Below are positions 1 through 64,000 of a stretch of 64,000 bases of DNA, piece after piece (position 1 is the stretch's first letter; each line of letters begins with the position of its first letter). The stretch comes from Methanoregula sp. GTDB taxonomy: Archaea; Halobacteriota; Methanomicrobia; Methanomicrobiales; Methanospirillaceae. Location of the stretch: assembly GCA_030651815.1 (NCBI GenBank), contig JAUSBW010000268.1:1-64000 (forward strand), read 5' to 3'. The position numbers were made by a program, and so were the translations under genes. The notes under the pieces are model-generated. The model saw only the letters and a program-made list of their open reading frames with translations. It was not told where the DNA came from and did no database searches.

Positions 1-91
1 TGTCTTTTAATCGCCATGTAGGTGATATAACACCTACAACTTTATAACAGTTTTGATTTGATTCTGTAGCGTCATAAAATCAGCCAAAATT

Positions 92-358
92 TTAAGAAAT
101 TGTTACTGAGTAGGTGATAGGATTTACGCTAAAGGGGTTACAGCTATAGACCTCGGGAAGAGCCGAGACCGGGACAAGTGAGTCGACCTTGAGCGTAAAA
201 GTTCCTGAAGGCTCAGAGGATGGTGTCTGTAGGTAATCGGGTTGGGACGGAACGGGTGATGCGGGAACGGGCGACGAAGGCGCCATTGAGGTACATCCAC
301 AGGAGATGAGAAGAGAGATAAGGATTACTGCAAAGAGCAGGGACCAGCGATTATCCAT
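92..358 (-). CDS. Small putative lipoprotein
   Basis: 88-aa ORF with hydrophobic N-terminus and lipobox-like LLISCGC. Confidence 0.5.
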   Translation of the reverse strand: MDNRWSLLFAVILISLLISCGCTSMAPSSPVPASPVPSQPDYLQTPSSEPSGTFTLKVDSLVPVSALPEVYSCNPFSVNPITYSVTIS

Positions 359-479
359 AACCGGACAGGTGCATGCGGGATAATAAACGTTCCGGCAGGC
401 CAGCCGAATTTACCTGAGGCGCCACGGTGAAAATGCAGAGTATCCCCAGACACCCCGGATTTCCGGGCCTGTACCGTTG

Positions 480-851
480 AGTTTCTGCATCCACCTAAAC
501 AAAGATGGCAGGATCGGGATCCTATCGGATACCATCGACCGGTATATCGAGCTTTCAGAGTATATATCGAACGTGCTCTTATAAGGACTTGAAGTGATGC
601 AGAGCATCTACAACAACCAGCTCCAGAACATGAACAACCGCTTCGCCTTCGTCACCGCGTACCTCACGGTGCCCGGCACGGCATTTCTGGTCCCTGACAC
701 GATCGCCACCATCGCAGGAAGCGGGGTTATGGAGGAAACTATGGCAGCACAATGGTGGTATGTACCGCTCCTCATCCTCTCCACGGTGATCGCGACTGCG
801 GCTTCTTTACTCTGGGTGCTCCACGTCTGGGGGATGAAATCGGACGACTGA
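480..851 (+). pseudogene. CorA-family (2-TM-GxN-like) metal transporter C-terminal remnant with in-frame stop
   Basis: Frame reads ...DTIDRYIELSEYISNVLL*GLEVMQSIYNNQLQNMNNRF...; TAA at 582-584 interrupts a CorA-like coiled-coil/TM C-terminus. Confidence 0.65.
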
Positions 852-1362
852 TAAGCGGGCTTTCAACCTGACGGGGTGCTGCCCCCTTTTTGATCTTCTT
901 TAGTTCGGGTTCGAACCAGAGCCCGATGCACTGCTTTACCACGCCAAAACCTGCATCGCTATCTAAAAATATCGCACCGATCAGGGCTTCTACGGTATCG
1001 GCAAGGATCGTCTCCTCTCCATGCCTCATGAGCTCTTTCTCCCCGCGCCCCAGCCGGATGAACCGTTTGATCTTCAACCGTTTGCCAACTTTTGCAAGGG
1101 TCTCGTTCTTCTCGACCGGTTCCTTGTTGACGGTGATCTCGCCTTTGGTTTCGAGACCCTTTTCCATGAGAAACAGGATCAGCCCCGTCTTGAGCACGGC
1201 ATCTCCGAGCGTGCTGTAGGCTTCCTGGTCCATACACCGTTTGTTCTGCTGAAGCAGTTCATTGGCGCAGGCAGGATGCGTGAGTGCCCGAATCAGGTGT
1301 TGCGGTTCAAAGAAATGATAGTTAAGAATCTGTTCGATCTCTGCACGGTCATCTGCGTCCAT
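772..1362 (-). CDS. Ribonuclease III domain protein
   Basis: STLGDAVLK ... ILADTVEALIGAIFLDS resembles the RNase III signature; no clear dsRBD. Confidence 0.75.
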   Translation of the reverse strand: MDADDRAEIEQILNYHFFEPQHLIRALTHPACANELLQQNKRCMDQEAYSTLGDAVLKTGLILFLMEKGLETKGEITVNKEPVEKNETLAKVGKRLKIKRFIRLGRGEKELMRHGEETILADTVEALIGAIFLDSDAGFGVVKQCIGLWFEPELKKIKKGAAPRQVESPLISRPISSPRRGAPRVKKPQSRSPWRG

Positions 1363-1488
1363 GTCTATGTAGTGTTTACGAGGGTATATGATAAAACAGA
1401 CGGCATAAAATACAAACAGGGGTTCACTTTTAATATGGAAACGGCGCCACCATTTTCATGTGCCTGTATACTTGTGGCCACCGGAGTT

Positions 1489-1731
1489 TTATGGTTTTTT
1501 TAATCTCGTGCCTGTACTCCTGTTGGTCCGGGAGATAAACGGTTCGCTCTGACCGTTGTGGTACACATATGCAGTGTCGATGTAGTTGACGCCTCGATCA
1601 ATCGCATAGCGCACCATCGCTGTTGCCTTCTGCTCATCGATTACAAAGTCAGCCGTTTGTGGCAATTGCATGCAGCCAAAACCCAGGATCGAGAGTTTCA
1701 GGTCAGTCTTGTTCATCTTCCGGTAGAGCAT
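1489..1731 (-). pseudogene. Aldo/keto reductase, N-terminal fragment only
   Basis: [10 protein letters not shown]...[24 protein letters not shown] is the AKR N-terminus; homology breaks after about 70 aa. Confidence 0.75.
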
Positions 1732-1749
1732 CGGACTGACTCCTGCAGG

Positions 1750-2328
1750 TTATTTTCTTACCAGTTTTTTTCCGCAACTCCACGCGTCACCGACACATTC
1801 GCCTACGGTCCAGTAGCGGTTGTCCGGCATGGTGAGCAGGAGCGGGTTTAACTTCTTTATATCAGGTTTATCCCCGGTAAGATACTTCTCTTCTGTATAG
1901 GATGCGATAATTTCACCGATGTAAAAATTATTGGTGGGATTTTCCACCGTGGTCTGCAACCGGCATTCCAGGGAGAGCGGACATTCGGTTATCATCGGAG
2001 CTGTTTTTAACTCCCCGTAATACACATCAAAGAGCGCTGCCTTGTCAGTATCCTTTCCCGAGACCAGCCCGCAATAATCTGTTTTCTCCATCATTTCCGC
2101 TGACGGGAAGTTGATGCTGAACGTTTTGTTCTCCTCGATGCCTCGTATTGAGTGGTGATGCAGCCCGACCCCACAGCCCACGGTCGGGGGATCTGCATTG
2201 ACGCGGGTGATCCACCCAAGCGCCATGAAATCGGGTTTATTGTCCACCAGGGTGCCGAGTAAGGTCACCGGCATGGGGTACATAAAGACATTTCTGCCTG
2301 CTGAAATTTTTCCCATAGATTCGTTCAC
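1750..2328 (-). CDS. Flavin reductase-like (FMN-binding split barrel) protein
   Basis: MPVTLLGT...KPDFMALGWITRVNADPPTVGCGV typical of the family. Confidence 0.75.
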   Translation of the reverse strand: MNESMGKISAGRNVFMYPMPVTLLGTLVDNKPDFMALGWITRVNADPPTVGCGVGLHHHSIRGIEENKTFSINFPSAEMMEKTDYCGLVSGKDTDKAALFDVYYGELKTAPMITECPLSLECRLQTTVENPTNNFYIGEIIASYTEEKYLTGDKPDIKKLNPLLLTMPDNRYWTVGECVGDAWSCGKKLVRK

Positions 2329-2388
2329 CTGCTCTGCTATAGGAAGGGCATTATAAAAAAGGATTGTGATGGATCATACACCCCGGTA

Positions 2389-2862
2389 TCAGGGCATCTT
2401 GTAGAGATCCAGCGCAGCCGAGTTCATGCAGTAGCGTTTGCCCGTGGGTGGAGGACCGTCATCAAAAACATGGCCAAGGTGTGCTCCGCACCGGGCACAG
2501 AGCACTTCGGTGCGCACCATCCCGCCGGAGATATCCATGTGGGTGCGGATGTTGAGCCCGGACACGGGAGCATTGAAGCCGGGCCAGCCTGTGCCGGAAT
2601 CGAATTTTGTGACCGACTCGAACAGGTCGGTACCGCAACAGGTACAGGTATAGGTGCCATCCTCTTTCCATGCGTGATATTTTCCGGTAAACGCGTATTC
2701 AGTGCCCTGTTTTCGCGCAACTTCATACTGTTCCGTAGTGAGGAGTGCCCGCCACTCTGCATCAGTTCTTACTACCGGATTTACCTCTTTTACTTTCCCG
2801 GTGCGGGCATTGTAAATTGAAATTGTCTCTTTACCTTTCATCTCCATGCCATCAATACCCAT
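2389..2862 (-). CDS. msrB: Peptide-methionine (R)-S-oxide reductase
   Basis: [54 protein letters not shown]; start likely the ATG at 2862, not the longer ORF. Confidence 0.93.
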
Positions 2863-2938
2863 CTGCTCCAACGAGTTACGTGGGCGAGCCAGAGCATAGA
2901 ACTTTGGTTTGAAGAAAAATATCAAAAAGATCAGAGGT

Positions 2939-3508
2939 TCAGAGTCCGAAGAACCCGAGTATCCGGCTCTTTGGATCCTTGTGGAAGATCTTTGCACCTT
3001 CCTTGATATTGCGCACATCTTCTACGGTATAGAGAACGTCAGGATAATTTCTTGAGAGCACGACCAGAAGCCGTCCCAGTTCTGAACGGGGCACGATCAT
3101 AAAGATGATCGCTACCGTGTGCGAGAAACTCCCTGATGCCTCGATCCGGGTCATACCATATCCGAGCGTGACGAGCTCGGTGATGAGCGGCTGGGGATCT
3201 GCCGGTGTGATTAGCCGGACGATCACATGCCCAAGGGAGATCATCTTCTCAATCTCCATGCCAAGCAGGGTCCCCAGACCATAACCGGCAAGGTACGCGA
3301 ACAGGTTTAAGTAATCCGAAAGATTGGTGAGTACAAGACCGGTGGAGAGCAGCCAGATACCGGTCTTTACTATACCAATACAAGCGGCGAGGTTTGCATG
3401 CCCCTGGTTGATGTAGATCGTCCTGACAGTTTCAAGGCTGGTCTCTACAATCCGGGCAATCAGGATAATGAAGGGTAATGCCCAAACCCCCAGGACAACC
3501 GGTTCCAT
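2939..3508 (-). CDS. UPF0316/DUF2179-type membrane protein
   Basis: N-terminal TM segments, [19 protein letters not shown]-terminal DUF2179-like region. Confidence 0.75.
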
Positions 3509-3654
3509 CCCTCACCACACTCCTGATACTAATAATCTTACCGGGGGTCTTGAATAGATTGCGGAAGGACAGGGGGATTTCCTGCCCGGGCAGAAAGTAT
3601 ACCCCAGGGGGGTCTGTTTGAAAAAGGATATTTGTCCGGGAAGTTTCTGCAGGC

Positions 3655-4284
3655 TCACTGTTCTTTCACGGGCGTTCCGCCTTTTATCATTTCTTCGAGT
3701 TTTAACGCAATCTGCTGGAGCGTGTTGACCTCGAGGAAGATGAGGATATTTCCTGCGATTTTGTGCTCATCAGAGGTCAGCTTGACCTTAAAGAGGATCA
3801 CGTCATCCACTTCTACAGTCATCTGGGCGACAAGGGAGGTGATGGCCGCGTGCGCCATGTCAACCACAAGGACAGGAGGGGAGGGGAGCATCAGCATGCC
3901 AATGAGATCGGATGCAGCGCTCAAAAAGGATGAGATCATGATGTTTCCGACTTCGAGGATCGCACTCTGGTCCATCTCGTTAAACGGGTGATCGGGTGCA
4001 GAAGATCCCTGCATGATATTTGCAGTCCGCATGGCAGAGTCGCGGGGGAAGTGCAGGATTAAAAATCCCCCGTGCGGGATATCACCCTGGAGCTCAAAGA
4101 TGACCATGGTGGTCAATTCATCGGTGAGGAAATCTCCCACTTTAGAGATATCTATGATATCGATCTTTGGCACGCTCATGCCGATGTTGGTGTTGAGCAT
4201 CTGCGAGAGGGTGGTGGCCGAATGTGCGGAACCGATATTGGCGAGTTCCTGCAATGCATCCATCTGAAATTCGGTAAATTCCAT
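3655..4284 (-). CDS. cheC: CheC-like chemotaxis phosphatase
   Basis: QELANIGSAHSATTLSQML and second motif ILEVGNIMISSFLSA. Confidence 0.85.
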   Translation of the reverse strand: MEFTEFQMDALQELANIGSAHSATTLSQMLNTNIGMSVPKIDIIDISKVGDFLTDELTTMVIFELQGDIPHGGFLILHFPRDSAMRTANIMQGSSAPDHPFNEMDQSAILEVGNIMISSFLSAASDLIGMLMLPSPPVLVVDMAHAAITSLVAQMTVEVDDVILFKVKLTSDEHKIAGNILIFLEVNTLQQIALKLEEMIKGGTPVKEQ

Positions 4285-4594
4285 AATACACCAGATAATT
4301 TCAGGGAGATCACACCAGCAAACATGTCGTGACCTGGTCCCCCTTTCTTATGCCTATTTCCCCCGGTATCGCTTTAACCGGATTCTTCAGGTATTGTGTG
4401 GATGCAATTTTTGATCACTTATACTTTTGTGAGGAGTGCCTGCCGGACCACATAGATCATTGCATCTGATTTTTGTATCCACTCCCATCATAGTTGCCAT
4501 GATAAAAGGGACACTTCATAAGCCCGTGACAGGATTCGGTATTTTTTCGGGCACCGGGAGTTTGTCTTAGCAGGATACGGGATATCTTTGATTA

Positions 4595-4981
4595 TCACCG
4601 CATGCGCCGTTTTGCAAACACAATCTTTTCTTCGAGGGCTTTTTCTTTCCCTTTGATGATCATGGGAAGGGCGTGATCGACTTTTAACGCCGCAATTTCT
4701 GCAAAGTCCTTGATCATATCCAGTTCTTCTTCCGGAGTAAAGTCTTCGTGAGATAACCGCTCCAGAAACTCATCTTCTCCCTCAATTGCACTTTTGGGAA
4801 CCGGATATTCCACCCGGTATTTTGCCTTACAATACCGGCAGTGGGTGTGATAGTTGCCAATATTCCTCTGCCCTTTTAAGATGAGTTTGAAGTTGAGTCC
4901 TTCGCACTGGGGACATTTCCATTCGAGGGTGAGCCCTTTTAAGACGCCACTTGTATCGTGTTCAAAGAATCGATCGAACAT
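4595..4981 (-). CDS. Zinc-ribbon hypothetical protein
   Basis: CPQCEGLNF...HTHCRYCKAKY. Confidence 0.6.
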   Translation of the reverse strand: MFDRFFEHDTSGVLKGLTLEWKCPQCEGLNFKLILKGQRNIGNYHTHCRYCKAKYRVEYPVPKSAIEGEDEFLERLSHEDFTPEEELDMIKDFAEIAALKVDHALPMIIKGKEKALEEKIVFAKRRMR

Positions 4982-5224
4982 TTTTTAGCCCGTTTATCTG
5001 CTAAAGTACTGGTTTACTGTTGATACTGATTAAAACTATGGACAGGGCAATTCCACTTCATCATGAGTGGGGGTGTATATGCGCACGTACTCTGTGTCTA
5101 AAAAAATAAAAGCGTGACAGCAATCCACTAAAAAAAAGTCGAGTGACCACACGGTTCTGCAATCCCTGCAGGGTTCGGGCGCTTGATTCTTGTATTCCCA
5201 AAACCGATCTGATAGAGAACATCT

Positions 5225-5872
5225 ATGGGCAACACAGAGGATAAGAATAATTCAGAGAAGGGCGAAGGTGCGCTCCTGACTGATCCCCCCTTTTATCTTC
5301 CGGAGTTTGAGAAATCGTACCGGTATATCATCGATGAGTATGAAGTGGCCCCGAAAGATATTGCGATCTTCATGCCATGTGCGGTGCGAAAACCGTACAG
5401 CGCAAGCCCGAGCCACCAGCTTATCCGGATGATCATCTCGCAGGTGCTGGAACCATCCCAGTACCATATCGTGATCTTCGGGACGTGCGGGATTGTACCT
5501 GCCGAACTCGAGACCATGTACCCGTATGCCCATTACAAGTACATGCTCGGGAAATGCAACAACGATAAGGTCAAGGACGATTTTATCCGAATCGAGACGG
5601 AGCGGGTTGCCGGCTATCTCAAAAAGACCCGGAACGTATACAAATACCGTATCGGGTACTCGATCGGGCTCTTCAGAGAAACCCTCATCAGGGGTTCGGA
5701 GCAGGCAGGGGTTCCCATTGACCTGATCCTCCCCACCCGGGACATCATCAACAAGGTGATAGAGGAGGGCGACTGCTCGTTTCAGGAAGGCAGCCTCTCG
5801 ATGGAGGGATACCTGGGCGAATTCTGCGATGCACTGATCCGGTTCCGGAATGAGCGGCTGGGAAAGGATTAG
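5225..5872 (+). CDS. DUF5591-like protein (archaeosine synthase C-terminal-related)
   Basis: CAVRKPYSASPSHQLIRMII...IFGTCGIVPAELE. Confidence 0.65.
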   Translation: MGNTEDKNNSEKGEGALLTDPPFYLPEFEKSYRYIIDEYEVAPKDIAIFMPCAVRKPYSASPSHQLIRMIISQVLEPSQYHIVIFGTCGIVPAELETMYPYAHYKYMLGKCNNDKVKDDFIRIETERVAGYLKKTRNVYKYRIGYSIGLFRETLIRGSEQAGVPIDLILPTRDIINKVIEEGDCSFQEGSLSMEGYLGEFCDALIRFRNERLGKD

Positions 5873-6152
5873 AGAGAAACTGTACACTTTGGTAAGTAGG
5901 GAAGTTCGCAGACCCCCGCAATTTGTTTAAAAATAAAACCGCTCACCATCATTTTTTTAGGAGATCGATCTTTTATTAAATTTCGTCTCTGATGTGTCCC
6001 ATCCCTGATAGGGGGCGCTTGGCCACCTCGACAGGGGCACGCCGGGAAAGGCATTTTTTGCCAATCGCACTCAAAAAAACTGCTCCCGAACCGCCGCACA
6101 AAGAAGCCATGCCATGGGACGGCAACGTTCATCGTATCAGGGATATCAGGCA

Positions 6153-7142
6153 TCAGGAACGCCTGCCCGTCTGTTCCAGCACACGGAGCACTGCTTCCCC
6201 GAACTCCCGCGTTCCAGCCGAACCGCCGAGATCCCGGGTCCTGATACCCTGTGCGAGCATGGCCCGTATTGCCGATTCAATGTGATTCTCTCCCTCTGCA
6301 TCCCCGACATGGGTTAAGAGCATCCCCGCACTCCGCAGGGCAGCGATGGGATTTGCAATATTTTTCCCTGCAATATCCGGCGCACTGCCATGCACCGGCT
6401 CGAAGAGAGCATAGCGCTCACCGATATTCGCGCTCGGCACCAGTCCCAGTCCCCCGACAAGATACGAGGCAACATCTGACAGGATATCCCCGAATATATT
6501 CGTCGTGACAACCACATCATACGATGCAGGGTGCTGGAGGATATCGAGCGAGAGGGCATCGATGAATTTTTCATTATAGGACACCCCGGCAACCTTTGCT
6601 TCGGCAATGCAGATGTCGCGGAACAGCACATCGGACTTGAGCACGTTGGCCTTGTGGCCGATCGTCAGCATTCTCCGCCGCTGCCGGGCGAGCCGGATTG
6701 CCATCCGGACGATCCGTTCCGTACCCGTCCGGGTCACCACCCGCAAGGTAGTTGCACGGTCCTGGCTGCTCTCTTCGATACCGGAATAGAGCCCCTCGGT
6801 ATTCTCCCGCACGATCATGATATCAAACCCGCCGTCTTTTACCGGACGGAGATTTGCATACAGGTCGAGCGCCTTTCTGATCCTTAACACCACGCTCTGG
6901 TAGTCTTTCATCGGAGGCGTGGTGATCGCCCCGAACAGGATCGCATCCGCATCTTTGAGCTCCCGTATCTCCTTGTCGGCACACGGGCAGCCGGTCCGCT
7001 CCCACATACCATACCCCACTTCCACAGTGAAATAATCGTACTCGGGATGGAGCAGTTCGAGCGCACTGCGGGCTACCGGGATCACCTCGCGGCCGATCCC
7101 ATCCCCTTCCACAATGGCAATCCGCGTCATTTCGCCCTCCAC
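6153..7142 (-). CDS. aksF: Isopropylmalate/homoisocitrate dehydrogenase (AksF-like by context)
   Basis: GDGIGREVIPVA, VRENTEGLYSG, TNIFGDILSDVASYLVGGLGLVPSANIG, FEPVHGSAPDIAGKNIANP; in operon with aksA/D/E. Confidence 0.82.
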   Translation of the reverse strand: MEGEMTRIAIVEGDGIGREVIPVARSALELLHPEYDYFTVEVGYGMWERTGCPCADKEIRELKDADAILFGAITTPPMKDYQSVVLRIRKALDLYANLRPVKDGGFDIMIVRENTEGLYSGIEESSQDRATTLRVVTRTGTERIVRMAIRLARQRRRMLTIGHKANVLKSDVLFRDICIAEAKVAGVSYNEKFIDALSLDILQHPASYDVVVTTNIFGDILSDVASYLVGGLGLVPSANIGERYALFEPVHGSAPDIAGKNIANPIAALRSAGMLLTHVGDAEGENHIESAIRAMLAQGIRTRDLGGSAGTREFGEAVLRVLEQTGRRS

Positions 7143-7927
7143 TGTGCAACTAAATCTTCCACTGCATGGGCGATGCGGGCCGGACTTGCACCCCAGTGCA
7201 CAACAGCACCGAATTTTCCCTTATACATGCCAATCCCCTCGCGTTCGGAGCGGCAGCAGCGGGCGATGAACGGCTCTTCCCGCACGGACTCCAGGGGACA
7301 GATATTCTCCAGCACGAAGTCTTTACCGTAACATTCAGTGTAGAACTGTGAACCGGTCAGGCAGCCGGCCACCTTCTCGCCGCCCTGCATCGGGTCTGCA
7401 TCGAGCGTTTTTGCATACCCCGCAGCACGGCAGGGGTAGACATCCGCCTTCATCTGCGTGATGTCACGGGTATGATGGCAGAACATGACCGCAAGTTCCC
7501 CGAAGAGTCCCGCAGCCTGAAGCTCCCGGAGACAGGCAGACAGGCTCGGGCGGGGTGGCGTTACATCGTAGACATGGATCTTAAGAAATACCGAGAGATC
7601 GGGATCGAGCACAAAGGTCATGTGCTCGTCAAGTCCGGTAAAGATTGTGCACCGGTATCCCGTATCCAGCGCAAGTTCGACCAGCCGTGCACGGTCATTG
7701 ATCTGTACCTTCTCCGGGTAACGGTAGATTTCCTGCGGTGTTGCGATTACCTTCGATGCCACGGGTTTTCGCATCATACCGCTTCCGTTGGGATCAGGAG
7801 TGATTTCAAGCAGATCGTAGCCCGCACCGGTAGCCCGCACCAGCCAGCTGCTCAGGAAATAAACGAGATCCCCGCAGGGTTTGGTCGTTGCATACCCCAC
7901 CTGCTTGCACTGTTCGGGAAAAATCAC
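7127..7927 (-). CDS. DUF7714-type methanogen protein
   Basis: Cys-rich 267-aa protein from GTG at 7927 overlapping aksE stop (GTGA). Confidence 0.6.
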   Translation of the reverse strand: MIFPEQCKQVGYATTKPCGDLVYFLSSWLVRATGAGYDLLEITPDPNGSGMMRKPVASKVIATPQEIYRYPEKVQINDRARLVELALDTGYRCTIFTGLDEHMTFVLDPDLSVFLKIHVYDVTPPRPSLSACLRELQAAGLFGELAVMFCHHTRDITQMKADVYPCRAAGYAKTLDADPMQGGEKVAGCLTGSQFYTECYGKDFVLENICPLESVREEPFIARCCRSEREGIGMYKGKFGAVVHWGASPARIAHAVEDLVAQWRAK

Positions 7928-8394
7928 CGCTGGTTCCTCCAGTACTCCACCAGTCCTCCTGCAGAGAGGATTGCCTGCATTCGCGGGGAGAGCGGGGGGA
8001 TGGCATGTTTCTTTCCTTCTGCCTCGATCCATCCTTCGGCAAGATCAAACGTCACAAGGCATCCTTCCATGCAGGCGAGGTCACATTCGATGAGCGGGAG
8101 CCCGACGTTGATCGCATTCCGGAAGAAGATCCGGGCAAAGGAGGGTGCTACTACCGCAACTACGCCAGCCTCCCGGATCGCAATAGCCGCCTGCTCCCGC
8201 GATGAGCCGCAGCCGAAATTCTTTCCCGCCACGATCACAGACCCTTCAAGAAGGGGAGCGAGCGATGGATCAAGATCCTCGAATACATGCTCAACCCAGA
8301 TGCTGTGGTCCTTTGTCCGCAGGTACCGCCCTGCTATAACAAGGTCCGTGTCAATATCCGGCCCCACGCAGACAGCCGGGCCTTTCCCCTTCAT
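7924..8394 (-). CDS. aksE: Homoaconitase small subunit
   Basis: GPDIDTDLVIAGRYL...VIVAGKNFGCGSSREQA...SFARIFFRNAINVGLP. Confidence 0.85.
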   Translation of the reverse strand: MKGKGPAVCVGPDIDTDLVIAGRYLRTKDHSIWVEHVFEDLDPSLAPLLEGSVIVAGKNFGCGSSREQAAIAIREAGVVAVVAPSFARIFFRNAINVGLPLIECDLACMEGCLVTFDLAEGWIEAEGKKHAIPPLSPRMQAILSAGGLVEYWRNQR

Positions 8395-9605
8395 CAGCTC
8401 ACCTCCGGTTCGGTGATCTCGCCTTCAAGTGCACTGGCAGCCGCCGTAGCAACCGAGCCAAGGTAGATCGCACCACCTACACCCATCCGGTTCTTAAAAT
8501 TCCGGTTCGCTGTTGAGAGGCAGACCTCTCCTTCACCGAGCACACCGCTATGGGCGCCGAGGCAGGGACCGCAGCCGGGTGTTCCGATCGTGCAACCGGC
8601 TTCCACAAGAATGGCAAGCACACCCGTCCGAATTGCTTCTGCCAGCACAGCCCGTGAGGCCGGAACCACGATCGTCCGCACAGCCACGCTCTTTCCTTTG
8701 ACAATCCGGGCGAATCGTGCAAGATCGGAATACCGCCCGTTTGTACAGGTGCCGACAAACACCTGATCAAGGGGAAGACCGGCAATCTCCCGCACGGGTT
8801 TGACAGTATCCACGCGGTGCGGAACTGCTACCAGCGGCACAATCTCCGACAGATCGATTGAGAGTTCCTGCACATAGGTGCAGGGCTCCGGTACCTGCGG
8901 TTTTACCGTCTGCCCTGCCCGGGCAAGATACTGCACGGTCACATCATCAGCATAGAACAACCCGGTCTTTGCTCCCGTTTCTACCGAAAGGTTGCTGAGC
9001 ACGAGCCGGTCATCCATGGAGAGTCCGGCAACCCCGTCCCCGATAAACTCCAGTGCACGATAGGTGGCACCGTCCATTCCCAGACGGCTCACATACGTAA
9101 GTGCAAGGTCTTTTGCTTCCGCAGCACCGGAAAACATTCCTGACAGGTGTATTCCGAGGGTCTCCGGAACGCGGAACCATGTTTCTCCGGTCAGCCATAT
9201 TGCAGCCATATCCGTTGCACCAACACCGGTAGAAAACGCACCGAACACGCCTGATGTGCAGCTGTGCGAATCGGCTCCCACAACGACTTCACCGGGGAGT
9301 ACGATCCCTTCACTCATGATCTGGTGACAGATCCCGCACCCGACATCGGAGAAGTGCATGAACGAACCGCGGGCAAATTCACGTAATTCATGCTGGAGCG
9401 TGGCCGTTGTGCTGTTGTTTGCCGGAACAATATGATCGAAGAGCATCGAGAGACGGGTGGTATCCGTAAGCCGATCACTCCCGATACGTTTCCATGCCTC
9501 GAGCGTTAATACACCGGTACCATCGTGGACATACGCCCGGTCCACCTTCCGGTCAACATACTCGCCAGCATTTCCGCCAAGAATCCGTTCTGATAATGTC
9601 GCCAT
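8394..9605 (-). CDS. aksD: Homoaconitase large subunit
   Basis: VGADSHSCTSGVFGAF..GVGATDMA, VFVGTCTNGRYSDL, CTIGTPGCGPCLGAHSGVL; ATG at 9605. Confidence 0.87.
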   Translation of the reverse strand: MATLSERILGGNAGEYVDRKVDRAYVHDGTGVLTLEAWKRIGSDRLTDTTRLSMLFDHIVPANNSTTATLQHELREFARGSFMHFSDVGCGICHQIMSEGIVLPGEVVVGADSHSCTSGVFGAFSTGVGATDMAAIWLTGETWFRVPETLGIHLSGMFSGAAEAKDLALTYVSRLGMDGATYRALEFIGDGVAGLSMDDRLVLSNLSVETGAKTGLFYADDVTVQYLARAGQTVKPQVPEPCTYVQELSIDLSEIVPLVAVPHRVDTVKPVREIAGLPLDQVFVGTCTNGRYSDLARFARIVKGKSVAVRTIVVPASRAVLAEAIRTGVLAILVEAGCTIGTPGCGPCLGAHSGVLGEGEVCLSTANRNFKNRMGVGGAIYLGSVATAAASALEGEITEPEVS

Positions 9606-10732
9606 CAGGTATTCTCCAGTTGTGCTTTTTTGATAAGTTTTCTTAAGATATCCGGAGTGATGTTGCATTTGTGTTCCGAGTGATCCTTGACCAGATCAAG
9701 AACACGACAGACCTGCTTGTCCGTACATTCGCAGCCGAGCGATGCCATGACGTGCTCGAGCGCTTTTTTGCCTGTATGTTTCCCAAGGATGAATTTTCGC
9801 TCACTCCCCACCATCTCAGGCGGGAAGTATTCATAAGTAGAAGGGTCTTTCAGGATTGCTGCGATGTGTATACCACTCTCGTGGGAGAACGCAAGTTCAC
9901 CAGTCACCGGTTTGTTCCGCGGGAGCGTGATTCCGGAGAATTTCTCAACCATATGCGAGAGTCTGGTCAGGTGCGAGAGATCATACCGCTCAATGTTCCC
10001 TTTCATCCGCAGGGCCACCAGCACTTCTTCTAATGAAGCATTGCCTGCCCGTTCCCCAATACCGTTGACCGTAGTGTGGAGCTGGAAGGCTCCGGCTTCG
10101 GCAGCGGTGATCGTGTTTGCCACCGCACAACCCATGTCATTGTGACAATGAGCGCAGAATGGCCTGTCCACCGATGCCACAAGATCGGTCATGATACGGT
10201 GCATCTCATTGGGGATCAGGCAGCCGACCGTATCGGCAAAACTGAGTAGTACGGCACCGTGCTCAGCCGCACGGTGGTAGACTTCCTTGAGGAAGGGAAG
10301 ATCTGTACGGGACGCATCTTCTGCGGCAAACCGTACCTGCACGCCATGATCCCGGGCATAATCTATCATCTTCAAGGAGTCCTCAAGCACCTCTTCCCGT
10401 GGTTTTTTGAACTTGAGCCGGACATGCAGTTCTGATGTCGGGATGAAGATGCTCACCATCTCAACATCGCAGTCAATGGCAGTCTGGATATCCTGTTCCC
10501 GGGCCCGGCAGAAACCGCAGACGCGGGCATCAAGACCGAGGTTTGCAATCGTCTTCACGCACTGTTTCTCATTCTGGGATACGGCGGGAAATCCTGCTTC
10601 AATGACCTCGATGCCAATCTCGTCTAACATGGTCGCAATCTTTACCTTCTCCTCGCAGGAGAACGAGACGCCCGGTGTCTGCTCCCCGTCCCGCAACGTC
10701 ACATCACAGATCTCAATATTCCACGGTTTCAT
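9605..10732 (-). CDS. aksA: Homocitrate synthase family protein
   Basis: DVTLRDGEQTPGVSFS..., FCAHCHNDMGCAVANTITAAEAGA, NGIGERAGNASLEEV. Confidence 0.9.
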   Translation of the reverse strand: MKPWNIEICDVTLRDGEQTPGVSFSCEEKVKIATMLDEIGIEVIEAGFPAVSQNEKQCVKTIANLGLDARVCGFCRAREQDIQTAIDCDVEMVSIFIPTSELHVRLKFKKPREEVLEDSLKMIDYARDHGVQVRFAAEDASRTDLPFLKEVYHRAAEHGAVLLSFADTVGCLIPNEMHRIMTDLVASVDRPFCAHCHNDMGCAVANTITAAEAGAFQLHTTVNGIGERAGNASLEEVLVALRMKGNIERYDLSHLTRLSHMVEKFSGITLPRNKPVTGELAFSHESGIHIAAILKDPSTYEYFPPEMVGSERKFILGKHTGKKALEHVMASLGCECTDKQVCRVLDLVKDHSEHKCNITPDILRKLIKKAQLENT

Positions 10733-11984
10733 GGCTGCTTCCCTCCGGACAGTTACCTTCCACTACAAGCGTGCGGGGCGTGTCCGTCACCACGAGCTCG
10801 TTTTTCAGTGTTTCTTCATCATCGGCGCGACATAGTACCGGATCTGCCCACATGAGATAGGGGACCGGATCATAGGACCGTTGTTTACCGGTCATCGCTG
10901 TGCAATTGTTGTTCATCACGATACAGAGCAGCGGAAGCCGCTTCTCGTACACATCGATCAAGGCATTCAGGCCGGAATGGAGCAGCGCATAGTCGCCGAT
11001 CAGGGCGACTTTGGTGCTCCGTGCGGCAACCGCGATACCCGCACCCAAACCGTAACTGGCCACACCCAGTTCGTACGGGGGGGTCATTGCGAGTATTGAA
11101 CAGCCTGCATCGCAGATCATTTTCATCCGCCGTTCTTTGAGAATATTCATCATAGGCTTGAAGGGGCATGCTTTACAGAACGTCCGGTAATACCCCCGGT
11201 CCTCCATCACCTGTGGGGGTTGCCGGGGAACAGGCGGTTGCAGCCCCCGGTGATCGCGGACAAAGGTCCGACCGGACTCGTGCACGTCTTTTGCATGCCG
11301 GGCCCGTTCCGGCAGGGGGTGAACAGTAACAATCCGGGTGTTTCCCGGCGCAGCTCCAACACCGGCAGGCTCTCCCTTCCACTGGTTTAATGCCGAAGCG
11401 TTCGACCAGTCAAACATGGTCCGGTACAGCTCTTCAGCGGCCGTTACCCGCCCGTTCATCGTCCATGACCGATCGGAGAGCCGCCCTTTCCCGGGGTACC
11501 GCGGTACAGGTAAATATTCCACCTCCGCATCGAGTATTCCGGAGGTCAGCCTGAGCATCGCAACCCGGGAGAACTGCTCTGAGGCTGCAAGCGCTGCCTC
11601 AACACCGGCATAACAGGTGGAGGCATCCGGTTCGATCACGGGAAGTTCTGCCAGCTCACCGTAATACCGGGAATCCTGTGCAGTCTGGGACCCGTGGGCT
11701 TCCGGGTCATCCCCGGCTACGATGAGCACACCCCCAATGAGACCCTGTGTGGTTGCCTGCAGCAGAGGATCGGCACAGGCATTCACGCCGACATTTTTTA
11801 TGATCACCGCAACCCTTCGTCCCTCAAGCGAGTCACCCAGCGCGTACTCGAGTGCGGTTTTTTCATTGATCACCATCTCTGCACGGGTCCGGGCACCCAG
11901 TTCAGTAACGGGAAATCCCGGTACCGTATATTGCCGGTCGGTACACGCAAGCAGCGCTTTTGTGATCACATCAATGCCTTTCAT
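10713..11984 (-). CDS. TPP-dependent 2-oxoacid enzyme (indolepyruvate oxidoreductase alpha-like, no ferredoxin domain)
   Basis: PGFPVTELGARTRAEMVINEKTALEYALG..., GDYALLHSGLNALIDV...IVMNNNCTAMTG. Confidence 0.75.
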   Translation of the reverse strand: MKGIDVITKALLACTDRQYTVPGFPVTELGARTRAEMVINEKTALEYALGDSLEGRRVAVIIKNVGVNACADPLLQATTQGLIGGVLIVAGDDPEAHGSQTAQDSRYYGELAELPVIEPDASTCYAGVEAALAASEQFSRVAMLRLTSGILDAEVEYLPVPRYPGKGRLSDRSWTMNGRVTAAEELYRTMFDWSNASALNQWKGEPAGVGAAPGNTRIVTVHPLPERARHAKDVHESGRTFVRDHRGLQPPVPRQPPQVMEDRGYYRTFCKACPFKPMMNILKERRMKMICDAGCSILAMTPPYELGVASYGLGAGIAVAARSTKVALIGDYALLHSGLNALIDVYEKRLPLLCIVMNNNCTAMTGKQRSYDPVPYLMWADPVLCRADDEETLKNELVVTDTPRTLVVEGNCPEGSSHETVEY

Positions 11985-12950
11985 CTAGTCCCTCCCCGGC
12001 ACCAGATCGCAGCCCGTACAGTTCGTGCACATGGTGAGTGCCTGACGGGGATCAAGCCCGGCTCTGGCAAGTTCGCGTTCGTGGATACCAAAGATCTTTT
12101 TTAACCGTTCCGCAGAAGGGCGTGGGGCTCGATCAAGTTCGGCAACCGGGTTGAGCGGGCGCAGCACAGGAATAACCCCGTGAGAGGTGAGCCGTTTGAT
12201 ACAAGCCTCCATCTCCCCGTCGGTCTCACCAAGCCCAATAATTACGTTTGAGAACACCCTGCTTTTCCCAAAGAGTTCCACCGATCGGTCGAGCACACGC
12301 CAGAGTTGTTCATAATCAAGCCCCGGGCACTGCTTTGCAAAAATGGTCGGCGTTGCCGCCTCTATGTTAAACTTCACTTCTGCCACACCGAGTGCCTTGA
12401 GCCGGTCGGGGGTCTTGTCAGCAGAATAGATGGATACTCCGATAGGAAGATCGTAGACCCGTAGGTGCTTTACCACCTCAAGCACATAGGATTCCTCCTC
12501 TTCGATCGTCTCAAGTACACCACTGGTAATTGAGATTGCCGTAATCCGGTGCCGGACTGATTCGATCATCCCCATGATCTCCTCAATCGTCTTTCGTTTG
12601 CCGCCCAGCGTGGGCACCGGGCAGTAGCGGCAATGGAAGATGCAGCTGCCCGTCACAGTGATGAACGCCTGGTCGGGACAGTGGCATCCCGGCTCAAGGA
12701 GTTTTCCGGATATTAATGCCCCCTCAAAATAGAGGTCCGCAACCCCGTTGCCCCGGTGGGCGATCTCCACTTCACTGAAAGGGTTCAGGACAAGCTTGAC
12801 CCGGTGGCTGCCCATGGCAAAGAAGACTGCACCGCTCCCACCGGCACCCGGGCCTGCAGTTGAACGGGCAATGTACTGTTCCGCAGGTTCACCGGAGATA
12901 CGCGCTGAACCGGCAGAGAGGAGCCGGGCTTTTAAGTCTGTCCACTGCAT
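11985..12950 (-). CDS. Radical SAM protein
   Basis: CIFHCRYCPVP (CX3CX2C) and C-terminal CTNCTGC. Confidence 0.85.
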   Translation of the reverse strand: MQWTDLKARLLSAGSARISGEPAEQYIARSTAGPGAGGSGAVFFAMGSHRVKLVLNPFSEVEIAHRGNGVADLYFEGALISGKLLEPGCHCPDQAFITVTGSCIFHCRYCPVPTLGGKRKTIEEIMGMIESVRHRITAISITSGVLETIEEEESYVLEVVKHLRVYDLPIGVSIYSADKTPDRLKALGVAEVKFNIEAATPTIFAKQCPGLDYEQLWRVLDRSVELFGKSRVFSNVIIGLGETDGEMEACIKRLTSHGVIPVLRPLNPVAELDRAPRPSAERLKKIFGIHERELARAGLDPRQALTMCTNCTGCDLVPGRD

Positions 12951-13828
12951 AGTTCAAGTGCCTCCTCGTACCGGGTGAAGAACGGGATGGCCGCAACTGC
13001 CCCGGTGATACCCCTGCCGTTCATGATGATGGTTAAGTCCTTGTCCCTGATCTGTTCCAGCAGCCCCGGTTGGACCTCGCCGCGTTTCACCTTCCGACCG
13101 TATGCAAGCAGTTCCTCAGAAGGGGAAAAACCGGTGTACACTGCCATACCGGTCTTTTGGGAGAGGGTATATTTTTTTAAGAGTGTGTGGAACCGTTCGG
13201 TGAGCCCTGCTGGATCCGTTGTGGCAAACTCTGCAACAAGGCCAACGCAGTTCTTTGTCCGGTACGGCACCGGAAAGAGCTGGACTATCGTATGCGAGAG
13301 ATAGACTGAATGTTTATCTTCCACTGCTTTTGCGATATTATGGACAAGGGTCCACGTTGCCCCTTCTTCCGGAGTATCTGTGTCATCCACCCCAATGAGC
13401 ACCCGCTGCATCCGGGGCATCCAGATTGTAGCGCCTGCGACTTTTCCTCCACCAGCAGGATCGCTCCGGCTCCGCAGGACCCCGCGTGCATCCGAACGGC
13501 AGGCTGCTGCACCCACACCGCCCCCGCCCATGCCGATATACGAGACTGAAATCTCGGACTGGTCAACGGTACACTCCGAAATGCCTGCCGGGAACCGGGA
13601 ACCTTCGAGTGCAAGATCCACGGATTGTGGTTTTAAGAGATACCGCATGGTTGAACCCATACAACGCACATTCTCCACCACCGGACTCTGGGCGTAGTGG
13701 TGTTTCGACCACATCGCACCGCCAACACAGTCAAAAAACTCGATCAGTTCCACCCGGCTGCCGGTCTCATCTGCAACTGCCACAATCTGTGGGTAGTGGA
13801 TTACATAGGGTTCAGAGATGCTCGCCAT
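12932..13828 (-). CDS. Methanogenesis marker protein 11-like
   Basis: TiaS-like VLIGVDDTDTPEEGATW, FPVPYRTKNCVGLVAEFAT; heads CoB operon. Confidence 0.75.
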   Translation of the reverse strand: MASISEPYVIHYPQIVAVADETGSRVELIEFFDCVGGAMWSKHHYAQSPVVENVRCMGSTMRYLLKPQSVDLALEGSRFPAGISECTVDQSEISVSYIGMGGGGVGAAACRSDARGVLRSRSDPAGGGKVAGATIWMPRMQRVLIGVDDTDTPEEGATWTLVHNIAKAVEDKHSVYLSHTIVQLFPVPYRTKNCVGLVAEFATTDPAGLTERFHTLLKKYTLSQKTGMAVYTGFSPSEELLAYGRKVKRGEVQPGLLEQIRDKDLTIIMNGRGITGAVAAIPFFTRYEEALELCSGQT

Positions 13829-14174
13829 CTTGGTACTACCTCAACGCCCCGGGTGCACAGGAGCTCTGCGCGGCCCGGGGATCGCAATTCTTCCGGCATG
13901 TCTGCCCGATATTACAGGAAATTTCTGAATAAAGAGCAAAACAAAAACACTCTCGTACCTCGTTAAGATTCAGGGAGATCATGTTATCGCCGAAATTCTC
14001 GTTAACAAGAGATTCGGCAATAACAGTATTTATAGCAATCGATTAAGTGCCAGAAAATGTTCAGTTATCGTATCTACTCTAACGAGAAAAACAATTTAAA
14101 ATCCCATGAATCCGATGGTAAAAAGCGTACAGCAGCATGAAAACGGCGATAGCCGTTTCCATATTAAAAAAGGA

Positions 14175-15059
14175 TTAGAGAATTTTGTGAAGCTCGATCT
14201 TATAAGGTCCAAGCGTGCCGCCAAAGTTACCGGCAGTGATGAACTTCACGCCCGGCACCATGACTGCTGCTTTGACACCTGCTGCCATGGCTGCTGCAAC
14301 GGACTTCTCATCAATACCGTCAATAACAATCTCATAAACCCCTTTGATCCCGGCAGGGATCTTGGAGTCCGGGACTTTTTCCCGGAGTGTCGGGCAGTAC
14401 TTCTCATTGGTTGAAGCGGGCATGAACTTGTATTTCAGGCTGCCCACTTTTGAGCCGCTTGCAACAATCCCACCGGGGAAACTTGTGATAGTGCCCGGGA
14501 CTTTGGCTATGGCATCTACTGCAGCCTGTGCTCCCATGAGGGCTGCCATCTGGTTCTCTGCCATCACAAAGAAGTTGCCACCGGCTACACCCTTGACAAT
14601 GCCAAACTCTTCTTCACCGATATATTCCCCTTCCATGATCGGGATGACCCAGCATTTCCTTCCGCCAACCTCTTTCTGGTACTCGTGACCATCTCCGAAG
14701 AAGTGAAGTTTTACCTGGATCTTCTCTTCAGAGTTGGTAATACCGTTAAAGACTGCGGTCGTTGGTGCAGTGAGTACGCACTCAGCGAGGCGCTCGACAA
14801 CCTGATCCTTGATCTTCTTCTTACCCGCACAGATCAGGATTGAGACACCCGGGCGGCCGTCAGGGGTCTGTGAGCCGTCAAGTTCCTGTTCGATCCCCGC
14901 TTCGCACGGGCACCCTATCGCAGATGTAGCAAAGCCGGTTGCCTCGGTTGCTGCTTTCCTTGCCCATTCAGTGGTGACTGCTGTGATGATCACCCGGCAG
15001 ACCCATGTAGGGAATGCCTCTGCAAATTCGTTGTCAATGGTAACTCCGTTGATTTCCAT
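14175..15059 (-). CDS. ftr: Formylmethanofuran--tetrahydromethanopterin N-formyltransferase
   Basis: MEINGVTIDNEFAEAFPTWVCRVIITAVT...ATSAIGCPCEAGIE. Confidence 0.97.
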   Translation of the reverse strand: MEINGVTIDNEFAEAFPTWVCRVIITAVTTEWARKAATEATGFATSAIGCPCEAGIEQELDGSQTPDGRPGVSILICAGKKKIKDQVVERLAECVLTAPTTAVFNGITNSEEKIQVKLHFFGDGHEYQKEVGGRKCWVIPIMEGEYIGEEEFGIVKGVAGGNFFVMAENQMAALMGAQAAVDAIAKVPGTITSFPGGIVASGSKVGSLKYKFMPASTNEKYCPTLREKVPDSKIPAGIKGVYEIVIDGIDEKSVAAAMAAGVKAAVMVPGVKFITAGNFGGTLGPYKIELHKIL

Positions 15060-15285
15060 ACGATAACCTCCGATACCACAATGGTATTATGATTGGTATT
15101 GAATAAATTTTCTAAATTAATTCCTGTACAGAAGAGCGCACAACTAACCGGCAATTAAGTACACAATATTTGATTAATCTTAATGAAGAGTATAGAGATT
15201 AGAATTGAAAATCTTTGACAAAATGCTCTTTTTATCGGGTAAATTTCAGAACATTTATCTACATTCTTCTACCACTTTTGGATAG

Positions 15286-15301
15286 TCGATTTTAAAATCG
15301 A
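15286..15301. promoter_or_regulatory. Perfect 16-bp palindrome TCGATTTTAAAATCGA upstream of fwdG-like gene
   Basis: Direct sequence reading; centred about 30 bp before ATG 15324. Confidence 0.5.
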
Positions 15302-15323
15302 TCATAGCTGGTGCGTAAAAAGT

Positions 15324-15590
15324 ATGGCATTTGCAGTGCATATTAACATGGTAAACTGTACTGGCTGTAACAATTGTGTAGTCGCGTACCCCGTCGACGC
15401 ATTGGAACTTCATACTGTGGATCCATCAACATATGATAAGATCTATAAAGTCAGGGACGGCAAGTCCATTGTTCTTGACTTCAAAGGTGAACTCTGCGCC
15501 GGTTGCGGTGTTTGCGTTCAGGCATGCCCGCACGATGTTATTAAGCTAAAATTACCCTGGGAATCCAGAGCACAGGCAAACGTACTATAA
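15324..15590 (+). CDS. fwdG: FwdG-like 2[4Fe-4S] ferredoxin subunit
   Basis: NMVNCTGCNNCVVAYPVDALEL...CAGCGVCVQACPHDVIKL, next to fwdF. Confidence 0.75.
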   Translation: MAFAVHINMVNCTGCNNCVVAYPVDALELHTVDPSTYDKIYKVRDGKSIVLDFKGELCAGCGVCVQACPHDVIKLKLPWESRAQANVL

Positions 15591-15613
15591 TGGTATTGCA
15601 TGAGGGTTAATTC

Positions 15614-16810
15614 ATGAACAATCTGTTTCCCAAATTTTCCAAAAAGAGGGATGGGGTCAACGTTGTAATGGAGCAGAAACTCCTTCAGAACGTGAACAAC
15701 CTTATTCTCAATGCAGAGACCTGCACGGGATGCGGTATATGTGTGGAGGCTTGTCCTGAGGAAGCTATTGTCCTCGGGCTCGTCGGTGCATCGAAGCGTG
15801 GCGCAATCAATTACGCTGCTCCTGTCGATGTCGACGAGGTCAAGTGTTCATACTGCGGCGTCTGCGTCATAATGTGCCCATTCAATGCATTGACCTTAAA
15901 AGTGGATGGACAGGAGAGACTACCGATCCTTGAGAAGGAAGGGTTCCCGCAATATGATATGAAAGCTGAGATTGATGACGAGAAATGCGTCAAGTGCACG
16001 ATCTGCGAAGAGGTCTGCCCGCGTGACGCCATTGACCGCAACGTCCCTGCTTTTGAAGGAACCTACAAAGGACCGGTTATTGGAGCAAGGGAAAGGCAGA
16101 CAGCGATCAAAACCAAGACGACCTTTAAGGTTGATATGGAAAAATGTTCGTTGTGCGGTCTTTGTGGCGCACTCTGTCCGGCAATCACGGTAAAACACAA
16201 GGAATTTACCGCAGAAACCGGAAAAGTCGAGGCAGTTGCTGACCCGAACACCGGGCTCCCGTGGGACGAGACCAAATGTGATGCATGCAAGGTGTGTGTC
16301 GAGGCATGTCCCGAAGAGTGCATCACCGTCGAGCGCGAGGTTATCAGCGATAAAGTTGAGGGCAAGGTCAGCATTATCCAGGACAACTGCTGCACCTGCC
16401 AGTGGTGTTCACGTAATTGCCCGCCCGAGGCAATAACGGTAGAGAAGATTTTTGAAGGAGATATTGAATTCCACGCCGAGAAATGCCCCGGTGGCTGCTC
16501 AACGTGTGCAGATATCTGCCCGGCAAATGCGATCTATCTCCCGAGCCCGGTTGCAGCAGCTGACATGAAACGTGACAGCATTGAAGCAACCATTGCAGTC
16601 AACAAGGATTACTGTATCCTGTGCGGAGCGTGTGTCAACGCCTGCCCCGGTGAAGACATCATTGTTATGCAGAGGACCGGCGTTCGTATGAAAGGCACGG
16701 AGACTGACCTGTTCAAGAAGATCAAAGAGAAACTTTTCACCAAGAGAACCTCGAAGGTCAAAGAGGAGATCACCGGACAGGTTAACCTCAAACAGATGGA
16801 GAAGGCGTGA
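15614..16810 (+). CDS. fwdF: Polyferredoxin, formylmethanofuran dehydrogenase subunit F
   Basis: Multiple CX2CX2CX3CP motifs across 398 aa. Confidence 0.9.
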   Translation: MNNLFPKFSKKRDGVNVVMEQKLLQNVNNLILNAETCTGCGICVEACPEEAIVLGLVGASKRGAINYAAPVDVDEVKCSYCGVCVIMCPFNALTLKVDGQERLPILEKEGFPQYDMKAEIDDEKCVKCTICEEVCPRDAIDRNVPAFEGTYKGPVIGARERQTAIKTKTTFKVDMEKCSLCGLCGALCPAITVKHKEFTAETGKVEAVADPNTGLPWDETKCDACKVCVEACPEECITVEREVISDKVEGKVSIIQDNCCTCQWCSRNCPPEAITVEKIFEGDIEFHAEKCPGGCSTCADICPANAIYLPSPVAAADMKRDSIEATIAVNKDYCILCGACVNACPGEDIIVMQRTGVRMKGTETDLFKKIKEKLFTKRTSKVKEEITGQVNLKQMEKA

Positions 16811-16815
16811 GTTCC

Positions 16816-17397
16816 ATGGTAAGAACAAAAGGTTACCCAGCAGCGCTGGATCAGAAACTCCAGGACACGAGACTTCACAATGATGACTCAAACCCTGAGT
16901 TCACGAAGAACGTGAAAGCCATCTCACGCACTACTGCACACATGTGCTACCAGTGCGGAACCTGTACCGGCTCCTGCCCGTCTGCTCCCCGCAGCACTTA
17001 CCGCATCCGCAAATTTATGCGGAGAGCGGTGCTCGGGCTTGAGAACGAAGCATTGACCGATCCGGATCTCTGGCTCTGTACTACCTGTTACAGCTGTTCA
17101 GACCGCTGCCCACGGGATATCATCCCCACAGATGTCATCATGGCCATGAGGAACCTCGCATTCAAGAGAGATATTATACCGGTCAACTTCCTCAAGACTG
17201 TGCAGTCTATCTATAAGACCGGACACGGTGTGCCCAACAACGATGTCAACCGTGCAGCCCGCGAGAAGATCGGGCTCTCACGCGACCCGCCGACCACCCA
17301 TATGTACCCTGAATATATCCCCGGCATCCAGAAGATCCTTGACCACTACAACCTCAAGGCAAATTCCGACCGGATTGTAAAGGAAAGGGAGGGCTAA
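16816..17397 (+). CDS. hdrC: CoB--CoM heterodisulfide reductase subunit C
   Basis: CYQCGTCTGSCPS, CTTCYSCSDRCPRDI. Confidence 0.95.
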   Translation: MVRTKGYPAALDQKLQDTRLHNDDSNPEFTKNVKAISRTTAHMCYQCGTCTGSCPSAPRSTYRIRKFMRRAVLGLENEALTDPDLWLCTTCYSCSDRCPRDIIPTDVIMAMRNLAFKRDIIPVNFLKTVQSIYKTGHGVPNNDVNRAAREKIGLSRDPPTTHMYPEYIPGIQKILDHYNLKANSDRIVKEREG

Positions 17398-17403
17398 GAT
17401 ACC

Positions 17404-18321
17404 ATGTCAGAATCAAAATTCAAGTTCGCATTCTATCTCGGCTGCATTGCCCCCAACCGGTATCCCGGTGTCGAATCTGCCTCCATCAAGGCCATGAAAA
17501 AACTCGGCGTTGAGCTGGTTCCCTTAAAGGGTGCAAGCTGCTGCCCGGCACCAGGTGCATTCGGTTCTATCGATCTCAATGTATTCTATGCAATGGCAGC
17601 CCGGAATCTTGTCCTTGCTGAGCAGATGAAGATGGATATCGCCCTTGTCTGCAACGGTTGCTATAAGTCGATCTGGGAAGTCAACCACAAGCTCAAGCAC
17701 AACAAGGATCTCCGCGACAATGTCAACGAAGTTCTCAAGGAAGTTGACATGGAGTACAAGGGTACCATCAACGTGTACCACACTGCTGAGCTTCTTTATA
17801 ACGACAAATTCATCGGGGTCGACAAGGTTCGCGACAGCGTCACCAACCCCCTGACGGGAGCACGCATCGCAGTCCACTACGGATGTCACTTAACAAAACC
17901 CCACAAGGACCGGGAGTTTGAAAAGGAGGTCATGCTCAATACCGAGCACCCCGTATGGATGGAAGAACTGGTTGCTGCACTCGGTGCAACTCCGGTGGAA
18001 TACCGCAACAAGATGCAGTGCTGTGGCGCCGGCGGCGGTGTCCGTGGGTACGATATTGTCCATGCGCTGGACATTGCCAATGAGAAACTGATCAATATAA
18101 CAGAGCAGAAGGTGGATGCCCTCACGGATATCTGCCCGTTCTGTCAGCTTCAGTTTGACCGCGGTCAGATCGAGATACAGGAAAAGTTTGGCGTGTCATA
18201 CAATTTACCCGTACTGCACTATGCCGAACTCCTCGGTCTGGCACAGGGAATGAGTCCGCAGGATCTCGGGCTGGATCTCCATGGAATCAGCTGCGAATCG
18301 TTCCTTCAGAAGGTGTTGTGA
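17404..18321 (+). CDS. hdrB: CoB--CoM heterodisulfide reductase subunit B
   Basis: CCG domains: GASCCPAPGAFGS, MQCCGAGGGVRG, TDICPFC. Confidence 0.96.
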   Translation: MSESKFKFAFYLGCIAPNRYPGVESASIKAMKKLGVELVPLKGASCCPAPGAFGSIDLNVFYAMAARNLVLAEQMKMDIALVCNGCYKSIWEVNHKLKHNKDLRDNVNEVLKEVDMEYKGTINVYHTAELLYNDKFIGVDKVRDSVTNPLTGARIAVHYGCHLTKPHKDREFEKEVMLNTEHPVWMEELVAALGATPVEYRNKMQCCGAGGGVRGYDIVHALDIANEKLINITEQKVDALTDICPFCQLQFDRGQIEIQEKFGVSYNLPVLHYAELLGLAQGMSPQDLGLDLHGISCESFLQKVL

Positions 18322-18332
18322 GGTGGTAAAAA

Positions 18333-20456
18333 ATGGTAGAAAAGAAGAAAACAACCACCAAAAAGACCGAGACCAAAAAAAAGGACACAAAGAAGGTGGC
18401 ACCCGTGAAACAGGAAATTAAAAAACAGGCACCCGTGAAGACAGGGCCCTCTGAGAAACCGCGTATCGGCGTTTTCATCTGTCACTGCGGTACCAACATT
18501 GCCGGCTCTATTGATATCAAGGATCTGGAAGCGTACGCAAAGACCATCCCGAATGTGGCCCACACAGACAACTACCAGTATGTCTGTTCCACACCCGGTC
18601 AGAAAAAAATTACCGATGCCATAAGAGACCAGAAACTCACCGGTACCGTTGTGGCGGCATGCTCACCGCGTCTCCATGAGCCAACCTTCAGGACAGCAAC
18701 CAAGGAAGGTGGCTTAAACCAGTTCCGGTTCGAGATGGCAAATATCCGCGAGCAGAATGCGTGGGTGCACATGCACGACAAGGAGGGTGCAACCGATAAG
18801 GCAAAGGATACCATACGGATTGCCGTTGCCAAGGCATCACTCTTAGAGGATCTCACACCCAAGACCGTGCCAGTCGAAAAGGCGGCAATGGTCGTAGGCG
18901 CAGGTATCGCAGGTATGCAGGCAGCACTCGATCTCGCTGCCGCTGGCATCAAGACCTACCTCATCGAATCTGCCCCGAGCATTGGCGGACGCATGTCCCA
19001 GCTGGACAAGACGTTTCCCACACTCGACTGTTCCCAGTGTATCTTAACCCCCAAGATGGTGGATGTCGGACGGGACTCAAATATCGAGCTGTACACCTAC
19101 TCTGAAGTCGATGCAGTCGAAGGTTACATAGGCAACTTTGACGTGACCATCCGCAAGAAGGCACGCGGTGTGCTCACCATGGCGGAGGCTGAAGCCCGCG
19201 GCATTATCGGCGGCGGCTGTAACGGCTGCGGTGACTGCGACCCGGTCTGCCCGGTTGTCAAGCCTAACGTGTTCGAGATGGGCATGAAGCCCAGAAAGGC
19301 GATCTACATCAACCACCCGCAGGTTGTCCCGCTTCTCTACACCATCGACTTTGACTCCTGTGTCAAGTGCGGGCTGTGTGTCACTGCCTGTGGTCCGGAG
19401 AGGAAGGCAATCGATCTCGAAGCAAAAGACGAATTTATCAAGGTCAAGGTGGGTACTGCCATTCTTGCAACCGGGTTTGAACTGTTCCCGATCGAGAAGA
19501 AGACTGAATGGGGATACAAGAAGTTTGAAAACGTCATCACCGGTCTCGAATTCGAGCGGCTGATCTGTGCTTCGGGCCCGACAAGCGGACATCTCGTCCG
19601 CCCAAGCGATGGCGAGACCCCCAAGCGCATTGCATTCCTGCTCTGCGCAGGGTCGCGTGACAACACCGGTGTTGGCAAGCCCTACTGCTCGCGGTTCTGC
19701 TGCATGTATTCATTAAAGCATGCCCACCAGATCTATGAGAAGATCCCGGGTGCCCAGACATACATCTTCTACATGGATATCCGGTCATTCGGTAAGGCGT
19801 ACGAGGAGTTCTATTACCGCATCCAGGATGAGGGTACAAAGTTTGTCCGCGGCCGTGTGGCCAACATCCTTGAGGATCCCAAGTCAAAGAACCTTCATGT
19901 CTATGCAGATGATACCCTGCTCGACCGCCCGATGGATCTGGAAGTCGATCTCGTAGTGCTCGCATCTGCAGTACAGCCATCTGAGGATACCAACCGGACC
20001 CGCAAGCTGTTCGGTGTCTCCTGTTCCATGGACGGCTGGCTGTTAGAAGCCCACCCGAAGTTAAACCCGTGCGGTACCACTACTGCCGGTGTCTTCCTTG
20101 CCGGTGTCTGCCAGGGACCAAAAGATATCCCCGACACCGTAGCATCTGCTGAAGGCGCAGCATCTGCGGCCAGTATCCCCATCCACAAGGGTGAGGTTGA
20201 ACTCGAGCCGTACTTTGCTACCTGCATTGAAGAGAAATGCGCAGGCTGCGGTATGTGTGTGAACCTCTGCCCGTACAGTGCCCTTGCGCTTGTCGACAAG
20301 GATGGTCGCACAGTCATGGAAGTAACCGAAGCCAAATGTAAAGGCTGCGGTACCTGCGGGGGCTTCTGCCCCGGTGGTGCAATCTGGATGAACCACTTTG
20401 CAACCCCCCAGATCGTGGCACAGATCGATGCATTCCTGCTCGGAGGTGAGCAGTAA
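18333..20456 (+). CDS. hdrA: CoB--CoM heterodisulfide reductase subunit A
   Basis: VFICHCGTNIAGSID, GAGIAGMQAALDLA, four-Cys Fe-S motifs, 707 aa. Confidence 0.97.
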   Translation: MVEKKKTTTKKTETKKKDTKKVAPVKQEIKKQAPVKTGPSEKPRIGVFICHCGTNIAGSIDIKDLEAYAKTIPNVAHTDNYQYVCSTPGQKKITDAIRDQKLTGTVVAACSPRLHEPTFRTATKEGGLNQFRFEMANIREQNAWVHMHDKEGATDKAKDTIRIAVAKASLLEDLTPKTVPVEKAAMVVGAGIAGMQAALDLAAAGIKTYLIESAPSIGGRMSQLDKTFPTLDCSQCILTPKMVDVGRDSNIELYTYSEVDAVEGYIGNFDVTIRKKARGVLTMAEAEARGIIGGGCNGCGDCDPVCPVVKPNVFEMGMKPRKAIYINHPQVVPLLYTIDFDSCVKCGLCVTACGPERKAIDLEAKDEFIKVKVGTAILATGFELFPIEKKTEWGYKKFENVITGLEFERLICASGPTSGHLVRPSDGETPKRIAFLLCAGSRDNTGVGKPYCSRFCCMYSLKHAHQIYEKIPGAQTYIFYMDIRSFGKAYEEFYYRIQDEGTKFVRGRVANILEDPKSKNLHVYADDTLLDRPMDLEVDLVVLASAVQPSEDTNRTRKLFGVSCSMDGWLLEAHPKLNPCGTTTAGVFLAGVCQGPKDIPDTVASAEGAASAASIPIHKGEVELEPYFATCIEEKCAGCGMCVNLCPYSALALVDKDGRTVMEVTEAKCKGCGTCGGFCPGGAIWMNHFATPQIVAQIDAFLLGGEQ

Positions 20457-20915
20457 ATGTCAGCTCCTGGAAATTTCAAGATCCCCGAACGCGGGCCCGG
20501 TATCTGGCAACCCAAGATCATCGGTCTTCTCTGCAACTGGTGTTCATACGCCGGTGCAGACCTTGCCGGTGGCGGCCGTATCCAGTACCCGCCCGATGTC
20601 AGGGTTGTCCGTGTCATGTGTACCGGACGCCTTGACGCACTGTTTGTCTTAAAGGCTTTTGCCGATGGCGCAGACGGTGTGCTCGTATCAGGCTGCCACT
20701 TTGGTGACTGCCACTATCTTGAAGGCAACTACAAGTCAGCAAAGCGGATGTTCATGGTCAAGCGCCTGATGAAGAGCATCGGCCTTGATGACCGCCGCTT
20801 CAGGATGACGTTCGTCTCTGCTTCCGAAGGTGCAAAGTGGGCAGCTGTCATTACTGATGTGGTCAACACGGTGACAGATCTGGGGCCAAGCCCCATCACC
20901 GAGTTCAGGAAATAA
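20457..20915 (+). CDS. mvhD: Hydrogenase iron-sulfur subunit (MvhD/FlpD family)
   Basis: IIGLLCNWCSYAGADLAGG...VLVSGCHFGDCHY; TAAATG junction with hdrA. Confidence 0.92.
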   Translation: MSAPGNFKIPERGPGIWQPKIIGLLCNWCSYAGADLAGGGRIQYPPDVRVVRVMCTGRLDALFVLKAFADGADGVLVSGCHFGDCHYLEGNYKSAKRMFMVKRLMKSIGLDDRRFRMTFVSASEGAKWAAVITDVVNTVTDLGPSPITEFRK

Positions 20916-21434
20916 CGCAGAATAAAGGGGCATCGTATCCACCCATCCATTTTTTACATCAGACGCACCAGTGCTGATTTCACAAAAGTGGAGTTAAGGG
21001 AATGGATGCAGGATACCCACATTTCACGGATTTTTTCGATGTAAAAACGTTTTGATAAGATCCATTAATCTGGTTTCGGGTTGTCTCATCCACCAGAATC
21101 CTGTAACCGGTTCATGGGAACAATGTGAGGGGGGGAAAGTACCAGATCCAGTTCCTCAACCCCACCTTTTTTATACAGAGCGCACAAAAAAATTTGATTT
21201 TTATCTTAAAGAAGTAGTTATTGGTAATACTTTTTTATTTTACGGTAATACTGCGTAAAACAATGAAATGCGAAGTATATGTAATATTTGAACATTGCTC
21301 CCTTTTAGAGTATTATTTTTGATTTAGTATAATTCGACGTGCCGGGAAGAAATAGCAATACTTATATGGCGAAATTGGAAATTATTCATTTGTCCCATTT
21401 AGGGGACGTGCAATAGCGACTTTCACTCATTACC

Positions 21435-21456
21435 AGTATACCTGATAGGGTATACT
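21435..21456. promoter_or_regulatory. Perfect 8-6-8 dyad AGTATACC-TGATAG-GGTATACT in mcr leader
   Basis: Direct reading; 55 bp upstream of mcrB ATG and downstream of a TATA-like element (about 21362). Confidence 0.55.
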
Positions 21457-21510
21457 TTCGTTCACTGACAGTATTGTACCGCGGTTAAATGTAAATTTGG
21501 AGGAATTCAA

Positions 21511-22824
21511 ATGGCAAAATACAAAGACACTATCGACCTCTACGACGATGAAGGCAAACTCTTAAAGAGCAATGTAACTCTTGAAAAGATCAGCCCCGTT
21601 GTCAACAAGGGCGCACTGAATGTCATCGACCTCACCAAGAGGACAGTGGCAGTTAACTTTGCAGGTATCGAAGATGCCTTAAAGACCGGAAAGATCGGCG
21701 GCAAGATGAACCAGGTTCTCGGCCGCAGCATGAGCTGCAGCTGTGTCAAGGACGCAGACGCACTCTCAGCCAAGATCAAGGACATGGTAGAGGTCACCGA
21801 GGGTGACAACACCAAGATCACCAAGGTCGGCGGCGGCAAGATGATCTTAGTCGAGGTTCCGACTTCCCGTATGGATGCAGCAGCAACCTACGATGTAGCA
21901 TCCACCGTAGTGGCAGCAGCCACCACCTATGCACTGGTTGACCAGTACAAGGTCGACATGTTCGACGGTTCCTACATCAAGGCAGCAGTCTGGGGTACCT
22001 ACCCGCAGACAATGGACATGCAGGGCGGCAATGTCGTCTCGATCCTGTCCATCCCCCAGTTCAACGAAGGTCTCGGCTATGCACTCCGTAACGTTCCGGC
22101 CAACCACGCGGTCATGATGACCCACCGGAATGCCATGCAGGGTGCAGCACTCTCAGCCACCTTTGAGCAGGCAGGTATGTTCGAGATGGGTAACGCAGTC
22201 GGCCCATTCGAGCGTGCACAACTCATGCTCTACGCATACCAGGGCCTGAATGCAAACAACCTCGTTTATGACCTCGTCAAGGCAAACGGCAAGACCGGTA
22301 CCATCGGTACTGTCGTGCAGAGCCTTGTAGAGCGTGCCATTGAGGACAAGGTCATCAAGGCAGGCAAGAAAGGCAAGAGCGGTTATATCTTCTACGAGAC
22401 CAAGGACCCGATGCTCTGGAACGCCTATTCATCTGCAGGAACCCTTGCAGCAACCATGGTGAACTGTGGTGCCGGACGTTTCGCCCAGGCAGTCTCAGCA
22501 ACCCTGCTGTACTTCAACGACCTGCTTGAGCACGAGACCGGCCTCCCCGGCTCCGACTTCGGTCGTACCATGGGTGTTGCAGTTGGTTTCTCGTTCTTCA
22601 GCCACTCCATCTATGGTGGCGGCGGTCCCGGTGTCTTTAACGGTAACCACGTAGTGACCCGGCATGCAGCCGGTGTCGGTATGCCCTGTATCGTCGCAGC
22701 CTGTGCACTCGATGCCGGAACCCAGATGTTCGGACCCGAGCACACCTCGAAGATCTACCAGGACACCTTCGGCCAGCTTGATGCATTCAGGAAGCCAATC
22801 CAGGCAATTGCAAAGGGTATCTAA
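21511..22824 (+). CDS. mcrB: Methyl-coenzyme M reductase subunit beta
   Basis: Canonical McrB sequence; GGAGG ribosome-binding site at about 21499. Confidence 0.98.
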   Translation: MAKYKDTIDLYDDEGKLLKSNVTLEKISPVVNKGALNVIDLTKRTVAVNFAGIEDALKTGKIGGKMNQVLGRSMSCSCVKDADALSAKIKDMVEVTEGDNTKITKVGGGKMILVEVPTSRMDAAATYDVASTVVAAATTYALVDQYKVDMFDGSYIKAAVWGTYPQTMDMQGGNVVSILSIPQFNEGLGYALRNVPANHAVMMTHRNAMQGAALSATFEQAGMFEMGNAVGPFERAQLMLYAYQGLNANNLVYDLVKANGKTGTIGTVVQSLVERAIEDKVIKAGKKGKSGYIFYETKDPMLWNAYSSAGTLAATMVNCGAGRFAQAVSATLLYFNDLLEHETGLPGSDFGRTMGVAVGFSFFSHSIYGGGGPGVFNGNHVVTRHAAGVGMPCIVAACALDAGTQMFGPEHTSKIYQDTFGQLDAFRKPIQAIAKGI

Positions 22825-22842
22825 ACCCCCCAAAGGATACGA

Positions 22843-23313
22843 ATGACAGAAGCCACGTTCCCCCAGTGCAGGATTATCCCAGAGCGGTTTCTTAATCCAG
22901 AGACTACGGAGCGCCTGCTGAACCGGGTTATCAGTGTTCCGGGAATACTGCGTATGGTCCTCAACGGGCCACGCCTTCCCGCAACAGTTACTTACGGACC
23001 CGCCAAAGGACTCGCTAATCCTCATACTATGAGGCAGAAGATCCAGGTGGGCGACCAGGAACTGGAACTGCAGGTTCATGTAGGCACTGTATTGCTCGAA
23101 ATTGAGAGCCGTGATGTGATCCCCGCACTGCAAGCCGCGATTGAACCGGTCTTTACTGATTTTACGTTCCGTATTCAGGAAGGCAGGTTCATGAAGACCG
23201 AGCCGTCACTTGTTGATTACTGCAAGTACGGCCCGGATGCGGACAAAACGATGCTCGGACTCGCTGATCCTAACAGCAAGTCCAGGCCCATAATCATCCA
23301 GGGAAATAAATAA
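22843..23313 (+). CDS. mcrD: Methyl-coenzyme M reductase operon protein D
   Basis: Position and conserved sequence (FLNPETTERLLN...). Confidence 0.95.
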   Translation: MTEATFPQCRIIPERFLNPETTERLLNRVISVPGILRMVLNGPRLPATVTYGPAKGLANPHTMRQKIQVGDQELELQVHVGTVLLEIESRDVIPALQAAIEPVFTDFTFRIQEGRFMKTEPSLVDYCKYGPDADKTMLGLADPNSKSRPIIIQGNK

Positions 23314-23316
23314 ATC

Positions 23317-23952
23317 ATGCCAATTGGACGAGTAACCCAGGTTGTTGACTGCCGCGAGGCGATGGGCATGGGTAAAGGAGGCGGGTTAGCCCAGCGGGGC
23401 ACCATCTCCGAATGCCGGTACCCGGATGTCATCGTGGTCGGGATGTCCCCCGGACGCCGCCACGTGACAAAGCCGGTGTGCGATATCACCTCAGGCCTGA
23501 GACAACAAGGCGTTGAATACAGTATCAGTACGCTGGTGCTGAATGCCGGAAGTGGCGTACCAAAGGACGCACCAAAAATTGCTGGTGGCGTTCTCGGCGC
23601 TTCATTTAGGTTATCCGACAAAGAGGTCATGCAGATAGAGAAACACAAAGTTGCCATTCTCCACCACGGGAATGTTCGTTCCCATGTGGTGCACAAGGTG
23701 CGGTTTATTCTGGCAAATTGTGATGTGAAGGCAGTTGTTGTTTCCCAATGCCCGGTTGATTACGAGGATCTCGCAAAGGAGGGAGTGAAGACTGCGGTGG
23801 TGATGCCCCCCGAAGGTAAGATCCGTACCAAAGGTACGGTGATGGCCATTGTGAGCGGTGTAACCCGTGGTCAGACCCCCACACGCGATAAGATGGCTGA
23901 AGTCATTTCGTCAGTGATGAGAATCGTGAAAAAGAAGGAAACATTGGAGTGA
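23317..23952 (+). CDS. mcrC: Methyl-coenzyme M reductase I operon protein C
   Basis: MPIGRVTQVVDCREAMGMGKGGGLAQRGTISECRYPDVIVVGMSPGRRHVTKPVCDIT. Confidence 0.97.
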   Translation: MPIGRVTQVVDCREAMGMGKGGGLAQRGTISECRYPDVIVVGMSPGRRHVTKPVCDITSGLRQQGVEYSISTLVLNAGSGVPKDAPKIAGGVLGASFRLSDKEVMQIEKHKVAILHHGNVRSHVVHKVRFILANCDVKAVVVSQCPVDYEDLAKEGVKTAVVMPPEGKIRTKGTVMAIVSGVTRGQTPTRDKMAEVISSVMRIVKKKETLE

Positions 23953-23959
23953 TAAAAAA

Positions 23960-24727
23960 ATGGCATACAAACCCCAATATGGTCCAGGTCAGACGCATGT
24001 CGCCGAAAACAGGCGCAAGCAGATGAACCCTGAACACAAGTTGGCAAAGCTTCGTGAGGTCTCGGACAAGGACGTTACCCTTGTTATGGGACACCGTGCA
24101 CCAGGTTCAGCCTACAAGAGTGCACACCCGCCGCTCTCAGAGCAGCAGGAACCCGCCTGCCCGGTCCGCAAGCTCGTGACCGCAACCGACGGTGCAAAGG
24201 CCGGCGATCGCATCCGTTACATCCAGTTTACCGACTCGATGTACAATGCACCCTGCCAGCCCTACCAGAGAAGCTACCTCGAGTCCTACCGCTTCCGCGG
24301 CATTGACCCGGGTACCCTCTCAGGCCGCCAGATCGTCGAGTGCCGCGAACGCGACCTCGAGAAATATGCCAAGGAACTCGTAGGCACCGAGCTCTTTGAC
24401 GCAGCCCTCACCGGTATCCGTGGATGCACTGTGCACGGACACTCCCTCCGTCTCGATGAGAACGGGATGATGTTCGACATGCTCCAGCGCTTTGTCATAG
24501 ACCAGAAGACCGGCATCATCAAGTATGTCAAGGATCAGGTCGGCGTTCCTCTTGATGCAGAAGTCAAGGTCGGCAAGGCACAGGACGCAAAGTGGCTCAA
24601 GGCAAACACCACCATGTTCCACTCTGTATGTGGCACTGGATTCCGCGACGATGCGGAATACGTTGAATACATCCAGCGCATCCACTCGCTGAGAGTGAAA
24701 TACGGCTTCATGCCTAAGGAGGCGTAA
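23960..24727 (+). CDS. mcrG: Methyl-coenzyme M reductase subunit gamma
   Basis: [19 protein letters not shown]...[11 protein letters not shown]. Confidence 0.98.
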
Positions 24728-24729
24728 TC

Positions 24730-26415
24730 ATGGCAAAAGCAAAGATCGAAAGAACGCAGAAGCTCTTCTTAAAGGCAATGAAGGAGAAGTTTGGGGGAGA
24801 CCCGCAGGCAACGTCAACCGTATTCGAGCGCAAGGGTCTTGAGCAGTCCCCGAGAAAAGTCGAGTTCATGAAGGCCGGCAAGAAAGCCGAGATGGACCGC
24901 GGCATCTCCATGTACGACCCGAAGCGCTGCCACTGTGGTGGTATCCCGCTCGGTCAGCGCCAGCTGACAACCTACGAAGTCAGCGGCACTGGTGTATTTG
25001 TAGAAGGCGACGACCTCCACTTTGTCAACAACGCTGCCATGCAGCAGATGTGGGATGATATCCGGCGAACCATCATCGTTGGCCTTGACCTCGCCCACCA
25101 GACCCTGCAGAAGCGTCTGGGGAAGGAAGTTACTCCTGAAACCATCAACGAGTACCTCCACGTGCTGAACCACGCCATGCCCGGCGCAGCAGTTGTCCAG
25201 GAACACATGGTCGAGACCCACCCGTCACTTGTCGACGACTGCTACGTGAAGATCTTCACTGGCGATGACGAGATGGCAGATGACATCGAGCCCCAGTTCC
25301 TCTTGAACCTTGACAAGCTCTTCCCGGCAAAGAGTGCAGCAGCACTCAAGGCCGCAATCGGCAAGTCGATGTTCCAGGCAGTGCACATCCCCACAACCGT
25401 CAGCAGGACCTGCGATGGTGGAACCACCTCCCGCTGGTCTGCAATGCAGATCGGTATGTCCTTCATCGGTGCATACCACATGTGCGCAGGCGAAGCAGCA
25501 GTTGCTGACCTCGCATTTGCCGCAAAGCACGCCGGTGTTATCCAGATGGCAGATATCCTGCCCGCCCGCCGTGCCCGTGGCCCGAACGAGCCAGGTGGCA
25601 TCAAGTTCGGACACTTCGCAGATATGGTCCAGGCAGACCGCAAGTACCCCAACGACCCCGTCAAGGCATCCCTTGAAGTCGTCGGTGCAGGTACCATGCT
25701 CTTCGACCAGATCTGGCTCGGATCCTACATGTCCGGTGGTGTCGGTTTCACCCAGTATGCAACCGCTGCATACACCGACAACATCCTCGATGACTACTGC
25801 TACTATGGTCTTGACTACATCAACTCCAAGCACGGCGGTCTCGGTAAGGCAAAGAAGACCCAGGAAGTCATCAACGACATCGCAACCGAAGTCACCCTCT
25901 ACGGTATGGAACAGTACGAACAGTTCCCGACTGCACTCGAGAGCCACTTCGGCGGATCCCAGCGTGCATCCGTACTTGCAGCAGCATCAGGTATCACCAC
26001 AGCACTGGCAACGGCCAACTCCAATGCCGGTCTGAACGGATGGTACATGTCCATGCTCGCCCACAAGGAAGGATGGTCACGTCTCGGCTTCTTCGGCTAC
26101 GACCTGCAGGACCAGTGCGGTTCATCCAACTCCATGTCGATCAGACCCGACGAAGGCTGTATCGGCGAGCTCCGTGGACCAAACTACCCCAACTATGCAA
26201 TGAACGTCGGACACCAGGGAGAATATGCAGCCATTGCAGCTGCCGCCCACTATGGACGCCAGGATGCCTGGACCCTGTCCCCGTTGATCAAGATCACATT
26301 CGCCGACCCGTCGCTCAAGTTCGATTTCTCCGAACCACGCCGCGAGTTTGCCAAGGGTGCAATCCGCGAGTTCATGCCCGCGGGCGAGCGCTCACTGATC
26401 ATACCAGCAAGGTAG
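24730..26415 (+). CDS. mcrA: Methyl-coenzyme M reductase subunit alpha
   Basis: 561 aa; [47 protein letters not shown]. Confidence 0.99.
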
Positions 26416-26715
26416 ATCAATCAACCCCATTTTTTTTCAGGGTTTTCCTGTTTTATGAGATAGTTTTCCATCAGTCATCGGTTAAGGAAAAACCGGGTAT
26501 CAATTCACTGGACTTCGGTCTTGTGGAGCCGATGTTTTACGGGGGGACGAGTAAACTCCTGCGGGTCCCTGTTGCTGGATTGATACCTAACCTTGTGGAG
26601 TGGGGCATCTGAATTTGTTGGCCTTGTCAAAGATATTTCAATCAACAATTTAAAAACTATCCACGACCACGAGCCATATCCCCCGGAACCCTGACTGTTC
26701 ACGCATTCTCCTCAT

Positions 26716-26766
26716 GGGGGGTCTGGGGGGTCGGGTGGGTCAAACCCGATCTACAGGTGACCCCCC
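26716..26766. repeat. G-rich hairpin / candidate G-quadruplex downstream of mcr
   Basis: GGGGGGTCTGGGGGGTCGGGTGGG (26716-26739), then AACCCGA and GACCCCCC able to pair with it. Confidence 0.5.
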
Positions 26767-27114
26767 TAGGCTGTGTAGCTGCTCATGACAGTGTGTTTGC
26801 TCACTTGAATAATTGGGTGCGATATGAGTGCAGATTCTCGCGATGCGACACGAGTCAATCTTTGGACTCCCTTGTGGGTAAAAAGAAGTTGAACGACGGA
26901 GTTCGGGCTTAACCGATGACACATGGATAGTTTTCTGATTGCCGGATTTTCGATGATTGAAAACCGGTAATTCTGATGTTGGCCCTTGCTAAAAATTTCA
27001 ATAAAAAATATGCATCTCTTCATCATAATGAGGGAAAATTCGTGTCCAGATGTAGTTACGTTGATGGGGGACTTTGCCCCTCATCCTGCGTAAACGACTG
27101 CACTGCCATTGACA

Positions 27115-27267
27115 ATGGACCGGTACAATTATGATCTCGATCGTGTCCAGCGTTGCTGCATCCACTACGCGACCCCGGCTGGACGCCTGATTCCCTTCTG
27201 CACCTATAACAGTGGCCCGGTATACCGGGAGCAGGTATGGAAAAAATACGCAAAGAAAGACCCGTAA
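27115..27267 (+). pseudogene. C-terminal remnant of a radical SAM protein (MJ0619/tetraether-synthase-like)
   Basis: Reads [50 protein letters not shown]. Confidence 0.55.
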
Positions 27268-27512
27268 GTAAGGTCGAGCGCGAACGAGTCACTGAGCGTT
27301 GGTCATGAGTATAATCAAAAAAAATGGAACGATAGTACAATGCATCTTTCGCGGTAAGACGGTACTGATCTCTCTCTCTTTTCTCTGAATCCTTCAAACG
27401 TGCCCCTGAGTTTGGATCTTAAAGCGGACTGCCCCTGCTACCGCTTTTAAAACAGATAAAACTGGTTTGATCCGGGATTGATGAGGGCAGTCTCCCCCTG
27501 CTATCCCGCCTC

Positions 27513-28916
27513 CTAAAACAATTTTCCCGGGTTCATGATATGGTTCGGATCAGCGAATTCCATAAACTTCTTCCAGAGTTCCGCCTGATACCCGATCCGG
27601 TCGAGAGTCGGCTCAATTATCCCGGCATAGGGTCTGAACCACCCGTAAATACCTGCATCCAGGAGGCGCGGGAACTGTATCCTGTTATATTCCTGGATCT
27701 TCTTTCCGAGATCAGGATCGGCGCCGTCATAGAATATGTCAAGTTCCACATAGCAGAGCTGTCCATGGAAACGCCCGATCGGGTTCACATAGAAATAGAC
27801 GTGGTCCGCGGGTATGCCGGCGTCAGCTGCAGCCTTCTTGTGCAGCTCCCAGTATGCCGGCACATGCGTCAGAGGTCCGTATATGCCGATGCAGTGGTAG
27901 TTTCCTCTCACGCCAAAGACCATGCATGACTTTTCAGAACCGGCAAGCGTCTCCTCCCTGAAATGTGTTCTCAATTTTTCAGGGATGTCAAGGAGCACAC
28001 CCACGCTTTTCCCGATATGATCTCTGACCAGCGTGTCTTTTGCCTGGAAAATGCCGTCGATCCCGGCGACCAGAATGCAGGCGACAAATTCCGGCAGTTT
28101 CTCGTAATCATAATCAAATGTCCCGAACAGCCCTGTAATATAGCTGTGGTGGTCCAGCAGACGGCAGCTCTCGACCAGTTCGTCACGGTTGATATTCCTG
28201 ATGAACTCCATCGAGTCTTCCACCGTGTCAAACCCGACAAAGTATGCCTGCTGCAGATCATAGACAGGGTAGAGCTTCAGTGTCAGTTCAGTGACAACGC
28301 CCCAGGTCCCTGGTGACGCAGCCATCATGCCCGCAATATCCGGACCCACGCCGTACCTGAAGTACGGCATATCATCTGAAAATGCCCTCGACCCTGTTTT
28401 GATGATCTCGCCATTCGGGAGGATCATCTCGAAACTGAGTGTATGGTCGTGTCCGTCTGCAGAGGACGTCTGGTAGATCCCCCTGAGATAATTATTTGCC
28501 AGAACACTGACTGTGAGCGGGGCATCCGGAAACGCCGGTCTCAGTTTGAATTTATCTGTCGCCGCCATCAGCATCCCGAACGTGACTGCAGGTTCTACTG
28601 TGGCGGTCATCATCTCTTCATTTATCTCAATGATCCTGTTCAACCTGGATAGGTCGAGCAGGATACTGTTGTCATGTACAGGTATCGTAAGACCCCTGAC
28701 ATTTATGCCGGTACTCCAAGGGATGACAGGGATTCTGTTTTTGTTTGCAAAGAGCAGTATCTCACGAACCTCCTCCCTTGTGCCTGGCATAACTACGCAG
28801 GCAGGGGATTTTGCCGGAACAAAATTCCAGTGCTGATCGCGGGAATATGAGTAGCATATCGCACTGTCATCTGTTATATATTCATCTCCGACGATCTGTT
28901 TCAGGCTTTCTTTCAT
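27513..28916 (-). CDS. FAD-binding oxidase (GlcD/VAO superfamily)
   Basis: PACVVMPGTREEVREILLFANKNRIPVIPWSTGINVRG...HGQLCYVELD...NPGKLF. Confidence 0.85.
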   Translation of the reverse strand: MKESLKQIVGDEYITDDSAICYSYSRDQHWNFVPAKSPACVVMPGTREEVREILLFANKNRIPVIPWSTGINVRGLTIPVHDNSILLDLSRLNRIIEINEEMMTATVEPAVTFGMLMAATDKFKLRPAFPDAPLTVSVLANNYLRGIYQTSSADGHDHTLSFEMILPNGEIIKTGSRAFSDDMPYFRYGVGPDIAGMMAASPGTWGVVTELTLKLYPVYDLQQAYFVGFDTVEDSMEFIRNINRDELVESCRLLDHHSYITGLFGTFDYDYEKLPEFVACILVAGIDGIFQAKDTLVRDHIGKSVGVLLDIPEKLRTHFREETLAGSEKSCMVFGVRGNYHCIGIYGPLTHVPAYWELHKKAAADAGIPADHVYFYVNPIGRFHGQLCYVELDIFYDGADPDLGKKIQEYNRIQFPRLLDAGIYGWFRPYAGIIEPTLDRIGYQAELWKKFMEFADPNHIMNPGKLF

Positions 28917-30034
28917 GACTGCACCTCCAGTGCAAGCTTAACAAGCTCTACAATGTCATAGACCTCCATACCATCCGAAGCTTCAGCGAGGTTGCGTTTG
29001 CAGAAGGGGCAGGCGCTCGTCAGAACATCTGCAGTAAGTTTCGCCTCTTTCACCCGCTCACCCGCTGTCCAGAGGGCGAAGTCACCGAAGGCTGACTTAA
29101 CACCTCCGCCAGACCCGCAGCACCATGCCTGTTCACGTGTTCTCTTCATCTCATGCAGGTTTGCAATGCGGTTGAGGATCTCACGGGGTGCGTCATAGAT
29201 GCCAAGGTGCCGCCCGAGGTGGCATGGATCATGGTATGTCACATTCATGCCAAGGTGCCTCACTTTCAGATCATTGAGGTGCTGTGCTATGAATTCGGTG
29301 GAGTGGAGCAGTTCTACACCCAGATCAGGATAATTTTTCTTAAAGGTCATCATGCAGCCCGGACAGGTGAAGACCAGCCTTTTTGCACCACTCTCCTCTA
29401 TGGCTCTGATATTTCGCTCTACAAGTTCACGAGCTGCATCTCTCTGTCCTGTCCTGAAGAGGACTGAACCGCAGCAGGTTTCATCATCAAGAATGGAGAA
29501 CTCCTCTCCTATTGCCTCAAGTACCGCAATCATGGAGTCCATGATCTCAGGCTCTCTGTATCGGGAGGTGCAGCCGATGAAATAGAGGGTATCTCCTGAT
29601 CTTCTGGACGGATATGTCTTTTTTGTGGTCACGCCATAGGCATTTCCAGTCTCTCTCACCCTCTCGGTAATCTCCCTGTGCGCCTCGGGTAAGATACCTC
29701 TCCCTACAAGCCTGTTGCGCATATCTTCAAAGATCTCTGCATGGTTGAGATCTATTGACGAGATCTCTTTGCATTTCTCATGACATGCTCCACAGAGCGT
29801 GCATCCATATGCAATCTTGAGGAGTTCCCCTGTATTCCCTACCTCTTCATCAAGGATGCCTCTGAGTACTTCAAGTCTGCCAGGGGCATAGAATGCCTGA
29901 TACTTATAATATGTGCCGCTTGGGCAGAGGGGAAGGTAGTCTCTGGCAGGATGGAAGGTCGTAATGCTGCAGAGTTTGCACTTCCCGCATCGGTAAATCG
30001 CACGTTTTAATTCTTCCGATCTCATAAAAATCAC
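28913..30034 (-). CDS. Fe-S oxidoreductase with CCG domains (HdrD/GlpC-like)
   Basis: CTLCGACHEKC; DETCCGSVLFRTGQ; QAWCCGSGGGVKSAFG; ATGA overlap with FAD partner. Confidence 0.85.
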   Translation of the reverse strand: MIFMRSEELKRAIYRCGKCKLCSITTFHPARDYLPLCPSGTYYKYQAFYAPGRLEVLRGILDEEVGNTGELLKIAYGCTLCGACHEKCKEISSIDLNHAEIFEDMRNRLVGRGILPEAHREITERVRETGNAYGVTTKKTYPSRRSGDTLYFIGCTSRYREPEIMDSMIAVLEAIGEEFSILDDETCCGSVLFRTGQRDAARELVERNIRAIEESGAKRLVFTCPGCMMTFKKNYPDLGVELLHSTEFIAQHLNDLKVRHLGMNVTYHDPCHLGRHLGIYDAPREILNRIANLHEMKRTREQAWCCGSGGGVKSAFGDFALWTAGERVKEAKLTADVLTSACPFCKRNLAEASDGMEVYDIVELVKLALEVQS

Positions 30035-30215
30035 TCACCATTTACAGTATTTTGATTACACACTGCCATAAATCTTTGGTAGTGTAAGAACATTGGCTAA
30101 AAGTCCCTACTGAATAATAGCTACCAACAGTTTATCATATCAATTTTATTAATTTGAAAAGCTCGGCTCTTCAGCGAAGAGTGTAGGTAATTTTGTTGCA
30201 GATGCACGTTGTAGA

Positions 30216-30253
30216 TTGGGGACTTCGTCCCCAAACCCCTAGGAACGAGGGGA
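30216..30253. repeat. Two adjacent hairpins at the junction with truncated mcrA
   Basis: TTGGGGAC-TTC-GTCCCCAA (30216-30234) and CCCCT-AGGAACG-AGGGG (30237-30253). Confidence 0.55.
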
Positions 30254-30262
30254 TTCCACCGC

Positions 30263-31544
30263 CCCTGAGACCATCAACGAGTACCTCCACGTGCTGAACC
30301 ACGCGATGCCCGGTGCAGCCGTTGTTCAGGAACACATGTGCGAGACTCACCCGGGACTCGTGGACGACTGTTACGTCAAGGTCTTCACGGGCGACGATGA
30401 GATGGCAGACGACCTTGAGCCCCAGTTCGTCCTCCCCATCGACAAGCTCTTCCCGGCCAAGATGGCCGCACAGCTGAAGGCAGCAGTCGGCAAGTCGATG
30501 TGGCAGGCTATACACATCCCCACCACCGTCAGCCGCACGTGCGATGGTGGAACCACCTCACGCTGGTCTGCAATGCAGATCGGTATGTCCTTTATCGGTG
30601 CGTACAAGATGTGCGCCGGTGAGGCAGCAGTCGCTGACCTCGCATTCGCCGCAAAGCACGCTGGTGTTATCCAGATGGCAGATATCCTGCCCGCCCGCCG
30701 TGCACGTGGCCCGAACGAGCCAGGTGGCATCAAGTTCGGACACTTCGCCGACATGATCCAGTCAGACCGCAAGTACCCCAACGACCCGGTACGGTCATCC
30801 CTTGAGATCGTCGCCGCAGGGTGCATGCTGTTCGACCAGATCTGGCTCGGATCCTACATGTCCGGTGGTGTCGGCTTCACCCAGTATGCAACCGCTGCAT
30901 ACACCGACAACATCCTTGATGACTACACCGCCTATGGTGTGGACTACATCAAGAAGAACCACGGTGGCATTGCAAAGGCAAAGGCGACCCAGGAAGTTAT
31001 CAACGACATCGCAACCGAGGTCAACCTCTACGGTATGGAGCAGTACGAGGAGTACCCGACCGCTCTCGAGTCCCACTTCGGTGGTTCCCAGCGTGCAACG
31101 GTTCTTGCCGCAGCATCAGGTATCACCGTTGCACTGGCAACCGCGAATTCCAACGCGGGCCTGAACGGCTGGTACCTGTCCATGCTCATGCACAAGGAAG
31201 GCTGGTCACGTCTCGGCTTCTTCGGCTACGACCTGCAGGACCAGTGTGGTTCCGCAAACTCCATGTCGATCCGTCCCGACGAGGGATTACTCGGCGAGCT
31301 CCGTGGACCGAACTACCCGAACTATGCAATGAACGTTGGTCACCAGGGAGGATACGCCGGTATTGCAGGCGCTGCCCACTATGGACGCGGAGATGCATGG
31401 ACCCTGTCCCCGTTGATCAAGATCACATTCGCCGACCCGTCGCTCAAGTTCGATTTCTCCGAACCACGCCGCGAGTTTGCAAAGGGTGCAATCCGCGAGT
31501 TCATGCCCGCGGGCGAGCGCTCACTGATCATACCAGCAAGGTAA
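30263..31544 (+). pseudogene. mcrA: Second mcrA copy, 5'-truncated (lacks about 137 N-terminal residues)
   Basis: Homology to mcrA begins at [10 protein letters not shown] and continues to the shared C-terminus [11 protein letters not shown]. Confidence 0.88.
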
Positions 31545-31674
31545 GATCATTCAATCACTTTTTTTTTCAGGGTTTTTTTAAGGCACCGCGAGCTGGTGGA
31601 ATTTTTTTCTGCTGCGTTTGAGGATTTTTTTTAATTGGATTGCTGTAAGCAGCGAGGATGAGGTACTTATCGTT

Positions 31675-31740
31675 GGCGGATCTTATGCTGCATGGGTTAT
31701 GGCAGCATACATAAGCGAGATAACACCTGCGTTTTTTGCG
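31675..31740. repeat. 66-bp direct repeat copy A flanking AAA ATPase gene
   Basis: GGCGGATCTTATGCTGCATGGGTTATGGCAGCATACATAAGCGAGATAACACCTGCGTTTTTTGCG; about 58/66 match to copy B. Confidence 0.75.
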
Positions 31741-31836
31741 ACACCCTCCATCCACCCGGTTACATGAGGGGAGCCAACAAAATTTAAGTGAGCAATGGCC
31801 GGGAAGATTCCCCCGGGTCTTACTCTCACCTTACAC

Positions 31837-33114
31837 TTATCCAAGCTCGGGTACCGGCTCTTCCAGCAACCACCGCCACACCGGGACAACAACAATATCC
31901 GGTTCTTTTTGACCCGGAATTTTTTCTTCCTGGTTGTATGTGAGGATCATACCCTGTTTAATCCCGAGCTCCTTCATTGCTTCCAGAAGTCCATTCACCT
32001 CACGCTCCCGGTTTGCGGCATTCAGTTCAAAACAGACCTGGATGGCAGAGGAAAGTGCGCCTTTGTATTCGGTAATGAAATCGCACTCATGCTTCTTACG
32101 ATAGTAATACACACCGGCATTCCGCCGTTTGAGCTCAATGAACACGAGATTTTCTAAAAGTCTCCCGCTATCACCGGAAAACCGGAATGAGACCGTATTT
32201 CTCATCCCGTTATCGATCACATAGATCTTTTTCGGGTTGGCATGCTGTTTCTTTAACGAAAAATCATACTTGAAGAGTTCAAAGATGAGGTATGACTCCT
32301 CTAAAAACCCGATATAACACCGGACCGACATCGCACTCTTAAAGTCCAGCGCATTTTTTAACGAGTGGTAACTCGCCTCCTTCGTCATGTTTGAGAAGAG
32401 GTAATGTACGAACTGACGAAACGCTTTCATATCGCGTATCCTGAACCGTGTAATGATGTCGCGGAACAGGATGTCATCGTAGATGCGCTTTAAAAATTCC
32501 CCGTCGCGGTATTTTAAAAATTCCGGAAACCCGCCATGTTCAAGATACTTATCGAAGGCAAAAAGAATTCCGGCCTTCTTTGATGAACTCACCTTGTGGT
32601 AATCGATATGCTCAAAATCCAGCATCTCAGTAAAGGCAAAGGGGTACAATTCGATCTTTGAATACCTGCCAGTCAGGTGCGTGGCAAGCTCGGAACTGAG
32701 CAGATTTGCATTTGAGCCGGTTAAGAATATCTTGTATCCTTCATCATGGATCCGCCGGATGAAACGCTCCCACCCCACTACGTTTTGGATCTTGTCAATG
32801 AACATGACCTTAAGGCCAGGGTGAATTTTATTAAACGCAAGCATGAGACTGGAAAAATCGGCCAGCTCAAAATCGATTAAGCGTTCGTCATCGAAATTGA
32901 GATAATAAAATTCCTTATACCGGTCCGCAAACTGCCTCATCAGCGTGGATTTCCCGCTCCTGCGGATCCCGGATATCACTACAATCTGTTCATGGGCGCA
33001 ATGCCTGATGAAATCCACCCGCCTTGACATGCCCGGCTCCCGTGAGAGAAACATTTCTTTCTGGTCAAGGATCAGTTCTTCCAGCCGCTTGTCAGGTATC
33101 ATAGATATTCCCAA
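31837..33114 (-). CDS. AAA ATPase with DUF4143-like C-terminus
   Basis: VVISGIRRSGKSTLMRQF, FYYLNFDDERL, IFLTGSNANLLSSELATHLTGRY. Confidence 0.9.
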   Translation of the reverse strand: MGISMIPDKRLEELILDQKEMFLSREPGMSRRVDFIRHCAHEQIVVISGIRRSGKSTLMRQFADRYKEFYYLNFDDERLIDFELADFSSLMLAFNKIHPGLKVMFIDKIQNVVGWERFIRRIHDEGYKIFLTGSNANLLSSELATHLTGRYSKIELYPFAFTEMLDFEHIDYHKVSSSKKAGILFAFDKYLEHGGFPEFLKYRDGEFLKRIYDDILFRDIITRFRIRDMKAFRQFVHYLFSNMTKEASYHSLKNALDFKSAMSVRCYIGFLEESYLIFELFKYDFSLKKQHANPKKIYVIDNGMRNTVSFRFSGDSGRLLENLVFIELKRRNAGVYYYRKKHECDFITEYKGALSSAIQVCFELNAANREREVNGLLEAMKELGIKQGMILTYNQEEKIPGQKEPDIVVVPVWRWLLEEPVPELG

Positions 33115-33260
33115 TATACAATTTTATGATAATTTGTATATTAGTAATATATAGTTATCCATCATCCGTCAGCGTGCTGATGCAGAGGATGGTGCCGGCA
33201 CCAATGTCCGGCACTTTTTGAGGAGTGGGACTAAAATCTCCATTTTGCATTACACACTTT

Positions 33261-33326
33261 GGCAGATCTTTTTTTGCATGGGTTATGGCAGCATACAAAA
33301 GCGAAATAACACCCGCATTTTTTGCG
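33261..33326. repeat. 66-bp direct repeat copy B flanking AAA ATPase gene
   Basis: GGCAGATCTTTTTTTGCATGGGTTATGGCAGCATACAAAAGCGAAATAACACCCGCATTTTTTGCG. Confidence 0.75.
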
Positions 33327-33978
33327 GCACGTCAATACCATAATTACCGTTTTATGGAAAATCTGCCCGTAAAACCGGCATTTTTTCCCGCCCGCGCCGC
33401 GCCCGTACTCAACTTTCCGGCTCCGGCTCAATCCGGGCAATTATTGAGCCCGTAATGGCCCATAAACTACCAAAATTCCCGCAGCTACCCTCTCTGCTTA
33501 AATATGTCCCGAATCATTTATTCTTTCACTACAATGATCAGAGAATTCATCGCACGACTGAGAACGAGGGCAAAGGAGATTGTGGCAGCCTGCATTGCAA
33601 AGATCGGGGCTGCCATAACAAAGTATACGCCCACACAAAAAGTTCGTGCCAGCACCAGCAGACTCATTGTACCAACAGGATCGGGTAATGCACTCAATGC
33701 GGGAAAACGGTACAGGTTGACAAGCGACCATGCCCCCATCTTCTCGCTCTACACATTTTTTGGTAATCGGTAAGTAACGCCGTATCTGGTGAATCCGGTA
33801 GTTTCGTATTAATGCTCTGACAGGTTACCTGCCGTCTTTTAAAAAACGGCCCTGACCTTAAAAAAGAGCCCCGGCTCTACCTGGCCAAGCCTTGAAATGG
33901 TGTGTTCAATTCAGAAAAAGAAGAGCGGATGCTCTTGATCAGGAATTGTCAGAAGAAAAAATCCAACAGTGATCAACC

Positions 33979-34287
33979 ATGACGACCAAAAAACAGGAAA
34001 ACAGAACAGAGGGATCCTTTGTGATCCCAGAGCGGAGGGGAAACGGCATTGCCGGACCTTGCCGCGAGGGATCCAAAACGGATGCAGCAGCGTCCGGTGT
34101 GGACAGGGCCGGACGAGAGAACAACGACGAGGAGTACAATGGTAAAGACGAACCGTTCAACCCGGTAAGAGATGTAATAAGGAAGACCGAACTCCTGGGC
34201 TGGGATGTCAGGTCTACTCACCGTTCGAGGCGGAAAGCTCCCGTTGATCCGGAAGAGAATCCAGATAACCCGGAGGAAGAGGAATGA
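33979..34287 (+). CDS. ORFan, charged hypothetical protein
   Basis: 102 aa; first of three translationally coupled ORFs. Confidence 0.55.
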   Translation: MTTKKQENRTEGSFVIPERRGNGIAGPCREGSKTDAAASGVDRAGRENNDEEYNGKDEPFNPVRDVIRKTELLGWDVRSTHRSRRKAPVDPEENPDNPEEEE

Positions 34288-34685
34288 ACGCGCCTGAAAA
34301 AAATCCGGATTGCGCCGGTGATCTGATTCTCTCCCTTGCTGAACGCCAGGACCGGATTTCAGTGCGGCTGAACAGGAAGATCGAGCGTCTTGATCACCGG
34401 ATTACGATTCTAAAAAGAGCGGGGGCGATCCCCATGACCGGGCGCCGTTCATCGATGGATACCGGAATCCCCCTCTATCTTATTCCCGCAGCTATCGACC
34501 ACCAGATCAGATTGCCGGGCGGGAGGATGTTCAGGATACGCGTGAAACGGACTTGCCGGTATCACGATAACATTATTGTCCGGACAAAATCGCTGCACAG
34601 GGAACTCCGGGTTCCCAAGAGTCCGTCATCCGCTCACTGGCCGGTTGACAACAGCGATAGTGAATGTGGGGGTGAGAACTCATGA
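34284..34685 (+). CDS. ORFan hypothetical protein
   Basis: 133 aa; ATGA overlaps on both sides. Confidence 0.6.
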   Translation: MNAPEKNPDCAGDLILSLAERQDRISVRLNRKIERLDHRITILKRAGAIPMTGRRSSMDTGIPLYLIPAAIDHQIRLPGGRMFRIRVKRTCRYHDNIIVRTKSLHRELRVPKSPSSAHWPVDNSDSECGGENS

Positions 34686-35161
34686 CCCGGGGAAGGCCAT
34701 CGTTACAGGCAATCGATGAGGCAGCCGTTATCGCAGCAAAACGCGGAGTAGTGATTGTGATTAAGCCTTCGAAAAAATCCCCATTCGATCTCTATGTCAT
34801 CCGTCCAAATGATAATGTGGCGATTAAAGTAAAACGGATCCGCTCGCGTATCCAGGGACCAAAAGAGATCTCCGTGACGTTCAGATACGAGATTGCAGAG
34901 ATCCGTTCACAGCAGCTGCCCCCCATGGTGCAGCGCGAGTTCTGGACCCTGACGCCGTGGGGAACCTGGCAGTTTTTCCTCATTCTGGATGACTGGATTG
35001 TTGAGGTCTCCTCCAATGGAGATCCCCTCCCATCCTCTTTGCAGGATCCAAAAAACCCTGCCCCTCCGGGTTCCCTGCCCGGTATTCTGAAAGAAATAAC
35101 ACGAGATACCGTTCCACGGTCAGGATTCCTCTGCCCTTTTTATGCACAGGTGCGAGGATAA
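34682..35161 (+). CDS. Hypothetical protein, possible PD-(D/E)XK-like fold
   Basis: 159 aa; SPFDLYVIRPNDNVAIKVKR resembles a degenerate D...xVK motif. Confidence 0.55.
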   Translation: MTRGRPSLQAIDEAAVIAAKRGVVIVIKPSKKSPFDLYVIRPNDNVAIKVKRIRSRIQGPKEISVTFRYEIAEIRSQQLPPMVQREFWTLTPWGTWQFFLILDDWIVEVSSNGDPLPSSLQDPKNPAPPGSLPGILKEITRDTVPRSGFLCPFYAQVRG

Positions 35162-35553
35162 ACCCCTGTTTTTCCTCCCCCATACGATCACCCTCATAGA
35201 CATGCACCCATCCGGGTTCAATGCGGGCTTGGATTACCCCTTTTCATCCTTTTTGACCGGTCTTATTGGAGGTTTTTCCGGGATGATTTTAGAAATACCT
35301 CATAAAAACGGGCAAATCGTAAAATGAAAGGTTTTGGTGAGGAAAAAACCGGCCTTAACAGACCCTATTGGATTTGATCCGTTTTTCCGTATGACCTGGA
35401 ACCAGTGGGAGTCAAAATGAGAGCGGCGAAAATATCTATGAAAGGCAAATTGCCGTAGTCCTTAGTTGGACCACCGAGAGCAATCAGCCCCTCAGACAAC
35501 CCCTCGATTGCTATTCCCAACGCCACTTTGCGGAATGCGGAGGGCTTCGATTG

Positions 35554-35670
35554 ATGATGGACAACGAACTCATCATCACCGTAGTTTTCCCAGGCGCAGG
35601 ACTGCTCGCCAGCGTGATCATATACGGGATACGCGTCATCCATGACCGGGTGCTCAATCACAGGGAGTAG
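35554..35670 (+). CDS. Small single-TM protein
   Basis: MMDNELIITVVFPGAGLLASVIIYGIRVIHDRVLNHRE*. Confidence 0.4.
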   Translation: MMDNELIITVVFPGAGLLASVIIYGIRVIHDRVLNHRE

Positions 35671-35751
35671 TAAGGTACATTATTGAGAACAATCGAGGCA
35701 GGGGCAAAAAAGATGCCCCTGCTCTTCCATTTTAATCAGTTTTTAAGAGAC

Positions 35752-36240
35752 TCAGGATTTTTTCGTAACCTCAACCGGATCAATGTTCGCATCGATCAGG
35801 CAATCAAAGGATACCGTTTCAAGCCACCCGGCTTTCTCAAACATATGCATGAAGCTGACGCCAATAACTATTGCACCGGAATGTTTCGCTATAACCGCTT
35901 TTACCTGCTCGGCTTTCACCGGCACGTTGGGCATTGAGAGCCCGCCCATAATGACAATTGCTTTGGGCTTTAAGGCAACCGAAGCCACGCGAGCCTGCAT
36001 GCCAACGTCAGCGACATGGCTGATATTCTTGGCCCTGCTCTCGTCTACGAACGGGACAAATACCTGCTCCAGCTCGAGCGAGCGGAGGGCAAACCCAAGC
36101 AGCTCGACAAACGGTGTGCAGGTGCCCGGGACACCGTAGTACACAATCTGATCGCCTTTTTTCAATCCCTTTGCCTCGACAAATTCCTTAAACGGGCGCA
36201 GGATGCCCGGGACACCGTGGAAGATTTCCTTTGTGGCCAT
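35752..36240 (-). CDS. DUF2124 family protein
   Basis: VYYGVPGTCTPFVELLGFALR...IVIMGGLSMPN. Confidence 0.8.
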   Translation of the reverse strand: MATKEIFHGVPGILRPFKEFVEAKGLKKGDQIVYYGVPGTCTPFVELLGFALRSLELEQVFVPFVDESRAKNISHVADVGMQARVASVALKPKAIVIMGGLSMPNVPVKAEQVKAVIAKHSGAIVIGVSFMHMFEKAGWLETVSFDCLIDANIDPVEVTKKS

Positions 36241-36703
36241 AATAGATCAATAGTCTTACCGGGAGATGATTAAAATTACCTGATCTCGCGTTTTTTTCAG
36301 GTGCCGGAAATGAGCGGGAGATCCCAGCCATTCTTGCAACCCTAATCTACCGAAACGCAAATATGAAGGTCGTTTTTTTGGGATATCTGAAATACCGGGT
36401 TTAATCAGAAATCCGTGGAACTGGTCGCGGAGCGGGGGCAAGCACGGTAAAGCCGTACGAAGCGGTTGACGATTTACTTCTGCTCCCACAATGAAAGACG
36501 CAGTCACTCCGAATCACATCGAATGCGGGTTGGCACATGAACCGGGCAATGGCAGCTACCAATATTCGGGAGCAGCGACGGTGACCGCGCATCGCATTTT
36601 TCCATCAGCATGACCCTGATGATGAGATTCCCGCTACAATCCGACACCTCATACCTATGCCAGCCATCAAAACAATCATGTGCCTGTGGGTTGAGCATTA
36701 GAT

Positions 36704-37258
36704 ATGAAAGTGCTGGGCTTATCAGGGAGCATGCGTAAGGAAGGCAACACCGCAGTGCTGATCAACGTCATTCTCGAACGTTGCCAAGGTGCGGGGATCG
36801 TGACGGAATTTGTCTCGCTTGCAGGAAAGAAGATCCACCCCTGTCTGGGCTGTGAGAAATGCAAGGAGAAGAAGTGCTGCGTAATCGAGAACGATGACTG
36901 GGCTAACATAATCAACAAAGTACTCGACTGCGATGTGCTCGTGATCGGTTCACCCACTTATTACTACGATGTGTGCGGCCATCTCAAGAATTTCATCGAC
37001 CGTACGTATTCCCTCTATCATGACCATAAGCTGGCAGGCAGAAAGGGCGTTGCTGTAGCTGTGCAGGCGCATAAGGGTGCAAGCCGGACGATCCAGACGC
37101 TTGAAGGATTCTTAAGTACTCATGAATTCTCATCGTTAGGCTCAGTCGAGGGTAACGGGTATCATGAGGGCGAAGTGCTGGCTGATAAGGAGGCAATAGA
37201 GAATGCCCGGAAGATCGGGGATAAGATTGTACGGCTCATAAACCCCCACCATAAGTGA
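36704..37258 (+). CDS. NADPH-dependent FMN reductase-like / iron-sulfur flavoprotein
   Basis: LGLSGSMRKEGNTAVLI...PCLGCEKCKEKKCCVIENDDW...IGSPTYYYDVCG. Confidence 0.88.
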   Translation: MKVLGLSGSMRKEGNTAVLINVILERCQGAGIVTEFVSLAGKKIHPCLGCEKCKEKKCCVIENDDWANIINKVLDCDVLVIGSPTYYYDVCGHLKNFIDRTYSLYHDHKLAGRKGVAVAVQAHKGASRTIQTLEGFLSTHEFSSLGSVEGNGYHEGEVLADKEAIENARKIGDKIVRLINPHHK

Positions 37259-37366
37259 TACAGGGGGGGGTCAGTCTCTCCCCATTCATGCTTTTTCCGG
37301 TCAGCTGTTTTTTCGTATCTTAAGAAGATATCCTGCCGGAATGCGAAAAAGAGGATTGGATCGCAC

Positions 37367-37440
37367 TCATTCCGCTGTTATCCGGTCGTAGAAGACTGCT
37401 GCAGCTACAGCACCAACCACTGGACCGATGATGCAGAACG
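37367..37440 (-). pseudogene. Aquaporin/MIP-family C-terminal remnant
   Basis: AIDPFCIIGPVVGAVAAAVFYDRITAE* on minus strand. Confidence 0.5.
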
Positions 37441-37551
37441 GATCGATTGCCATACAGCGATCCAGTGGGCCCCGACCAGTACTGACCGTACCGGTACAGA
37501 CTTGTCCGGCAGGCTTACAAGCAGGTCATTAATGACAGAGTGGTTACTCAT
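37441..37551 (-). pseudogene. DUF364/DUF4213-like N-terminal remnant
   Basis: MSNHSVINDLLVSLPDKSVPVRSVLVGAHWIAV then frame lost. Confidence 0.45.
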
Positions 37552-37672
37552 AGTGTTCTCCATAGTCTGTGATGCTGATTCTGAAAAACACGAACAATGG
37601 GTCGCATGCCGGAGATATTCATATTTTCCAGAATTTTCAGGATTCTGTGTATGATGCGATAGTTTAAATTAA

Positions 37673-37695
37673 TTATGCGCATATGAGTATTAATC
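37673..37695. promoter_or_regulatory. Shared motif TTATGCGCATATGAGTATTAATC, copy 1
   Basis: Near-identical to 51928-51948; lies between a TATA-like element and the NifX-like ATG. Confidence 0.6.
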
Positions 37696-37708
37696 AAAGG
37701 TTGAGATC

Positions 37709-38041
37709 ATGAAGTTATGTTTTACAGCAAAAGGCGCAACCCTCGACACCCTCTCAGAGGACAGGTTCGGGCGTGCACCGTATTTTATCATTGTTGAGAG
37801 CGAGAACGGATCCTTTGAAGCGATCCAGAACCCGTATGCCGATGGTGCGGGCGGCGTTGGCCCCAAAGCTGCTCAGGTACTCATCGCACACGATGTTAAG
37901 GCATTGATCAGCGGGCAGGTAGGCGGGAACGCACGTGAGGTAATCATTGGCGCAGGGATTGCGATGTACACGTACAACGCCGGCGGATCGGTGAAAGACG
38001 CATTCGACCAGTTCACGAAAAATACCCTTGTACGCTCATAA
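37709..38041 (+). CDS. NifX/NifB-type dinitrogenase iron-molybdenum cofactor-binding domain protein
   Basis: FGRAPYFIIVESENGSFEAIQNPY...GGVGPKAAQVLIAHDVKALISGQVGGNA. Confidence 0.88.
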   Translation: MKLCFTAKGATLDTLSEDRFGRAPYFIIVESENGSFEAIQNPYADGAGGVGPKAAQVLIAHDVKALISGQVGGNAREVIIGAGIAMYTYNAGGSVKDAFDQFTKNTLVRS

Positions 38042-38106
38042 CAGGGAGAAACAGAGAAACATACTCCGGCAGGAGACATATCGATGAGCCCACAGAGTGA
38101 TGAAAC

Positions 38107-38955
38107 ATGAAACTCGCAATTGCAAGTGGCAAGGGCGGTACCGGCAAGAGTATGGTAGCCGCAAATCTCGCCTTCACGCTCTCCCAGACTGAACCTGTCA
38201 CTCTCGTTGACTGCGATGTGGAGGAGCCAAATCTCCACCTCTTCTTCCCGGCGGCTGCCACGACAACGGAGGTTACCGTGCCGGTACCGGTTGTTGATGA
38301 TTTCTCCTGTAAATATTGCGGGAAGTGCGAGGACTTCTGCCAGTTTGGAGCGCTGACCGTACTCGAGAGCAGGGTCCTCTTCTTTCCCGAGCTCTGCCAC
38401 TCCTGCGGGGGGTGCACGCTGGTCTGCCCGAAAGGGGCCATCCACGAGGAGCCAAAAAGAATTGGAACCGTATCCATTTCTACTCCGCTGCCCCAGCTGA
38501 AGCTTATTTCAGGAATGTTAGACACCGGAATTCCCCATGCCGTGCCGATCATCAGGACCGCAAAAAAACTGGCAGTGGGCTATCCCCTGGTGATCTGCGA
38601 TACTGCGCCGGGCACCTCCTGTCCGGTTGTCGAGACACTGGACGGGTGTGATGCCTGTATCCTGGTGACAGAATCAACCCCGTTTGGCCTGCACGACCTG
38701 CGACTTGCCGTCGATGTGGCCGCCCGGCTGGGCGTCCCCATAGGCATCGTCATCAACCGTAGCGATGGAAAGGATCAGGCAACCCTTGCATTCTGCACCG
38801 ACCATGACCTTGAAGTGATGATGACCATTCCCTTCGAACGGGAAATTGCCGCCATCCAGAGCAGGGGAGATCTCCTCTGCCGGGTACGTCCGGAATGGCA
38901 GAAAGCCTTTGCCGCACTTTTTATCAAATGCAGTGCTCTTTCCGGGGGTGACTGA
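38107..38955 (+). CDS. MinD/ParA-like ATPase with inserted ferredoxin domain (1)
   Basis: SGKGGTGKSMVAANLA; CKYCGKCEDFC, CHSCGGCTLVCPKGAI. Confidence 0.9.
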   Translation: MKLAIASGKGGTGKSMVAANLAFTLSQTEPVTLVDCDVEEPNLHLFFPAAATTTEVTVPVPVVDDFSCKYCGKCEDFCQFGALTVLESRVLFFPELCHSCGGCTLVCPKGAIHEEPKRIGTVSISTPLPQLKLISGMLDTGIPHAVPIIRTAKKLAVGYPLVICDTAPGTSCPVVETLDGCDACILVTESTPFGLHDLRLAVDVAARLGVPIGIVINRSDGKDQATLAFCTDHDLEVMMTIPFEREIAAIQSRGDLLCRVRPEWQKAFAALFIKCSALSGGD

Positions 38956-39842
38956 TGATCCGGATTGCAGTGATCAGCGGTAAAGGGGGAACGGGCAAGA
39001 CGATGATCACCGCTGCGCTTGCCCAGTTGCTCCCGGGAAGCCTCGTGCTTGCGGACTGCGATGTAGACGCAGCGAATCTTGAGCTCCTTCTTAGCCCGAA
39101 GATAATCCGTACCGAACCATTCATGGGGATGAAGACTGCGGTGATCGATCCCACCCTCTGCGTACAGTGCGGAGAATGTGAAGCCCACTGCCGGTTCGAA
39201 GCGATTGCACGTGACGGGGATGCATACCGGGTAAGCCCGCTCCGCTGTGAAGGGTGTGCCGTGTGCACCTATGTCTGTCCTGCTGTTGCGGTCACCATGC
39301 AGCCGCGACAGACAGGTGAGATGATGTATTCAGATACAGAACGGGGGCACCTCGTGCATGCCCGTCTTGTGCCGGGCGCGGGCAACTCCGGGCTGCTTGT
39401 CTATGCAGTGAAAAAAACTGCCATGGAACAGGACCATAATTGCGATCTGTTCCTGATCGATGGTCCGCCCGGAACCGGCTGCCCGCTCATCTCCACAATC
39501 AGCGGTGTGGAGATTGTGCTGGTTGTCACTGAGCCGAGTGTCTCGGGGCTCCATGATCTCAAGCGGGTGGTGGAGGTCTGCCGGCAGTTCCGGCCACGGA
39601 TCCTTGTTGCGGTCAACCGGTTCGATCTGGAGCTGTCCCTTACAGAAACAATAAAGCTCTGGTGTAATGAAGAGCAGATTCCCATGATCGGGAAGATTCC
39701 CTTCGATCCTGTGGTCATCGAATTGGTCAGGAATGGCGTACCTGTCACCAGTGCAGGTACATCTCCCGCAGCACAAGCCATTCAAATGCTGGAATCCAAT
39801 CTTGAACAGGAGTTGAAGCACTATAGAGACCAGCGGAAGTGA
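38955..39842 (+). CDS. MinD/ParA-like ATPase with inserted ferredoxin domain (2)
   Basis: SGKGGTGKTMITAALA; CVQCGECEAHC, CEGCAVCTYVCP. Confidence 0.9.
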   Translation: MIRIAVISGKGGTGKTMITAALAQLLPGSLVLADCDVDAANLELLLSPKIIRTEPFMGMKTAVIDPTLCVQCGECEAHCRFEAIARDGDAYRVSPLRCEGCAVCTYVCPAVAVTMQPRQTGEMMYSDTERGHLVHARLVPGAGNSGLLVYAVKKTAMEQDHNCDLFLIDGPPGTGCPLISTISGVEIVLVVTEPSVSGLHDLKRVVEVCRQFRPRILVAVNRFDLELSLTETIKLWCNEEQIPMIGKIPFDPVVIELVRNGVPVTSAGTSPAAQAIQMLESNLEQELKHYRDQRK

Positions 39843-39873
39843 GGGGGGATGCCATCGACGGGGACGACCCCGC

Positions 39874-40239
39874 ATGAACCGGTCTATTGAGGGTGTGCCA
39901 TCTGCACGGTGCTATGCACCACAATGCAGCCCGAACAAACACGAGGAGATCGTTTCTCTGCTTCCCGAAGAACTGGCAGTACTGGATCTGATCGATCTGC
40001 AGGGTCTTGAACAGGAGCAGGCAGCAACAGTTCTCGGCGTCTCCAGAAAGACCATCTGGCGGGACATTCACGAGGCACGTCGCAAGATCACCGATGCCCT
40101 GATACATGGCAAAGCCCTGGAGATTGGAGGGTGCCTCCGCAGGCAAAAGGGGATCTGCCGTAGGGCGTCAGGAATTGACAACATCTCCCTGACAGGGAGC
40201 GCCGTTGACCAGTTGCCGGATGATCCCGGCGCTGAATAG
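39874..40239 (+). CDS. UPF0251/DUF134 HTH DNA-binding protein
   Basis: LDLIDLQGLEQEQAATVLGVSRKTIWRDIHEARRKITDAL. Confidence 0.85.
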   Translation: MNRSIEGVPSARCYAPQCSPNKHEEIVSLLPEELAVLDLIDLQGLEQEQAATVLGVSRKTIWRDIHEARRKITDALIHGKALEIGGCLRRQKGICRRASGIDNISLTGSAVDQLPDDPGAE

Positions 40240-40316
40240 TCACCGTGCAGCAGGAAGGAGACGATACCAATCATGATTTTTCTCCGGGCATGCAGCGGGA
40301 CAACGGGGTATGCCTG

Positions 40317-41270
40317 ATGACCCCCCGGCACATCTTCGGTCCGGTCCTCTCCCGCAGGCTTGGGCTCTCGCTGGGCGTTGACCTGATCCCGTTCAAGACC
40401 TGCTCCTATGACTGCGCCTATTGCGAATGCGGAACCACTACGGATAAGACCATCACGCGGCAGGATTTTTTTCCCGCTGAACACGTCATCACCGAACTCC
40501 GCGACGTGCTCGCATCCCATCCGCATCTCGATTCAATCACGCTTGCCGGTTCCGGTGAACCGACGCTCTCCCGTTCGCTTGGGCCGGTGATCGCTTTTGT
40601 GAAACGGGAGTACCCGGAATATACCTTAAGTGTCCTCACCAACGGGAGTCTCATGACCGATGAGAATGTGCGGGAGGAACTGGCCGTTGCAGACCGGGTG
40701 ATCCCGACCCTGACCTCGGTATTCCAGGAAACCTTTGAGCGCATACACCGCCCCCATCCCTTGCTCAGGATAGAGGCGATCATTGAAGGGATGGTGCAGT
40801 TCCGTAAGATGTATTCCGGTGCCCTCTGGCTCGAAGTGTTCGTCATCCCCGGCCTGAATACCACGGCAGAGGAACTGACCGGGCTGAAAGGGGCGATTGA
40901 ACGGATCAATCCGGATCATGTCCAGCTGAATACCCTTGACCGGCCTCCCGCAGAAGGATGGGTCGAGGCAGCAACAGACGCCGAACTGGAACGGGTCAGT
41001 GCGGTGCTGGGCGGATCGGGCATCGAAATTGTCGGCCGGAAACTTCCCGTTTCCCATGCAATGAAGGTGAACACGGACGCAGGCGATCTGGTCCGGGCAA
41101 CGCTCTGCCGGAGGCCATCAACGGTCGAAGACCTCGTACGAACCACCGGGCTGAGCGGTGGTGAAGTGGCAAAAATCCTTGGCGTGCTTGAACGGGCAGG
41201 CACAGTAACTTCAAAGCGGGGGGCTCGCGGAGTTTTTTATGCAATCTTACCGGGAAAAGACGATCAATGA
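40317..41270 (+). CDS. Radical SAM protein with C-terminal winged-helix-like region
   Basis: FKTCSYDCAYCECGTT; C-terminal STVEDLVRTTGLSGGEVAKILGVLERAG. Confidence 0.85.
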   Translation: MTPRHIFGPVLSRRLGLSLGVDLIPFKTCSYDCAYCECGTTTDKTITRQDFFPAEHVITELRDVLASHPHLDSITLAGSGEPTLSRSLGPVIAFVKREYPEYTLSVLTNGSLMTDENVREELAVADRVIPTLTSVFQETFERIHRPHPLLRIEAIIEGMVQFRKMYSGALWLEVFVIPGLNTTAEELTGLKGAIERINPDHVQLNTLDRPPAEGWVEAATDAELERVSAVLGGSGIEIVGRKLPVSHAMKVNTDAGDLVRATLCRRPSTVEDLVRTTGLSGGEVAKILGVLERAGTVTSKRGARGVFYAILPGKDDQ

Positions 41271-41280
41271 GGAAACACAA

Positions 41281-42129
41281 ATGAATGTTACTATCCTCGT
41301 GGACAACACCGCGCTCTTCGACCGGTTCTTCACCGCAGAGCACGGGTTTTGTGCATATATCGAAGCGGAAGGGTGCAGGGTCTTGTTCGATACAGGCTAC
41401 TCTGACGCCGTGCTGAAAAATGCGCAGAAAATGAAGATCGATCTTCTCGGTCTTGACTATATTGTCCTCTCACACGGGCATTTCGATCATACGGGAGGGC
41501 TCTATCATCTTATCCGGCTCTTCACAGAAGCGATCCTGGAAGATACTTCCTGCCACCTGCCCAGACTTATCGCCCATCCCTGTTGTTTTTACCCCCGTCC
41601 GAAACCGCCTCAGCCCGACATCGGGGCCATCCTCACAGCTGATGAAGTGCAGAGGATCATGCCGCTCAATCTATCAAAAGACCCGGTCAGTCTCACGCCG
41701 AACTTGTTCTTCCTCGGCGAGATCGAGCGGAAGTCCTCCTTTGAGACGACCCTCCCCGGCCCACGGCGCATCGTGCTGCCGGACGGGAGCATGCCAGAGG
41801 ATCGTCTGGTCGATGACACCTCCCTCGCTTTCCGCAGCCGTGAGGGACTTGTGATCATCACCGGGTGCGCCCATGCAGGGATCTGCAACACGGTAGAGTA
41901 TGCAAAGAAGATCTGCGGAGATAGCAAAGTACATGACATTATCGGCGGGCTCCATCTCCGTGGTGCCGGCACGCAGCTTGAAGGGACACTTGCGTACCTG
42001 AAAGACCAGAATCTTGCCGCACTCCATGCCTGCCACTGCACCGCACTACCGGCAAAAGTTGCCCTTGCGCAGGTCGCCCCGTTGCAGGAGACCGGTGTGG
42101 GGTTGCGGCTGGAGTACGGGGACCGGTGA
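41281..42129 (+). CDS. Metallo-beta-lactamase fold hydrolase
   Basis: LSHGHFDHTGG, ITGCAHAGICNTVEYAK, GGLHLRGAG. Confidence 0.88.
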   Translation: MNVTILVDNTALFDRFFTAEHGFCAYIEAEGCRVLFDTGYSDAVLKNAQKMKIDLLGLDYIVLSHGHFDHTGGLYHLIRLFTEAILEDTSCHLPRLIAHPCCFYPRPKPPQPDIGAILTADEVQRIMPLNLSKDPVSLTPNLFFLGEIERKSSFETTLPGPRRIVLPDGSMPEDRLVDDTSLAFRSREGLVIITGCAHAGICNTVEYAKKICGDSKVHDIIGGLHLRGAGTQLEGTLAYLKDQNLAALHACHCTALPAKVALAQVAPLQETGVGLRLEYGDR

Positions 42130-42421
42130 ACAGAAAACAGGAGAACCTGTCGGGGTGCATCACATGAAATGTCCCGGGATCCGGAACGGGTTTTTAGGGG
42201 AGGTTTGCCAACCGGTTCCTCTTCCTTAAAAAACGTGAATATTTTTGTTGCATTTTGCTGCAGGAACACGGGATATGATCACGCCGGAACTGATCGTGGC
42301 CGTCTATGACTTTCCAGTTACAATTTCAGAGAACAATAGAGTGCCGTGCGTTGTACTAGAATCCGGGTATAATCTGACTTTTGGTAACGTCTCATAATTG
42401 TGCTGTTGTTTTTAGTACCCT

Positions 42422-42838
42422 TCACGGGTGTGTTGATCTGAATCTGCAGATGGATTCTGTTATTGCCGAATCATTCCGGGCAAATTCCACAAACTGTTCC
42501 AGAGTTTTTAAGGTTTCGGGGCTGACATGATGCTCGATCTGGCAGGCGTCGACTTCAGCCAGTTCCCGGTCAATCCCCAGAATTTCCAGGAGATTAGCGA
42601 TAATACGGTGTTTCTGCATCAGCTCCCGCGCCATTTTTTTTCCGGAGCCAGTAAGGATTGCACCATTATACGACTCGTAATGGATAAGCCCCTCCCTCTC
42701 AAGCTTCTGCAGCATCTCGGTAATAGTGGGGGGTTTGACCCCCATGCGCGATGCGATCATCCCGGTCTGTGCACGCCCGTTCCTCTGTTCAAGAACGCAG
42801 ATGGTTTCGATATATTCCTCAATAGTCTTAGGTCGCAT
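42422..42838 (-). CDS. DtxR/IdeR-family metal-dependent regulator
   Basis: EEYIETICVLEQRNGRAQTGMIASRMGVKPPTITEMLQKLEREGLI; CQIEHHVSPET. Confidence 0.88.
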   Translation of the reverse strand: MRPKTIEEYIETICVLEQRNGRAQTGMIASRMGVKPPTITEMLQKLEREGLIHYESYNGAILTGSGKKMARELMQKHRIIANLLEILGIDRELAEVDACQIEHHVSPETLKTLEQFVEFARNDSAITESICRFRSTHP

Positions 42839-42849
42839 GTACCGTCACT

Positions 42850-44565
42850 TCATATGCCGAGCAATACCAATCTCATCACACCACCGACCACAAAGGCTGT
42901 GCCAGCCATGAAGGCGGTTGCCTTGATCATATCCCGGATCCCCAGCTCCCTGAACATCACTGCAAAGGTGCCAACGCAGGGAAAATAAACCGTGAGAAGC
43001 GTTGTTGCGATCACGAGCTGCATCGGGGACATGCCAAGGGGGAGAAGCATACCAACGGCGAGATCTTTTCGCAGGAACCCAATCAGGAGCGCTGTGGTGG
43101 CTTCCTTCGGAAGACCGAACCACCCCTGAATAACAGGAGCAAAAATACCACCCAGCCATTCCACAAAACCGACAGTGTAGAGGATATTGATGAGGAGCAC
43201 ACCGAGAAACAGGTACGGGATGGCTTCCTGAAGAAACCAGCGGATCCGCATCCAGGTCTTTTTAAGTACAGTTATGGTATCCGGCTTCCGGTACGGCGGG
43301 ATCTCAAGGCAGATCTCCGGGCTGTCCCCTTTTATCAGCCGGTTCAGGATAAGACCTGATGAGACGAATACGATGAACAGTGTTGCAAATACCAGGAAAA
43401 TATAGCCGATTCCATAGGGCCCAAGGATCCCAAACACCATGGCATTCTTTGCCATGCAGGGAACTGATATCGCAAGGAGGGTTGTAGCAATGAACCGCTG
43501 CTTTTTTGTTTCCAGGCTCCTTGCCGCGAGCACTCCGGGAACATTGCACCCGAGGCCCAGAAATACCGGAATTATTCCAAACCCGTGCATCCCGAACCTG
43601 TGGAAGATCGTGTCGGTAAGGGTGGCAAGCCGTGGAAGGTATCCTGAATCTTCAAAAATCGCAAGAACTGAGTAGAATGCGATGATATAGGGGAGCACCA
43701 TGGCAAAGGGGACATAAATACCCGTTGTCAGCAGCCCCATTGACTGGAGGTAATCGATTTGGCCGTCGATGAGTTGCCCGATGAGCAGTTCCTGCAGGAA
43801 TCCGGGCCCGAGCCAGGTGCTGATACCCATGGCGATCGGCGTATACAGGGTGAAGATAGGGTCGAAAATATAGGTAATCAGCGTTTCGCCGATAAAACTT
43901 ACAAGCCAGAGTGCAGCAAATATCACGGCAACCGCAATGGGAAAACCGGTGAGTGGCCGGATCGATGCTTCGGAAATCCAGTCCCGCAGCGTGTGATGAC
44001 GGTGAGTCACCTGCTGCACATTTCTGATGATCTCCCCGATTTTTATCCACCGCTCGCTTTCACTCATCGGTTTGATCTTTTCTGCAGAACGGGCTTCGTC
44101 AATCCGTCCGATGAGATCACAGATACCCTCCCCGCTCAGTGCCACCGTGGGAACAACAGGGATTTGAAGTGCGTGTTCGAGCTTTTTAATGTCTATGGAA
44201 ATACCCGTATGATGTGCTTCGTCCCACATGTTCAGGGCAAGGATCACGGGTTTTTTCTGTTCCAGGATCTGGAGCGTCAGGTACAGGTTCCGTTCAAGGT
44301 TTGTTGCATCAACCACATTGATGATCAGATCCGCCTGCCCAAACATCTCAAGGGCAACTTCTTCTGCCTTGTTGGAGGGTTCGAGAGAATAAGTACCGGG
44401 AGCATCGATGATCTCCTGACCTTCCTTCCCCAGACACATCCTCCCTTTTGAGAAGTCAACGGTAGTGCCCGGGTAATTCGAGGCAATAACATTGGCTCCG
44501 GTGAGACGGGAAAAGACAACGCTCTTGCCGACATTCGGATTTCCCATCAGCACGATCTTTTTCAT
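42850..44565 (-). CDS. feoB: Ferrous iron transport protein B
   Basis: VLMGNPNVGKSVVFSRLTG, GTYSLEPSN, multiple TM segments. Confidence 0.96.
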   Translation of the reverse strand: MKKIVLMGNPNVGKSVVFSRLTGANVIASNYPGTTVDFSKGRMCLGKEGQEIIDAPGTYSLEPSNKAEEVALEMFGQADLIINVVDATNLERNLYLTLQILEQKKPVILALNMWDEAHHTGISIDIKKLEHALQIPVVPTVALSGEGICDLIGRIDEARSAEKIKPMSESERWIKIGEIIRNVQQVTHRHHTLRDWISEASIRPLTGFPIAVAVIFAALWLVSFIGETLITYIFDPIFTLYTPIAMGISTWLGPGFLQELLIGQLIDGQIDYLQSMGLLTTGIYVPFAMVLPYIIAFYSVLAIFEDSGYLPRLATLTDTIFHRFGMHGFGIIPVFLGLGCNVPGVLAARSLETKKQRFIATTLLAISVPCMAKNAMVFGILGPYGIGYIFLVFATLFIVFVSSGLILNRLIKGDSPEICLEIPPYRKPDTITVLKKTWMRIRWFLQEAIPYLFLGVLLINILYTVGFVEWLGGIFAPVIQGWFGLPKEATTALLIGFLRKDLAVGMLLPLGMSPMQLVIATTLLTVYFPCVGTFAVMFRELGIRDMIKATAFMAGTAFVVGGVMRLVLLGI

Positions 44566-44795
44566 TCCGGATCCCCGGTGATGATGTGCTCTGCCATCCT
44601 GCGGCCGAGCGTCGTTTCCCTTCCATCAACTTCCACAACTACCGGTCCGTGGAACGGGTGTATTGCCACGAGACGGATTGTTTTACCTTCCCGGATTCCC
44701 ATATCCCCCATCTTTTTCCGGAACTGGAAACCGCCTTCCAACCGGAGAATTACCGCCCTTTTTCCGGGTTCAAGAGTTGATATTGGTTGTTCCAT
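44562..44795 (-). CDS. feoA: Ferrous iron transport protein A
   Basis: SH3-like FeoA upstream of feoB, ATGA overlap. Confidence 0.9.
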   Translation of the reverse strand: MEQPISTLEPGKRAVILRLEGGFQFRKKMGDMGIREGKTIRLVAIHPFHGPVVVEVDGRETTLGRRMAEHIITGDPE

Positions 44796-44805
44796 GATAG
44801 AACCT

Positions 44806-44819
44806 TTAGGTATACCTAA
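44806..44819. promoter_or_regulatory. Perfect palindrome TTAGGTATACCTAA upstream of feoAB (DtxR/IdeR-box-like)
   Basis: 14-bp palindrome 10 bp upstream of feoA start. Confidence 0.65.
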
Positions 44820-45024
44820 TATTTTGCGTTTGAGGGTATAAATATCAATCGGATCAGGTCACAGGTATGACAGAACATTTCTTATCGTTGAGTCGAAGTT
44901 CGTTGTTTCCGCTTTGGTGACGCCAAGTTTTGCCGCTCCCGCCAAATTTCATTAAAGATCACATTGTCGTCTCACGCTTTTACTGTGCTATTTATTTATG
45001 TGACTATACAACGCAGAGAATAAC

Positions 45025-45234
45025 ATGATGCTTACAGATGACGTGGTGGACTGCCATGTGGTGGACTGCCATGTGCTGGTTACCGGGAGCGGCGGAGAAG
45101 GCATTAGGGCTGTTATAGAATCATCGCAGTACGGCGATACAGTGCTGGTGTCAAAGACCATCGTGGGCAAAGGCGGATGCACCACGATAGCAGAAGGCGG
45201 GTATAATGCGGTCATGCGGGAGGCGGGGGCATGA
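45025..45234 (+). pseudogene. tfrA: Truncated fumarate reductase flavoprotein (TfrA/SdhA) N-terminus
   Basis: VLVTGSGGEGIRAVIESSQYGDTVLVSKTIVGKGGCTTIAEGGYNAV, only 69 aa. Confidence 0.75.
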
Positions 45235-46697
45235 AGGGACTGACCATCCGTATTAGCAGGTTCGACCCGGAAAATGATGAAACTGCCCACCTTGAGACCT
45301 ACACAGTGAACGTCAACGATGGCGCCCGTGTCCTGCACGTGCTCCACGCAATTCATGATACTCTCGATCCCTCCCTCTCGTTCCGCTACTCCTGTGCTTC
45401 AGGTCAGTGCGGGAGCTGCGCAGTCCACGTCAATGGGGAACCCGTGCTCGCCTGCCTGGAAGAGGCAAAGGATGGCATGACTATCGAACCCATTCATCTT
45501 CCGGTGAAAAAGGATCTCATTGTCGATCTCCTCCCCACTCTTGAGGCAATCGCATTCCTGCTGCCTGTAGAGGATTCGGTGCTCCCGAAGAAATCCGAGA
45601 TCGATGCAATCAAACCGTTAAAGGACTGCATCGAGTGCCTCGCCTGCGTCTCGGTCTGTCCTGCCGTGGACGTGACAAAGTTTCTCGGTCCCACGGCAAT
45701 GCGACAGCAGATGCGCCTTGCTCTCGATCCGCGTGACAGCGGGGACCGAATCGCAGACGCGGTAAGGGACGGGCTATTCACCTGCACCTCCTGCCAGGCC
45801 TGCTGGAAGGTTTGCCCGAAAAATATCGAAATACCGGGTAAGGCAATCGAGAAACTCCGGGCGCAGGCCAACACGCGGGGCTTCACGCTGCCCCGACACC
45901 TGGAGGTTGCGGCACTTGTCAAAGCAACCGGCAGGAGCGTTCCCTGGACCACAGAAACATTCCTTGAGAAGGTACCAGATGTCATCGAACCATATGGCCC
46001 GGTGAAGGCAACCGTCGGATTCTTTGTCGGTTGTATGTACAACCTCCGACAGGTGCAATCAGCGCTCGATGCGATGGAAGTGCTCCGGCGCAACGGGATC
46101 CGCGTTATCATCCCAAAGGAACAGGTCTGCTGCGGCTCGCCCCTCATCCGGACCGGACAACTCGCCATTATCGAAACACTCAAGAAGCAGAATATTGAGA
46201 CATTCCAATCACGGGGCATCGACACAGTTCTGACCATGTGCGCCGGTTGCGGTACCACGTTAAAGAACGATTACAAGACCCCCTTCAAGGTCATCGACAT
46301 CAACGAGCTGCTTACGCAGTATGGCCTTGAACCCCCCGCACGTCTCTCAATCAAAGCCACCTACCATGATCCATGTCACCTGATGCGGGGACAGGGTATC
46401 CGCGACCAGCCCCGCGAACTGATCCGGCAGGTCGTGGACCTTGTGGAGATGCCATCTATCTGCTGTGGTTCAGGTGGCGGCGTCCGTTCCGGGAACCCGG
46501 AGGAGGCAGCAGCACTCGGCAGCCGGCGGGGCAAGGAGATCAAAAAGACCGGGGTGGATATCGTCATTTCCTCCTGCCCGTTCTGTGAATTCCATATCAC
46601 TGAACATACCGATAAACCGGTCAAGAACATTACCACGGTGCTGCTCGAGGGGTATAAGGAGAAGGACCGACAGAAGGGTACTCCCCCGGTAACGTGA
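45231..46697 (+). CDS. tfrB: Thiol:fumarate reductase Fe-S/CCG subunit
   Basis: CASGQCGSCAVHVNG; CIECLACVSVCP; C-terminal CCG domains. Confidence 0.9.
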   Translation: MKGLTIRISRFDPENDETAHLETYTVNVNDGARVLHVLHAIHDTLDPSLSFRYSCASGQCGSCAVHVNGEPVLACLEEAKDGMTIEPIHLPVKKDLIVDLLPTLEAIAFLLPVEDSVLPKKSEIDAIKPLKDCIECLACVSVCPAVDVTKFLGPTAMRQQMRLALDPRDSGDRIADAVRDGLFTCTSCQACWKVCPKNIEIPGKAIEKLRAQANTRGFTLPRHLEVAALVKATGRSVPWTTETFLEKVPDVIEPYGPVKATVGFFVGCMYNLRQVQSALDAMEVLRRNGIRVIIPKEQVCCGSPLIRTGQLAIIETLKKQNIETFQSRGIDTVLTMCAGCGTTLKNDYKTPFKVIDINELLTQYGLEPPARLSIKATYHDPCHLMRGQGIRDQPRELIRQVVDLVEMPSICCGSGGGVRSGNPEEAAALGSRRGKEIKKTGVDIVISSCPFCEFHITEHTDKPVKNITTVLLEGYKEKDRQKGTPPVT

Positions 46698-46752
46698 TCG
46701 CCGGGAAACCCGGAGCAAAAATCTGTCACAAACTTTTTATTTGGTGATACGT

Positions 46753-46956
46753 GTGAATTCTCTCTCCTGTCCATTCTGTTCTCCGGCTTAGAACGACATT
46801 GTTTTTGAAAATGCGTTGTGGTATGCACGGTGGGATGCATTCCCGGCTACGCGTGGGCACGTGCTTGTGATCCCATTTCGCCATCTTACCGGGTATTTTG
46901 ATACCACTGCGGATGAACAAGCCTCCTTACCGGAGATGCTTGCCACATGCTTTTGA
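46753..46956 (+). pseudogene. HIT-family protein remnant with in-frame TAG and truncation
   Basis: NSLSCPFCSPA*NDIVFENALWYARWDAFPATRGHVLVIPFRHLTGYFDTTADEQ; TAG at 46789-46791. Confidence 0.75.
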
Positions 46957-47014
46957 ACAGAGTATTTCTCTCTTGAGATGAAGATTATAATTCGAAGTTT
47001 TTACATCAGGAGAG

Positions 47015-47467
47015 ATGACCATGAGTGATCCAATCAAACTGGGAATCATCATCTGCGACCGGTACCGGACCTGTGCCGGGGGCAAATGCCTGCGGGCTCT
47101 TCGCAATCGTGAAGGCGCCTTTGAGCGGTACAAAGGAAAAGACGTGGATCTTATCGGGTTTGCCACCTGCAACGGGTGCCCCGGCGGGAATGTCGAGTAC
47201 GTGCCGCAGGAGATGAAGAACAATGGTGTGGAGGTTATCCACCTTGCCACCGGCATGATCGTGGGGTATCCCCCCTGCCCCCGTATCGGATATTTTTCCC
47301 GGTTTATCAAAGAACAATACGGGATGGATGTGGTCATCGGCACGCACCCGATACCCCAGAAATATTACACAACCCACCAGAAGCTTGGCTCGTGGGATTC
47401 GTCAGCATGGAAAGAGCTGATCGCCCCGACACTCACGGACGAGAAGACCCGGCTGGCGTACGATTAG
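47015..47467 (+). CDS. CGGC domain protein
   Basis: IGFATCNGCPGGNVEYVPQEMK...VGYPPCPRIGYF. Confidence 0.85.
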   Translation: MTMSDPIKLGIIICDRYRTCAGGKCLRALRNREGAFERYKGKDVDLIGFATCNGCPGGNVEYVPQEMKNNGVEVIHLATGMIVGYPPCPRIGYFSRFIKEQYGMDVVIGTHPIPQKYYTTHQKLGSWDSSAWKELIAPTLTDEKTRLAYD

Positions 47468-47578
47468 CCGTGGGAATCCCACGATGAGCCTTTCCAATTA
47501 GTGCGATGAAATGAGATCTGTCATTTTTTCCCCATGGGCTGTCCAACAATTGTCACTGCACATCAGACAGGTTCAAAT

Positions 47579-47597
47579 GTTTGGAATGAGCCCAAAC
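47579..47597. promoter_or_regulatory. Dyad GTTTGGAATGAGCCCAAAC upstream of DtxR-like gene
   Basis: Matches 48111-48129 at 15/19 positions. Confidence 0.5.
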
Positions 47598-47628
47598 TTT
47601 TTTCTGGAGTGCGTGCGTATACATCCAT

Positions 47629-48078
47629 ATGGAGCCCGAGTGCGGTCTTGCCCTCTCTGCCCGGAAAGTGGAGTATCTCAAATTTATTTTAAAAACGGGA
47701 GGAACGGTCAGGACAAATGAGATTGCATCAGCGTTCAGCGTTGATCCTTCAACAATTACAAAAACCCTTGCAGAGATTACAGCTGCAGGGTATATCACGC
47801 ATATCCCTTACCACGGTGTCTGCCTGACCGATTCCGGTAAGCATCATGCGGAATTTCTCGTGAAACGTCACCGCATCCTCAGTCTTATGCTGGCCAGGAA
47901 TGGACTCTCCTCACAGGAAGCCTGCCGCGAGGCTGAACGGTTTGAGAGCCATGTTTCCAAAAAGGCGATTGACAGGATTTGCCATTTTATGGGACACCCC
48001 CGGCAAGGAGTCTGCGGAGAGATTACGCACGACGATGGTTGTCTTGTCGGAAACCAGATGGACAGGGCCCTGTCCTGA
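47629..48078 (+). CDS. DtxR/MntR-family regulator
   Basis: VEYLKFILKTGGTVRTNEIASAFSVDPSTITKTLAEITAAGYI. Confidence 0.82.
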   Translation: MEPECGLALSARKVEYLKFILKTGGTVRTNEIASAFSVDPSTITKTLAEITAAGYITHIPYHGVCLTDSGKHHAEFLVKRHRILSLMLARNGLSSQEACREAERFESHVSKKAIDRICHFMGHPRQGVCGEITHDDGCLVGNQMDRALS

Positions 48079-48110
48079 AATCTGAATTTCAGGAAAATGT
48101 AAAACTAAAA

Positions 48111-48129
48111 AATTGGATTGAACCCAAAT
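48111..48129. promoter_or_regulatory. Dyad AATTGGATTGAACCCAAAT immediately upstream of znuA-like ORF
   Basis: Second copy of the TTGGAWTGARCCCAAA motif. Confidence 0.5.
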
Positions 48130-48130
48130 T

Positions 48131-49129
48131 ATGGTGAGTTGGATGCAGGGACAGAAGATTACAGGGTTTCAGGGAAACAGAAATCGGGTCAGGACATGCA
48201 AACACAGCCGCATAATCATGGTATTGTGTGCAGTGGCAGGAGCTATGATCCTGCTCATGGCGGCCGGGTGTGTTCAGCAGCAGGGGGCAGGGGTGCCTGC
48301 GGATAACGGGACTACTCCCCTCACCGTTGCAGTCACGATCCTGCCACAGAAACAGTTCGTGGAGCGTATCGCCGGGGAACATGCCCGCATCATTGTCCTC
48401 GTTCCCCCCGGGGCAGATCCACACACCCATGAACCCACCCCGAAACAGCTGATGGATATCAGCCAGGCTTCGGTGTATGTCAAGGTGGGTTCCGGTATCG
48501 AGTTTGAACGGGCATGGATGGACAAGCTCAGCGGGGTCAATCCCCGCATGACCGTAGTAGACAGTTCCACGGGCATACTGTTGATTACCGGTCACCATGA
48601 TGATGCAGATGCAGCACCGGATGCTCATGATGAATCGGGAGAGCAAAGCGGTGCAGACCCCCATATCTGGCTCTCGCCGAAAAATGCAAAGATCATGGTA
48701 GAGAACACGTACCAGGGACTTGCCCGGGCAGATCCCGTACACAAAGCAGAGTACCGGGCCAATACCGACGCATACATCAGGGATCTTGACAAGCTCGATG
48801 CAGATATCAGCCACGAGATCTCCCGGAAGCAGATCCACACTATAATGGTCTATCACCCGGCATGGTCCTATTTTGCCCGCGATTATGGTCTTCTCCAGAT
48901 TCCCATTGAAACTGACGGCAAGGACCCCACCCCGATGGGAATAGAAAACCTCATACGGCAGGCAAAGGAAGATAACATTACTGTGGTCTTCGCATCACCG
49001 GAATACAGTACAAAGAGCGCAGACGTGATCGCAAAAGAGATCGGCGGCAGCGTGGCGCTTGTCAGCCCGCTGGAAGAAGATTATCTGGGAAATATCAGGC
49101 ATGTCTCATTCGCATTTACACGGGGGTAA
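48131..49129 (+). CDS. znuA: Zn/Mn ABC transporter substrate-binding lipoprotein
   Basis: LLMAAGC lipobox; PPGADPHTHEPTPKQL; HDDADAAPDAHDE. Confidence 0.88.
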   Translation: MVSWMQGQKITGFQGNRNRVRTCKHSRIIMVLCAVAGAMILLMAAGCVQQQGAGVPADNGTTPLTVAVTILPQKQFVERIAGEHARIIVLVPPGADPHTHEPTPKQLMDISQASVYVKVGSGIEFERAWMDKLSGVNPRMTVVDSSTGILLITGHHDDADAAPDAHDESGEQSGADPHIWLSPKNAKIMVENTYQGLARADPVHKAEYRANTDAYIRDLDKLDADISHEISRKQIHTIMVYHPAWSYFARDYGLLQIPIETDGKDPTPMGIENLIRQAKEDNITVVFASPEYSTKSADVIAKEIGGSVALVSPLEEDYLGNIRHVSFAFTRG

Positions 49130-49907
49130 GCAGCAGTTGACTGAAGAACCGGTAATTGAGGTTAAAGATCTCTGGCTCAGCAGGAAAGGCGAGGTGATCC
49201 TCGAAGATATCAACCTCCGGGTCTTACACGGGGACTTTTTTGCAATCATCGGGCCGAACGGAAGTGGAAAGACCACGCTTCTCAGGGTTATCCTCGGCCT
49301 CATCCCTCCCGACCGCGGGACCATCCGCATCCTTGGCGGGTCGCCGCAGGAGAAACGGCACCTCCTTGGCTATGTTCCCCAGCTGCGGACATATGATTTT
49401 GATTATCCTATCAGTGTCCGCGGGATGGTCCTGTCCGGCCTGCTCGGACAGAAAAAAGGCATCTTCAAGACATTCAAGGACGTGGATAAAGAGCTTGCAG
49501 ACAAGGCGCTCTCGACCATGGGGATCTTACATCTCGCCGACCGCACAATCCGCAATCTCTCAGGAGGTGAACAGCAGCGGGTGGTGATTGCCCGGGCACT
49601 GGTGGGAAATCCGCAGGTCCTCCTTCTCGATGAGCCGACGGTGTTTGTGGATACACCGACCGAGACACAGTTTTATGATATTCTCGGAAATCTGGCACGT
49701 TCGATGACGATTGTGCTGATCACCCACGATATCGGGGTGATCGTCTCCCATGTCACCAAAGTTGCCTGTCTCAACCGGCGCCTGTATACCCATGACTCGA
49801 AAGAATTGACCGAAGACATGATCCAGGGTGCCTACAAGTGCCCGGTTGACATCATTGCCCATGGACACCCCCACCGGGTGCTGCGTCCGCATACGCCGGA
49901 GGAGTAG
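49101..49907 (+). CDS. znuC: Zn/Mn ABC transporter ATP-binding protein
   Basis: GPNGSGKTTLLRVILG; LSGGEQQRVVIARAL; LLLDEPT. Confidence 0.93.
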   Translation: MSHSHLHGGKQQLTEEPVIEVKDLWLSRKGEVILEDINLRVLHGDFFAIIGPNGSGKTTLLRVILGLIPPDRGTIRILGGSPQEKRHLLGYVPQLRTYDFDYPISVRGMVLSGLLGQKKGIFKTFKDVDKELADKALSTMGILHLADRTIRNLSGGEQQRVVIARALVGNPQVLLLDEPTVFVDTPTETQFYDILGNLARSMTIVLITHDIGVIVSHVTKVACLNRRLYTHDSKELTEDMIQGAYKCPVDIIAHGHPHRVLRPHTPEE

Positions 49908-49909
49908 CC

Positions 49910-50716
49910 ATGCTCTCTCTTCTTGGCTATGAATTTTTCCAGAATGCCCTGATTGCGGGGGTGCTTGCAAGTGTAGCCTGCGGTATCATCGGGACATATG
50001 TGATCATCCGGCGCATGGTTGCTATCAGCGGCGGGGTTTCCCACGCGGCATTCGGGGGCATCGGTCTTGGTTATTATCTCGGGATTGAGCCGCTGCTGGG
50101 AGCACTCGTGTTTACCGTTGGTGCAGCATTGACCATGGGTGAACTCGAACAGCGGGCAGAACAACACATGGACACGCTCATCGGCGCAGTGTGGGCAACC
50201 GGCATGGCGCTGGGGATCCTCTTCATCTACTTAACACCCGGATTTGCCCCCGATCTCTTCGGGTACCTGTTCGGAAACATCCTGCTGGTGCCGCAGGGGG
50301 ACCTGCTGCTCATGCTGGTCCTTATCGTGGTCATTGTTATCACCGTGGGACTGCTGTTCAACGATCTTCTCGCGGTCACCTTCGATGAAGAGTATGCAAC
50401 CGTAATCAACCTGCCCGTGGAGCGGCTCGTGCTGATCCTGCTGGTACTCATCGCCCTCACAGTCGTTATGCTCATCCAGGTGGTCGGAATTATCCTTGTC
50501 ATCGCCCTGCTCACGCTCCCGGCTGCAATCAGCCGGGAATGCACATCTCATGTGGGAACCATGATGCTGTATGCAATCCTGCTGGGGGTGGCATTCACCA
50601 CCACGGGAATTTTCCTCTCGGCGTTCCTGGACATCCCATCGGGTGCGACCATCATCCTCGTGAGCGCGGCAGCCTATGGGGGAGTGCTGGTAAAAAAGAG
50701 ACTGGCCGGCAGATAA
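49910..50716 (+). CDS. znuB: Zn/Mn ABC transporter permease
   Basis: ABC-3 family TM protein; GGVSHAAFGGIGLGYYLG. Confidence 0.92.
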   Translation: MLSLLGYEFFQNALIAGVLASVACGIIGTYVIIRRMVAISGGVSHAAFGGIGLGYYLGIEPLLGALVFTVGAALTMGELEQRAEQHMDTLIGAVWATGMALGILFIYLTPGFAPDLFGYLFGNILLVPQGDLLLMLVLIVVIVITVGLLFNDLLAVTFDEEYATVINLPVERLVLILLVLIALTVVMLIQVVGIILVIALLTLPAAISRECTSHVGTMMLYAILLGVAFTTTGIFLSAFLDIPSGATIILVSAAAYGGVLVKKRLAGR

Positions 50717-50774
50717 CGGGTTCGCAGGGGCTGCTGCACCGGACGAATACCGGGTTTCTAAGTGGTGACAAGCA

Positions 50775-51386
50775 ATGAACGCAAAACGCCGGGTCTTTGA
50801 GGAGTTTGCAGCAGATTATGACCGCTGGTTCGATGACCATGCGGAGGTCTACCTCGCGCAACTGCGGTTGCTCGGCAGGGCAGTCCCGTCATCGGGGCTC
50901 GGGCTTGAAGTCGGTGTCGGATCAGGGCGCTTTGCCGCACCACTGGGTATCTGCTGCGGTATCGATCCCTCATCCTCCCTTGCAGAAATGGCAAAGAGCA
51001 GGGGTGTTGAGGTTGCCATCGGGGTTGGTGAGCACCTGCCATATCGTTCAGGATCGTTCGATCATGCCGTGATGATGACGGTCATCTGCTTCCTTGACGA
51101 TATGACCGGAGTCCTGCGGGAAGTGTTCCGGGTCCTCGTACCGTCTGGCATTATCGTGCTGGGTTTTATAGAACGGGACGGGGAGATCTTCCGGCACTAC
51201 CGTGCTGAACCGGAAAAAGGAAGATTCCTGCGCCACGCACGGTTCCACTTCACTGATGAGATAATCCAAAAACTCCATGACGCGGGATTTTCAAGAGTTG
51301 AAGTCAACGCCCGTGAACACGGGTTCTGTATCCTGATAGGGGAAAAAGAAGCATTGCCCAATTCCATGAACACTGCCTATTTTTAA
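50775..51386 (+). CDS. Class I SAM-dependent methyltransferase
   Basis: GLEVGVGSGRFAAPL...GIDPSSSLAEMAKSRG. Confidence 0.85.
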   Translation: MNAKRRVFEEFAADYDRWFDDHAEVYLAQLRLLGRAVPSSGLGLEVGVGSGRFAAPLGICCGIDPSSSLAEMAKSRGVEVAIGVGEHLPYRSGSFDHAVMMTVICFLDDMTGVLREVFRVLVPSGIIVLGFIERDGEIFRHYRAEPEKGRFLRHARFHFTDEIIQKLHDAGFSRVEVNAREHGFCILIGEKEALPNSMNTAYF

Positions 51387-51509
51387 ACATCCCCTTTTTT
51401 AAGATGAGCACTTTGGGAAGCATTTTTCCCGCAGAACCGGATCGGGTGACCAGCATCGGGCAGGATAATCCGGTTATTTTTATCACATGCGCACACCAAC
51501 AGTCCACAG

Positions 51510-51821
51510 ATGACAACCCGAACCACCATGACCATTCCCGAAGCTGCTGAAGTGCTTGGCATTACCAACAGGGCGAGCCTGAACAGGATACATGCCCGGT
51601 TTCATGAACTGGTCAAAGAGTGGCACCCGGATGTCTCCCAGCACGATCCTCACCTTTCCCATGTCACATTCATCCGGATAAAAGAGGCTTATGATATTCT
51701 TGTGGAATACGGAACAAACTATGAGTTGTCGTTCCGGGCAGAGGATATCAGGAAGGGCACTGACTACGATTCGCAGGGATTCTGGATGAGCCGGTTTGGT
51801 GATGACCCGATCTGGGGCTGA
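51510..51821 (+). CDS. J-domain (DnaJ-like) protein
   Basis: VLGITNRASLNRIHARFHELVKEWHPDVSQHDP...IKEAYDIL; HPD motif. Confidence 0.75.
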   Translation: MTTRTTMTIPEAAEVLGITNRASLNRIHARFHELVKEWHPDVSQHDPHLSHVTFIRIKEAYDILVEYGTNYELSFRAEDIRKGTDYDSQGFWMSRFGDDPIWG

Positions 51822-51927
51822 ATGATCCATACCACCACACCGGGTTGCCTGCACCATCCCGTACTCCGTTTGTTACCGGAATGATCCCGCTTCTTAGGGT
51901 ATTGCCCAGACCAAAGTTTTTAAGTAT

Positions 51928-51948
51928 TTATGCGCATATGAGTAATTA
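51928..51948. promoter_or_regulatory. Shared motif TTATGCGCATATGAGTAATTA, copy 2
   Basis: Identical to 37673ff over 18 nt. Confidence 0.6.
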
Positions 51949-51979
51949 GGGTACCTGAAGCGGTGCCAGGAGAATTTCA

Positions 51980-52228
51980 ATGCCAGGATTAAACGGAACG
52001 GGACCAGAGGGAAATGGTTCGATTATAGGCAGGGGATTTGGCAGGTGCCGCATGGTACCTGCACAGGAACCTGCGGTCGCGGCACATTCGGCTCAGGATG
52101 AGAACGTACCTGCGATATCGCAGGGTTCTGCACAGAATATTCCGGTCTATGGCCGTGGGCGCGGGGGAATTCCCTGCGGGTGCGGACAGGGCTTTGGATT
52201 CGGTGGCGGCAGGCGCCTCCAGAGATAA
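51980..52228 (+). CDS. DUF5320-like glycine-rich protein
   Basis: MPGLNGTGPEGNGSIIGRGFGRC. Confidence 0.7.
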   Translation: MPGLNGTGPEGNGSIIGRGFGRCRMVPAQEPAVAAHSAQDENVPAISQGSAQNIPVYGRGRGGIPCGCGQGFGFGGGRRLQR

Positions 52229-52256
52229 GAATTCGATATTTTTCGAGGTTAATATC

Positions 52257-52613
52257 ATGAAAGTTGCAATCGCAAAAGAGGGAGATATGGTGTCCGAGCA
52301 TTTCGGCCACTGTACTGAATACGCAGTGTTTGTTATTGAAAATTCAAAGATCACTTCACGGGAGATTCTTGAGAGCCCCGGGCACGAGCCGGGAAAGTTA
52401 CCGGGATTCCTTGCCGGGCATAAGGTCACGGACATCCTAGCAGGCGGCATGGGCCCACGGGCAGTGGACCTGTTCTGCGAAAATAATATCGAGGTATTCC
52501 TTGGAGTACGGGGTAAGATCGAGACCGTAATCAAGGATTTCATGGCAGGAAAGATTGCACAGGGTGAAAGCAGCTGCACCCACGGCCCCGATCACGAATG
52601 CAGTGGGCATTAA
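52257..52613 (+). CDS. NifX/NifB-type FeMo cofactor-binding domain protein
   Basis: MKVAIAKEGDMVSEHFGHCTEYAVFVIENSKI...GGMGPRAVDLFCENNIEVFLGV. Confidence 0.9.
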   Translation: MKVAIAKEGDMVSEHFGHCTEYAVFVIENSKITSREILESPGHEPGKLPGFLAGHKVTDILAGGMGPRAVDLFCENNIEVFLGVRGKIETVIKDFMAGKIAQGESSCTHGPDHECSGH

Positions 52614-52746
52614 CCCTATGGTATCACGTGCGCTCTCCTGAAGAGATGATGATCACTTCCCGTTTTACGGAAATGCGAGGCCGGATGTTCCAGCAATATA
52701 AAAAAGACGGCCTCTCACCGGGTAATTATTTTTGATACTGAATATT

Positions 52747-53589
52747 ATGACAGCAAAAACTCATGAACACACTGACCCGAAGGGTGCATCCCATGCCCCC
52801 AAAGGGTTGCCACCGAAGGCTAAGATCGATGTCAAACACGTGATCCTCGTCCTGAGCGGCAAGGGGGGCGTTGGTAAATCAACCGTTTCCACCAACCTTG
52901 CTTCTGCTCTCGCGGCTCACGGCAGGCAGGTCGGGCTACTCGATCTCGATATCCATGGCCCCAACATTCCCAAGATGCTGGGCATCGAAGACCAGCGCCC
53001 GGCCGTTCTTGAAAACAGCATGGAACCGGTCCATGTCACAGGAAATCTCTCGGTCATGTCGATGGCATTCCTGCTGCCGGATACGAGCACACCGGTTATC
53101 TGGCGCGGGCCGATGAAGATGGCGGTGATCCAGCAGTTCCTCTCTGAAGTGAACTGGGGTGCGCTGGACTACCTTGTTGTGGATCTCCCACCCGGTACCG
53201 GGGACGAAGCACTCTCCATTGTTCAGCTCTCACCGAACGTGCAGGGAGCTGTCATCGTGACCACCCCGCAGGAGGTGGCTGTGCTCGATGCGATCAAGGC
53301 AATCAAGTTCATAGAAAAACTGGACCTGCCGGTGATTGGGATCATCGAGAACATGAGCGGCATGATCTGTCCCCACTGCGGGGATACTATAGACCTGTTC
53401 GGCAGGGGTGGCGGGGAGAAGGCTGCACAGGAACTGGGCGTGCCGTATCTTGGCTCCATCCCGCTCGATCCGGCGATGGTGAAAGCCGGTGATGAGGGGC
53501 GCCCGTATGTCCTCCGTCATGCGGATACCCCCACATGGAAGGCCGTGGATGCCGTGATGAAAAATCTGGTAAAACTGGTTGAATCCTGA
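52747..53589 (+). CDS. Mrp/NBP35-family ATP-binding protein (1)
   Basis: LSGKGGVGKSTVSTNLASAL...DIHGPNIPKMLGI...CPHCGDTIDLFG. Confidence 0.95.
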   Translation: MTAKTHEHTDPKGASHAPKGLPPKAKIDVKHVILVLSGKGGVGKSTVSTNLASALAAHGRQVGLLDLDIHGPNIPKMLGIEDQRPAVLENSMEPVHVTGNLSVMSMAFLLPDTSTPVIWRGPMKMAVIQQFLSEVNWGALDYLVVDLPPGTGDEALSIVQLSPNVQGAVIVTTPQEVAVLDAIKAIKFIEKLDLPVIGIIENMSGMICPHCGDTIDLFGRGGGEKAAQELGVPYLGSIPLDPAMVKAGDEGRPYVLRHADTPTWKAVDAVMKNLVKLVES

Positions 53590-53644
53590 AAAGGCAATCC
53601 ATTTTTTTCACGGATATCTGATGAAAATCGCATGAAGTGCCACT

Positions 53645-53962
53645 ATGAGAAGATATCACGGTATCCCTGAACTGCTCGAAGCGTACATGGAAGAGAACGC
53701 GGCCGATGAGCAGTGGATCACTGCACATGAACTCCGTGACCGCTTTGGCCTGACACGCTACCAGAGCAACACGGTATCTGCGTTCCTGCGGCGGCTGAAG
53801 GTCGGGCCGTTTAGCCAGTTTCCCTTCATTGTCGCAAAGATCACGCTGGAAGAGGGCGAAAACCCGTCCGATCCCAAAAAATGCCGGTATCTTCTGAAAC
53901 TGCGGGAATGTACCGCTGCGCACCACCATCGGACCATGCTTCCGGAAAAAACCGATAGGTAG
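53645..53962 (+). CDS. Helix-turn-helix hypothetical protein
   Basis: ITAHELRDRFGLTRYQSNTVSAFLRRL. Confidence 0.5.
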   Translation: MRRYHGIPELLEAYMEENAADEQWITAHELRDRFGLTRYQSNTVSAFLRRLKVGPFSQFPFIVAKITLEEGENPSDPKKCRYLLKLRECTAAHHHRTMLPEKTDR

Positions 53963-54165
53963 CGTATAATGATCCCACGGGTCAGAAAACGGCATGATAC
54001 TGCAAGAGATATCCGTGCAATTATGGCCAGTGTTTTCTTGGTCTTGTCAGAGAGACGAGTTCCGGATTTACGGGTCTGATAAAAACTATCCGGGGGAACC
54101 AAAAAGGGAGGTTAAGGAATGCCAATAGACCGTTTCAATGAACTTCCCGGTTTACGGGCACTGCC

Positions 54166-54304
54166 GAGGCTGTTGCACAGTTCGAAAAAATTAACCCAAT
54201 AGTAGAATTTGCAAAAAACGGTATGTGTTCTGATGAATTTTCAACGATATTTTGGAGGACAATTAACACAAATGTAGAATTGAAAAGGTCTGTGCAACGA
54301 CCTC
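54166..54304. mobile_element. MITE-like element with 15-bp TIRs
   Basis: GAGGCTGTTGCACAG ... CTGTGCAACGACCTC (13/15 inverted match), AT-rich interior, flanked by TGCC at 54162-54165 and 54305-54308. Confidence 0.5.
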
Positions 54305-54454
54305 TGCCATCAGGTTAATTTTGAAAACATGTCTGCCCCCCCTGATACACGGGACAAACAAAGGAACCCGTCCGGCACATGCCCGGTCATACACGCAGCA
54401 GTAAGAACATTAATTCCCCTCGCAAGAGTATCATTGATCACAGGAGATTGAGCG

Positions 54455-54859
54455 ATGACGGACAAAAGAGAGATTGAATTGCCCCAATGCCCCCGCAGGG
54501 GAAGACCCCGTATCCGGCGCATCATTGAAGGGACCGGGGAGTCGCGCTGCTACGAACCCCGCTGCTGCCCGCATGAAGACGGTATCGTAATCTCTTTAAA
54601 ACCTGAAGAGATTGAACTTATCCGTCTTGTCGATCTCGAAGGGCTCGAACAGGAAGAAGCCGCAGCAAAACTGGGAGTCTCCCGCAAAACTGCGTGGCGC
54701 GATCTGCATGAAACCCGGAAAAAAATTGCCGATGCACTGGTGAATGGCAAGGGTATCGAGATGTCCGGGTGCCGGAAAGCAGCGGAAGGCCAGTGCCCGA
54801 AATGCTATCGCAGAAAGGGAGAACACAGGGTCGCTCACAATGAGAGTACATTCGCGTAA
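54455..54859 (+). CDS. UPF0251/DUF134 HTH DNA-binding protein
   Basis: IRLVDLEGLEQEEAAAKLGVSRKTAWRDLHETRKKIADAL. Confidence 0.88.
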   Translation: MTDKREIELPQCPRRGRPRIRRIIEGTGESRCYEPRCCPHEDGIVISLKPEEIELIRLVDLEGLEQEEAAAKLGVSRKTAWRDLHETRKKIADALVNGKGIEMSGCRKAAEGQCPKCYRRKGEHRVAHNESTFA

Positions 54860-54892
54860 TCTCCTCTTTTTTAATTCACTACGCTTAAATAT

Positions 54893-54925
54893 TTACGCTC
54901 ATAAGTGTAATTAATCGATTACACT
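54893..54925. promoter_or_regulatory. Related motif TTACGCTCATAAGTGTAATTAATCGATTACACT containing perfect 8-6-8 dyad
   Basis: AGTGTAAT-TAATCG-ATTACACT at 54904-54925, upstream of small ORF and atwA. Confidence 0.6.
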
Positions 54926-54937
54926 ATAGAGGGATAT

Positions 54938-55084
54938 ATGCCAAACTTTGACGGAACGGAACCGATCAGACGCGGGCGGGCGATCGGGCGGGTACCTGGT
55001 CCCTGCAAAAAAGGCAACGAGTGCTCCCCGTGCCAGAGGAAGGATGCACCAGAGAATACAAAAGAAAAACCGGATACCCTGTAA
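54938..55084 (+). CDS. Small Cys-containing DUF5320-like protein (48 aa), absent from ORF track
   Basis: MPNFDGTEPIRRGRAIGRVPGPCKKGNECSPCQRKDAPENTKEKPDTL*. Confidence 0.6.
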   Translation: MPNFDGTEPIRRGRAIGRVPGPCKKGNECSPCQRKDAPENTKEKPDTL

Positions 55085-55102
55085 CTAAAAGCGAGAGATA
55101 CC

Positions 55103-56689
55103 ATGACCACACCATTTCTTTCTGTTGATAATCTCTGCATGGAGTTCGAGGGAAAAAAAGTCTTAAACAACATTTCCTTTGAGATCCCCGAAGGCGAGAT
55201 CGTCGGCGTCATTGGCAGGAGCGGGGCGGGAAAGAGCGTGCTTATGCACCTGCTCAGGGGCGTTGAGCAGCCCCCGACAAGCGGTTCTGTGATCTACCAC
55301 CTGAGCACCTGCAACACCTGCGATCACATGGAAGTGCAGAGCCGGGCCGGAAACCGCTGCCCATCGTGTGGAGGAAAACTGATCGCAACGGACGTTGATC
55401 TCTGGGGCGAGGAGACGGACGGCATGAAAGCCCGGGTGATGCACCGGACTGCGATCATGTTCCAGCGGACATTTGCCCTGTATGGCGATGACCGGGTGAT
55501 CGAGAATGTGCTCCACGCGCTCGATGATATCAACTACCCACAGGAGCATGCGATCACAAGAGCGGCGGACCTTATTGACCAGGTACGGCTCTCGCACAGG
55601 ATGATGCACATTGCCCGCGATCTCTCAGGAGGCGAGAAGCAGCGGGTAGTGCTCGCCCGGCAGCTCGCAAAGAACCCGGCACTGCTCTTTGCCGACGAAC
55701 CGACCGGTACGCTCGATCCAGAAACCGCGCGTATTGTGCACAGCATGCTCATTGAAGCAGCACAGAGAAACGCGATGGGCATGATCGTCACCTCGCACTT
55801 CTCGCAGGTGATTGAGGATATGGCGAACCGTGCGATCCTCCTTGTTGACGGGAAGATCGAACACATTGGATCCCCAAAAACGGTGATCCGCACGTTTGCC
55901 AAAGGTCAGCACGAAGAAGAGCGGACCGCACCTGCGGAGTTCGGGGAGAAGATTCTTTCCGCACGGGATGTGACCAAGCGCTACATCTCGGTGGATCGCG
56001 GGGTGGTGAAAGCGGTAAACGCAGTCACGTTCGATGTTGCCCAGAGAGAGATCTTCGGTATTATCGGCAAGAGCGGGGCGGGCAAGACCACCCTCTCCCG
56101 GATCATATCGGGTATCATCGAACCCACCAGTGGCGAGATGAACATCCGTATCGGTGATGACTGGGTGGACATGACAAAGCCCGGCATCGACCAGCGGGGC
56201 AGGGCCAAGGAGTATATCGGCCTGCTCCACCAGGAATATGATCTCTTCCCGCACCGCACGGTGCTCGACAACCTGACAGACTCGATCGGTCTTGAATTTC
56301 CCAAGGAGCTTGCCATGCGTAAAGCGCTCGTCACCCTCGCTATGGCCGGGTTTGAGCCGGAACGGGCTCACGAGATCCTTGACCGGTACCCGGCAGAACT
56401 CTCCGATGGCGAGCGGCACCGGGTAGCACTCGCCCAAGTGCTCATCCGCGAGCCGCGCCTCGTGATACTCGATGAACCGACCGGCACCATGGACCCGATC
56501 ACCAAGCAGGATGTGAAGCACTCGATCCTGCACGCCCGCGATGAGATGGATGAGACTTTTATCGTGGTCTCGCATGACATGGACTTTGTACGGGATGTGT
56601 GCGATCGTGTAGCCCTGATGCAGGGCGGAAAAGTGATCGAGATAGGAAAGACTGCTGACGTGCTCGCCGGCATGAATGAGAGCAACTGA
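55103..56689 (+). CDS. atwA: Methyl-coenzyme M reductase system component A2 (dual ABC ATPase)
   Basis: Two Walker A/LSGGE-type domains (GRSGAGKS, GKSGAGKT) with inserted CNTCDHM...CPSCGGK. Confidence 0.9.
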   Translation: MTTPFLSVDNLCMEFEGKKVLNNISFEIPEGEIVGVIGRSGAGKSVLMHLLRGVEQPPTSGSVIYHLSTCNTCDHMEVQSRAGNRCPSCGGKLIATDVDLWGEETDGMKARVMHRTAIMFQRTFALYGDDRVIENVLHALDDINYPQEHAITRAADLIDQVRLSHRMMHIARDLSGGEKQRVVLARQLAKNPALLFADEPTGTLDPETARIVHSMLIEAAQRNAMGMIVTSHFSQVIEDMANRAILLVDGKIEHIGSPKTVIRTFAKGQHEEERTAPAEFGEKILSARDVTKRYISVDRGVVKAVNAVTFDVAQREIFGIIGKSGAGKTTLSRIISGIIEPTSGEMNIRIGDDWVDMTKPGIDQRGRAKEYIGLLHQEYDLFPHRTVLDNLTDSIGLEFPKELAMRKALVTLAMAGFEPERAHEILDRYPAELSDGERHRVALAQVLIREPRLVILDEPTGTMDPITKQDVKHSILHARDEMDETFIVVSHDMDFVRDVCDRVALMQGGKVIEIGKTADVLAGMNESN

Positions 56690-56748
56690 CATCACACCTC
56701 CTGCTAATGCATCGGGTTGTTCACACACCAACAAGGATGAATTACACC

Positions 56749-57621
56749 ATGACACAACACACATCTGCCAAAGATACAAACTGCGATGAGAACGGCTCCA
56801 GCTGCTCTTCCGGATCAACACCCCAACCCCAGAAAGGGCTGCCGCCGCGATCAAAAATCGACGTGAAGCATGTGATCCTTGTGCTCAGCGGGAAAGGAGG
56901 AGTAGGCAAGTCCACGGTCTCGGTTAACCTCGCATCCGCACTCTCCGCTCACGGGAGAACTGTGGGACTCCTCGATCTCGATTTTCATGGCCCCAACATC
57001 CCCAAGATGCTGGGCATCGAAAGCCAGAAACCAGCCGTTATAGAAAAGCACATCGAGCCTGTGCATGTAACCGGAACGCTTTCGGTAATGTCGATGGCAT
57101 TCCTGCTGCCGGACACGAGTACCCCGGTGGTCTGGCGCGGACCGATGAAGATGGTGGCGATCCGGCAGTTCCTTGATGAAGTGAACTGGGGAACGCTTGA
57201 CTACCTTGTCGTGGATCTGCCTCCGGGAACCGGAGACGAGGCCCTCTCGATCGCGCAACTGGCACCGAACGTGAAAGGTGCAGTCATTGTGACGACACCG
57301 CAGGATGTGGCTGTGCTGGATGCAGTCAAATCGGTGAAATTCATCCAGAAACTGGAAATTCCGGTCATCGGCATCATCGAGAACATGAGCGGGATGATCT
57401 GCCCCCACTGCGGAGATACCATAGACCTGTTCGGAAGGGATGGCGGGAAGAAGGCGGCTGAAGATCTGAACGTTCCGTTTCTCGGTGTAATCCCCCTTGA
57501 CCCGGAGATGGTGAAAGCCGGTGACGAGGGGCGACCCTACGTCCTTCGCCATACAGATACACCTACGTGGAAGGCCGTGGATGCAGTTATGGAAAAACTG
57601 GTAAAACTGGTCGAGTCCTGA
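56749..57621 (+). CDS. Mrp/NBP35-family ATP-binding protein (2)
   Basis: Close paralog of 52747-53589. Confidence 0.95.
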   Translation: MTQHTSAKDTNCDENGSSCSSGSTPQPQKGLPPRSKIDVKHVILVLSGKGGVGKSTVSVNLASALSAHGRTVGLLDLDFHGPNIPKMLGIESQKPAVIEKHIEPVHVTGTLSVMSMAFLLPDTSTPVVWRGPMKMVAIRQFLDEVNWGTLDYLVVDLPPGTGDEALSIAQLAPNVKGAVIVTTPQDVAVLDAVKSVKFIQKLEIPVIGIIENMSGMICPHCGDTIDLFGRDGGKKAAEDLNVPFLGVIPLDPEMVKAGDEGRPYVLRHTDTPTWKAVDAVMEKLVKLVES

Positions 57622-57726
57622 ATGCGTAGTTGGAAAGGCTCAGAACGCCACCGACTCGCTTAACCTGCTGATTCACGGATTTGCTAGGCATGCGGACGCA
57701 CCCTTTCACGCGATCACCACAGAACT

Positions 57727-58521
57727 CTAATACAACCCGGTGCTCCGCACGCAGAGATTACCTTTCCCCCGGTTTGCCACATCGCCTTTGTACACATCCG
57801 CAGTGATCTTCCATTCGGGAAGCACCCGCCTTTCAATCTTTTCAAAGGTGGGGAGCATGTCGTGCACCGTGCCCAGAATCACACAGGAGCCGTTCTTCAT
57901 GTTCCCGCAGGGCCGGGTGGCGTCGCCTTCTATGATCAGCTCCCCGCCCCGCATCTCCGCGCCGGGGAAATCACCGGTGCTGCCATGGATGTGCACCGTA
58001 CCGCCTGCAAGGTATTCAGCGCAGAAATCCCCGGTATTGCCAGACACTTCCACTTTCCCGCCCTGCATACCTTTCTTCTCGCCGCGGTAGCCGGTTGCGC
58101 AATAATGGCCCGCATTGCCCCGGCAGAGGATCGTCCCCCCCCGCATCTCCCGTCCGAGCCACGCATCGGCATTGCCACGGATCTCGATCGTTCCGCCGCT
58201 CATGAAGTTCCCGCAGTGCATGCCGATGTCTCCTTCTATCACGATACTGCCGGTGTCCATGTACTCCCCGACCCGCTTGATCCGTGAAGTATCGCCTTTG
58301 AGTATCACCTCAATGTTTTCAGGAGAGACCGCAGTCCCTTCGACAAAGATCCAGAACAGTTCAGAGAGCGTGCGCTCCTTGTTGCCCTCGAACACCACAT
58401 GATCGGTGCCTTTTAAGAAATTGCGGGGGATAATCGCCTCTGCTTCAATCGGGAGGTTGGGCTTACTCCGCACCTTGCTCTCGAGGATCACTCTCATGTA
58501 AATGCCTCCGTCTCTATGCAC
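57727..58521 (-). CDS. fwdC: Formylmethanofuran dehydrogenase subunit C
   Basis: GltB-like beta-helix repeats: MRGGTILCRGNAGHYCATGYRGEKKGMQGG. Confidence 0.93.
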   Translation of the reverse strand: MHRDGGIYMRVILESKVRSKPNLPIEAEAIIPRNFLKGTDHVVFEGNKERTLSELFWIFVEGTAVSPENIEVILKGDTSRIKRVGEYMDTGSIVIEGDIGMHCGNFMSGGTIEIRGNADAWLGREMRGGTILCRGNAGHYCATGYRGEKKGMQGGKVEVSGNTGDFCAEYLAGGTVHIHGSTGDFPGAEMRGGELIIEGDATRPCGNMKNGSCVILGTVHDMLPTFEKIERRVLPEWKITADVYKGDVANRGKGNLCVRSTGLY

Positions 58522-60194
58522 CGTCCGCGGGGGAGGTACACATCCTGCACCGGGTAATTGCTCATTCTCACGGTGTAGAACTGCTCGAATCTCTTAATAA
58601 ATTCCGGGTCGTTCTCCATTCTGATATCCTCCGGTACCTTCGCATCTACCCAGAAGGTCGCATTTGCACCATCCACGATGATCTCCCCGTCCCGCGATAC
58701 CACGCGTCCCCGCTTGATCGTGTACCGGGTCTTCTGGAACCCTTCGACTACTTTCCGGTATTCCCGGGCCGGGTCAACAGAATCCGTCCGGATCGGATAG
58801 ATAGCGATGTCGGCTTCCGCACCGACACCGAGATGGCCTTTGCCCTGGCTGACGATGCCCAGCGCCTTTGCCTGCCCTGCCCGGGTCATGACGGCGATAT
58901 CGTGCCAGTCCATCTCCCGTTCAAGCGCATACAGTGAGGTCTTCTGCTCGGTACCGGCATGCAGGGCGGCGCATTCCTCGTCCCTGTACCGCTTGCTCAT
59001 CAGAAGGCCAATGACTTCGGGATACTTCACAAACGGTGCACCGTTGGGGTTGTCAGTCTCGAGCAGGCACTGCCATGGATTTTTTGTAAGAAGAGCCAGT
59101 TCGAGGCCGATCGCCCACATGATGCAGTTCACTGTACTCTTTTTAGAGTACGTTACCGGGATGATACCGGACCCGGTCTCCAGTTCCACATCGTGGTTGC
59201 TCCACTTGTTGTTATGGAGGCAGTGGAGGTTGAACTCCATAGGCCCGTCAGCGGTCATGGTCATGGTCCGGCCGAACATGATCTGGCCCATGTCCATCAC
59301 GATCTGGGGTTTGCTGTTGACCAGGCGGGTGATCTCTTCTGCCTTGGAACAGATGTTCTTCCATGTCCCGCCGCCATACGCATGGAACTGCACATGGGTG
59401 GCATACAGGGTCTGGCGTGCGTCGTTCAGGTCGGGCACGAGCTCGAATGTCTCTAGCGTGGTCTGGTAATTGCCGGGCTTTCCTAAGTTGTTGCAGTGCA
59501 GGTGCACCGAGTGGGGGAGTTTGAGGAGTTCGTTTGCCCGGATCATGGTGGTGATGATCTCGGCAGGAGTTACTGCGAAATGCGGAACCGTGTCATGAAT
59601 ACCGGTCAGATCCTCGCCCCAGCCCCATGCCTCGGTACCACCGGGATTTGTCAGTTTGATCCCATATCCTCTGGCTGCTTTCAGCGTCCATGCGACCACC
59701 GCCGCAGTTTTCCGTATATCTTTTTCCCGCACCGCATCCATGACTGCCCAGTTGCCGTCGAAGAGGGTGTTGGCCATCATGTCCTGGTGGGGAGTTGCCG
59801 TGAACTCCTCGTGGGTGTGGCGGGCTTCTAAGGGAGCCATCGCCCCTTCGAGCAGGGTGGTGTACCCCATGGCGCTGTACCGGTAGCTGTTCCCGAACGT
59901 GGTCGGGACATAGTAGCCGCTCGTCACATGCATCTTCCCCTTGCGCTTCGTACGTCCTGCACGCATGTCCTCCGGGCTCATGTACCGCCCGAAGTTCACC
60001 TTGGTGCCGCTGACATGAGTGTGCGAGTCAATACCGCCGGGCAGGGTGAGGCACCGTTCTGCATCGATCACCTCAGCCCGGTCCGACACCGACTCCACGA
60101 TCCGGCCGTCACGGATTGCGATATCCATGATATCCCCGTTTATGCCACGGATAGGGTCAATGACACAGGCATTTTTTACCCATAATTCGGTCAT
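58494..60194 (-). CDS. fwdA: Formylmethanofuran dehydrogenase subunit A
   Basis: Amidohydrolase; GGIDSHTHVSGTKVNFGRYMSPEDM. Confidence 0.96.
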   Translation of the reverse strand: MTELWVKNACVIDPIRGINGDIMDIAIRDGRIVESVSDRAEVIDAERCLTLPGGIDSHTHVSGTKVNFGRYMSPEDMRAGRTKRKGKMHVTSGYYVPTTFGNSYRYSAMGYTTLLEGAMAPLEARHTHEEFTATPHQDMMANTLFDGNWAVMDAVREKDIRKTAAVVAWTLKAARGYGIKLTNPGGTEAWGWGEDLTGIHDTVPHFAVTPAEIITTMIRANELLKLPHSVHLHCNNLGKPGNYQTTLETFELVPDLNDARQTLYATHVQFHAYGGGTWKNICSKAEEITRLVNSKPQIVMDMGQIMFGRTMTMTADGPMEFNLHCLHNNKWSNHDVELETGSGIIPVTYSKKSTVNCIMWAIGLELALLTKNPWQCLLETDNPNGAPFVKYPEVIGLLMSKRYRDEECAALHAGTEQKTSLYALEREMDWHDIAVMTRAGQAKALGIVSQGKGHLGVGAEADIAIYPIRTDSVDPAREYRKVVEGFQKTRYTIKRGRVVSRDGEIIVDGANATFWVDAKVPEDIRMENDPEFIKRFEQFYTVRMSNYPVQDVYLPRGRCIETEAFT

Positions 60195-61480
60195 GGTCCC
60201 ATACCCCCGTTCAGAAGATCATAGATTTTTTTGAGGATCTCTGCATCATCCGGGTACCCGCGGTCGATTACTTTTTTCAGCCGGATGGGCACCCCGTCCA
60301 TCCGGTATGCGGTCCCAGCGGCATCGATACCCGCAGCGGTACAGGGAATATGGATGCGGGAGAGGGCGGTCGTCGCGTTCACGTGCGGATCGATAACTAC
60401 AGTCGGGATCTTTGCCAGGTGGGCCGCGGCAGCCCGGGGGAAATTTGCACCCGGATCACTTGCCACGATGAGGGCCGCATCACACTCCCCCCGCCGCAAT
60501 ATGTCCACTGCGGTCGTTTCCCCAGGATTGTAGAAGGCGATGCCCCGGGCAAAATCAACGGCAAAAGGATACCCGGTCATCCACGTGAAGACTTCATTGG
60601 AACCATAAACATTCCCGTGTCCTCTTAAGGGAGAGATCACAAATTTCGTATGCCGGTTGAGTTCGTCGGTGAGCTCGATGGCATTCCGAATGTTCTTGTA
60701 TTTTCCACGGCTCATGGTGAGACCGAGACCAAAGAAGATCGCCCCGAACTTTGCCTTTTTGCAGATTTCGGCAATACGGATCAGCTGTTCCTTTGAAACC
60801 CCGGCAACTTTCCGGGGGATCACCGACGCATTTCCCCGCACAATTGCCCGCAGGGCGGAAAACACCGCGTAATCCCCCCCTCGTTCAATCTGCACGAATT
60901 CATCAGCAATATTGGCTGTGTCAGTCCTGCGGGTATCCACCACGATCACCGTACGCTCCCGCCGGGCCTCCGGTACAAAAAAACCGGTAGCATAGGTTGT
61001 GTACCGGCTCATGTGGCGGGGATGCGCCTCTACCGGGTTGGCCCCCCAGTAGATGATCACATCCGCCCGGTTCTTCACCTGCCCGAGAGTGCAGCCGGGA
61101 TGGCCGACTTCCTGGATGGCAAGGATGGACGGGCCGTGGCAGACGGTGCTCGTATTGTCGATGACTGCCCCAATGAGTTCGGCAATATGCACGCCGATGC
61201 TCTGTGCCTCACCGTGCGTGCTGCTCCACCCATAGAGGAGCGGACGGTCTGCATCCCGTAAAATCTCTGCCGTCTCTTTGATCGCTTCGTTATAGGAAAT
61301 ATCCTCCCAGCCGGTCTCAGTGCGCCGTATCGGGGCCGGGAGCCGGGTATCGTTCATAAACGTTGACTCTGCAAGGGAGCAACCGTTCTGCACCTTGACG
61401 ATTTTGCCCCCTTCTGTCTCAAGTTCGAGATCATCGCAGAGGCAGCCGCAGAATGGGCAGACCACATCACGTTCGATCAT
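60191..61480 (-). CDS. fwdB: Formylmethanofuran dehydrogenase subunit B (Cys form)
   Basis: CPFCGCLCDDLE; TVCHGPSILAIQEVG. Confidence 0.95.
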   Translation of the reverse strand: MIERDVVCPFCGCLCDDLELETEGGKIVKVQNGCSLAESTFMNDTRLPAPIRRTETGWEDISYNEAIKETAEILRDADRPLLYGWSSTHGEAQSIGVHIAELIGAVIDNTSTVCHGPSILAIQEVGHPGCTLGQVKNRADVIIYWGANPVEAHPRHMSRYTTYATGFFVPEARRERTVIVVDTRRTDTANIADEFVQIERGGDYAVFSALRAIVRGNASVIPRKVAGVSKEQLIRIAEICKKAKFGAIFFGLGLTMSRGKYKNIRNAIELTDELNRHTKFVISPLRGHGNVYGSNEVFTWMTGYPFAVDFARGIAFYNPGETTAVDILRRGECDAALIVASDPGANFPRAAAAHLAKIPTVVIDPHVNATTALSRIHIPCTAAGIDAAGTAYRMDGVPIRLKKVIDRGYPDDAEILKKIYDLLNGGMGP

Positions 61481-61859
61481 AGCGCAACCCCCCGATCGCT
61501 TCCATGAGTTCCCCTACGCTCTTTATCGGTTCTTCGGTTGGCTCCACATCTACGGACTGGCTCTTGAAGTCCGGCATCCCGGTGCCATGGGTCTCTGAGG
61601 AGATGATGTGGTTGGCATACGGGCCGATTGCCACAAAGATCTCCCCCCGTGCCACCCCCTCAGCGGGACGGGCGGTGAGGACGATATGCCCTGCAGGGGT
61701 GGTGACCCGGACCCGATCCCCGTTCTCGATTCCCAGCATCATCATATCCACGGGATTGAGAAAACAGGCCGATGCAACGGTACTATATAATTCTGATCCC
61801 TTGTGCTCGACAGAAGCTCCCTGCGGAACCGTGCGCCCGGTGTTGAGTATGCACTTCAC
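61467..61859 (-). CDS. fwdD: Formylmethanofuran dehydrogenase subunit D (molybdopterin dinucleotide-binding)
   Basis: MLGIENGDRVRVTTPAGHIVLTA. Confidence 0.9.
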   Translation of the reverse strand: MKCILNTGRTVPQGASVEHKGSELYSTVASACFLNPVDMMMLGIENGDRVRVTTPAGHIVLTARPAEGVARGEIFVAIGPYANHIISSETHGTGMPDFKSQSVDVEPTEEPIKSVGELMEAIGGLRYDRT

Positions 61860-62530
61860 TGCAATTCCTCCTGAACGGGCTGCTGGTATCCTTCAAGGAT
61901 CCGTGCAATCCGGATGGCACCGTTCGGGCAGCTCATCTCGCAGGTCTTGCAGCCCGTGCATTTATCCTCGTGGATCACCACAATATCTCCTTCCTGCACC
62001 CGCATGATCACCTCATCATTCGAGGAATGCCCGCCTGCCCCCATCTGGGCGTCAACCTGCTTGTTGACCGGGCAGGCAGTACAACAGTTCCCGCAGCCGG
62101 TGCAGAGTTCCTTGTCAATCGCGATACGGAACGAGAAGAGCAGCGACGTGCCTTCACGTTCCAGGGTCTCAAGGATCCTCCCGCTTTTTAAAACCCCGTT
62201 CGGGCACGCCTCCACGCAGAGCCCGCAGCGGATGCAATGCCCTTTGTGAATCTTCGGTATCCAGCCATCGCCGGCGTGCACAACCTCGATAGCTCCCGGT
62301 GCCGGGCAGGCCATCATGCAGAAGAGGGCATGCTGGCAGGTCTTTCCGGTCGGTTCCGGAAATCCCCGGAAATACGAGGGGGTTACCAGCGGAGCAGTCT
62401 TTGCAAACAGGAACTTTTTGATCCACTCAGCACGGGCGAACTCTCTTAAGTACCAGATTAGTGATGAACCCATCTTACCGCTCCGCACATGCAACGCAGG
62501 GATCTGCCGAGATGAACGTTGAGGTGACAT
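61856..62530 (-). CDS. Polyferredoxin-type hydrogenase Fe-S subunit
   Basis: CIRCGLCVEACPNGVL; CTGCGNCCTACPV; CTGCKTCEMSCPNGAI. Confidence 0.85.
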   Translation of the reverse strand: MSPQRSSRQIPALHVRSGKMGSSLIWYLREFARAEWIKKFLFAKTAPLVTPSYFRGFPEPTGKTCQHALFCMMACPAPGAIEVVHAGDGWIPKIHKGHCIRCGLCVEACPNGVLKSGRILETLEREGTSLLFSFRIAIDKELCTGCGNCCTACPVNKQVDAQMGAGGHSSNDEVIMRVQEGDIVVIHEDKCTGCKTCEMSCPNGAIRIARILEGYQQPVQEELQ

Positions 62531-63560
62531 CGGCGATCGAATCCGACCCGATGATCATCTCGTGGCAACACGCCTCGATGTTCATGATGGACGGGGGTTG
62601 GATCTGGATCTCCACGATCCGACCGAACTCATCGCTTTTGATAAAGTACGTCAGTTCTCCCCGGGGGGCTTCGCCGCTGTACCGTATCTCTCCTGCTTTG
62701 CAGACGCCTCCGCCCCGTATGACCCCTTTGGGAAGTTCCTGCAGGCATTTCCTGATTAAGGCGATGCTCTGGAAGACTTCATCGAACCGGACCATCACCC
62801 GTGCAAAGTTATCGCAATCCGGCCGGGTGATCGGGACAAAGCCGAGTTTTTTGTAGGTGGGATGGTTCTGCCGGCAGTCATACGCGATCCCGCTCCCCCG
62901 GGCAGTCGGGCCGACCACATGGGCCCGCTGTGCAGCCTCCAGCGTAAGAATCCCGACACCCCGGCTCCGCAGGGCGATCATCGGGCCGTTTTCAAACATC
63001 CCAGTATACCTGCGCAGATCCCCCTCGATCCGGTCAAGCGATGCCTGTAAATCTTCCGCATCCTGACGCGGGATGTCGCACCGGACCCCGCCGGGGATGA
63101 TGTAAGCGCAGGTAACCCGGGCACCGGTCAGGCGCTCCAGTTCGTCCATCACCTGCTCCCGCAGGTCGAGCAGGTACATGCCGAGAGTCTCGTGCTCGAT
63201 GGTGTAACAGTACGAGAAATTGGCCAGCAGGTGGCTCTGCATCCGGTCCAGTTCGTTTACAATCACGCGGAGATACGCGGCACGTGGCGGAACAGAAATA
63301 TCACTGATCTGTTCCATAGCCTCGATAAAGACCATGTTGTGGATCACAGAGCAGATCCCGCAGACGCGTTCTGCAAGGAACATAACTTCCTGCCACGGGC
63401 GCCCTTTCATGATCCGCTCTATCCCCTTCTTCATGTACCCGAGCTCGACTTCGGCGCTGATGATGCGCTCACCCTTTGCCTCGCACTTGAGCCGGACCGG
63501 TTCCTTGAAGCAGGGATGAATTGGCCCTAACGGAATATTGACATCCACGATCCGCTTCAT
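62475..63560 (-). CDS. [NiFe] hydrogenase large subunit (energy-converting group 4-like)
   Basis: ERVCGICSVIHNM and C-terminal DPCVACAER. Confidence 0.88.
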   Translation of the reverse strand: MKRIVDVNIPLGPIHPCFKEPVRLKCEAKGERIISAEVELGYMKKGIERIMKGRPWQEVMFLAERVCGICSVIHNMVFIEAMEQISDISVPPRAAYLRVIVNELDRMQSHLLANFSYCYTIEHETLGMYLLDLREQVMDELERLTGARVTCAYIIPGGVRCDIPRQDAEDLQASLDRIEGDLRRYTGMFENGPMIALRSRGVGILTLEAAQRAHVVGPTARGSGIAYDCRQNHPTYKKLGFVPITRPDCDNFARVMVRFDEVFQSIALIRKCLQELPKGVIRGGGVCKAGEIRYSGEAPRGELTYFIKSDEFGRIVEIQIQPPSIMNIEACCHEMIIGSDSIADVTSTFISADPCVACAER

Positions 63561-64000
63561 GGGTGCTCCTCCTCCCAGTCAAAAAAGACCGAATCGCGGA
63601 CCGACATGATCGCCTGCAGGATCTCGGTAGGACGTGGCGGGCAGCCCGGGACTTCTGCGGCAATCGGGATATGCTTTTTGACCGGAGGATCGACAAAGGA
63701 GCCCTTCCGATCGAAGAGGCATCCGGAGATCGGGCAATTGCCGATGGTGATCGCTGCCTTGGGTGACGGAATCTTATCCCAGACCATGGCAAGTTTCTCC
63801 TCCCATCCCGGGGTATAGGCACCGATCACGAGCAGGACATCTGCTTCCCTTGGATTATTGTGGACAAAGATGCCGTACTGTTCGATATCGTAGCGGGGCG
63901 CTAAGCAGGCGAGCACCTCGATGTCGCAGCCATTGCAGGAGCCGACGTCTACGTATGCTACATGGATTGAGCGTGACCGAACCTTGTTTTTTATCCGCTG
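63557..64000 (-). CDS. [NiFe] hydrogenase small subunit, 5' end outside window
   Basis: Open frame continues past 63916: ...VAYVDVGSCNGCDIEVLACLAPRYDIEQYG...IGNCPISGCLF. Confidence 0.85.
   Translation of the reverse strand, partial: QRIKNKVRSRSIHVAYVDVGSCNGCDIEVLACLAPRYDIEQYGIFVHNNPREADVLLVIGAYTPGWEEKLAMVWDKIPSPKAAITIGNCPISGCLFDRKGSFVDPPVKKHIPIAAEVPGCPPRPTEILQAIMSVRDSVFFDWEEEHP

Follow-up and report, generated by a model that had tools for sequence, protein, structure and literature searches.

An ORP-like Fe-S module and a second component A2 ATPase share a predicted operator in Methanoregula sp. and related species

An Fe-S carrier module resembling the ORP complex of Desulfovibrio is encoded in two clusters in the window, the 64,000-nucleotide stretch of Methanoregula sp. 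analysed here (contig JAUSBW010000268.1), together with a second copy of component A2 of the MCR activation complex. At the level of sequence, the gene content and conservation of the module are clear, as are its recurrent pairing with a duplicated A2 and the predicted operator common to both. The nearness to the genes of MCR, the methane-forming enzyme, and the control site shared with the spare A2 across related species suggest that the module may help to keep MCR active; the functional reading that we favour, by inference, is (re)activation of MCR or repair of Fe-S. We propose, at a probability of roughly 0.4, that the module and the second A2 form an accessory kit for the reactivation or maintenance of MCR in times of stress. 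How MCR is reduced and kept up in methanogens is a major question, and accessory factors are still sought; a small regulon with an exact predicted operator, a spare A2 ATPase and Fe-S carriers provides named candidate genes and testable predictions. The location of the module near mcr, the second A2 beside DUF134, mrp and nifX genes, and the single operator across module loci appear to be new. If the proposal is correct, DUF134/UPF0251 would gain its first cellular context and DNA target, and ORP-like systems outside sulfate reducers would gain a possible purpose.

Features of the two clusters and of the neighbouring mcr operon (positions in the window)
Feature	Position	Strand	Basis
mcrBDCGA operon, module neighbour	21511..26415	+	
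Palindromic operator TGCGCATATGAGTA, 5' of nifX1, right after TATA-like box	37676..37689	.	nearly invariant in 17 relatives
nifX1, NifX-fold (Orp8/MTH1175/TM1816-like)	37709..38041	+	Pfam PF02579, 78 bits; PDB 1rdu, 1eo1, 2wfb
minD1, ATPase of MinD type with a 2x[4Fe-4S] ferredoxin insert (Orp3/Orp4-like)	38107..38955	+	Pfam
minD2, second ATPase of MinD type, with 2x[4Fe-4S] ferredoxin	38955..39842	+	Pfam; Cys and Walker A conserved
DUF134/UPF0251, HTH and Cys motifs, candidate regulator	39823..40239	+	Pfam; likely start ATA 39823
Radical SAM protein (rSAM), winged-helix-like C-terminal part, optional	40245..41270	+	Pfam Radical_SAM, 43 bits; weak HTH match; conservation, distribution
MBL-fold hydrolase (TM1679-like), optional	41239..42129	+	Pfam Lactamase_B, 51 bits; PDB 2p4z, 3h3e; distribution
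Second exact operator copy, before DUF5320-nifX2-mrp1	51931..51944	.	sequence scan of window
DUF5320-like small Gly-rich protein	51980..52228	+	Pfam PF17253, 26.8 bits (cut-off 27, just missed)
nifX2, like NifX domain of MrpORP, HFGHC motif	52257..52613	+	NF041136 positions 265-364, 95 bits; Pfam
mrp1, Mrp/NBP35 Fe-S carrier, like MrpORP ATPase domain	52732..53589	+	NF041136 positions 3-251, 363 bits; CPHC motif
DUF134b, second DUF134 protein	54455..54859	+	Pfam, 78.8 bits (cut-off 27)
Degenerate operator, 2 mismatches, before A2b operon	54896..54909	.	exact site there in relatives
Short DUF5320-like ORF (48 aa), first in A2b operon	54938..55084	+	read from sequence
A2b, second MCR-activation component A2 (AtwA-type ABC ATPase)	55103..56689	+	TIGR03269, 849 bits (cut-off 517)
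mrp2, Mrp/NBP35 Fe-S carrier	56707..57621	+	alignment with mrp1; Walker A and CxxC conserved

A conserved core operon and a second cluster

The original prediction of a co-directional gene set with short gaps was confirmed for all six genes (nifX1, minD1, minD2, DUF134, radical SAM and MBL), which lie at 37709-42129 on the + strand with operon-like spacing, either overlapping (minD1/minD2 by 1 bp, rSAM/MBL by 32 bp) or separated by at most 65 bp (65 bp between nifX1 and minD1, 5 bp between DUF134 and rSAM). The identities first assigned to them agree with Pfam matches to Nitro_FeMo-Co, CbiA/ParA (twice), DUF134, Radical_SAM and Lactamase_B. The set is one operon in the source genome, with rSAM and MBL being optional elsewhere. 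Both minD1 and minD2 encode CbiA/ParA ATPases in which the ferredoxin motif CxxCxxCxxxC occurs twice; Walker A and eight cysteines are conserved in MinD1, whose AF2 model is nearest to MinD/ApbC/NifH-type ATPases, its ferredoxin insert being too uncertain for detail. Comparison of rSAM and MBL with the PDB returned nothing beyond remote or unnamed relatives.

Of 108 genomes from the family, 54 contain minD1, and in those loci that were read it adjoins minD2, with nifX1 directly 5' wherever the contig is complete; the gene linkage is hence far from chance. The nifX1-minD1-minD2 core is kept in 57 loci of the family and recurs among anaerobes of both Archaea and Bacteria. It is directly followed by DUF134 in 42 of these 57 loci; rSAM comes directly next in 15, and 8 have MBL after rSAM; rSAM and MBL are absent from most loci or located elsewhere. 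Linkage in other genomes, the check proposed for the gene set, therefore persists for the core and is partly lost for rSAM and MBL. The system also reaches past the six genes first noted, to a cluster at 52-57.6 kb holding DUF5320, nifX2, mrp, DUF134b, A2b and mrp2. This extension, the likeness to ORP and the tie to mcr and a duplicated A2 go beyond the initial observation. Here nifX2 and mrp correspond to a split Orp9, 14 kb from the core, and relatives carry an equivalent of the DUF5320-like gene in the equivalent position.

The Desulfovibrio ORP complex consists of Orp3, Orp4, Orp5, Orp8 and Orp9/MrpORP; MrpORP transfers Fe-S and the orange protein binds a Mo-Cu cluster (PMC6345978). The module shares with it an Orp8-like NifX-fold protein (NifX1, PF02579), a Mrp plus NifX-domain carrier and two ATPases with two [4Fe-4S] motifs each, likened to Orp3 and Orp4 by Pfam and motifs. 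It differs in that the MrpORP fusion is split into two adjacent genes, scoring 363 and 95 bits and thus below the NF041136 cut-off of 450 bits for a Mrp-NifX fusion, and in its archaeal host and the addition of a second A2, rSAM, MBL and DUF5320. In two deltaproteobacteria, Mrp-NifX fusions adjoin the core. The ORP complex is encoded by sigma54-dependent divergent operons, whereas the present operon is co-directional, with a TATA-like box, a palindromic operator and DUF134. To our knowledge, archaea lack sigma54. A literature search found no paper treating COG1149 together with COG1433.

NifX1 has 110 residues and its C-terminus directly follows the domain. Its best sequence matches, over the full length, are MTH1175 and TM1816 (PDB 1eo1, 1rdu), structures without an assigned function, and it matches the ORP structure 2wfb with an E-value of 3e-9. 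It belongs to the same domain family as IssA, the NifX-fold thioferrate storage protein of Pyrococcus (PMC8351635, PMC6345978), but lacks the cationic C-terminal thioferrate-binding tail of the latter. A profile search gave no NCBIfam match, the NifX equivalog included, and NifX1 fits neither that equivalog nor the nif context of nitrogenase NifX/NafY. A role in nitrogenase cofactor assembly was rejected on this result and on the lack of any NifD over cut-off in the source genome.

A palindromic operator and the DUF134 proteins

The palindrome TRCNCATATGNGYA was found upstream of nifX1, nifX2, the second A2, MBL or mrp at 110 sites in 89 module loci, where 63 other palindromic cores have at most two sites each. 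The first gene 3' of the site is nifX1 in 42 cases, nifX2 in 22 and A2b in 17. Two exact sites stand in the window, against 0.01 expected by chance. There were none in 28 control loci with only canonical A2 or mcr (478 kb), none before mcrB (0/21) and none in the f14 loci. We regard the module as an ORP-like variant that is tied to a dedicated A2 and has a regulon to itself, in which nifX1, nifX2, mrp and the second A2 would be governed through TRCNCATATGNGYA as predicted operator. The notion of a cofactor assembly or delivery pathway with its own regulator thus survives in outline, in the form of an ORP-like Fe-S carrier module with a shared palindromic operator.

The DUF134 proteins encoded with the module are most likely the controllers of this regulon; the literature searched held no functional paper on DUF134/UPF0251. 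For the first DUF134 gene, the probable start is not the first ATG (39874) but a non-ATG codon at 39823, inside the end of minD2: the conserved RRGRPR motif stands 5' of that ATG, a TTG lies near the corresponding position in five relatives, and the Pfam match improves from 57.8 to 69.5 bits (cut-off 27) when the protein is extended to the earlier codon.

Linkage to mcr and duplication of A2

The distance between minD1 and mcrA is 0.6-17.5 kb in 23 genomes, in two orientations. Genomes of the Methanoregulaceae type show this proximity, as do a few other lineages, but most of the order and Methanosarcinaceae do not; in 30 methanogen genomes from other lineages the distance is at least 66 kb. 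As a general rule, linkage to mcr fails in f2, f5, f6 and f8, where f8 includes genomes of the Methanosarcina type. Complete methanogen genomes of the same family, and even of the same genus, lack the module, and mcr is still present in complete methanogen genomes without nifX1-minD1-minD2. The module is therefore accessory, and a requirement for basal methanogenesis is ruled out by the same-genus genomes. The core is also frequent in organisms lacking MCR; taken together, MCR does not require the module and the module is not specific to MCR.

Activation of MCR is driven by component A2 as part of a complex that contains L-cluster-like relays, and more auxiliary factors are expected (PMC12176620). 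A2b passes the TIGR03269 equivalog cut-off and keeps all catalytic motifs (Walker A, Walker B and signature in both halves) as well as the Cys cluster; it differs from canonical A2 in being a second copy, with another gene neighbourhood and its own predicted operator. Second A2 copies adjoin DUF134, mrp or nifX genes, whereas in nine genomes with a single A2 that gene has no module neighbours; the 11 genomes read with both kinds have one copy without such neighbours and another with them. A single old clade of module-linked A2 was rejected (p-AU 4e-68). The second copies apparently arose by several independent duplications, a pattern that gene conversion could mimic.

Functional readings

We hypothesise that DUF134 acts as a repressor in the ground state and would be released upon loss or oxidation of a Cys-bound metal or cluster. 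MinD1 and MinD2 would then serve as ATP-gated Fe-S or electron carriers, while NifX1, NifX2 and Mrp may hold clusters and hand them on. A2b would dock on MCR like canonical A2 and so allow re-reduction or repair of MCR that has been inactivated, or of its Fe-S relay, the kit working beside the constitutive A2/Mmp machinery. In this full form, a DUF134-controlled, conditional reactivation or repair of MCR by ORP-like ATPase-ferredoxins, NifX and a dedicated A2 paralogue, making up a second activation route assembled more than once, the scheme is possible but on the doubtful side.

A generic ORP-type module for Fe-S or Mo/Cu homeostasis, without any special tie to MCR, has a substantial chance of being the correct explanation, although one short of even; the A2 copy would have been recruited for another ABC-ATPase task, and the closeness to mcr would stem from high expression common to both or from gene order retained by descent. 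The equivalent core in many organisms without MCR, its separation from mcr in most other methanogens and the Mo-Cu cluster of the orange protein are consistent with this explanation. It accommodates less readily that A2 copies of several lineages are tied to module genes with an operator in common, and that A2b retains every catalytic motif and an MCR-activation equivalog score. An improbable reading has NifX1 and NifX2 as carriers of the L-cluster made by NifB, which they would supply to the activation complex of MCR (McrC/Mmp7) with help from Mrp and the MinD ATPases. NifX1 and NifX2 are the sole PF02579 proteins of a genome that has nifB and no NifD over cut-off, and the activation complex contains L-cluster-like clusters (PMC12176620), but mcr occurs in complete genomes lacking nifX1-minD1-minD2, and NifX1 is nearest to MTH1175, TM1816 and ORP and has no NifX equivalog match. 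That independent neighbours with an incidentally shared direction were taken for a set is very improbable: rSAM and MBL are indeed missing from, or elsewhere than, most loci, but the genes overlap or lie close together, the core is invariant and the operator is shared.

The six-gene locus and its distribution

The window is part of contig C44 in a methanogen genome of 3.28 Mb and 99.9% completeness. All six genes of the original prediction are present, co-directional and with operon-like spacing, and Pfam identifies NifX1, two MinD/ParA ATPases with ferredoxin inserts, DUF134, a radical SAM protein (rSAM) and an MBL hydrolase; the six genes are real and form a module of a known kind. The start of DUF134 is probably an ATA codon: translation from the first ATG would leave out the conserved RRGRPR motif, in five relatives a TTG occurs at about the same place, and extending the gene raises its score to 69.5 bits from 57.8. 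The DUF134 N-terminus stands behind ATA in the window and in several relatives, and behind TTG in others.

Features of the window
Feature	Position	Strand
mcrBDCGA operon, complete	21511-26415	
Second mcrA copy, N-terminally truncated (profile positions 119-548), 4 kb behind the mcr operon	30249-31544	+
DUF2124 (archaeal family, function unknown)	35752-36240	-
Operator, exact, before nifX1	37676	
nifX1-minD1-minD2 core	37709-39842	+
Usual DUF134 start codon apparently missing; conserved N-terminus in frame	39817-39876	
Probable ATA start of DUF134	39823	
DtxR/MntR-like regulator with feoAB, flanking	42422-44795	-
Zinc/manganese-type ABC transporter, flanking	48131-50716	+
Operator, exact, before DUF5320-nifX2-mrp1	51931	
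Operator, degenerate, ahead of A2b operon	54896	
A2b	55103-56689	

Within the same family, minD1 occurs in 54 of 108 genomes. In the 57 family loci read with their flanks, nifX1-minD1-minD2 is the constant core, followed by DUF134 in 42 and directly by rSAM in 15, with MBL behind rSAM in 8. A scan of named genomes, whose loci were then read with profiles built in this analysis, found this core again, accompanied by nifX2, mrp, DUF134 and in some cases rSAM, in Bathyarchaeota, Asgard, Thermoplasmatota, Chloroflexi, Clostridia and Deltaproteobacteria. Two module-free genomes retain remains of minD2 where the module would stand: fragments between mcr and rSAM-MBL in G043 (locus L183, 6489-6600), and in G005 (L300, 1781-2037) the operator followed by a 70-aa remnant and then MBL. 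The module is therefore lost at times and dispensable.

The Desulfovibrio ORP complex consists of the orange-type protein Orp8, of Orp3 and Orp4 with two ferredoxin motifs each, and of MrpORP (Orp9), and in vitro Fe-S clusters pass from MrpORP to Orp3-Orp4-Orp8 (PMC6345978). Two deltaproteobacterial loci (L164 and L170) have an mrp-nifX2 fusion beside the same core, which resembles MrpORP. In the window, separate genes, nifX2 and mrp1, correspond to that protein and lie 14 kb from the six-gene locus. The locus is an ORP-like module but not an ORP complex proper: the window module lacks both the MrpORP fusion and the sigma54 control of the Desulfovibrio system.

A palindromic operator and the second A2 copy

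An alignment of 17 relatives revealed a nearly invariant dyad, TRC-N-CATATG-N-GYA, upstream of nifX1 and directly behind a TATA-like box. Exact copies number two in the window (0.01 expected by chance) and three in the whole genome. Relatives carry an exact site at the place of the degenerate one, which counts only by its position, as two-mismatch matches are common by chance. The 89 module loci (1.35 Mb) hold 110 sites, against at most 2 for each of 63 other same-frame palindromic cores; 28 loci with canonical A2 or with mcr only (478 kb in all) contain none, and neither do 21 regions upstream of mcrB. The first downstream gene is nifX1 (42), nifX2 (22), A2b (17), DUF134 (7), MBL (5) or mrp (3), and the 108 genomes contain 235 sites vs 41 for the reversed pattern. 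The pattern was defined at nifX1 and then recovered before nifX2 and A2b without refitting, which is the strongest evidence for a putative single regulon. The f14 family loci lack the operator, and the regulon claim is therefore limited to Methanomicrobiales and a few others. DUF134 is a natural candidate regulator because it has an HTH and conserved Cys, lies in or near most operator loci, and in the altiarchaeal locus L166 is preceded by a site at 28 bp.

Some further sites lie directly behind mcrA, before DUF5320-nifX2 or before a DUF169-like gene, a possible further regulon member; the DUF169-like gene has the site in L286 (G034, 2069-2110, there directly behind mcrA) and in L290 (G024, 1996-2052). 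The third exact genomic site (G000:C211:2069; L253 position 1501), which has an MBL-fold ORF on one side and a dehydratase-like ORF on the other, could be fortuitous. In genus g10, the perfect palindrome TGCACATATGTGCA stands at places without module genes (L288, G022, 2046; L291, G024, 2077).

The MCR activation complex contains L-cluster-like relays and has canonical A2 as its ATPase; additional auxiliary factors are expected for it (PMC12176620). A2b, a second copy of A2 that lies in the window, retains every Walker, signature and Cys motif and passes the equivalog cut-off, its nearest PDB sequence being 8s7v/9h1l. The majority of family genomes carry at least two A2 genes. When loci with flanks were classed by module genes within 8 kb (DUF134, mrp, nifX, minD, MBL or DUF2124), 40 had such neighbours and 23 had none, a split true by definition. 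More telling is that all 11 genomes read with both kinds have one copy without module neighbours and another with them, and that none of the 9 single-copy genomes read (G073, G110, G118, G141, G168, G178, G276, G323, G335) has a module neighbour at A2. On the A2 tree, module-linked copies have their own canonical counterpart as sister in f14, f3/g26 and among g13 copies; those from the remainder of the family fall into one or more groups. This pattern suggests that they arose several times; an old duplication followed by gene conversion is a possible alternative history. Under either history, one A2 copy stays tied to module genes. A single clade of module-linked copies was rejected (p-AU 4e-68).

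Linkage to mcr and possible role

The distance between minD1 and mcrA is 0.6 to 17.5 kb in 23 genomes. The mcr operon is upstream and co-directional with the module in genera g1, g2, g8, g10 and g11 and families f3, f4 and f14; in g13 and g17 it lies downstream and converges on the module. As these counts are non-independent through relatedness of the genomes, the two orientations and separate families are the better argument. One large contig of G124 (f14) carries a single co-directional array, mcrBDCGA-DUF134-nifX2-mrp-A2b-nifX1-minD1-minD2-nifX2-nifX-DUF134. Among 30 further methanogen genomes whose contigs are long, minD1 and mcrA are never closer than 66 kb, and the link is therefore lineage-restricted.

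The sequences themselves establish which parts there are, how far they are conserved, that they share an operator and that they pair with A2 copies. We propose, with a probability of roughly 0.4, a cluster-carrier and ATPase module acting with A2b on MCR reactivation or repair: NifX and Mrp would hold and pass clusters, MinD1/2, whose AF2 model most resembles MinD, ApbC and NifH/BchL-type ATPases in fold, would gate the transfer of clusters or electrons with ATP, and A2b would open MCR. A general role in Fe-S or Mo-Cu homeostasis, with no special MCR task, is a serious contender that we hold to be only slightly less likely. The cargo may possibly be the L-cluster, carried by NifX1/NifX2, which are the only PF02579 proteins in this genome with nifB. 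In the literature searched, we found no description of such a module tied to a duplicated MCR-activation ATPase via a shared operator.

In many relatives, DUF2124 is again found next to mcrA, nifX1 and A2b, and a third, full mcrA lies on contig C99 of the window's genome.
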